Notes under the pieces: model-generated
What the model was told of the DNA's origin: nothing
The model's input: only the letters and a program-made list of their open reading frames with translations
Databases searched by the model: none
Made by a program: the position numbers and the translations under genes
Virus record (IMG/VR): IMGVR_UViG_3300031707_000239
Location: 1 to 20,205 of that record
DNA: 20,205 nucleotides
Source of the DNA: a virus
Strand: one strand, 5' to 3'
Shown: positions 1 through 20,205 of the stretch, piece after piece
Numbering within the stretch: position 1 is the first letter of the stretch
Layout: every line of letters begins with the position of its first letter

Positions 1-1
1 C

Positions 2-313
2 GGGGGGTGGCTCTCGAGGGAGCAGTCGATCCGGGCGAGCCCCCTCACCCCAACCCTCTCCCGGGGGGAGAGGGGGAAGAGCGGGGAGAGGGGGAACGCG
101 CGGGGGAATGCGCGGGAGCGGATGACTCCGAAGTCCGCGGGGGATCACGCCAGGGAGCAGGCGCAACTGCGGGACCCGGCGTTCGTGGCGGCGATGGACG
201 CGGGGCAACGGCGGAAACTCTACAACGTCGGGGCGATAGTGGAGGAGGCGATGCCGGAACATGAGCGAGCTGGAGCGGATACGGGACACGATGCGACTGT
301 GGAAGGGGTCTGA
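2..313 (+). CDS. 5'-partial hypothetical protein, end of replication module
   Basis: The frame is open from the first complete codon of the window and ends with TGA, so the gene probably begins upstream; ATG at 122 is an alternative start giving a 63-residue protein. The part from about codon 45 (RDPAFVAAMDAGQRRKLYN) reads like a normal soluble charged protein, but no family is recognised. Residues about 14-26 are the translation of an inserted stem-loop repeat (SPLTPTLSRGERG). The 3' end overlaps the helicase loader by 53 nt, and codon use deteriorates there, which suggests the last 18 codons are a read-through tail. Whether the real start is upstream or at 122 is undecided. Confidence 0.5.
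   Translation, partial: GGWLSREQSIRASPLTPTLSRGERGKSGERGNARGNARERMTPKSAGDHAREQAQLRDPAFVAAMDAGQRRKLYNVGAIVEEAMPEHERAGADTGHDATVEGV
38..94. repeat. Stem-loop repeat, CCCTCTCCC/GGGAGAGGG family
   Basis: Perfect 9-bp arms CCCTCTCCC (54-62) and GGGAGAGGG (66-74) are preceded by CCCTCACCCC. The same core recurs at 14766-14806. It lies in frame in the partial gene at the window start. Confidence 0.8.
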
Positions 314-1049
314 CGGGAAGTACATCCCACCGCAGTCGGTGCTCGACTACTGGGCGACGTTGGCGACGGTACCATGGTCGCCGGCGCTCTGCCCGCCGGA
401 GGGCGACTGCCGCGGGTTCTACTCAGAGCATCAGCTCGAATGCCCGCACGCGGAGAAGCGCTCATGCCCCAGGCGGCAGGACATCGATCTCGCGCGGAAA
501 CATGAGTGGCTCGCGGGGATCGGGTTTGGGCGGGAGTACTGGGACGTGCAGGGCGGCCGGGTCCGTAGCTCGCGGGAGGTGAACGAGTACTGCCGCCGGC
601 TCTATGGCGGGGGATTGGCGCGGGGCGTGAACGTGTTCCTGTCGGGGGGTGTTGGGACGGGCAAAACCATGGCACTGGCGTGGATCGCGCTCCAGGGGAT
701 GGGGAAGGGCATCCAGCGGCAGGCGCTGCGGGTATACCTGGCGCCGGAGCTGGTCACGTGGTTGGTGGACATGAACCACGACGTCGGGATCCTGGCGGGC
801 CTGGATGTGTTGATGATCGATGACCTCGGGACAGAGCACTGGAGCGCGACGAGCACGTGGGCGGCGGCGCGGATGGGCGAGCTGGTCGAGCGGCGGCACC
901 GGGAGTGGCGGCCGACGATCATCGCGACGAACCTGAGCCCGTGGGACCTCGGGCAGCGTGACGAGTGGAACCGTTGGACGGATCGGTGGTTCAGCCGGGG
1001 CGAGACGATCACGTTCGAGGGTGAGAGCCTGAGAGGGAGGGCGGCGTGA
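261..1049 (+). CDS. DnaC/IstB-like replicative helicase loader (AAA+ ATPase)
   Basis: This is a 262-residue ATPase of the DnaC/DnaI/IstB group, which loads the replicative helicase at the origin or fork. Walker A is GGVGTGKT (residues 129-136), Walker B is LMIDDLG (184-190), and a sensor-like IATN follows at 221-224. The N-terminal part has four cysteines (C44, C50, C61, C69) that could bind zinc, as in the N-terminal domains of DnaI-type loaders. The C-terminal WNRWTDRWFSRG resembles the arginine-containing end of the family. Start ATG 261 overlaps the stop of another frame and is followed directly by good coding sequence. It sits just before a RusA resolvase, the usual place in a phage replication module. 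Helicase loading is inferred from family membership. Confidence 0.88.
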   Translation: MSELERIRDTMRLWKGSDGKYIPPQSVLDYWATLATVPWSPALCPPEGDCRGFYSEHQLECPHAEKRSCPRRQDIDLARKHEWLAGIGFGREYWDVQGGRVRSSREVNEYCRRLYGGGLARGVNVFLSGGVGTGKTMALAWIALQGMGKGIQRQALRVYLAPELVTWLVDMNHDVGILAGLDVLMIDDLGTEHWSATSTWAAARMGELVERRHREWRPTIIATNLSPWDLGQRDEWNRWTDRWFSRGETITFEGESLRGRAA

Positions 1050-1546
1050 GCGACCTGTGGCGGTGCGGGTTTGAGGTGCTGGGCGAGCCGGTGGGGAAGC
1101 CGGCGGCCAGGGCTATGGTGGTGCAGCGCGGCAGCCAGTACGTCGCGATCCTGCGGGAGGCGGACCGGGAGCATCCGATCCATCGGTGGTCGGGGTGCAT
1201 TCGGAGCGCTGGCCTACCCCACCGGCTCGATGAGCCGTTCGCGGGGGCGCCGCTGCAGGTCACGCTCACGTTCCTGATGCCGCCGCCGCAGACGATGGTC
1301 CGGCATGGGCGGCTGCTGCGGACGTGGCCGATAACCAGGCCGGACACGGACAACCTCTGCAAAGCGGTCCTGGACGCGCTGACGGAGCTGCTCTGGGCGG
1401 ACGACAACGTCGTGGTGCGGCTCGCGCTGGAGAAACGGCACGCGCAGCCGGGGACGCTGCCGCGGTGCCAGGTGCGGATCGAGGAGTTGCTCGACCCGCT
1501 GGCGCCGCGGGATGTGGGACAGTTGGCGATGGAGGTCACGGGATGA
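1046..1546 (+). CDS. RusA-family Holliday junction resolvase
   Basis: The 166-residue protein carries the RusA signature RPDTDNLCKAVLDAL (residues 98-112) followed by LWADD (116-120). D100, D102, K106 and the D119/D120 pair match the metal-binding acidic and basic residues of the family, which cleaves four-way junctions as a dimer during recombination or before packaging. The start is GTG 1046 inside the GTGA overlap with the helicase loader stop, so the two genes are translationally coupled. The length is slightly above the roughly 120-140 residues common for RusA because of an internal loop around residues 40-60 and a C-terminal tail. Family assignment is firm; the exact substrate is inferred. 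Confidence 0.9.
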   Translation: MSDLWRCGFEVLGEPVGKPAARAMVVQRGSQYVAILREADREHPIHRWSGCIRSAGLPHRLDEPFAGAPLQVTLTFLMPPPQTMVRHGRLLRTWPITRPDTDNLCKAVLDALTELLWADDNVVVRLALEKRHAQPGTLPRCQVRIEELLDPLAPRDVGQLAMEVTG

Positions 1547-1779
1547 GCGACGCATGGCGGCGGGTCACGGAGGGGTTGGACGAGATCGAGAAGGGGCCGG
1601 TGGTCGAGGGCGGGTGGCAGGCGCTGCACCGGATCGCGGCGCGGGCGGAGACGATATCGAAGCTGATGCAGCACCGGGAGAACAGGGAGGTGCGGTGTTG
1701 GCATCGGGCGACGCGGATGGAGACGGGTGGCGAGGTGTGCATCCAATGCGGGGCGGTGGTTGGCAATGACAGTCGCTGA
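1543..1779 (+). CDS. Small zinc-finger-like hypothetical protein
   Basis: This 78-residue protein begins at ATG 1543 in an ATGA overlap with the resolvase. The N-terminal half is helical and acidic/basic (DEIEKGPVVEGGWQALHRIA). The C-terminal half has CxH (C52, H54) and CxxCG (C66-C69), consistent with one zinc ribbon. Small zinc proteins of this kind are common in phage early operons and may bind nucleic acid or a host protein; no specific role can be assigned. Its stop lies 14 nt inside the next gene, csf1, so it belongs to the same transcript as the type IV module. Confidence 0.7.
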   Translation: MSDAWRRVTEGLDEIEKGPVVEGGWQALHRIAARAETISKLMQHRENREVRCWHRATRMETGGEVCIQCGAVVGNDSR

Positions 1780-2491
1780 TCTGCTGGTCGGAGGGCTGGA
1801 AATCCCGGAATTCGTGGGGAGCGAGTGCCCGGAGGGAACGCGTTGCGTTGTGACAGGCGAACGGATCACCAGCGGGGTACCGAGTGGTGAGGTCATCACG
1901 TCCGCGACGACCGAGTTTCTCGACGGGTTCCGTGGCGGCGTTGACGGGTGGGTAAGCATCGGCGCGGCCCGGTGTTTCAGGAGCGCGGCGCCGAAACTCG
2001 GGAACCCATGCGGGAAATCAACGCTGGCATTCGAGGACAGGGCGGCGTGGCAGCCACTCATCAACGCCGAGTCTGCGGTGAAGCAGGGGCGGCCATACTG
2101 GAGCGCTGTCGCACGTGATGTATGGCCGGCACATGCCGGGCAGCGGTGCTTTTGCCTGCTGACGGTAGATACCAAGAAGCGGCTTTGGCATAAGGGCCGC
2201 GTCGGCATCCTCGGCCCCGGTATGGTGGCCTACATCCACGATGGCGATGTGAGCATGAATGCCATGCTGTCATGGCCCGAGATGCTCAGGTGCCTGGATG
2301 CCGTTGAGCAGACATACACGCTCGGATGGAGCAAGCGAGCCATCGAGCGGGGCCTCTACTCCCAGCATACGCAGGTCGAGTCGGTGGGTATCCGCGAGGC
2401 GCGCCGACTGGAGAGAATGATCGTAGCGTGGCGCGGGACGAACGAGATGCGCTTCGCGCTGCTCATCGCACAGAGAGGGGATAGGGCATGA
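1766..2491 (+). CDS. csf1: Csf1-like protein of a type IV CRISPR effector module
   Basis: This 241-residue protein resembles Csf1, the diverged large-subunit (Cas8-like) component of type IV complexes. It has four cysteines placed as a zinc site (C21, C27 in CPEGTRCVVTG, then C70 and C82). Its C-terminal half contains LLTVDTKKRLWHKGRVGILG (131-150) and a later LGWSKRAIERGLY stretch (187-199), features I associate with Csf1. ATG 1766 was chosen because it starts at the end of the preceding gene (14-nt overlap); GTG 1727 in the same frame would add 13 residues. The stop overlaps the csf2 start (ATGA). Followed by Cas7-, CysH- and Cas5-like genes, the context strongly supports the call. Sequence alone is weaker because Csf1 diverges fast. 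A role in target DNA recognition is inferred from the Cas8 relation. Confidence 0.68.
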   Translation: MTVADLLVGGLEIPEFVGSECPEGTRCVVTGERITSGVPSGEVITSATTEFLDGFRGGVDGWVSIGAARCFRSAAPKLGNPCGKSTLAFEDRAAWQPLINAESAVKQGRPYWSAVARDVWPAHAGQRCFCLLTVDTKKRLWHKGRVGILGPGMVAYIHDGDVSMNAMLSWPEMLRCLDAVEQTYTLGWSKRAIERGLYSQHTQVESVGIREARRLERMIVAWRGTNEMRFALLIAQRGDRA

Positions 2492-3918
2492 TCGACACAC
2501 CGATCATCATTCGGCCAAGCACGACCACATACGAGCTGCTGCTGACGTCGACGCAGCAGGTCTCGCACCATGACCCGGCAGTGCAGGATGAGTCGAACAG
2601 GATGCTCTTCAACCGGCGGAAGCAGATCGTGGAGGACCCTCGGATGGAGTCGGAGAGGGCGCTCTCCCAGGAGGCGATGGACCGACTCTGCGCTGCGAAT
2701 CCGGCGCCTGAGTCGGTGGCGGAGATGCTGGCCGACATCACAGGCGCAGAGTTCATCGCGGTGGTGGTCGTTCGGCAGTTCGTGGACCTCTATACGGGAC
2801 TGAACGCGGGAGACGGGGAGGGGCTGTTCTCCGGACTGGAGCGGTACCGGCACCTCGAAGAACGGCTGCGCCATGCGGCGACCTCGGCGAGCACACTACT
2901 CGGGTTTTGGAACAGGCTCTGCGACACGCTGCAGGTCGGCATCCACGGCTGTGACGCGGATGCCGCGCTGCTCTCGGTGCTCGGGTTGCCGAAGCCAACA
3001 CAGGCGGTGGTACTGGAGGCATTGGCGACACAGTATCGGAGCGTTGTGTCGCTGGCGCGGTTCTGGCATGGGACCGCGGTCGCGGCGCGGCGGAGCGAGG
3101 ACCCGGAGCCGACCGTAGTGCTGAGCTACGATGCGCAGTCGGCGACCGGCGGAACGGCGACGCGGGCGCAGGTGCTGGAGGTCCCGGCGATCTCGGGGAA
3201 CTCGGTCCGGCATCAGGTGCTGCGTGAGCCGGCCTGGTATCACCTCGCGGAGCACCTCGGCCTGCGGCCAGGGATGCCCGGGCAGGGCGATGTGCCGGCA
3301 TCGGTCGAGGCGCTCTTCTACAACGGCGGGAACATCGCGGCGGGCGCGAAATCGCCGACGAACGCGCATCGGCTCGCGCAGGACATTCGGGCGGCATACC
3401 CGTCCATCGACCTGCTCGGTGGCGTGGTGAACGCGTTCGACCTCGGGGCGTCACGGGTGCAGGTAGCGGCCTGGCTGGTGTGCTCGGAGAACGCGGCGGC
3501 GCTTGGGGAGCGAGCGGCGGAACTCCCAGCGGCGAGCCTCAGTGCCTTCGACATCATCGATGATGTAACACTTACGCGGCAGGCCGGGCGGGCCGGTGTG
3601 GGACAGATGATCTGGAGCTTTGAGGCGCTGGCATCCGGCGCACAGGTCTATGTCCGACTGAGCCTTGAACCCTACACACCGGACCTGACGCACGGTGCGT
3701 TCATCGCCGCGGTGGAGACCTACCTCGCGCAGGAGCCGGTGATCGGCGGGATGCGGGCACGCGGGTTCGGCCAGGTGCAGGGTGAATGGCTATGCGGGCC
3801 CGGTGAGGCAAGCTGCTTCCGAGAGGCATACGAGGCGTACCTGGCCGAGAACGTGGAACGGCTGCGGAACGGATTGGTGTTCGGGACTCTCTGCACGGAG
3901 TTGATTGTGTGTAGCTGA
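2488..3918 (+). CDS. csf2: Csf2-like Cas7 backbone protein with large helical insertion
   Basis: This 476-residue RAMP protein resembles Csf2, the Cas7 subunit that polymerises along RNA in type IV complexes. The N-terminal strand and loop (TYELLLTSTQQVSHHD, 14-29, then DESNRMLFNRRK, 34-45) match the Cas7 start. EVPAISGNSVRHQVLREPAW (231-250) resembles its glycine/basic RNA-binding segment. DLLGGVVNAF (308-317) and the glycine-rich IGGMRARGFGQV (419-430) complete the fold. Csf2 proteins are normally about 330-350 residues. The excess here is residues about 46-205, almost all helical and acidic, inserted between the first strand and the rest of the Cas7 core. The start is ATG 2488 (ATGA overlap with csf1), with GAGGGGAT upstream. 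Other RAMP classes are possible, but neighbours favour type IV. Confidence 0.75.
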   Translation: MIDTPIIIRPSTTTYELLLTSTQQVSHHDPAVQDESNRMLFNRRKQIVEDPRMESERALSQEAMDRLCAANPAPESVAEMLADITGAEFIAVVVVRQFVDLYTGLNAGDGEGLFSGLERYRHLEERLRHAATSASTLLGFWNRLCDTLQVGIHGCDADAALLSVLGLPKPTQAVVLEALATQYRSVVSLARFWHGTAVAARRSEDPEPTVVLSYDAQSATGGTATRAQVLEVPAISGNSVRHQVLREPAWYHLAEHLGLRPGMPGQGDVPASVEALFYNGGNIAAGAKSPTNAHRLAQDIRAAYPSIDLLGGVVNAFDLGASRVQVAAWLVCSENAAALGERAAELPAASLSAFDIIDDVTLTRQAGRAGVGQMIWSFEALASGAQVYVRLSLEPYTPDLTHGAFIAAVETYLAQEPVIGGMRARGFGQVQGEWLCGPGEASCFREAYEAYLAENVERLRNGLVFGTLCTELIVCS

Positions 3919-4157
3919 TGCCGCCATTGCACATGACAGACTACTGGGGGCGGCTCACGGGCCGAGAGGAGCAGGTCTTACGGCTACGGCTCGCACTGTT
4001 CAACAATCATGAGATCGCACGGATGCTGAGGATCTCCCCTGTGACAGTGAGGGGGTACCTCAAAGACGGCAAAGCGCGCATCCCCACGGCACGGACGGTG
4101 GATGACTACCTGATCTTGGCGGAGCGATGTGGTGTGCCACCGATGAGGACGATCTGA
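3918..4157 (+). CDS. Small LuxR/sigma-region-4-like HTH protein
   Basis: This 79-residue protein is dominated by a helix-turn-helix: LTGREEQVLRLRLALFNNHE (13-32), then IARMLRISPVTVRGYL (33-48), the pattern of GerE/LuxR-type DNA-binding domains (a TxREEQVL helix and a recognition helix PVTVRGYL). There is no receiver or ligand domain, so it is a bare DNA-binding module. ATG 3918 overlaps the csf2 stop as TGATG; ATG 3933 is an alternative that removes five residues. Its stop overlaps the cysH-like start in the same way, so it is made as part of the type IV operon. It could autoregulate the operon or act in phage transcription; neither is shown. Confidence 0.75.
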   Translation: MPPLHMTDYWGRLTGREEQVLRLRLALFNNHEIARMLRISPVTVRGYLKDGKARIPTARTVDDYLILAERCGVPPMRTI

Positions 4158-4945
4158 TGACCGCGATGGAGCGCAGTGCGCATCTCATCCATGCACGGTC
4201 GCCGCTGTTCCAGCGCCGGTTGGAGCAGGCGGATGCCTGTGTGGATGAGATGCTGCGCACGGCGCAGCATCCGTATGTGGCGTGCTCGTTTGGGAAGGAC
4301 TCGACGGCGCTGCTCTGGGTGGTTGCGCAACACTGGCCGGGGGCCCGCGTGCAGTGCCTCACTGGTGGGGAGTCGCGGCTTCTGCACAGCGAGATCGACG
4401 AGCACAGCGCATGGTGGCGGCGCGAGTTCCCGCTGATGCACCTAGCCGAAGTGAAAGTGGATCACGTGTTCTCGGATGAATGGTCGGAGGCTACATTCGA
4501 GGAGCAGTACCTCAGCTTTCATGCGTCACAACTCGGCACAACCGAATGGGCAGCCTATCTCCACAGCTCTGCCGACTGGGACGGAGTGTTCCTCGGCCTG
4601 CGGTCGGACGAGTCGTTCAAGCGCGCGGTACAGAACTCCGCGCGGGCGCGGGGATGCGTGACGCCAATCCGGCGGTATTCCGAGGCGCGGACCGATGCCG
4701 CCGCTGGGATGTATGTGGCCTGTCCCCTGGCGCTCTGGACCGATGCGGACGTCGCGGCGCTAATAGTGAGCCGAGGGTTGCCACTACTCTCGACCTACAA
4801 GCGGGATGGATTCTCGGCGCGGACAAAGCTGCGCCTGGGGAAGACCGCGATGGATCTCGGACAGGTGGAGGAGCTTCGCCGGCGTGATCCGGCGGCATAC
4901 AACCGGCTGCTACAGCGGTTCCCGGAGTTGGGAGGCAACAGGTGA
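4157..4945 (+). CDS. cysH: CysH-like PP-loop protein of the type IV-B kind
   Basis: This 262-residue member of the PAPS reductase/ATP-pyrophosphatase (PP-loop) superfamily has the PP-loop SFGKDST (44-50), the downstream GLRSDESFKR motif (147-156) and CPLALWTDADV (189-199), all typical of CysH relatives. The C-terminal ECGxH motif carrying the catalytic cysteine of true PAPS reductases is absent: the last 60 residues contain no cysteine. It therefore probably activates a substrate by adenylation rather than reducing PAPS. A cysH-like gene is a recognised companion of subtype IV-B systems, which is the main reason for that subtype call. ATG 4157 is chosen because it overlaps the HTH stop (TGATG); an upstream ATG at 4127 would add 10 residues with poor coding character. 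The gene is coupled to csf3 by GTGA. Confidence 0.82.
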   Translation: MTAMERSAHLIHARSPLFQRRLEQADACVDEMLRTAQHPYVACSFGKDSTALLWVVAQHWPGARVQCLTGGESRLLHSEIDEHSAWWRREFPLMHLAEVKVDHVFSDEWSEATFEEQYLSFHASQLGTTEWAAYLHSSADWDGVFLGLRSDESFKRAVQNSARARGCVTPIRRYSEARTDAAAGMYVACPLALWTDADVAALIVSRGLPLLSTYKRDGFSARTKLRLGKTAMDLGQVEELRRRDPAAYNRLLQRFPELGGNR

Positions 4946-6003
4946 GCTATCACCTCACTGACCATGCCATCGCACGATACCGGGAACGAGTCGAGCCATG
5001 TGCATCAATCGGCAAGGCTGCGACCGAGATACTGCGGGCGCTCGAAGTGCCAGTGCGGGTCTGCCAAGGGCGACGTGGGGCAGTGATCCATGGGCTGCGG
5101 AATAGCGTGGGCACTGAGTTTGCGGCGGTGGTGATGCCGGTCGGCTCTGAGCGTTCGCTGCCGCAGGTGGTGATGGTCGGTGAGTGGTGGGCATTTCGCG
5201 AGCTGAAGGACGGATGGCGTGAGCGACGCACCCGGGCGCGACAGGCAGGAAAAGGAGTGCATTGGACGATGATCGAGCAGGTCGAACTGCAGCTATATGA
5301 GGCGCGCTATGCGGAGATCGAGACCCAGCCGCTGCGGGTGACGTGCTACCTCCGCCCGGGCGGGAACCTCTGCGGGTACGATGCGCCGTTCCTCGATAAC
5401 ATCCTGGCGTGGGCTGTCGTGCGCGAGGCAACGCAGGGGGCCGGGCTCGCGGGGAGCCAACAACCATACGCGCTCCCATTGCCATTGCGATGCCTCTGGC
5501 GAGACGAGGAGGGGTTGCCGCTCTGGGCGGCGACACAGCTACAGCCCACGGGGCTCGTGGAGCAGGATGTGGCGTTCTACCACAAGCGCCCGCCGGAAGG
5601 GCGGTACACCAAGACGAAGAGCGGCCGGTTCGCGCCAACCCCGCAGGAAGGGCGTTGGGCCGAACGGCGCATCCCGACCCCGTGCGTGGTGGCGCAACGG
5701 TGGACCGCGACCTGCGATGGAAACGCGGATGAGATCGCGCGGCTGCTCCGTGGCATCGGGTACGTCGGGAAACACAAGGGGGCCGGCCACGGTGAGGTCG
5801 AGCGGTGGGAGATCGAGCCCGTCGCAGAGTTCCGGCTGGTGGAGAGCGGGCGCCTGACTCGCACAATGCCACGGGCGGCAGCGGAGATCATTGGGGTGCC
5901 GGCGCCGTTCGGTGAGGCAGCGCCTGTGGGATGGACGCCGCCACAGTGGAAGCCGTCATTGTTCGCGGACGGTTGGTGGGCAGGCGCCATGACCGGGGGA
6001 TGA
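4942..6003 (+). CDS. csf3: Csf3-like Cas5 protein with extra N-terminal domain
   Basis: This 353-residue protein consists of two parts. Residues about 115-300 resemble Csf3/Cas5 of type IV: a leading strand LRVTCYLRPGGNL (131-143), LPLPLRCLWRDEEGLPLWAA (178-197), the aromatic/basic AFYHKRPPEGRYTKTKSG segment (211-228), and the glycine-rich IGYVGKHKGAGHGEV (272-286) that matches the G-loop of Cas5 RAMP proteins. Residues 1-105 are a separate domain starting LTDHAIARYRERVEP (5-19), a pattern I have seen in stand-alone small phage proteins. The start GTG 4942 overlaps the cysH stop (GTGA). A second in-frame start, ATG 5269 (residue 110), follows AAAAGGAG and would yield a 244-residue free Csf3. 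Cas5 normally caps the crRNA 5' handle; here no array or Cas6 is present, so the bound RNA is unknown. Confidence 0.75.
   Translation: MSYHLTDHAIARYRERVEPCASIGKAATEILRALEVPVRVCQGRRGAVIHGLRNSVGTEFAAVVMPVGSERSLPQVVMVGEWWAFRELKDGWRERRTRARQAGKGVHWTMIEQVELQLYEARYAEIETQPLRVTCYLRPGGNLCGYDAPFLDNILAWAVVREATQGAGLAGSQQPYALPLPLRCLWRDEEGLPLWAATQLQPTGLVEQDVAFYHKRPPEGRYTKTKSGRFAPTPQEGRWAERRIPTPCVVAQRWTATCDGNADEIARLLRGIGYVGKHKGAGHGEVERWEIEPVAEFRLVESGRLTRTMPRAAAEIIGVPAPFGEAAPVGWTPPQWKPSLFADGWWAGAMTGG
5250..5271 (+). promoter_or_regulatory. Candidate internal ribosome binding site within csf3
   Basis: AAAAGGAG (5250-5257) lies 11 nt upstream of the in-frame ATG 5269, exactly where the N-terminal domain ends and the Csf3-like part begins. 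It could allow a separate Csf3 product, as internal starts do in several cas genes. The spacing is slightly long. Confidence 0.4.
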
Positions 6004-6004
6004 C

Positions 6005-6772
6005 GTGCAATGCGAACGGCTGACAGACGAGCAGGTGGTCGAGCGGGCGCAGGCCGGCGACGGCGACGCGGCGGAGTGGCTGCTGCGGAAGTACCGGGGC
6101 ATCGTGGTCTACAAGTCGCAGTCGATCTTCATGCGCGGTACGGAGCGGGATGACATGATCCAAGAAGGCATGATCGGGCTGTTCAAGGGCATCCGGGACT
6201 TCCGTCCCGACCGTGACTGCTCGTTCCGAATGTTCGCCGACCTCTGCATCACGCGGCAGATGATCACGGCGGTGAAAGGAATCGGGCCGGACCAGCTCCT
6301 GCTGGTGTTCGCGAAGCCGCTGATGATGCGGGACCCGGAAAACGCAGGGCGGTCGGGGCGGCGCCATCGGACGGGTGGAGGGGGCCTGGGGCGAGAGATT
6401 GACCCGCCGGGGGAACGGACGACGGAGGAGATCGCCGTCGGGCGGATGGAGGCGCGGGAGAAGCTCCGGCTGCTCCAGGAGGTCTGCACCCCCTATGAGT
6501 GGCAGGTGGCGAAGCTGTTCGGTGAGGGGAAGAGCTACCAGGAGATCGACGCGACGATCGGGAGTGTTGGGCCTCATGGGCGGGACGGGGTGAAGGGGAC
6601 GGACAATGCGCTGGTGCGGGTGAGGCGGAAGATTGCGAAAATGGGGGAGGAGGTGATGGTCGGTGAAGTGGATGCGGGACATAGTCGAGATCCGGGAATG
6701 GGTCACCGTTTGGGTGGTCCGCAAGCCACGGAAGAAGAGAGGCAAGAAGCGCAAGTGAACGCCGACGCCTGA
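6005..6772 (+). CDS. Sigma-H-like RNA polymerase sigma factor
   Basis: This 255-residue sigma-70 family protein is closest in pattern to Bacillus-type sigma-H. Region 1.2/2 runs LTDEQVVERAQAGDGDAAEW (6-25), RDDMIQEGMIGLFKGIRDF (48-66) and SFRMFADLCITRQMITAVKG (73-92). Region 4 is TPYEWQVAKLFGEGKSYQEI (162-181), then GTDNALVRVRRKIAK (198-212). A glycine/arginine-rich linker (residues 115-140) replaces the usual inter-region segment. The C-terminal 40 residues after region 4 look non-conserved and overlap another small frame. GTG 6005 is the only reasonable start, 1 nt after the csf3 stop. Its position just before the terminase genes suggests it directs host polymerase to late phage promoters; that is inference. 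Confidence 0.87.
   Translation: MQCERLTDEQVVERAQAGDGDAAEWLLRKYRGIVVYKSQSIFMRGTERDDMIQEGMIGLFKGIRDFRPDRDCSFRMFADLCITRQMITAVKGIGPDQLLLVFAKPLMMRDPENAGRSGRRHRTGGGGLGREIDPPGERTTEEIAVGRMEAREKLRLLQEVCTPYEWQVAKLFGEGKSYQEIDATIGSVGPHGRDGVKGTDNALVRVRRKIAKMGEEVMVGEVDAGHSRDPGMGHRLGGPQATEEERQEAQVNADA
6648..6657 (+). promoter_or_regulatory. Near-perfect Shine-Dalgarno AGGAGGTGAT
   Basis: AGGAGGTGAT is complementary to the 3' end of 16S rRNA over 10 nt. It lies inside the sigma gene, 5 nt before GTG 6663 and 14 nt before ATG 6672 of a different frame, and so marks a real internal initiation site. Confidence 0.6.
6663..6758 (+). CDS. 31-residue basic small protein overlapping the sigma gene
   Basis: GTG 6663 opens a 31-codon frame, different from that of the sigma gene. 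It begins MKWMRDIVEIREW, continues with a hydrophobic VTVWVVR stretch and ends in a lysine/arginine tail (KPRKKRGKKRK). ATG 6672 is an alternative start (28 residues). The near-perfect Shine-Dalgarno at 6648-6657 is placed correctly for either start, and the sigma frame here no longer encodes recognisable sigma sequence. The short amphipathic or membrane-proximal segment with a cationic tail could bind nucleic acid, membrane or polymerase. No homologue is recognised and the function is unknown. Confidence 0.5.
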   Translation: MKWMRDIVEIREWVTVWVVRKPRKKRGKKRK

Positions 6773-6782
6773 CAGGAATGCC

Positions 6783-7304
6783 ATGGAAACGGCAATGGAG
6801 CGGAAATCCGATGGATGGAAGCCCTGCAACGCGCGGACCCGGTCGGGCGGGCGATGTAAGCTCGCCCCGACACCGGGGAATGCGCGTTGCCGCTTCCATG
6901 GCGGCCGAGCGGGCCGCCCGATCGTGCATGGGGCGTACTCGAAGCTGCTGCGGAAGCGGCCGGGGTTCGGGGAGTACCTCGACGCGGTGGCCGGCCTGCA
7001 GGCGGAGCATGGGTTGTCGATGGGGCCCGAGATCGAGACGCTACGGGCGCGGTTGCTTGAGGTGCAGGCGTCGGGCAACGACCCGCAGGCGGAGGCGACG
7101 CTCGCAGGAGTGATCGATAAGCTCAGGCGGAGTGAACAGGTGCTGGCGGGGCTCGTATCGCGAGAGGACGCGCTGGAGGCGATGCGAGCGGTGATGGGGT
7201 GCATACATGGTCACGTGGATGGCGCCACTTGGGACGCGATCTGCATCGATCTCGCTCGAAGAGGTCTTGGGCGAGTGCGTGCCATTGGAGCCGCCGACGA
7301 CTGA
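6783..7304 (+). CDS. Terminase small subunit-like protein with zinc knuckle
   Basis: The N-terminal motif CNARTRSGGRCK (15-26), then C36 and HGG (39-41), followed by GRPIVHGAYS (44-53), is typical of phage proteins annotated as small terminase-like or HGG-motif proteins encoded next to the large terminase. The rest is helical (LQAEHGLSMGPEIETLRARL) and could oligomerise. The length of 173 residues fits a small terminase. ATG 6783 has AGGA 6 nt upstream. The 3' end overlaps the large terminase start by 98 nt, unusually long for this genome, so either this protein or the downstream gene may in reality be shorter. Recognition of packaging-site DNA is inferred from position. Confidence 0.7.
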   Translation: METAMERKSDGWKPCNARTRSGGRCKLAPTPGNARCRFHGGRAGRPIVHGAYSKLLRKRPGFGEYLDAVAGLQAEHGLSMGPEIETLRARLLEVQASGNDPQAEATLAGVIDKLRRSEQVLAGLVSREDALEAMRAVMGCIHGHVDGATWDAICIDLARRGLGRVRAIGAADD

Positions 7305-8883
7305 GCGGCTCGGGCTCGCCGAGTGGGCTGAGGCGCACCGGGTGCTCGATGGACGGGTGTTCTCGTTCCGCGGGCATGAGTACCTGCGCGAGCTGTATGA
7401 CGATGCCCAGGACGCGCGGCATGTCGTGCTGATGAAGGGCAGTCAGATGGGGGGCACGGAGTACGCCCTCTCGCGGGTGCTCTGGATGCTCGACACCGAG
7501 GCGCAGGCCGGCCGGCGCCGGCGGGCGATCTACTACTTCCCGTATAGCTCGGACGTGATGGACTTCAGCCGCGACCGGTTCACGGCGGCGGTGAACGATT
7601 CGCCATACCTGGGCAGCATCGTGGGGCCGGAGCTGGGCGCGATAAATCGCGCCCCTACGGGGGATAGGCCAGGGGCGATCCGGGAGAGCTCGGTGCAGGC
7701 GTTGAGGAGTGTGAGGGGATCCCGGCTGTACTTCCGGGGGATGCTCTCGAGGGGCTCGCGGATCGGCGAGACGGGGGCGATGAAGGTCAAGAGCATCCCG
7801 GGCGATATGCTGGTGTTCGACGAACTGGACGAGGCGCCGCAGGCAGCGCGCGAGCAGGCGATCGAGCGGGTCGGGCACTCGGACCTGCGATGGGTGATCG
7901 AGCTGTCGACGCCGACGTACCCGGGTAGCGGTATCGACATCCCATGGCAACAGTCGGACCAGCGGCACTGGCACCTCGACTGCCTATGTTCGGACGGATG
8001 CTGCGTCGATGACGCGTTCCCGGCGTGTGTGGACGATACCGGGGAGCTTCGTTGCCCTGCGTGCAGTGAGGTGCTGGATCGCGCCGAGGGACATTGGGTC
8101 GCACACGCGGAGAGCGAGATCCGAGGGTATCGGATCAGCCAGCTCTACAGCTCGACCCATGGGCTGCGCGGGATCGTGGAACGGTACCAGGCGCCCGGCG
8201 ATCATCAACAGGTGATGAACCATGCGCTCGCACGGCCGCATCGGGATGGGACGCGGACGCCGTTCCCGCGGGAGTTGGTCGAGGGATGCTGCCGACCGCG
8301 GGAGATGGAGACCTCGGGGACGCGGACCTACTGTGGGATCGACGTGGGGAGCGATCTGTTCTACGTGGTGATCGCGAGCCGCGGGGCGGACGGCTCGATG
8401 CAGGTGATCTGGGTCGGCGAAGTGAGCACGGCGACGGACGAGCATGGGGCGCCGGCCGAGCTGTATGAGGTGCTGAGCCGTTACGATGTGGCTGTCGGAG
8501 TCGTTGACGCGCAACCGGAGACCCATACGGTGCAGCGGATCATCCGGGACCATCCGAGCCGGATGGTGCGGTGCCGGTATGAACAGCAGCATGTCCGATC
8601 GGAGTGGCAGCACTCCAAGCGGACGGTGTGCACCGACCGGACGACCTCGCTCGATGACCTGCGGACGCGGTATGTGGCCGGCGGGATCGAACTGCCATCG
8701 CCGCAGATCCCGGCGATGCAGACGCTCATCGCGCACCATGCGGCGTTCGCGATCGAGTACGTCGAGAGCGGGCAGACACGGGTGCAGCGGAAGGTGTACC
8801 GAGACACAGGGGCGGATCACTTCGCCCATGCGGTCAACTACTGCCACATCGCGTTTCAGCGGCCGACGCCGGGGGTGGCGTGA
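7207..8883 (+). CDS. terL: Terminase large subunit (packaging ATPase-nuclease)
   Basis: This 558-residue motor cuts and pumps DNA into proheads. The GpA/TerL-type N-terminus AEWAEAHRVLDGR (38-50) is followed by a variant Walker A, KGSQMGGTE (77-85), and Walker B MLVFDELDE (201-209) with catalytic E. A CxxC pair (C283, C286, with further cysteines at 261-266) may bind zinc. The RNase H-like nuclease has D379 (CGIDVGSD), D434 (VVDAQ) and D537 (GADHFAHAVNY). The start is uncertain: ATG 7207 gives the longest form, while GTG 7279 gives one 24 residues shorter. Residues about 144-152 (AINRAPTGD) come from an in-frame stem-loop repeat inserted in the ATPase domain. The stop overlaps the next gene as TGATG. 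Confidence 0.9.
   Translation: MVTWMAPLGTRSASISLEEVLGECVPLEPPTTERLGLAEWAEAHRVLDGRVFSFRGHEYLRELYDDAQDARHVVLMKGSQMGGTEYALSRVLWMLDTEAQAGRRRRAIYYFPYSSDVMDFSRDRFTAAVNDSPYLGSIVGPELGAINRAPTGDRPGAIRESSVQALRSVRGSRLYFRGMLSRGSRIGETGAMKVKSIPGDMLVFDELDEAPQAAREQAIERVGHSDLRWVIELSTPTYPGSGIDIPWQQSDQRHWHLDCLCSDGCCVDDAFPACVDDTGELRCPACSEVLDRAEGHWVAHAESEIRGYRISQLYSSTHGLRGIVERYQAPGDHQQVMNHALARPHRDGTRTPFPRELVEGCCRPREMETSGTRTYCGIDVGSDLFYVVIASRGADGSMQVIWVGEVSTATDEHGAPAELYEVLSRYDVAVGVVDAQPETHTVQRIIRDHPSRMVRCRYEQQHVRSEWQHSKRTVCTDRTTSLDDLRTRYVAGGIELPSPQIPAMQTLIAHHAAFAIEYVESGQTRVQRKVYRDTGADHFAHAVNYCHIAFQRPTPGVA
7635..7660. repeat. Stem-loop repeat, GGGCGC...GCGCCCCTACG family
   Basis: Perfect 9-bp arms GGGCGCGAT and ATCGCGCCC surround a 2-nt loop (7635-7654), followed by the conserved tail CTACGG. 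It is in frame inside the terminase ATPase domain. Relatives: 15249, 18086, 18340. Confidence 0.85.
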
Positions 8884-9137
8884 TGGTGCGACGAACGAGA
8901 CTGATGGTCCCGTCCCCCCCCCCCTCGGTCCCCCCCGCGAACGGGGGGGAGGGCGGATTGCATCGGACGTACTGCCCGGCGTGTGGGCGGCGGGGATGCG
9001 ATGTCGCGGGCGATGTGGCACGAGTCGTGGAGCCATGCCGGAGATGTGGGAAACTGGTCGAGGTGGTTGTACGCGGTGAGCGGCTAGAGGTAAACTTGAC
9101 CTGTCAGACGAATACCTCTGGCGACGAACACAACTAG
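8883..9137 (+). CDS. Com-like small zinc-ribbon protein
   Basis: This 84-residue protein has CPACGRRGC (31-39) and CRRCGKLVEV (52-61), two CxxC knuckles spaced as in Com-type phage zinc ribbons. In Mu-like phages Com activates translation of mom, but no mom-like gene is in this window, so that role should not be assumed. ATG 8883 overlaps the terminase stop (TGATG); GTG 8880 is an alternative. Residues 11-25 (proline- and glycine-rich) are encoded by an inserted stem-loop repeat, so about a sixth of the protein is repeat-derived. The C-terminus (TCQTNTSGDEHN) lies in a locally less GC-rich stretch holding an inverted repeat. Confidence 0.7.
   Translation: MVRRTRLMVPSPPPSVPPANGGEGGLHRTYCPACGRRGCDVAGDVARVVEPCRRCGKLVEVVVRGERLEVNLTCQTNTSGDEHN
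8911..8955. repeat. Stem-loop repeat, poly-C/GCGAAC/poly-G family
   Basis: Arms CCCCCCC (8930-8936) and GGGGGGG (8943-8949) flank the loop GCGAAC, preceded by a second C run and CTCGGT. It lies in frame in the Com-like gene. The same family occurs at 11819 and 15875. Confidence 0.85.
9086..9119. promoter_or_regulatory. 7-bp inverted repeat, possible operator
   Basis: AGAGGTA (9086-9092) and TACCTCT (9113-9119) are perfect inverted arms 20 nt apart, in the least GC-rich spot of the late region, at the 3' end of the Com-like gene. They might form a protein site or a weak RNA stem. Function unknown. Confidence 0.3.
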
Positions 9138-9174
9138 GACCCAGCGCCCCATTCGGACCTATGCGTCCACCAGC

Positions 9175-9210
9175 GGGCCTGACCTCCGGTGACGGAGGCG
9201 GGTCCGTTTT
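9175..9210 (+). terminator. Hairpin with GTGA tetraloop and T tract ahead of portal
   Basis: CCTCCG (9183-9188) and CGGAGG (9193-9198) pair around GTGA, a GNRA-type loop. The stem continues outward with one bulged A through 9175-9181 pairing with 9199-9205, including two G-T wobbles, then G and TTTT (9207-9210). This is the form of an intrinsic terminator, although the U tract is short. It separates the packaging genes from the portal gene, so it may attenuate rather than stop late transcription. The hairpin also excludes GTG 9189, which lies in its loop, as a likely portal start. Confidence 0.6.
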
Positions 9211-9227
9211 CGCTGTGTGGGGTTGGC

Positions 9228-11453
9228 ATGGGCCTGCTGGGTCGGACAGCCTACGCGCTCTTTCCCAACGTGACGGAGCGTTTCCGCAGCGGTAGCGCGG
9301 CACGAGTCCGCGCCCTACAAGCGGGCGGGGTGCCCGGCATGACCAGCAGGCCCGGCACTCCATCGATGCCGCAGAGTGCGAAGTACAACGACTTCGCCCG
9401 GGCGATGGAGCAGGCGATCTGGCTCTCGATGTCGGTATCGGTGCTCGCGCAAAAGGCGGCGGACCTGCCACTGAAGGTCTACCGCCCCGGGCGCGGGGGC
9501 GAGCGGGAGGACCTCGGACCTGACCATCCGCTGCTCCAGCTCCTCTGCACACCGAACCCCGTTCATCCCGGCATGCTGTTCGACGAGATGATCTACAGCT
9601 ACATCCTGCTGGGCGGGGCGGCCCCGATCTACGTCGCGGCGTCGCGCGGGGGTGGCCCTGGGGAGCTGTGGCCATTGCGGCCCGACCAGGTGTGGGTCTA
9701 CCCGAGCGCGACCCAGTGGATCGACCACTACGAGCATCGGGTGGGGACGACGATCACGCGGTATGCGCCCGAGGAGATCATCCTCCTGCGGACCGCGCAT
9801 CCGCAGCAGGAGTACTTCGGGCTGGCGCCGGTGCAGCCGCTGGAGGGCGTCGTCGCGCTCGACCTCATGGCGCGGACATGGAACATGGCCACCTTCCAGA
9901 ACCACGCCGGCTCCGCAGGGGTGTGGAGCACCGACGACCCGATGATGACTGCCGATCAGGCGCGGGAGATCGAGGCGCACATCGACGAGAAGTTCAAAGG
10001 GCCGGCCAACGCAGGGCGGTCCCTCGTGGCGTGGGGTGGGATGCGGTTCACGCAGGCCGGGACGACCGCGCGGGACATGGAGTACTCGGCGCTGCTCGAC
10101 CGGGTGCGGGATACCCAGACCAGCGGCTTGCATGTGCCGCCGATCATGGCCGGGCGCACCGAGAACGCCAGCTATGACAACGCGACGACGCAGATCAAGC
10201 TCTTCTATGCGAACGGCGTGAAGCGGCTCACCAACACCAGCGACGCCGGGTACAACCACGCGCTGGCACCGAAGCCTCTGGGTTGGCCGCGATCCATTCT
10301 GAGCAAGCCATACCAGGGGCTGATCGTGGAGACCGACTTCAGCGGCGTGCCCGAGCTGCAGGAGGACCAGGAGAAGTTGGAGCGGATCCGCGACCTGAAG
10401 CTACGGAACTGGACGAGCACGATCAACGAGATCCGGGCGGAGCGTGGCGAGGGTCCTGTTTCGTGGGGCGACGAGGCATGGGGCTCGATGTCGAATGTGC
10501 CGCTGGGGACGAGTTGGTCGCTGGGGGGCGGTGGAGGCGCGGCATTGGCTGCGAGGAGCAGGGGCGGGCCGGACATCGCCCGCTTCGCGGGCTCGTGCGG
10601 CCCCTCCGGTTGCCACCGCAAGGTGAGGTTGCGGTTCCTGCCGGAGCGGCGGATCGAGCTGTGGTTCAAATTCGCCGGGGGGCTGGAGCGGCAGCAGCGG
10701 CTGATCGGCGGGGTGTTCGCGCGGCTGTATGCGAAGCTCGCGGCGGACGTCGACGTCGAGGGGGACGTGCCGTTCGCGCTCGACGCGTGGCGGAAGCGGT
10801 TCGCCGCCGACGGACTGCCGGTGATCCGGGATGTGCTGCAGGCGGGTGCGCAGGAGGGGCTCAATCAGGCGAACGAGCTGACGGGGCAAGAGGCGGCGGC
10901 CTCGGTAGGTGGGCCGGGTGGGACCCCTACCCCACGCGGCCCCTCCAGGGGGATCGCGAAGGCGTTCGACATCGCGCCGACGATGATGGTCGAATTCCTG
11001 CGGCAGCGGGAGAACAAGCTGCGCGGGTTGGCGGACACATCGTATGACGACCTGAAGGCGTCACTGGTGCAGGGGCGCGAGGCGGGCGAGAGTGTCGAGT
11101 CGCTCCGCGGGCGAGTGGAGAAGGTGCTCGGGCAGAGCGTGGTCGATCAGGACCTGGATGCGCTCGTGGGGTGGCGTGCGGAACGGGTCGCGCGGACGGA
11201 GACAATCGGGGCCAACAACCAGGGCGCGCTGTTCGGATACGAGATGAGCGGCGCGGTGGATGGTAAGGAGTGGCTCGCGACACAGGACCCGCCCAGATCG
11301 CGCGAGGAGCATGATGCGATCGATGGCATGGTAGTCGGGCTGGACGAGGCGTTCGATGTGGGGGGCGAGTCGCTCGAGTTCCCGGGCGACCCGAATGGCA
11401 GCCCGGAGAACATCATCAACTGCCGGTGCTCAATCGCGCCGGTCGTGATGTGA
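9228..11453 (+). CDS. Portal protein fused to Mu-F/SPP1 gp7-like head protein
   Basis: This 741-residue protein joins two virion functions. Residues about 50-430 are an HK97-type portal (FARAMEQAIWLSMSVSVLAQ, YSYILLGGAAPIYV, PPIMAGRTENASYDNATTQ at 304-322, FSGVPELQEDQEKLERI). Residues about 465-741 are a Mu gpF-like minor head domain, with RAERVARTET (650-659), then SREEHDAIDG (691-700), FDVGGESLEFPGDP (709-722) and the terminal NCRC (731-734). The junction (430-465) and a second linker (560-575) are glycine/proline-rich and include stem-loop-repeat sequence. ATG 9228 is preferred over GTG 9189, which lies in a hairpin loop. Portal forms the dodecameric DNA channel; the F-like domain usually assists head assembly. 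Such fusions exist in other phages. Confidence 0.88.
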   Translation: MGLLGRTAYALFPNVTERFRSGSAARVRALQAGGVPGMTSRPGTPSMPQSAKYNDFARAMEQAIWLSMSVSVLAQKAADLPLKVYRPGRGGEREDLGPDHPLLQLLCTPNPVHPGMLFDEMIYSYILLGGAAPIYVAASRGGGPGELWPLRPDQVWVYPSATQWIDHYEHRVGTTITRYAPEEIILLRTAHPQQEYFGLAPVQPLEGVVALDLMARTWNMATFQNHAGSAGVWSTDDPMMTADQAREIEAHIDEKFKGPANAGRSLVAWGGMRFTQAGTTARDMEYSALLDRVRDTQTSGLHVPPIMAGRTENASYDNATTQIKLFYANGVKRLTNTSDAGYNHALAPKPLGWPRSILSKPYQGLIVETDFSGVPELQEDQEKLERIRDLKLRNWTSTINEIRAERGEGPVSWGDEAWGSMSNVPLGTSWSLGGGGGAALAARSRGGPDIARFAGSCGPSGCHRKVRLRFLPERRIELWFKFAGGLERQQRLIGGVFARLYAKLAADVDVEGDVPFALDAWRKRFAADGLPVIRDVLQAGAQEGLNQANELTGQEAAASVGGPGGTPTPRGPSRGIAKAFDIAPTMMVEFLRQRENKLRGLADTSYDDLKASLVQGREAGESVESLRGRVEKVLGQSVVDQDLDALVGWRAERVARTETIGANNQGALFGYEMSGAVDGKEWLATQDPPRSREEHDAIDGMVVGLDEAFDVGGESLEFPGDPNGSPENIINCRCSIAPVVM
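9295..9318. repeat. Stem-loop repeat, CACRAGT-loop family
   Basis: Arms GCGCGG (9295-9300) and CCGCGC (9308-9313) surround CACGAGT and are followed by CCTACA. It is in frame near the portal N-terminus (AARVRALQ). Relatives: 14714 and 19943. Confidence 0.8.
10578..10607. repeat. Stem-loop repeat with GCGGCCCCTCC tail
   Basis: GCCCGC-TTC-GCGGGC hairpin (10578-10592), then the tail GCGGCCCCTCC (10597-10607). It lies in frame at the junction of the portal and Mu-F-like domains. Confidence 0.65.
10918..10946. repeat. Stem-loop repeat with GCGGCCCCTCC tail
   Basis: GTGGG (10918-10922) and CCCAC (10931-10935) form a short stem followed by the same GCGGCCCCTCC tail as at 10597 and 19298. It encodes a proline/glycine linker inside the Mu-F-like part. 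Confidence 0.55.
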
Positions 11454-11462
11454 GGTGCTGAG

Positions 11463-11813
11463 ATGGCGACGCTCGGGGTACAGGATCAGGTCTATCTGCA
11501 GGATGCCACGACGCGGGAGAAGGTGGTCTCGCAGACCTACAACACCTCGTGGACGGTGACGGGGTGGCACTATGCCACGTTCACGATCGCCGCGAACCAG
11601 ACCGATTCCCAGGTCAACTTCGGGAACCTGGCGGCGGCGCGGCATGTGTGGATCCAGACCGACCAAGACTGCACGGTGAACATCGGGGGGACTGGTGGGA
11701 CGGACATCCCATGCGCGAAGAAGCTCGAGCTGCATAGCGCGGCGGACATCACGCTGATCTATATCACGACGGGCGCGAGCATCACCACGGTGACGGTGGT
11801 GCTGGCGAAGTAG
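11463..11813 (+). CDS. Small beta-rich virion protein (hypothetical)
   Basis: This 116-residue protein is rich in threonine, valine and aromatic residues, with alternating beta pattern (WTVTGWHYATFTIAANQTD, VWIQTDQDCTVNIGG, DITLIYITTGASITTVTVVL). It has no signal peptide or membrane segment. It resembles small jelly-roll or Ig-like head decoration or fibre subunits in composition, but no family is recognised. ATG 11463 follows GAGGTG and begins 9 nt after the portal-F stop. Its placement between head genes supports a virion role; that is inference. Confidence 0.75.
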   Translation: MATLGVQDQVYLQDATTREKVVSQTYNTSWTVTGWHYATFTIAANQTDSQVNFGNLAAARHVWIQTDQDCTVNIGGTGGTDIPCAKKLELHSAADITLIYITTGASITTVTVVLAK

Positions 11814-11818
11814 GGGAT

Positions 11819-11858
11819 GCCCCCTCCCCGGCCCTCCCCGCGAACGGGGAGGGGGAAA
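11819..11858. repeat. Stem-loop repeat, C-run/GCGAAC/G-run family
   Basis: Perfect arms CCCTCCCC (11832-11839) and GGGGAGGG (11846-11853) flank GCGAAC. The T and A within the arms are a compensatory pair relative to the copies at 8911 and 15875. It is intergenic, 5' of the zinc-ribbon gene. Confidence 0.85.
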
Positions 11859-11868
11859 GGCGAGGACG

Positions 11869-12045
11869 ATGCGGACGAACAGGATCGCGTGGAGGCCGGT
11901 GGCGGCGGCGACGCCAAGCCGGTGTCCGCATTGCGGGGGGCAGAGGATCGAGAGGGTCAACGACATGCAGGCGCGCTGCGTGGAGTGTGGGCGCTCGATA
12001 CCGATCGCGGCGAAGAGCGCGCTTCACCCGAAAGGGGTGGGCTAG
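11869..12045 (+). CDS. 58-residue zinc-ribbon protein
   Basis: ATG 11869, with GAGGA 3 nt upstream, opens a 58-codon frame ending TAG 12045, immediately before the protease start. It contains CPHCGGQRI (C19, C22) and CVECGRSIPI (C37, C40), two CxxC knuckles 14 residues apart. This is a compact zinc ribbon with basic flanks, likely nucleic-acid- or protein-binding. It is the third small zinc protein in the window. The gene is short but has good codon use and fills an otherwise empty gap between two head genes. Function unknown. Confidence 0.72.
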   Translation: MRTNRIAWRPVAAATPSRCPHCGGQRIERVNDMQARCVECGRSIPIAAKSALHPKGVG

Positions 12046-13263
12046 ATGGCGAGTCCGATGGCTGTGCAGGACGTTCGGAGAGCAGGTCCCAATGCCGGCA
12101 GGATGCCGGCGCTCCCAGGGGGAGAGCGGATCGCGCAGAAGCAGGTGCTGCTCTCGGGGGGCACCGAGCGGGTTGTGAGCGAGGAGGAGTTGGCGCTCAT
12201 CAACCGGTTCGCGCTCGACCCGCTCACTGCGGATGAGGTGTTCGTGCAGGAGATGGATCTGGCGACGAGCTGGTATGACATCGACTACCAGCGGTTCTCG
12301 CCGTCCGTGCTGGGGGACTTCCAGCGGACGCTGCCCGGAAAGAGCTTGCTGCTCGGGCATCAGTACGACTCGGTCGCGGAGGGGCTCTGGTACACGGCGA
12401 ACATCGTCGAGGTGCCCCAGCCGCCACGGCAGTCGGCACCCTCCCCTGCCCCGCACCAGATGCTGCGCGCGTCGTGGTACACGGTGAAGACCTCCGAGAA
12501 CGAGCACCTGCGGCAGTTGCTGCGGGCGGGCGTCATCCGCTACTGCAGCATCACGGTCGCGGCGCGTGATGGGGGCGACTTGACGTGCGACATCTGCGGA
12601 AAGTCGCTGTTCGGTTGGGACTGCCCGCACATCCTCGGGACCGACTACGAGGGACGGATCGCGACCGCGACCTGGCAGAGCCCGTGCGAGGCGTGGGAGG
12701 GATCGCTCGTCTACCTCGGGGCGCAGTTCGGCTCGGAGTCACGGAAGGTCGCGGCGCGCCAGGCGGCGGTAGCGGCGGCGATGCTGGGCGGCGCGAAGGG
12801 CGGGATCGAGTGCTCGCCCGAGGAGCGGGCCCGGTTCATCCAGGCGGTCGAACGGCTATATGAGTTGGTCGATCAGAAGCTCCCCGATGGACTCCGCGAG
12901 GGCCAGGCGTTTCACGAGATCGCCTGGGAGAATGGGGAGCCGGACGTTCTGCAGGAGATGATCTGGGAGCGCGTACTCGCGCGCTATCCCCAGCAGCTCA
13001 GCAAAGAGGCATTTACCGCGCAGAGGTGGTTCACGCGGGAGGGGCGAGTTCTGTCGCCCGCCAACCGCGCGCTCATCTCTTCGGCAGTCTCGACGATGTC
13101 TGAGGGGCAGGCGACGCTCCAGGATCTGCTGGACGCGACTGACCCGGACCGCGAGGCGGTCATCGCCATGGAGGACCAGCTCCGGGCGGCGCTTGGGTTG
13201 CCAGCGGACAGGGATCCGCTGGAGGCGCTGCGCTTAGCCGCAGCCATGACTACGGCGGCATAG
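12046..13263 (+). CDS. Prohead maturation protease, probably with scaffold tail
   Basis: In this 405-residue protein, residues 50-120 (DLATSWYDIDYQRFSPSVLG, then LPGKSLLLGHQYDSVAEGLW) match phage prohead proteases, with H105 the likely catalytic histidine and IRYCSITVAARD (164-175) around the likely serine S168. A zinc-like insert CDIC (181-184)...CPH (193-195) is seen in some protease homologues. The C-terminal half (about 230-405) is helical and may act as a scaffold that is digested during maturation. ATG 12046 abuts the previous stop; residues 17-26 come from an inserted repeat, so the real conserved protein may begin near residue 28. Its place just before the capsid gene is the standard one. 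Confidence 0.72.
   Translation: MASPMAVQDVRRAGPNAGRMPALPGGERIAQKQVLLSGGTERVVSEEELALINRFALDPLTADEVFVQEMDLATSWYDIDYQRFSPSVLGDFQRTLPGKSLLLGHQYDSVAEGLWYTANIVEVPQPPRQSAPSPAPHQMLRASWYTVKTSENEHLRQLLRAGVIRYCSITVAARDGGDLTCDICGKSLFGWDCPHILGTDYEGRIATATWQSPCEAWEGSLVYLGAQFGSESRKVAARQAAVAAAMLGGAKGGIECSPEERARFIQAVERLYELVDQKLPDGLREGQAFHEIAWENGEPDVLQEMIWERVLARYPQQLSKEAFTAQRWFTREGRVLSPANRALISSAVSTMSEGQATLQDLLDATDPDREAVIAMEDQLRAALGLPADRDPLEALRLAAAMTTAA
12094..12120. repeat. Stem-loop repeat with GCTCCCAGGG tail
   Basis: GCCGGC (12094-12099), AGGAT, GCCGGC (12105-12110), then GCTCCCAGGG. It is in frame in the N-terminus of the protease. The copy at 18311 is nearly identical; the one at 15969 shares the tail with different arms. 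Confidence 0.85.
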
Positions 13264-13274
13264 GGAGAACGACG

Positions 13275-14708
13275 ATGCTCACGGAGCTGGAGAAGGAACT
13301 CCAGAAGATCCTGGGCTGCGACCTGACGGGCGATGATCTGTTGGGCGCGGCCAAGGCGTTCTACGCGAACGCCAACGAGGCGGCGAAGGCGGCATCGGAC
13401 GAGAAGCGCGATGCTGACCTGGCCGCGATCCGGGCGATGGGCGAGAAGCTCGACAAGCACGTCAACGAGGTGCCGCCCGAGGGGCGGAAGCTGCCGCCGA
13501 GCGATGGGCAGCCGAAGAGCATGGGCGACGTGGCGGGGGCGGTAGCTGACCCTCTGCGCCACATGAGCGGTTCGAGCGTGGCCCGAGTCGTGCGGACGAT
13601 CATGGAGAACCGCACCGACGAGATGAAAGCGTTGGAGAAGGGCGCGATCGCCTCGATGATGGAGGCGGCCTGGAAGGGGATTCCGGTCCAGGCCACCCAC
13701 GCGTTCGAGGATCAGTTCGCGAAGTACGCCCCGACCAGCGTGCTCGCGAAGGTGCTCAGCCAGGTCGGCACGGCGGCCGGCGCCGAGTGGCTGCCGACGC
13801 TGATGATGAGCCGGGTGATCGACCTCTACCGGATCAGCGAGTCGATCCTGTCGGAGCACGAGATCATCCCCGGGCTCGGCTACACGAACGAGATCCCGAT
13901 GTGGCTGTCGGGCATCACGCTGTACTACAACCCGCCGTCCTCGGACGATGCGAAGACGACCGGGCGGAAGAGCACGCCAGGCACCGGGAAGCTCTCCTAC
14001 ACGCCCAAAGAGTTTTTCGTTTTGGTGGCGATCGAGGAGCACTTCGAGGAAGATGCCCTGGCGGCGGCACTCACGTTCTTCGACCAGCAGCTCATTCGGG
14101 ACGCGGTGGACAACCTCGACAACTTCATCGTGAACGGGTCGTCCGCGGCAACGCACCTCGACTCCGACATCACGGACCCGAACGATGGGCGCAAGGCGTG
14201 GGACGGGTATCGGAAGTTCGCCTCCGATGCCAGCACGACGCTCGACCTGAGCACGTTCAGCGACGCGAACTTCGAGGCGCTGCTCGTGAAGCTCGGGCGG
14301 TACGGCATCCGGACCAGCCAGTTGCGGGCGATCATCGAGCCGACGGTGGTCTACCCGAAGATCCGGGCGCTGTGCATGACGAGCGCGATCACGAACCAGC
14401 TTGCCGGGTTCCAGAACGGCGAGATCACCTCGTGGCACAACGTGAAGCTCATCAAGAGCGACCACGTCCGCACGGGGCTGAACGCGAGCGGCGTCGTGGA
14501 TGGGATCACGCCGACCTACACCTGTCTGCCGGTGGTCAATGTGACACAGGCGGTCTACGTCCAGAAGAACGACTTCGAAATCAAGCGGGTCGAGGAGTTC
14601 GAGACGGGCCGGCCGTTCGTGCGCATCCGGGTTCGCGGCGCGTTCGTGCCGATCGACCACCCGACCACGCGGAAGACCATCGCGGCGAACGGGATCAAGA
14701 TCAGCTAA
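13275..14708 (+). CDS. Major capsid protein, HK97 fold
   Basis: This 477-residue protein has an N-terminal coiled, charged delta-type region (ELEKELQKILG through about residue 110) that would be removed by the upstream protease. Beyond it is a typical HK97-fold body: APTSVLAKVLSQVGTAAGAE, EEHFEEDALAAALTFFDQQL (the spine helix area), DAVDNLDNFIVNGSSA, then RAIIEPTVVYPKIRAL, and a C-terminal beta stretch RVRGAFVPIDHPTTRKT. ATG 13275 has GGAG 8 nt upstream. Position after a prohead protease and before decoration-like and connector genes supports the call. Subtle alternatives, such as a capsid-like encapsulin, are unlikely in this context. Confidence 0.88.
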   Translation: MLTELEKELQKILGCDLTGDDLLGAAKAFYANANEAAKAASDEKRDADLAAIRAMGEKLDKHVNEVPPEGRKLPPSDGQPKSMGDVAGAVADPLRHMSGSSVARVVRTIMENRTDEMKALEKGAIASMMEAAWKGIPVQATHAFEDQFAKYAPTSVLAKVLSQVGTAAGAEWLPTLMMSRVIDLYRISESILSEHEIIPGLGYTNEIPMWLSGITLYYNPPSSDDAKTTGRKSTPGTGKLSYTPKEFFVLVAIEEHFEEDALAAALTFFDQQLIRDAVDNLDNFIVNGSSAATHLDSDITDPNDGRKAWDGYRKFASDASTTLDLSTFSDANFEALLVKLGRYGIRTSQLRAIIEPTVVYPKIRALCMTSAITNQLAGFQNGEITSWHNVKLIKSDHVRTGLNASGVVDGITPTYTCLPVVNVTQAVYVQKNDFEIKRVEEFETGRPFVRIRVRGAFVPIDHPTTRKTIAANGIKIS

Positions 14709-14713
14709 GCCGA

Positions 14714-14737
14714 GGCGGGGCACAAGTCCCCGCCCTA
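14714..14737. repeat. Stem-loop repeat, CACRAGT-loop family
   Basis: Perfect arms GGCGGGG (14714-14720) and CCCCGCC (14728-14734) surround CACAAGT, then CTA. Compared with 19943 (GGCGCGG/CCGCGCC) the arms differ by a compensatory base pair. It lies just after the capsid stop. Confidence 0.88.
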
Positions 14738-14741
14738 GAGA

Positions 14742-14806
14742 GGGTGAGGGGCCCGCGCGTGGGGACCCTCACCCCGGCCCTCTCCCCGGGGGGAGAGGGG
14801 GAGGAG
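14742..14806. repeat. Double stem-loop, CCCTCACCCC/CCCTCTCCCC family
   Basis: Arms GGGTGAGGG (14742-14750) and CCCTCACCC (14766-14774) are followed by CCCTCTCCCC (14778-14787) and GGGGAGAGGG (14790-14799) with a 2-nt loop. The second hairpin matches the copy at 54-74. It lies between the capsid gene and the decoration-like gene and ends just before the Shine-Dalgarno AGGAGG (14808-14813). Confidence 0.88.
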
Positions 14807-14819
14807 CAGGAGGCACACG

Positions 14820-15242
14820 ATGCTCGACACATACGATGAGCTGGTGCGGACGATCCCGCTGGGCGACTGGGCGGCCGACGAGGACGCCAAACCGCGGGCA
14901 CTGTTGTTCGTGCCGGCGGGGCGGGTGTTCACGGTCGAGTCGGTGCTGATGTCCACCGAGGCGGCGGTCGTGGACCAGGACACCGACTACAACACGTTCT
15001 ACGTTCAGAACAACGTCGCGACCTACTTGGCTGCGGCGGTGATCTGTTCGTTGGCGAACGGGCCGGCTGCCGGCGGTGTGACGATCGCCATTGCGCCGAC
15101 CGCGATGAGCACGCCGGCTGCGACAAAGAAGGTCGTCAACGGCGGAGCGGCTGGAGCGACGATCTACTTCGTCAGCGTGCTGACCGGGGCGGGATTGGCG
15201 GTGCCGTCGCTGGTCGTGCACCTGGTGGGCCAGTGGGCGTAG
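14820..15242 (+). CDS. Probable capsid decoration/virion surface protein, copy 1
   Basis: This 140-residue beta-rich protein starts MLDTYDELVRT and contains LFVPAGRVFTVESV, DYNTFYVQNN, CSLANGPAAG and VVNGGAAGATIYFVSVLTG. It is a clear paralogue of the following gene at 15292, with equal length and the same motif order. AGGAGG lies 6 nt before ATG 14820. Small beta proteins right after the capsid gene are often decoration or fibre-like head proteins; that is inference, as no named family is recognised. There is no signal peptide or membrane segment. Confidence 0.78.
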   Translation: MLDTYDELVRTIPLGDWAADEDAKPRALLFVPAGRVFTVESVLMSTEAAVVDQDTDYNTFYVQNNVATYLAAAVICSLANGPAAGGVTIAIAPTAMSTPAATKKVVNGGAAGATIYFVSVLTGAGLAVPSLVVHLVGQWA

Positions 15243-15248
15243 GTCCGA

Positions 15249-15273
15249 GGGCGCAGCAAGCAGCGCCCCTACG
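15249..15273. repeat. Stem-loop repeat, GGGCGC...GCGCCCCTACG family
   Basis: GGGCGC (15249-15254), AGCAAGCA loop, GCGCCC (15263-15268), CTACG. It lies between the two duplicated decoration-like genes. The copy at 18086 is identical except for one loop base. Confidence 0.88.
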
Positions 15274-15291
15274 ATGAAGGGACAGTGGATC

Positions 15292-15714
15292 ATGCTCGAT
15301 ACCTACGATGGGCTACAGCGGACGATCAACGTCGGGGACTATGGCGCGGATGAGAACAGCAAGCCGCGGTGCATCCTGTTCGTCCCCGCGGGGCGCGTGT
15401 TCACGGTGGAGGCGGTGCACCTGTCGGCTGATGCCGCTGCCGCCGCCGTCGACACCAACTACAACACGTTCTACATCCTGAACAACAGTGCGACCTATGC
15501 GGCCGCCGCGGTGATCAGTTCGCTGGCGAACGGCCCGGCTGCGACGGGGACGGCGATCGCGACGGCGCCGACTGCGATGAGCACACCGGGTGCCACGACG
15601 AAAATCGTGAACGGCGGGGCGGCCGGTGCCGCGATCTACCTCCTGAGCGTCAAGACGGGGAACGGCGCGGCCGTGGCCTCACTGACCGTGCACCTGCGCG
15701 GGAAGTGGAGCTAG
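15292..15714 (+). CDS. Probable capsid decoration/virion surface protein, copy 2
   Basis: This 140-residue paralogue of the preceding gene starts MLDTYDGLQRTINVGDYGAD and shares LFVPAGRVFTVE, NTFYI/V, SLANGPAA, APTAMSTP and VNGGAAGA with copy 1. ATG 15292 is preferred over ATG 15274 because AAGGGA (15277-15282) lies 9 nt upstream and the alignment with copy 1 begins there. Two diverged tandem copies suggest heteromeric or alternative decoration. A virion role is inferred from position. Confidence 0.78.
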   Translation: MLDTYDGLQRTINVGDYGADENSKPRCILFVPAGRVFTVEAVHLSADAAAAAVDTNYNTFYILNNSATYAAAAVISSLANGPAATGTAIATAPTAMSTPGATTKIVNGGAAGAAIYLLSVKTGNGAAVASLTVHLRGKWS

Positions 15715-15719
15715 GTCCG

Positions 15720-15977
15720 ATGGCCGAGTCGATCCGAGTCAGGTTCACGCAGCGGACGCCGTTCAGCGCGGGGCGGGTGTTCGAGGGGGGCGCGGAGGCT
15801 GTGCTGACGGTTGGGGAGATCGCGACGCTGCGGATGGCGTACGGCGATGAGGTGGTGGCGGAGATCCAGGAGGCCCCCCCCTTGGTCCCCCCCGTGAACG
15901 GGGGGGATGACGGGGCGGCCGGCATCCCGGAGCCGCCGGATCGGGGTCGAGGGCGGAAGACGAAAGCTGCAGACTGA
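15720..15977 (+). CDS. Small head-region hypothetical protein
   Basis: In this 85-residue protein, residues 1-50 (IRVRFTQRTPFSAGRVFEGG, LTVGEIATLRMAYGDEVVAE) resemble short phage proteins found between capsid and connector genes. The rest is disordered: residues 53-65 are an in-frame stem-loop repeat (PLVPPVNGGDDG) and the C-terminal RGRGRKTKAAD is basic. The stop TGA is the loop of another inserted palindrome (15969-15984), so the original C-terminus may have been altered. ATG 15720 is 5 nt after the previous stop; a start at 15705 would overlap it. Confidence 0.68.
   Translation: MAESIRVRFTQRTPFSAGRVFEGGAEAVLTVGEIATLRMAYGDEVVAEIQEAPPLVPPVNGGDDGAAGIPEPPDRGRGRKTKAAD
15875..15910. repeat. Stem-loop repeat, poly-C/GTGAAC/poly-G family
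   Basis: CCCCCCC (15887-15893), GTGAAC, GGGGGGG (15900-15906), preceded by a second C run and TTGGT. It is in frame in the small head-region gene and closely similar to 8911-8955. Confidence 0.85.
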
Positions 15978-15993
15978 AGTCTGCGCTCCCAGT
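15969..15993. repeat. Stem-loop repeat with GCTCCCAG tail
   Basis: GCAGACT (15969-15975), GA, AGTCTGC (15978-15984), then GCTCCCAG. The tail is shared with 12094 and 18311 although the arms differ. The TGA at 15975-15977 terminates the upstream gene. Confidence 0.82.
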
Positions 15994-16003
15994 GGAGAGG
16001 ATC

Positions 16004-16591
16004 ATGGCCAGGCTGTACACGACAGAGCCGATTGTGTCGGTCGCGCTGGGTGAGCTGAGCGAGGCGGAGCGCGCCGGGGTGAACGGGATCATCGAGAGCT
16101 GCTCCGAGGCGATCGAGAAGCACTGCGGCCGGTGGTTCATCGCGGAGGCCGGGGTGCGGGTGTTCGATGGCTCGGGGACGCAGAACCTGTGGATCGATGA
16201 CCTGCTCGAGCTGGGCGGCGTGACGATCGACGGGCTGGCGGAGTCGACCATCCTCCGATACCCGCTGAACGAGCTACCTACGACTCGACTGCTGCGGCAG
16301 TATGGCGAGCGGTGGCCAACGGGCTTCCGGATGATTGAGGTCACAGGGCGCTGGGGCTACAGCGAGACGGCGCCGGCGCGGGTCCGCGAGGCGTGCACGA
16401 TGCTGGTGTGCGCTTCGCTGCGGCCGGGCGGGCGGAAGCCCGCCGAGGAGACGCTCGGAGTGAAGTCGATCTCAGTCGATGGGTTCTCGGCGACGTTCGA
16501 GACGGTGACACTCTCGGACGTCAACACGTGGCCACCCGATGTGACGCGGCAGCTCGCGGCCTATCGGCGAATGGCGGTGCACGCGATATGA
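16004..16591 (+). CDS. Head-tail connector (gp6-like adaptor)
   Basis: This 195-residue protein is of the phage head-tail connector/adaptor type that docks on the portal ring. The N-terminal helices LSEAERAGVNGIIESCSEAI and EKHCGRWFIAEAGVRVFDGSG are typical of this family, followed by a beta segment LWIDDLLELGGVTIDG and, later, VTGRWGYSE with C-terminal helices. ATG 16004 has GGAGAGG close upstream. The stop is in an ATGA overlap with the next gene. Its order after the capsid and before head-closure and gp10-like genes fits. Confidence 0.75.
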   Translation: MARLYTTEPIVSVALGELSEAERAGVNGIIESCSEAIEKHCGRWFIAEAGVRVFDGSGTQNLWIDDLLELGGVTIDGLAESTILRYPLNELPTTRLLRQYGERWPTGFRMIEVTGRWGYSETAPARVREACTMLVCASLRPGGRKPAEETLGVKSISVDGFSATFETVTLSDVNTWPPDVTRQLAAYRRMAVHAI

Positions 16592-16971
16592 GGCTGCTGA
16601 GTGGGATCCTCTCGACGATGGTTACGCATGAGGTGACGGTGAAGCGGCCGGCCGGGGCGGATGCCGATGGCCGGCCGGCGTTCACGAGCATCGCGACCGA
16701 GGTGCAGGTGCGGCTGTCGTCGGCGACGGCCCATCAGATCCAGGAGCCGACGCCGCGGTTCGAGTATCCGGTGACGCACTCATTCCGGTGCGCGCTCGAG
16801 TTGGGGATTGCGGCGGGCGATCTGCTGGTGATCACCCGGTCGCGCGCAGGGAACGAGTGGACCGCGGTCACGGGGGGCGCGGAGTACCGGGTGCTCTCCG
16901 CCGAGGAGCCGGCGGGGCTCGATGGGCCGGACCATGTGCACGGGCTGCTGAGCACGCTGGGACTGGGGTGA
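16588..16971 (+). CDS. Head closure / head-tail adaptor protein
   Basis: This 127-residue beta-rich protein contains VTHEVTVKRPAGADADGRPA, EVQVRLSSATAHQI, HSFRCALELGIAAGDLLV and YRVLSAEEPAG, the pattern of small stopper/head-closure proteins (SPP1 gp16 or HK97 gp9-like) that seal the portal after packaging. ATG 16588 is in ATGA overlap with the connector; the stop is in GTGA overlap with the gp10-like gene. Family recognition is mostly by size, beta pattern and gene order. Confidence 0.65.
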   Translation: MRLLSGILSTMVTHEVTVKRPAGADADGRPAFTSIATEVQVRLSSATAHQIQEPTPRFEYPVTHSFRCALELGIAAGDLLVITRSRAGNEWTAVTGGAEYRVLSAEEPAGLDGPDHVHGLLSTLGLG

Positions 16972-17390
16972 GCGGGATGATCACCGCACGGATCCAGGGA
17001 GCGAGCGCGGTCGTGAGTAGGTTACGCGCCATGGGGGCCCATGTGCCGGAGGCGCGGGACAAGGGGCTGGCGCGGGCGGGCTACATTCTGGAGGCCGCAG
17101 CGAAGCGGCAGGTCTCAGGCAGGGCGCTGAACGTCGATCGCGGTGGGTTCCGCAGCTCGATCTACACCGAGTTGAACCCGGGCGTGGTGCGTGTTGGGCC
17201 GACGGTGGTGTATGCGCAGATCCATGAGTTCGGCGGCACATACACGCATCCCAACCTGTTCGGAAAGGGCATCGTCGCACAGATCACGATGCCGGCTAGA
17301 GCGCCGATGGGGAAGGCGCTCGATGAGTGCCGTGACAAGATCCGGGGAGCCATGAGCAGCGCGATCATGGACATCAGGGGCGTGGGCTGA
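16968..17390 (+). CDS. HK97 gp10-like tail/neck protein
   Basis: This 140-residue protein begins MITARIQGASAVVSRLRAMG, then KGLARAGYILEAAAKRQV and VGPTVVYAQIHEFGGTY, with the YAxIHEFGG motif typical of the HK97 gp10 family (tail completion/neck assembly). The C-terminal ARAPMGKALDECRDKI is the usual family ending. GTG 16968 (GTGA overlap) is taken as start; ATG 16977, three codons in, is equally possible. The stop overlaps the next ATG as TGATG. Confidence 0.83.
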   Translation: MSGMITARIQGASAVVSRLRAMGAHVPEARDKGLARAGYILEAAAKRQVSGRALNVDRGGFRSSIYTELNPGVVRVGPTVVYAQIHEFGGTYTHPNLFGKGIVAQITMPARAPMGKALDECRDKIRGAMSSAIMDIRGVG

Positions 17391-18061
17391 TGAGCCTGGA
17401 GTTCGAGCTATTCGAGGGGCTATATGACCTGTTCGTCCCGGTGGTGGCGAAGACCGGGAGCGCGACAGGCACGGCCGACTCGGGCTCAACCCTGACGATG
17501 GTGGACTCCGACCTGACGGGCGCCGATGACGCGTGGCAGTTCGCGGTGCTGCTGTTCACGAGCGGGGACAATGCCGGGAAGAGCCGGGTGATCTCGAACT
17601 CAGTGGCGAGCACCGATCTGCTGAAGTGGCGGCGCGAGCTGCCGCACGCAGTGGAGGCCGCGGACGGGTACACGCTGTCGTTCGGGCGGATGTCCGGAGC
17701 GGTGCTCTATCTCGGGGCGCCGGAGGCATATGGGAACGACGACTTCCTGGCGGTCGGGACGACGCTGGAGGGCAGCGCGGTACACGGGGCATCGGGCTCG
17801 ACCCATCCCCGGTTCCGGGACGAGCCCACGGTGGGGATGCTCTGCGGGATCCCGCTCGAGCATGGGATCGCGAACCTCCGGGATGCGGCGGACTTCCTGT
17901 CGCAGATCAAGACGGTGCTGCAGGTGAACCAGATGGTGTCGCCGGGCGCGGTGCTGGGCGCGATGAAGCGGTACACGATGGACCTCGCGAGCCTGCGCGG
18001 GCAGGGGACGGCGCTCTGGCGAGTGTCGGAGATCGAGGTCGCGGTGGGAGCGTGGACGTAG
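17390..18061 (+). CDS. Tail completion-position protein with inserted beta domain
   Basis: This 223-residue protein lies in the tail-completion position. Residues about 19-100 look like a separate beta domain that I recognise from diverse phage virion proteins: GSTLTMVDSDLTGADDAW, LLFTSGDNAGKSRVISN, ELPHAVEAADGYTLSF. The remaining part (AYGNDDFLAVGTTLEG, GMLCGIPLEHGIANLRDA, VLQVNQMVSPGAVLGAMKRY) would be the core tail terminator-like fold, so the core is split or N-terminally extended. No confident family for the core. A role at the tail terminus is inferred from gene order only. Confidence 0.65.
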   Translation: MSLEFELFEGLYDLFVPVVAKTGSATGTADSGSTLTMVDSDLTGADDAWQFAVLLFTSGDNAGKSRVISNSVASTDLLKWRRELPHAVEAADGYTLSFGRMSGAVLYLGAPEAYGNDDFLAVGTTLEGSAVHGASGSTHPRFRDEPTVGMLCGIPLEHGIANLRDAADFLSQIKTVLQVNQMVSPGAVLGAMKRYTMDLASLRGQGTALWRVSEIEVAVGAWT

Positions 18062-18085
18062 GGCCACCGTGGGGCGCAGGGCAAT

Positions 18086-18110
18086 GGGCGCAGCAAGCGG
18101 CGCCCCTACG
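18086..18110. repeat. Stem-loop repeat, GGGCGC...GCGCCCCTACG family
   Basis: GGGCGC (18086-18091), AGCAAGCG, GCGCCC (18100-18105), CTACG. It is intergenic, upstream of the small gene at 18137. Confidence 0.88.
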
Positions 18111-18136
18111 GGGGCGGCGAGAGAGAGGCGGGCGAG

Positions 18137-18394
18137 ATGCCTGAGTCGATGATGCTGAAGCGAGAGAGGGAGCTGCGGGAGCAGGCTGCCGCGGCGGTGG
18201 CGCCGGACCCGACGAAGCCGATGCGAGGTGGGGCGCGGGACGGGCGAGCGGATGCGATGCTGGCCACGGTGAAGGGGCAGTTCGCGGCGGCGCGTGGGAT
18301 GGCCACAGCAGCCGGCAGGGATGCCGGCGCTCCCAGGGAGGGCGCCATGAATGTCGCCCCTACGGAGATCGACGACGGGGGAGGTGAGGTCTGA
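18137..18394 (+). CDS. Small hypothetical protein between tail genes
   Basis: The 85-residue protein has a charged helical N-terminus (MLKRERELREQAAAAVAPD) and a disordered C-terminus. The last 25 residues are largely two back-to-back stem-loop repeats read in frame. It has a plausible start (AGAGAGAGG upstream, ATG 18137) and its stop is in TGATG overlap with the tail tube gene, which argues that it is translated. No family recognised; it could be a small tail assembly factor or a remnant extended by repeats. Confidence 0.55.
   Translation: MPESMMLKRERELREQAAAAVAPDPTKPMRGGARDGRADAMLATVKGQFAAARGMATAAGRDAGAPREGAMNVAPTEIDDGGGEV
18311..18338. repeat. Stem-loop repeat with GCTCCCAGGG tail
   Basis: GCCGGC (18311-18316), AGGGAT, GCCGGC (18323-18328), GCTCCCAGGG. 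It is nearly identical to 12094-12120 and in frame in the small gene. Confidence 0.85.
18340..18364. repeat. Stem-loop repeat, imperfect GGGCGC...CGCCCCTACG copy
   Basis: GGGCGCCAT and ATGTCGCCC pair with one mismatch around GA, then CTACG. It directly follows the preceding repeat, making a two-family composite. Confidence 0.7.
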
Positions 18395-19257
18395 TGGCGG
18401 CGCCATACCATGGTTTCGATCAGCTCTGGAACTGGAAGGTCGGCGAGGGCAGCTACACGGCGCCGGGACTGATCCAGGGCGGCGGGCGGAACGCATCCGG
18501 CGGGGTGAAGTATGAGCGCGGGGTTGCGGGCGGCGGGACGGGTGTGCCGAAGGGCAAGGAACGCGGGAGCAAGTGCGAGGTGATCGTCAACGCGGACACG
18601 ATCGCGCTGCTGGCATACGCGGTTCGGGCGACCTGGCCGCTGGCATTGGTACCGATCAACGTGCAGGTCGGGAACATCGCGGCGTCACGAGTGGCCGAGG
18701 ACTCGCTCATCAGCACGGTCGAGCTGAGCTGGGAGCCGAACGACGTTTGGCGGGCGAAGTTCGAGACGATGGTCGCGCATGAGGCGGCCGCAGCAGGGAG
18801 CGCCACACAGGCGGCGATGTCCGCCGCCGCGACGTTCCCCAGCGGCATGACCTCGTTCCTCATCGGCGGCGTCGACCTCGTGGTGCAGAAGTTGACGCTG
18901 AAGATCGGGACGGGGGCGCACTACTACGACGGCGGCTCCGCGAAGGACACCGGCGAGGAGAGCGACCCGCTCGGTGTGGTCGGCGGGTGGGAGACCTATG
19001 AGCTATCGGTGACTGGCCAGTTCGATCCTGGGGCCGACTGGGATGTCGGGTACCAGGGGCAGGATGTGGCAGTCGCCTGGGAGTCGATCGACACAGGGGC
19101 CGTGCCGAAGACGTGGGACTTCGGGATCGCCGGGCTGGCATTCGATCCCCTCGACTACGAGGAGGCGATCAAGAAAGGCGACGAGCCGGTGGAGATCGAC
19201 TGCAAACTGACGGGTGAGCGGTCGGTCGGGACGGTCGCGGCGTGGACGTACGTGTAG
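18394..19257 (+). CDS. Probable major tail tube protein
   Basis: This 287-residue beta-rich protein contains SKCEVIVNADTIALLAYAVRAT, LISTVELSWEPNDVWRAKFE, TSFLIGGVDLVVQKLTLKI and YELSVTGQFDPGADWDVGY. This composition and size suit a siphovirus tail tube protein, and it lies between tail-completion genes and the tail assembly chaperones, the standard location. The beta-strand segments VDLVVQKLTLKIG and PVEIDCKLTGER are consistent with the tube fold. ATG 18394 is in TGATG overlap with the previous stop and has GAGGTGAGG upstream. No single diagnostic motif exists, so the call rests on order and composition. Confidence 0.68.
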   Translation: MAAPYHGFDQLWNWKVGEGSYTAPGLIQGGGRNASGGVKYERGVAGGGTGVPKGKERGSKCEVIVNADTIALLAYAVRATWPLALVPINVQVGNIAASRVAEDSLISTVELSWEPNDVWRAKFETMVAHEAAAAGSATQAAMSAAATFPSGMTSFLIGGVDLVVQKLTLKIGTGAHYYDGGSAKDTGEESDPLGVVGGWETYELSVTGQFDPGADWDVGYQGQDVAVAWESIDTGAVPKTWDFGIAGLAFDPLDYEEAIKKGDEPVEIDCKLTGERSVGTVAAWTYV

Positions 19258-19277
19258 GTGGGGAGAGGTGAGGCCGG

Positions 19278-19308
19278 GTCGTCTGAGGAGCGACGACGCG
19301 GCCCCTCC
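19278..19308. repeat. Stem-loop repeat with GCGGCCCCTCC tail
   Basis: GTCGTC (19278-19283), TGAGGAGC, GACGAC (19292-19297), then GCGGCCCCTCC. It is intergenic between the tail tube and chaperone genes. Confidence 0.72.
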
Positions 19309-19340
19309 ATGGGTTCGGGGGAGAGGGAGAAAGGCACGAG

Positions 19341-19799
19341 ATGCCACTCATCTACAAGCACAGTGTGCTGGATGCTGAGGTGACGAGGCTGGATGTGGAG
19401 ACCACCCTCGCCGATGGGCAGAGTATTCAGTGGGGGTTGGCGATCCCGTTCGGGCTGGCAGCAGAGATCCAGGACATGATCGGGACCGCGACGGTGAACC
19501 AGGCGGCTGGGGAGATCCGGGTCCAGGCGAAGCTCGGGAGCATCCTGAAGAAGCTACTGGCCGCGGGCGGGCATACCTGGGACGTGGTGACCGAGGCCGG
19601 GGATCCGATGCCCTACAGCCAGGAGCGGGCGATGCGGATCATCGAGCATCACCCGCACATCGGGTTCGAGATCACGCAAGCAGTGCTGGAGCACGTGCTG
19701 TCAAAAAAGCAGATCCCGAGCGGCTCGCCTTCGCCCGGCGAGTCGTTCGGGGAGAGCATCGAGGGCCCGTTCCCATCAGCGTCCGACTCTACTCCCTGA
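19341..19799 (+). CDS. Tail assembly chaperone G (0-frame product)
   Basis: The 152-residue protein has a beta N-terminus (SVLDAEVTRLDVETTLADG) and a helical body (LGSILKKLLAAGGHTWDVV, ERAMRIIEHHPHIGFEI). It sits directly between the tail tube gene and the tape measure gene, the place of lambda G-type chaperones, which bind tape measure during tail assembly. The zero-frame C-terminus after residue 123 (SGSPSPGESFGE) is low-complexity. A -1 slippery heptamer at 19703 produces a longer GT form. ATG 19341 has GAGAAAGG upstream. Confidence 0.78.
   Translation: MPLIYKHSVLDAEVTRLDVETTLADGQSIQWGLAIPFGLAAEIQDMIGTATVNQAAGEIRVQAKLGSILKKLLAAGGHTWDVVTEAGDPMPYSQERAMRIIEHHPHIGFEITQAVLEHVLSKKQIPSGSPSPGESFGESIEGPFPSASDSTP
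19703..19742 (+). promoter_or_regulatory. -1 ribosomal frameshift site with downstream hairpin
   Basis: A_AAA_AAG (19703-19709) is in exact zero-frame register of the chaperone gene (codons AAA 19704, AAG 19707). The -1 frame stays open to 19924. A short stem CTCGCC (19724-19729)/GGCGAG (19737-19742) follows and may stimulate slippage. Confidence 0.78.
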
Positions 19800-19924
19800 T
19801 GCGGGCTCTGCCGGGGTACACGGCGAGTGAGCTGCTCGCGGAGCCGTTCGAGTGGGTGGTGGAGTGGGAGCTGCTGATCGAGGCCGAGGCGGAGGCGATG
19901 GAGGAGCGGCTGCGGCGGGAGTAG
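19709..19924 (+). CDS. Tail assembly chaperone T extension (-1 frame, GT fusion)
   Basis: After the slip at 19703-19709 translation continues in the -1 frame for 71 residues to TAG 19924, giving a 194-residue GT fusion with the first 123 residues of the G protein. The extension includes RLYSLMRALPGYTASELLAE, FEWVVEWELL and a charged helix EAEAEAMEERLRRE, which is far more protein-like than the zero-frame tail. It has no strong independent start, consistent with expression only by frameshifting. Tape measure chaperone function is inferred from lambda G/GT. Confidence 0.72.
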   Translation, partial: ADPERLAFARRVVRGEHRGPVPISVRLYSLMRALPGYTASELLAEPFEWVVEWELLIEAEAEAMEERLRRE

Positions 19925-19942
19925 GGGCAGAGGCATGGACAC

Positions 19943-19968
19943 GGCGCGGCACAAGTCCGCGCCCTACA
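19943..19968. repeat. Stem-loop repeat, CACRAGT-loop family
   Basis: GGCGCGG (19943-19949), CACAAGT, CCGCGCC (19957-19963), CTACA. It lies between the chaperone and tape measure genes. Confidence 0.88.
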
Positions 19969-19993
19969 CGGGACCGGGCTGGAGGTGGTGGTG

Positions 19994-20205
19994 GTGGCGG
20001 GCGACATGACGGTGAAGATCGAGATCACGGCCGACGACCAGGCCACCTCGACGATTGAGGGGGCGGCGGCGAAGGCGAGCGGGGCGTTCGATCAGCTCAC
20101 CGATAAGGCCAGCAAGTTCAGCCAGAGTTGTCGGCAGATCGGGAAGACGATGGCCATTGCGGGGGGGGCGATGGTCGGGTCGATCACGGGCGCTACCGCC
20201 GTCGC
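19994..20205 (+). CDS. Tape measure protein, 3'-partial
   Basis: The first 70 codons of a gene run off the window. The sequence TVKIEITADDQATSTIEGAA, then FDQLTDKASKFSQSC and a hydrophobic GKTMAIAGGAMVGSITGATA is a typical tape measure N-terminus, in the expected place after the GT chaperones. GTG 19994 is placed 8 nt after GGAGG (19981-19985); several in-frame GTG codons and ATG 20006 are alternatives. The protein sets tail length and probably assists DNA entry. Confidence 0.78.
   Translation, partial: MAGDMTVKIEITADDQATSTIEGAAAKASGAFDQLTDKASKFSQSCRQIGKTMAIAGGAMVGSITGATAV

Follow-up and report, generated by a model that had tools for sequence, protein, structure and literature searches.

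The evidence supports the presence, in the virus record that we have analyzed, of a IV-B-like Csf operon which is carried by a phage, contains CysH, and has no array. It is one of a family of 21 distinct loci, 19 of them on virus contigs. An enzyme is found beside the Csf core in all 21; it is CysH in 16 of them, and has been exchanged for other kinds in the rest. The window, that is, the whole stretch of DNA analyzed, is an entire IMG/VR virus record, a whole contig of 20,205 bases, possibly a fragment of the phage.

The operon and its phage surroundings

All features described below are on the + strand. A single coupled operon had been predicted between phage replication genes and a sigma factor, and this is the arrangement found: DnaC and RusA genes lie on its 5' side, a sigma factor on its 3' side, and the terminase and portal genes further downstream. 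The coupled gene run starts with a DnaC-like helicase loader (261..1049; PHROG 50, 1.1e-17; a second profile, NCBIfam PRK08116, gives 6.6e-16, below cut-off). Next come a RusA Holliday-junction resolvase (1046..1546; Pfam RusA 1.6e-15, PHROG 140 8.5e-24) and a small cysteine-containing ORF (1543..1779, starting at an internal ATG of ORF 1324-1779), which overlaps both the RusA stop and the Csf1 start.

The gene order in the operon is Csf1, Cas7/Csf2, a small HTH gene, CysH, and Csf3. Its successive junctions read ATGA, TGATG, TGATG, and GTGA, which indicates translational coupling. The four genes originally named (Csf1-, Csf2/Cas7-, CysH-, and Csf3/Cas5-like) lie about where they had been placed. 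The HTH gene (3918..4157), with TGATG coupling at both ends, codes for a LuxR/sigma-region-4-like protein (Pfam GerE 1.6e-6, above cut-off). The sigma-70 family factor (6005..6772; Pfam Sigma70_r2 5.1e-10) is SigH-like; the best NCBIfam SigH model gives 4.5e-42, below cut-off. The terminase large subunit, a phage hallmark, is found at 7207..8883 (PHROG 675, 6.2e-91), and the portal gene gives a match at 1.1e-82. GC content is even across the window, between 0.63 and 0.70 per kb. Phage genes, relatives in other virus contigs, and this level composition all back the phage-borne nature of the operon.

Csf proteins

The type IV identity of Cas7 and Csf3 is firm: it is based on PADLOC profiles and on predicted folds which match solved structures. 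By profile as well as by fold, both proteins stay inside the RAMP families, as had been predicted. Cas7/Csf2 (2488..3918, 476 aa) matches PADLOC typeIV_Cas7 at 2e-25, a model which recognizes all 13 members scanned, window included; NCBIfam csf2 gives 8.5e-5, below its curated cut-off. Its AlphaFold model aligns with 8rc3_D (Z 15.4, rmsd 4.9, 253 aligned) and 7jhy_a (Z 12.2, rmsd 4.9, 226 aligned); Foldseek alone gives a weaker match, 1.7e-3.

Cas11, the small subunit, is a domain inserted in Cas7, with no separate gene in the window. It covers about aa 61-202 (2668..3093) and is all-alpha, with only helices in the model. With a typeIV_Cas11 model, 6 of the 13 members scanned give a match, the best at 2e-8. 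A related phage, L078, has Cas11 as an ORF of its own, which matches the profile of the insert at 1.8e-23. Four of five stand-alone Cas11 match this profile. The exception is a small haloarchaeal gene in L080, considered as Cas11 by position, for which the insert profile gives 3.2, no match.

Csf3, a Cas5-like protein (4942..6003), has its core at about aa 128-350. It matches PADLOC typeIV_Cas5 at 2e-25 and NCBIfam cas5_csf3 at 9.9e-10, the latter below cut-off. Its predicted fold matches 8rc3_F (Foldseek 1.2e-11) and 8rc2_F (Z 17.5, rmsd 3.4, 200 aligned). A two-sequence Csf3 profile also gave matches to nitrile hydratase chains (best 6.7e-6, positions 286-350), which we regard as local chance similarity, given that the fold comparison returns Csf3.

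An extra N-terminal domain of about 109 aa (4942..5268) is common to the Csf3 of the window and of one relative, L021, with 40% identity in the alignment. It is predicted to be alpha-alpha-beta4-alpha in a low-confidence model (block pLDDT 39-60). It matches phrog_8252, a PHROG of unknown function, at 2.7e-4. A protein search of the phage collection gave no match for this domain, and the final viral scan only the record of L021. A possible resemblance of the domain to an RNase-like (DUF4258/BECR) fold was discarded: there is no Pfam or NCBIfam match and model confidence is low.

The first gene (1766..2491) codes for Csf1, the type IV Cas8-like large subunit, an identity less firm than that of Cas7 and Csf3 and based on a weak profile match (PADLOC Csf1_0_IV, typeIV_Cas8, 0.0025), on position, and on co-conservation. 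Among 12 family members, this model recognizes only two: that of the window and another one at 1e-9. In the alignment, the zinc-finger cysteines are degenerate in the window compared with some relatives. A search of the PDB with a Csf1 profile finds no sequence relative, just a single unrelated row at 0.26.

The HTH gene, the Cas11 domain inside Cas7, and the extra Csf3 domain were absent from the original prediction, as were the operon family and its exchangeable enzyme.

CysH

The exchangeable enzyme position is occupied in the window by a CysH-like PP-loop enzyme with the motif SFGKDS (4157..4945, with an alternative ORF start at 4127). It is the sole PAPS_reduct match in the window (Pfam, 8.9e-7, above cut-off). 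The PP-loop is SxGKDS in 14 of the 16 CysH of the family and SxGADS, a K to A change, in the other two. No invariant cysteine is found among nine aligned CysH, in contrast to the conserved catalytic cysteine of a bona fide PAPS reductase. Similarity to DndC is weak: 0.015 in the window and 1.3e-6 for the CysH of L002.

The CysH profile of the family further recognizes CysH in the vicinity of Csf loci from plasmids and haloarchaea (5.8e-37 in plasmid L084). A six-frame search of four plasmid IV-B stretches found no CysH in two of them (L081 and L083), so a Csf core need not have CysH nearby; in the remaining two, a CysH matched by this profile lies near the Csf genes.

Enzyme exchange in the operon family

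Five loci have other enzymes: a B12-radical SAM enzyme in L004, a DNA methyltransferase in L013, a glycosyltransferase 3' of Csf3 in L025, and in L020 and L070 a protein with a DSGAF/Y motif, also 3' of Csf3. B12-radical SAM enzymes act on many substrates. Exchange is found between close relatives. L013 and its CysH-containing relative L016 share 66% identity in Csf1, 72% in Cas7, and 65% in Csf3; L004 and L005, the latter with CysH, share 60% in Cas7 and 58% in Csf3. The Csf proteins of L075 and L076 are even closer (Csf1 90%, Cas7 94%, Csf3 86%), yet their CysH share only 36%, and one of these loci has an added cupin-like gene.

In the 19 virus records (821,713 bases), PAPS_reduct is found in 15, in every case within the operon, with an additional copy about 1 kb away in one of them. 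The four records without CysH (L004, L013, L020, and L070) are exactly those with another enzyme. Glycosyltransferase phrog_854 is found in 2 of the 19 records, adjoining the operon each time. N6/N4 methyltransferases are found at eight places in 7 of the 19, only one of them inside the operon. They are common in these phages, so the methyltransferase swap alone could be due to chance.

That the DSGAF protein is a TGT/DpdA is not supported, and we retain this only as a motif-level lead: TGT Pfam is found in neither of its two records, and hhalign gives a probability of only 12% to a DpdA-type protein of a phage, owing to the motif. NCBIfam gives nothing for either protein, and Pfam and PHROGs nothing for that of L020. 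No credible sequence match was found in the PDB, nor any match by protein search of the phage collection.

Repeat fetches were counted once (e.g., L009, L014, L017, L049-L058, L062-L068, L079, L086-L091, L093-L095, and L098), and a truncated copy (L023/L061) was left out of the locus counts. Loci 99-100% identical in the protein compared were merged: L003, L006, and L007 with L002; L069 with L005; L072, L073, and L092 with L071. Cas7, searched against the proteins of the phage collection, gave no match. In the plasmid collection, the Cas7 of L002 gave two weak haloarchaeal Cas7 matches and that of L078 none. The scan of the genome collection gave a single locus, L011. In 400 genomes of its phylum there were eight matches, two of them strong (L011/L024 and L025) and six weak, from 1.8e-4 to 6.9e-4 (L026-L031).

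Components not found

No array is found in the window, whose only close direct repeat consists of two 24-nt copies with 79% identity, inside an ORF. Nor are Cas1, Cas6, or DinG found above cut-off in the window or its 18 relatives; for DinG, PF13307 matches 0 of 19 records, with controls positive in 11 of 14. In the window, these absences apply to the 20 kb record, possibly a fragment, and not to the phage. The array script covered 80 sequences (979,258 bases, overlaps included), not counting the full contigs of L070, L071, L074-L078, and L096. From their spacing and context, we take the repeats flagged by it in L013, L032, L035, L044, and L078 to be coding or tandem repeats, and likewise the two-copy repeats of L005, L034, L037, and others. 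Seventeen later loci (without L082 and L085) were submitted to the two-copy test alone, which flagged only L097, a IV-A plasmid stretch. Neither Rfam matches nor tRNAs were found in the window, L002, L004, L005, and L011.

Comparison with known systems

The IV-B-like assignment holds for the presence of CysH and the absence of array, Cas6, and Cas1. It does not hold for cas11, which is nested in cas7 and is not a separate gene. DinG, the helicase of IV-A, is not found. In a Cas7 tree of 26 rows, with long branches and only one IV-A row, the 21 rows of this family are grouped (100/99), with plasmid IV-B apart. Strict membership of IV-B is thus only a possibility.

Like the Csf complex of Mycobacterium sp. 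JS623 (PDB 7jhy), a IV-B system of the kind found on actinobacterial plasmids, the operon has Csf1, Cas11, Csf2, Csf3, and a CysH-like gene, with no array or Cas6, and the Cas7 fold matches. On the other hand, plasmid stretches L081, L083, and L084 have a separate Cas11 gene directly upstream of Cas7, to judge from position and the insert profile. The window system also differs from plasmid IV-B in being on a phage and in its own Cas7 group, exchangeable enzyme, and extra Csf3 domain.

Viruses carrying type IV systems have already been published (PMC10848311, PMC11656645). The IV-B locus of Fuxivirus is also virus-borne, with Csf1, Cas7, Cas5, and CysH, but this is a tailed archaeal virus, of Bathyarchaeia, with a mini-array; the available part of its description mentions neither a nested Cas11 nor enzyme exchange (PMC10848311). 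Cas7-11 effectors (type III-E / III-I) also combine Cas7 and Cas11 in one polypeptide, which contains several Cas7 domains and a Cas11 (PMC12669027); here there is a single type IV Cas7 with an internal Cas11, and Csf1 and Csf3 are separate. There is also a weak similarity to DndC of Dnd phosphorothioation, likewise a PP-loop enzyme of the PAPS-reductase family. Unlike DndC and other PP-loop enzymes, the CysH of this family have no invariant cysteine (nine aligned) and are coupled to a CRISPR-like core.

Possible function

Our preferred explanation, to which we give nearly even chances, is a phage-encoded, array-less, IV-B-derived RNP working with a nucleic-acid-modifying enzyme. By analogy with the solved IV-B complex, Cas7/Cas11 and Csf3 subunits would assemble into a filament on RNA. 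Nucleic acid bound by the complex, or paired in it, would be chemically modified, not cut, by the enzyme brought to it (here CysH, of the PP-loop, ATP-using type). This would likely serve to mark nucleic acid, either of the phage or of its host, in the competition with rival elements or the defence of the host. Alteration rather than cutting is suggested because the enzyme is exchanged and several substitutes are of nucleic-acid-modifying kinds. This exchange supports, but does not prove, the nucleic-acid modification by CasCysH proposed by Taylor et al. 2021 (PMC8175902). Some points speak against our explanation: phage operons hold unrelated cargo, contact between enzyme and RNP is putative, two of the 16 CysH have the K to A change in the PP-loop, two of the four plasmid IV-B stretches have no CysH nearby, the DSGAF protein has no family match, and the substrates of B12-radical SAM enzymes are many.

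The original prediction suggested two functions, an RNA-binding filament turned against competing elements or host defence and a tool using host crRNAs, which do not alone account for enzyme exchange. The filament could be an RNA sponge: by coating and removing the guide RNAs of the host, or further small RNAs, it would weaken RNA-guided defence, with the enzyme as a secondary element. The RNA bound by the solved IV-B complex is heterogeneous and not of CRISPR origin (PMC7937560), sponging has already been proposed (PMC8175902), and no array or Cas6 was detected in the window. Nevertheless, we consider a sponge unlikely: it leaves unexplained why the enzyme is retained at the core in all 21 loci and exchanged for other kinds. 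Very unlikely, in our opinion, is RNA-guided silencing with host crRNAs in trans, by an array-less effector directed at competing elements or at defence genes of the host. Guided repression is the mode of action of type IV-A, and III-G, which has no array, is believed to obtain its guides in trans (PMC11656645, PMC12669027), but there is no Cas6 or DinG in the 19 records, an array was not found, and in the one IV-B complex tested co-resident crRNAs were not enriched (PMC7937560).

The enzymes might also modify the DNA of the phage itself against restriction, independently of the Csf proteins, the operon being shared as early cargo. Genes for methyltransferases and glycosyltransferases are well known in phages as DNA-modification cargo, N6/N4 methyltransferases are found elsewhere in these phages too, and the plasmid stretches without a nearby CysH agree with such independence. 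The confinement of PAPS_reduct to the operon in the 19 records, bar the copy about 1 kb away, and the same-profile CysH near the Csf genes of the other two plasmid stretches make this quite improbable.

A bolder form of the preferred explanation, which we regard as conceivable though rather doubtful, is a machine derived from CRISPR and directed by RNA for the modification of nucleic acids. With a compact type IV RNP, in which Cas11 is built into Cas7, phages would place chemical marks, whose chemistry would be set by the exchangeable enzyme (PP-loop/CysH, glycosyltransferase, methyltransferase, B12-radical SAM, and possibly base exchange). Phages would exchange the enzyme once hosts learn to read the mark. 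Its logic would be similar to that of guide-RNA-directed RNA modification.

Significance

The function of IV-B, and why most of these systems keep CysH, is an open question in the literature (PMC7937560, PMC8175902, PMC11656645). The nested Cas11 leaves three core proteins, which is handy for reconstitution, and the pairs L013/L016, L004/L005, and L075/L076 allow a side-by-side comparison. The natural exchange of CysH beside the same Cas core in close relatives, in several cases for enzymes of nucleic-acid-modifying kinds, provides comparative evidence on the relationship between IV-B and CysH.

Gene Content and Context of the Operon

The window is a complete virus record of 20,205 bases. Its gene map, drawn from ORF calls and family searches, is a compact run on the + strand. 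A DnaC-like loader (261-1049), RusA (1046-1546) and a small ORF (1543-1779) are followed by Csf1 (1766-2491), Cas7 (2488-3918), a small HTH protein (3918-4157), CysH (4157-4945) and Csf3 (4942-6003). A sigma factor (6005-6772), the terminase (7207-8883) and the portal (9189-11453) come downstream, on the same strand. From Csf1 to Csf3 the successive junctions are ATGA, TGATG, TGATG and GTGA overlaps, so the genes look translationally coupled. This agrees with the original prediction of one coupled operon with Csf1-, Csf2/Cas7-, CysH- and Csf3-like genes, located between phage replication genes and a sigma factor. Nothing speaks against its contiguity with the phage genes, on which the prediction depended: GC content is 0.63–0.70 per kb throughout, without any sign that DNA from two sources has been joined.

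The window Cas7 matches PADLOC typeIV_Cas7 (2e-25) and, under the curated cut-off, NCBIfam csf2 (8.5e-5). Csf3 behaves likewise (PADLOC 2e-25; NCBIfam 9.9e-10, under the curated cut-off). A Cas7 structure model from five sequences (mean pLDDT 70.1, pTM 0.60) aligns with the Csf2 of type IV-A (8rc3_D, Z 15.4, rmsd 4.9, 253 residues) and of type IV-B (7jhy_a, Z 12.2, rmsd 4.9, 226 residues); Foldseek is weaker than fold alignment here (best E 1.7e-3). The Csf3 model (mean pLDDT 76.1) matches the solved Csf3 chains 8rc3_F (Foldseek E 1.2e-11) and 8rc2_F (Z 17.5). By profile and predicted structure, both candidates are type IV proteins. Csf1 is the least secure identification among the Csf proteins: of 12 family members, only the window (0.0025) and one other (1e-9) are matched by PADLOC Csf1_0_IV.

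The Family of Related Loci

Related loci (L numbers) were collected by scanning viral contigs with Cas7, Csf3 and Csf1, together with genome scans. Leaving out repeated records, near-identical copies and one truncated copy, the set comes to 21 distinct Cas7 loci, of which the window is one. The truncated copy (L023, 4471-5228), with incomplete Csf1 and Cas7, is apparently decaying. L011, a 4.2 kb contig from a Chloroflexi bin according to its title, and L025, a 3.8 kb stretch from a genome of the same phylum, are outside the virus records, although their DNA may yet be that of phages. All 21 members form one group (100/99) in a Cas7 tree of 26 rows, separate from plasmid IV-B; because of long branches the deeper order is unsure.

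Csf1 in the window's group (1766-2491; alignment A10) has lost CxxC zinc-finger cysteines (for example, CAICG versus CVVTG), which relatives such as L020, L071, L075 and L077 retain. The window Csf3 has about 109 extra N-terminal residues that are read in frame and show the coupling to CysH. This domain is also found in L021 (40% identity) and is absent from the other 11 Csf3 in alignment A11. Its predicted order, alpha-alpha-beta4-alpha, is reminiscent of small RNase-toxin folds, which at a block pLDDT of 39-60 is a lead only. The window, L013, L015 and L016 each have, in or at the operon, an HTH protein that scores above the Pfam cut-off. In L012 (best 3.8e-4, under cut-off) and L002 (weak PADLOC rows) the HTH part is joined to the start of Csf1, and in L004, L005 and L096 an HTH protein was judged by eye alone.

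A Cas11 Nested in Cas7

The window Cas7 has 476 aa, versus 287-300 aa in four plasmid loci. The extra part is predicted to be all-helical (about residues 61-202) and lies within the Cas7 fold. Of 13 members, 6 match the PADLOC type-IV Cas11 model PDLC01695 in this part (best 2e-8), and 2-4 match other Cas11 models. The decisive case is L078: a separate 199-aa ORF matches the insert part alone of the fused profile (2.8e-22). The flanking Cas7 portions of the profile are matched by the ORF that follows. An insert-only profile detects four of five stand-alone putative Cas11 genes, assigned by position (1.8e-23, 7e-7, 5.9e-6 and 7.7e-6); it misses the fifth, a small haloarchaeal gene (3.2). The best non-Cas11 protein of the same loci reaches 0.25.

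Nested Cas11 is present in 19 of the 21 loci. It is absent in L078 and in L077, whose contig ends where cas11 would be expected; the tree places both among fused rows, with weak support (82/72). The Cas7 frame seems broken at the N-terminus in L070 (4664-6037) and at the C-terminus in L078 (5051-5716), by assembly error or decay.

Exchange of the Enzyme Gene

The enzyme gene lies between Cas7 and Csf3 in 12 loci and downstream of Csf3 in 9. CysH is the occupant in 16 of the 21. L004 has a B12-binding radical SAM protein (Pfam Radical_SAM 7.6e-12, CxxxCxxC intact; NCBIfam TIGR04013 6.3e-16, under cut-off) and L013 a DNA methyltransferase (N6_N4_Mtase 9.1e-18, DPPW intact). Downstream of Csf3, L025 has a glycosyltransferase (phrog_854 1.3e-16, in 3.8 kb of sequence only), and L020 (12168-12860) and L070 (6723-7475) share a DSGAF/DSGAY protein, 41-42% identical, also with a GAGWD motif. 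No family match was found for this pair, possibly a base-exchange enzyme. A glycosyltransferase also adjoins CysH in L012 (2.5e-8), L015 (2.7e-6) and L071 (1.4e-10), with a fragment judged by eye in L019. In L004 a TET-associated glycosyltransferase (5282-6118; Pfam TAGT 8.7e-49) follows Csf3, ahead of a terminase.

The exchanges between close relatives are clean. L013 and L016 are 66% identical in Csf1, 72% in Cas7 and 65% in Csf3, with methyltransferase versus CysH between Cas7 and Csf3; L004 and L005 are 60% identical in Cas7 and 58% in Csf3, with radical SAM versus CysH. At least three changes between CysH and another occupant follow from the tree, where L013 pairs with L016 (100/100), L004 with L005 (100/99) and L020 with L070 (98/94). 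L075 (4938-6001) and L076 (5303-5998) are 90% identical in Csf1, 94% in Cas7 and 86% in Csf3, yet just 36% in CysH, and a cupin-like gene lies beside CysH in L075 only. The enzyme cassette is thus replaced more quickly than the Cas core.

The window CysH matches PAPS_reduct at 8.9e-7. Of 19 virus records, 15 have PAPS_reduct, each time within the Csf operon. The four without it are precisely L013, L020, L004 and L070. Virus record G413 has an additional copy about 1 kb from the operon; the two rows of record G414 are a single gene. Both virus records with phrog_854 (of 19) have it adjoining the operon. Of the 19 virus records, 7 have N6/N4 methyltransferases, at 8 places in all and only once inside the operon, and this counts against the proposed link between the Csf complex and a modifying enzyme. 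So do plasmid Csf stretches L081 and L083, where six-frame searches show no CysH closer than about 4 kb; the other two of four, L084 and L080, do carry CysH nearby. In L074 a second, larger CysH-like gene lies about 1 kb past the operon (8699-9829, - strand). L080, a Natrinema plasmid, has a haloarchaeal type IV-like operon (727-11398) with a pair of CysH-family genes and, nearby, a gene annotated as Gp37/Gp68.

The absence of DinG, Cas1 and Cas6 noted originally extends to profile searches of the 19 virus records: DinG is found in none, and Cas1 and Cas6 give no match above cut-off and one sub-threshold row each, that of Cas6 coinciding with Csf3 of L070.

Discussion

We consider gene content, folds, nested Cas11 and an exchangeable enzyme as established. 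Type IV systems on viruses and prophages are already known (PMC10848311, PMC11656645), and PMC9723712 includes one virus contig with csf2-csf3-csf4. We have found no description in the literature covered of a nested Cas11 in type IV, or of CysH exchanged for other enzymes, although two main type IV surveys outside it, PMC7038947 and PMC8658065, may hold one.

Of the 16 family CysH, 14 have the PP-loop motif SxGKDS and 2 have SxGADS. In the latter, from the related loci L071 (6660-7553) and L074 (6678-7550), alanine replaces the lysine (SFGADS), and these proteins are perhaps inactive or of altered chemistry. No cysteine is invariant among 9 aligned CysH. They resemble the CasCysH of Taylor et al. 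2021, which is reported to lack the catalytic cysteine. The same study offers the guess that CasCysH modifies nucleic acid held by the RNP, and the pattern of enzyme exchange lends it independent comparative support. By analogy with the solved IV-B complex, the Csf complex would form a filament on RNA, and the position of the enzyme gene suggests that it would act together with a nucleic-acid-modifying enzyme.

Follow-up and report, generated by a model that had tools for sequence, protein, structure and literature searches.

The stretch of viral DNA considered here (20,205 nucleotides, the window in what follows) carries, on the plus strand, packaging, head and small genes in which short palindromic repeats are translated in frame, together with other copies of the same repeats that lie between genes.

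Palindromic repeats of the contig

Most repeats on the contig are tagged palindromes (REPs) of five families, GTAG being the tag of families A and E and GGAG that of families D, F and G, and two further palindromic families, B and C, are untagged. The GGAG tag is absent from the degenerate GTAG variants listed in PMC3733652. With stems of 7-12 bp, all five tagged families are short stem-loop palindromes within the 20-40 bp size of REPs. Strict family patterns find four copies of A, two of D, three of E, one of F, two of B, two of C and one of G on the plus strand, and no copy of any family on the minus strand of the whole window; 300 dinucleotide shuffles returned 0.007 A copies per shuffle and none of the other families. 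A search of the window against Rfam gave zero matches. A 32-nt query containing the A REP with an AGCAAGC loop matched none of 50,697 isolate phage records, and in plasmids it gave nothing better than weak partial matches.

About half of the copies on the contig are intergenic, all on the plus strand: a C-family copy (11820-11859), an E-family REP (14715-14741) followed by a B-family repeat (14766-14803), an A-family REP with the AGCAAGC loop between duplicated genes (15249-15273), another A-family REP (18086-18110), a G-type GGAG-tagged palindrome (19272-19310) and an E-family REP (19943-19967). The region 314-7620 is free of any REP.

The terminase insertion

The large terminase subunit (TerL; 7207-8883, plus strand) is a gpA-type ATPase/nuclease (PF05876, phrog_675), whose AlphaFold model (pLDDT 86.7) matches solved TerLs. 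Alignment with homologues reveals an insertion of 57 nt (7621-7677), i.e. 19 amino acids (residues 139-157), which is missing in 56 of 56 homologues, columns 139-157 being gaps in 95-100% of them. Inside it lies an A-family REP, GGGCGCGATAAATCGCGCCCCTACG (7635-7659), read as NRAPTGD (7635-7660); the insertion exceeds its palindrome, which is 25 nt long. The insertion is predicted to be disordered: in the model, residues 144-148 and 150-161 are, apart from the N-terminus, the sole internal stretches with pLDDT below 50. A preliminary description of this DNA had placed the repeats mostly near termini or domain junctions. Loops, linkers and tails are where the intragenic copies are found; the TerL copy occupies a loop inside the ATPase domain, neither a terminus nor a domain junction.

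Repeats in the other genes

The com-like zinc-ribbon ORF, recognized from its sequence (8883-9137, plus strand), gave zero family matches in profile searches. It contains a C-family palindrome (8917-8956) read as SVPPANGGEGG, and an alternative TTG start (8958) follows the repeat and is preceded by the repeat-derived GGGGGAGGG.

The next gene encodes a portal protein fused to a Mu-F-like head morphogenesis domain (9228-11453, plus strand; PF04860 at residues 69-406, PF04233 at 609-736). A full-length homologue is carried by another contig (L175), and a single-protein scan of viral sequences returned nothing closer than a 25% match. Two G-type palindromes, the first of them GGAG-tagged, lie in the stretch between the portal and Mu-F domains, namely RGGPDIARFAGSCGPSG (10562-10608) and VGGPGGTPTPRGPS (10905-10946). 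The preliminary description had overlooked an E-family REP near the N-terminus (9297-9323), read as AARVRALQAGG if the uncertain start codon is correct.

Gene 12046 (12046-13263, plus strand) is probably a capsid maturation protease, as judged by position only. Its D-family REP (12093-12119, read as NAGRMPALPGG) sits in an N-terminal extension of 26 amino acids, dependent on a predicted start codon, and homologues in two other contigs (L104 and L092) do without those residues. The relatives of the gene are about 45% identical over the best segment.

Two small plus-strand genes carry repeats near their C-termini. In the first (15720-15977, from sequence and gene call) a C-family palindrome (15874-15913) is read as LVPPVNGGDDG, and an F-family REP, GCAGACTGAAGTCTGCGCTCCC (15969-15992), is the source of the TGA stop. 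The second (18137-18394) has two adjacent REPs, one of family D (18311-18336, AAGRDAGAPR) and one of family A (18340-18364, GAMNVAPTE); AGRDAGAPR and GAMNVAPTE together occupy 18311-18366. At the left end, an ORF cut by the contig end (2-313, plus strand) represents the C-terminal part of a replication-initiator-like protein, as judged by homology to an ORF of a related contig (below), and contains a family B repeat (42-80) in frame as ASPLTPTLSRGERGKSG, the other copy missing from the preliminary description.

Every peptide named in that description (NRAPTGD, VPPANGGEGG, NAGRMPALPGG and LVPPVNGGDDG) could be located, and its central statement, that repeats are translated in frame as linker peptides rich in proline, glycine and alanine, is borne out, the copies encoding flexible, low-complexity peptides. 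Comparison with homologues demonstrates a frame-preserving insertion of known length in two genes only, TerL (57 nt added) and, in the form of an N-terminal extension, gene 12046 (26 residues added); for the com-like gene and the two small genes no homologues were found.

Repeats in related and unrelated viral contigs

Contig L269, from a related phage with which the window shares genes at about 80% nucleotide identity, has repeats of the same families in frame, all of them in sense orientation. One of its ORFs (4054-5385) is homologous at its C-terminus to the partial ORF 2-313 of the window, and the same linker is filled by an E-family REP (GHEFPPYKRGD) in the relative and by the family B repeat in the window, i.e. 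by different repeats. Elsewhere in L269 an F REP makes a C-terminal extension, the window counterpart having no repeat. That the left genes of the window are immune to repeats is ruled out, as their homologues in L269 have F copies in or beside them. In another pair of contigs (L281 and L282) one in-frame site has kept length and frame; in one contig the palindrome is intact, and in its partner it matches by about 70%.

Among unrelated viral contigs, REPs with the AGCAAGC loop are found in the tail of a P22-like portal protein, in an endolysin just past the peptidoglycan-binding domain, and in an exonuclease-like protein after the YqaJ/RecE-like domain. Such REPs are intragenic in 10 of 39 cases in viral contigs versus none of 21 in host loci. 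All 10 intragenic copies are in sense orientation and nine read GAAS(G/S)APT; the remaining one probably precedes the genuine start codon. Of the nine, seven belong to genes with good support, and all seven use a single register out of the three sense registers that are free of stops (p ~0.001). The register varies with the loop class, AGCATGCT loops being read as AQHAAP in a broad scan that includes some chance matches, and a fixed reading frame of the element is thereby ruled out. The preliminary description would have been contradicted by unrelated phages with the same peptide and no nucleotide repeat. None came to light: the unrelated phage proteins carry both, as follows from their having been found by exact DNA match, and the TerL homologues carry neither.

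The probable host and its transposases

Single-protein scans of viral sequences with TerL and MCP gave zero relatives; those known for TerL (36-37% identity) and for gene 12046 are found in Armatimonadota prophages or in a viral contig. The host, whose phylum is inferred, is probably an Armatimonadota bacterium. Whole-genome searches, which covered families A, D and E, found A in 58 of 291 Armatimonadota genomes (the highest count being 60 copies), D in seven (74 copies in one of them) and E in seven, reversed-pattern controls being near zero throughout. Between co-directional genes, host REP copies are evenly oriented (20 same, 19 opposite), and a strand bias general to REPs is thus ruled out.

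Of 16 Armatimonadota genomes examined, 13 carry Y1_Tnp genes. A search for a RAYT or other transposase belonging with families A, D or E found none, and the four Y1_Tnp flanks that were read contain none of these families; the sole Y1_Tnp gene with an adjoining GTAG REP has one of another family. By reading, the best Y1 match is IS200/IS605-like, with a TnpB-like gene next door.

Origin and fate of the intragenic repeats

We consider it likely that host-type REPs have been inserted into the phage genes and filtered by selection for the sense strand and a harmless register, so that what is now translated from them forms loops, linkers and tails of a flexible kind. Palindromic elements that are short, non-autonomous and of the bacterial-chromosome type would have entered this tailed-phage lineage many times, presumably mobilized by host Y1 transposases of the TnpA_REP/RAYT type; purifying selection would then have spared only those intragenic copies that keep the frame, lie on the sense strand, fall in a loop, linker or tail and are read in a register whose product is flexible and either of small residues or rich in Pro/Gly/Ala. 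Sense strand, harmless register and position in loops and tails are what is expected to remain after purifying selection on random insertions.

The same consideration bears on the proposal of the preliminary description that repeats have been used to build linkers, which is supported in part, as anatomy rather than as demonstrated adaptive use. That the lineage benefits from the peptides, the repeats serving again and again as flexible linkers instead of persisting as tolerated junk, is unlikely in our judgement, even if two related phages fill the linker of one protein with different repeats, the L281/L282 site keeps length and frame with a palindrome that matches in part in one of the two, and viral contigs have a greater intragenic share than host loci do; half of the window copies are intergenic, the TerL loop lies within a conserved ATPase domain that 56 homologues operate without it, and a selective filter on random insertions yields the same picture. 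Equally improbable is the broader notion that several phage lineages reuse a bacterial REP (the GAAS(G/S)APTG peptide) in a register-specific manner as a ready-made flexible linker cassette, selfish DNA providing virion and lysis proteins with modular linkers, and with length and frame outlasting palindrome decay.

For some copies the peptide may never be made. The start codon of the com-like gene, of gene 12046 and of the portal gene (with respect to 9297-9323) may lie downstream of the repeat, judging from sequence: the TTG at 8958 has a repeat-derived purine-rich stretch upstream, a codon-based gene caller puts the start of gene 12046 at 12103 and that of the portal at 9366, and the same caution is voiced in PMC3733652. 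That the N-terminal copies are untranslated in this way is a real, if not the favoured, possibility; it is inapplicable to the TerL, interdomain portal and C-terminal copies. A role of transcribed REP hairpins in phage mRNA (stability, processing or coupling), with an incidental coding effect, would accommodate the single orientation relative to transcription of all 13 tagged copies, the intergenic ones included, against the even split in the host. The F copy providing a stop codon at 15975, a C copy possibly providing a ribosome-binding site near 8946 and the RNA functions proposed for REPs (PMC3733652) point the same way. Yet a palindrome folds as a hairpin in both orientations, which leaves orientation alone unexplained, the register preference of intragenic copies calls for a cause at the peptide level, and 314-7620 lacks REPs, so that such a role seems doubtful.

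In-frame REPs, described in bacterial genes, are found here in essential phage proteins (among them the packaging motor, the portal and an endolysin), and the sense-only, one-register pattern makes selection on the encoded peptide something that can be counted. If the pattern is upheld in larger samples, the old question whether selfish palindromes inside genes are neutral or of use would become testable with phages.

Relation to known repeat systems

GTAG-tagged REPs inside bacterial genes are already known (Di Nocera et al. 2013, PMC3733652). As there, the elements are short end-tagged palindromes of several families per genome with in-frame intragenic copies, A, D and E being dispersed and multicopy in Armatimonadota genomes, and loops, linkers and termini, the sites suggested in PMC3733652, are those occupied here. 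Unlike there, the genes concerned are phage genes for the head, packaging, lysis and replication, the copies are strictly sense with one preferred register per loop class, two families are untagged and three have GGAG for GTAG. What looks new is the occurrence of REPs in virion genes of phages, and with it the preference for a register.

Rickettsia palindromic elements (about 150 bp; PMC10969869) are likewise palindromic and lie in frame within numerous protein genes that are unrelated to one another, with a recurrent encoded peptide. Going by their description, they differ in occurring in Rickettsia instead of phages and in size, against 25-57 nt here (a repeated core of 25 nt, a TerL insertion of 57 nt). 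REPINs with RAYT/TnpA_REP (PMC3116915, PMC8266576) share tagged hairpins in high copy number, dispersed in the probable host genomes, which encode Y1 transposases. The contig copies differ in being singletons of one orientation, with no RAYT link found for these families; no inverted REP pair exists on the window, the minus strand being empty of copies, and such pairs are present in other viral contigs (L261, L276 and L278).

Repeat families and their setting

The window, a complete IMG/VR record of 20,205 bases, carries on its right side a head/packaging/tail module, made up of the genes for TerL (7207-8883), for a fusion of portal and Mu-F (9228-11453), for a protease-like protein (gene 12046) and, probably, for the major capsid protein (gene 13275), together with small connector genes; on its left side, replication and recombination genes (IstB/DnaC-like, RusA, sigma-like factor) flank a CRISPR type IV-like cassette. 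Scanning for a GTAG or GGAG tag followed by a hairpin revealed palindromes (REPs) with the tag on the - strand, the + strand reading as stem-loop and then CTAC or CTCC. The tagged families are A (GGGCGC-loop-GCGCCCCTACG), D (GCCGGCA..TGCCGGCGCTCCC), E (GGCACAAGTCCGCGCCCTA), F (GCAGACTGAAGTCTGCGCTCCC) and G (GGCCGG...CGGCCCCTCC); B (CCCTCACCCC..CCCTCTCCC..GGGAGAGGG) and C (GGTCCCCCCCGYGAACGGGGGGG) are untagged. By strict patterns, the window holds 4 copies of A, 2 of D, 3 of E, 1 of F, 1 of G, 2 of B and 2 of C, all on the + strand, and 300 dinucleotide shuffles of it yield practically none; a wider list gives ~18 copies. About half of the window copies are intragenic. Repeats of any family are absent from the left 7.3 kb (314 to ~7620), while the related viral contig L269 has F copies within or adjoining its homologues of the left-hand genes.

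In-frame insertions in proteins

The preliminary description was right that repeats are translated in frame within proteins, and comparison of TerL with homologues (83 aligned by script, a five-sequence and a 57-sequence alignment, all three concordant) supports it. The R124-L174 span counts 51 residues in the window versus 31-40, mostly 32 or 33, in 56 others, and 95-100% of these 56 have gaps at columns 139-157; therefore, the insertion is a clean one of 19 amino acids or 57 nt, divisible by three, which encloses the REP and exceeds its 25-nt palindrome. In the AlphaFold model (pLDDT 86.7, pTM 0.82), which resembles solved terminases, pLDDT drops below 50 only over residues 1-28 and 144-161, and the repeat loop, which is part of the ATPase domain, follows a helix (133-138) and precedes a strand (166-169). 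Its low pLDDT and position within this domain make the TerL copy, as modelled, a disordered internal loop, i.e. neither a terminus nor a domain junction. In the portal, the two G palindromes fall in a stretch variable among homologues, after the portal domain (end ~aa 406) and before the Mu-F domain (start ~aa 609). In the protease-like gene 12046-13263, the D repeat falls within 26 extra residues, counted from the putative start codon, homologues in viral contigs L104 and L092 (37 and 34% overall) starting 26 aa further in.

Nucleotide identity between the window and L269 (13.9 kb, found through a DNA scan with the A repeat) is ~80% over window positions 100-1760 and 72-81% over parts of 6006-6640; L269, too, has many A, E and F copies, every one sense. 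An F REP gives its gene 7108-7419 the tail PPLRTEVRAPSGDVG..., the window homologue (1543-1779) ending in VVGNDSR. In its gene 4054-5385, F and A REPs lie together in a low-complexity stretch, and a linker further on holds an E REP, in the place of which the window (partial ORF 2-313) has a B repeat; in its DUF5131 gene, GAASGAPTGD lies within the Pfam domain.

Reading register

The AGCAAGC loop class is stop-free in 3/3 sense and 2/3 antisense registers. Its copies are intragenic in 10/39 cases in viral contigs, 10/10 of them sense, versus 0/21 in host loci (Fisher p ~0.01). Nine of the ten read GAAS(G/S)APT, seven of these in well-supported genes; the tenth (L269 854) is probably upstream of the true start codon. 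Register statistics were computed post hoc on the same sample in which the pattern had been seen. The seven copies in well-supported genes belong to the tail of a P22-like portal (aa 638, past the domain end at 622), an endolysin (aa 273, past its PG-binding domain, which stops at 258), a YqaJ-domain protein (aa 786, past the domain end at 694), two homologous membrane-protein-like sequences of contigs L281 and L282, and two L269 genes. In a second, broader scan, where some matches may be chance, registers are less uniform: GATNAATC loops read GA(I/M)NRAPT (window, L275, L340, L343), AGCATGCT loops AQHAAP and antisense copies VGA...AP. Since readings differ by loop class, a fixed register is ruled out; the register seems to follow whichever reading does no harm and, in the AGCATGCT class for example, to avoid Cys-Cys.

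Probable origin of the repeats and a proposed selective filter

Cellular relatives of the window TerL include Armatimonadota prophages at 36% (TerL of viral contig L104: 37%). Family A occurs in 58/291 Armatimonadota genomes (<=60 copies), D in 7 (<=74 copies) and E in 7 (multiple copies), with controls near zero, and one genome, G261, carries all three. Y1 transposase genes are present in 13/16 genomes tested; because no A, D or E copy lay beside them at the four loci read, we go no further than to infer Armatimonadota as host phylum. In 14 of these genomes, 4/89 A/D/E copies fall in called genes, and those between co-directional genes are 20 in the same versus 19 in the opposite orientation. 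In the window, 5/9 copies (the ninth from a slightly looser pattern) are intragenic (Fisher p ~0.0002) and all nine share one orientation, a contrast which is suggestive only, because the two samples differ in host.

That repeat insertion was used to build linkers is borne out as anatomy, insertions making loops, linkers and tails; adaptive use would be a further step, and the data are explained by a purifying filter acting on random insertion. One in-frame site is equal in length in L281 and L282, its palindrome being perfect in L282 and ~70% matching in L281, consistent with decay of the repeat while length and frame were retained; the change may also have run in the reverse direction.

GTAG REPs that lie in frame within bacterial genes have been described and suggested to occupy linkers, loops and termini (PMC3733652, whose main text has no word beginning 'phage'), and the best-known in-frame palindromes are the RPEs of Rickettsia (PMC10969869). 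No report of in-frame palindromes in phage virion genes appeared in the literature searched, a limited collection and thus weak evidence.

Other features of the window and its relatives

The cassette (1766-6003) encodes a Csf1-like protein (weak), a Cas11-Csf2/Cas7 fusion, an HTH protein, a CysH-like PAPS reductase and Csf3/Cas5, and is a phage-borne type IV-like effector cassette, presumably of subtype IV-B given CysH. Because its flanking genes adjoin each other in L269, that locus looks like an empty site for the ~4.2 kb cassette. Left-hand genes are related in the two, while head modules differ (HK97-type portal fusion, window 7207-14708; SPP1-type portal, L269 8714-13762), which is module exchange between close relatives. 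Two other viral contigs, L262 (2593-5775; same metagenome number as L269) and L270 (6474-7374), hold 4-5 A REPs in a stretch of 1-3 kb, in a single orientation. The 3' end of an A REP forms GGGAGG or AGGAGG shortly 5' of the next ATG in L282 (5558-5581), where it comes after the stop codon, and in L281 (2121-2145), where it also encodes the C-terminus. In the window, an A REP sits between two tandem copies of one gene (14820-15242 and 15292-15714; 74% nucleotide identity over 300 nt).
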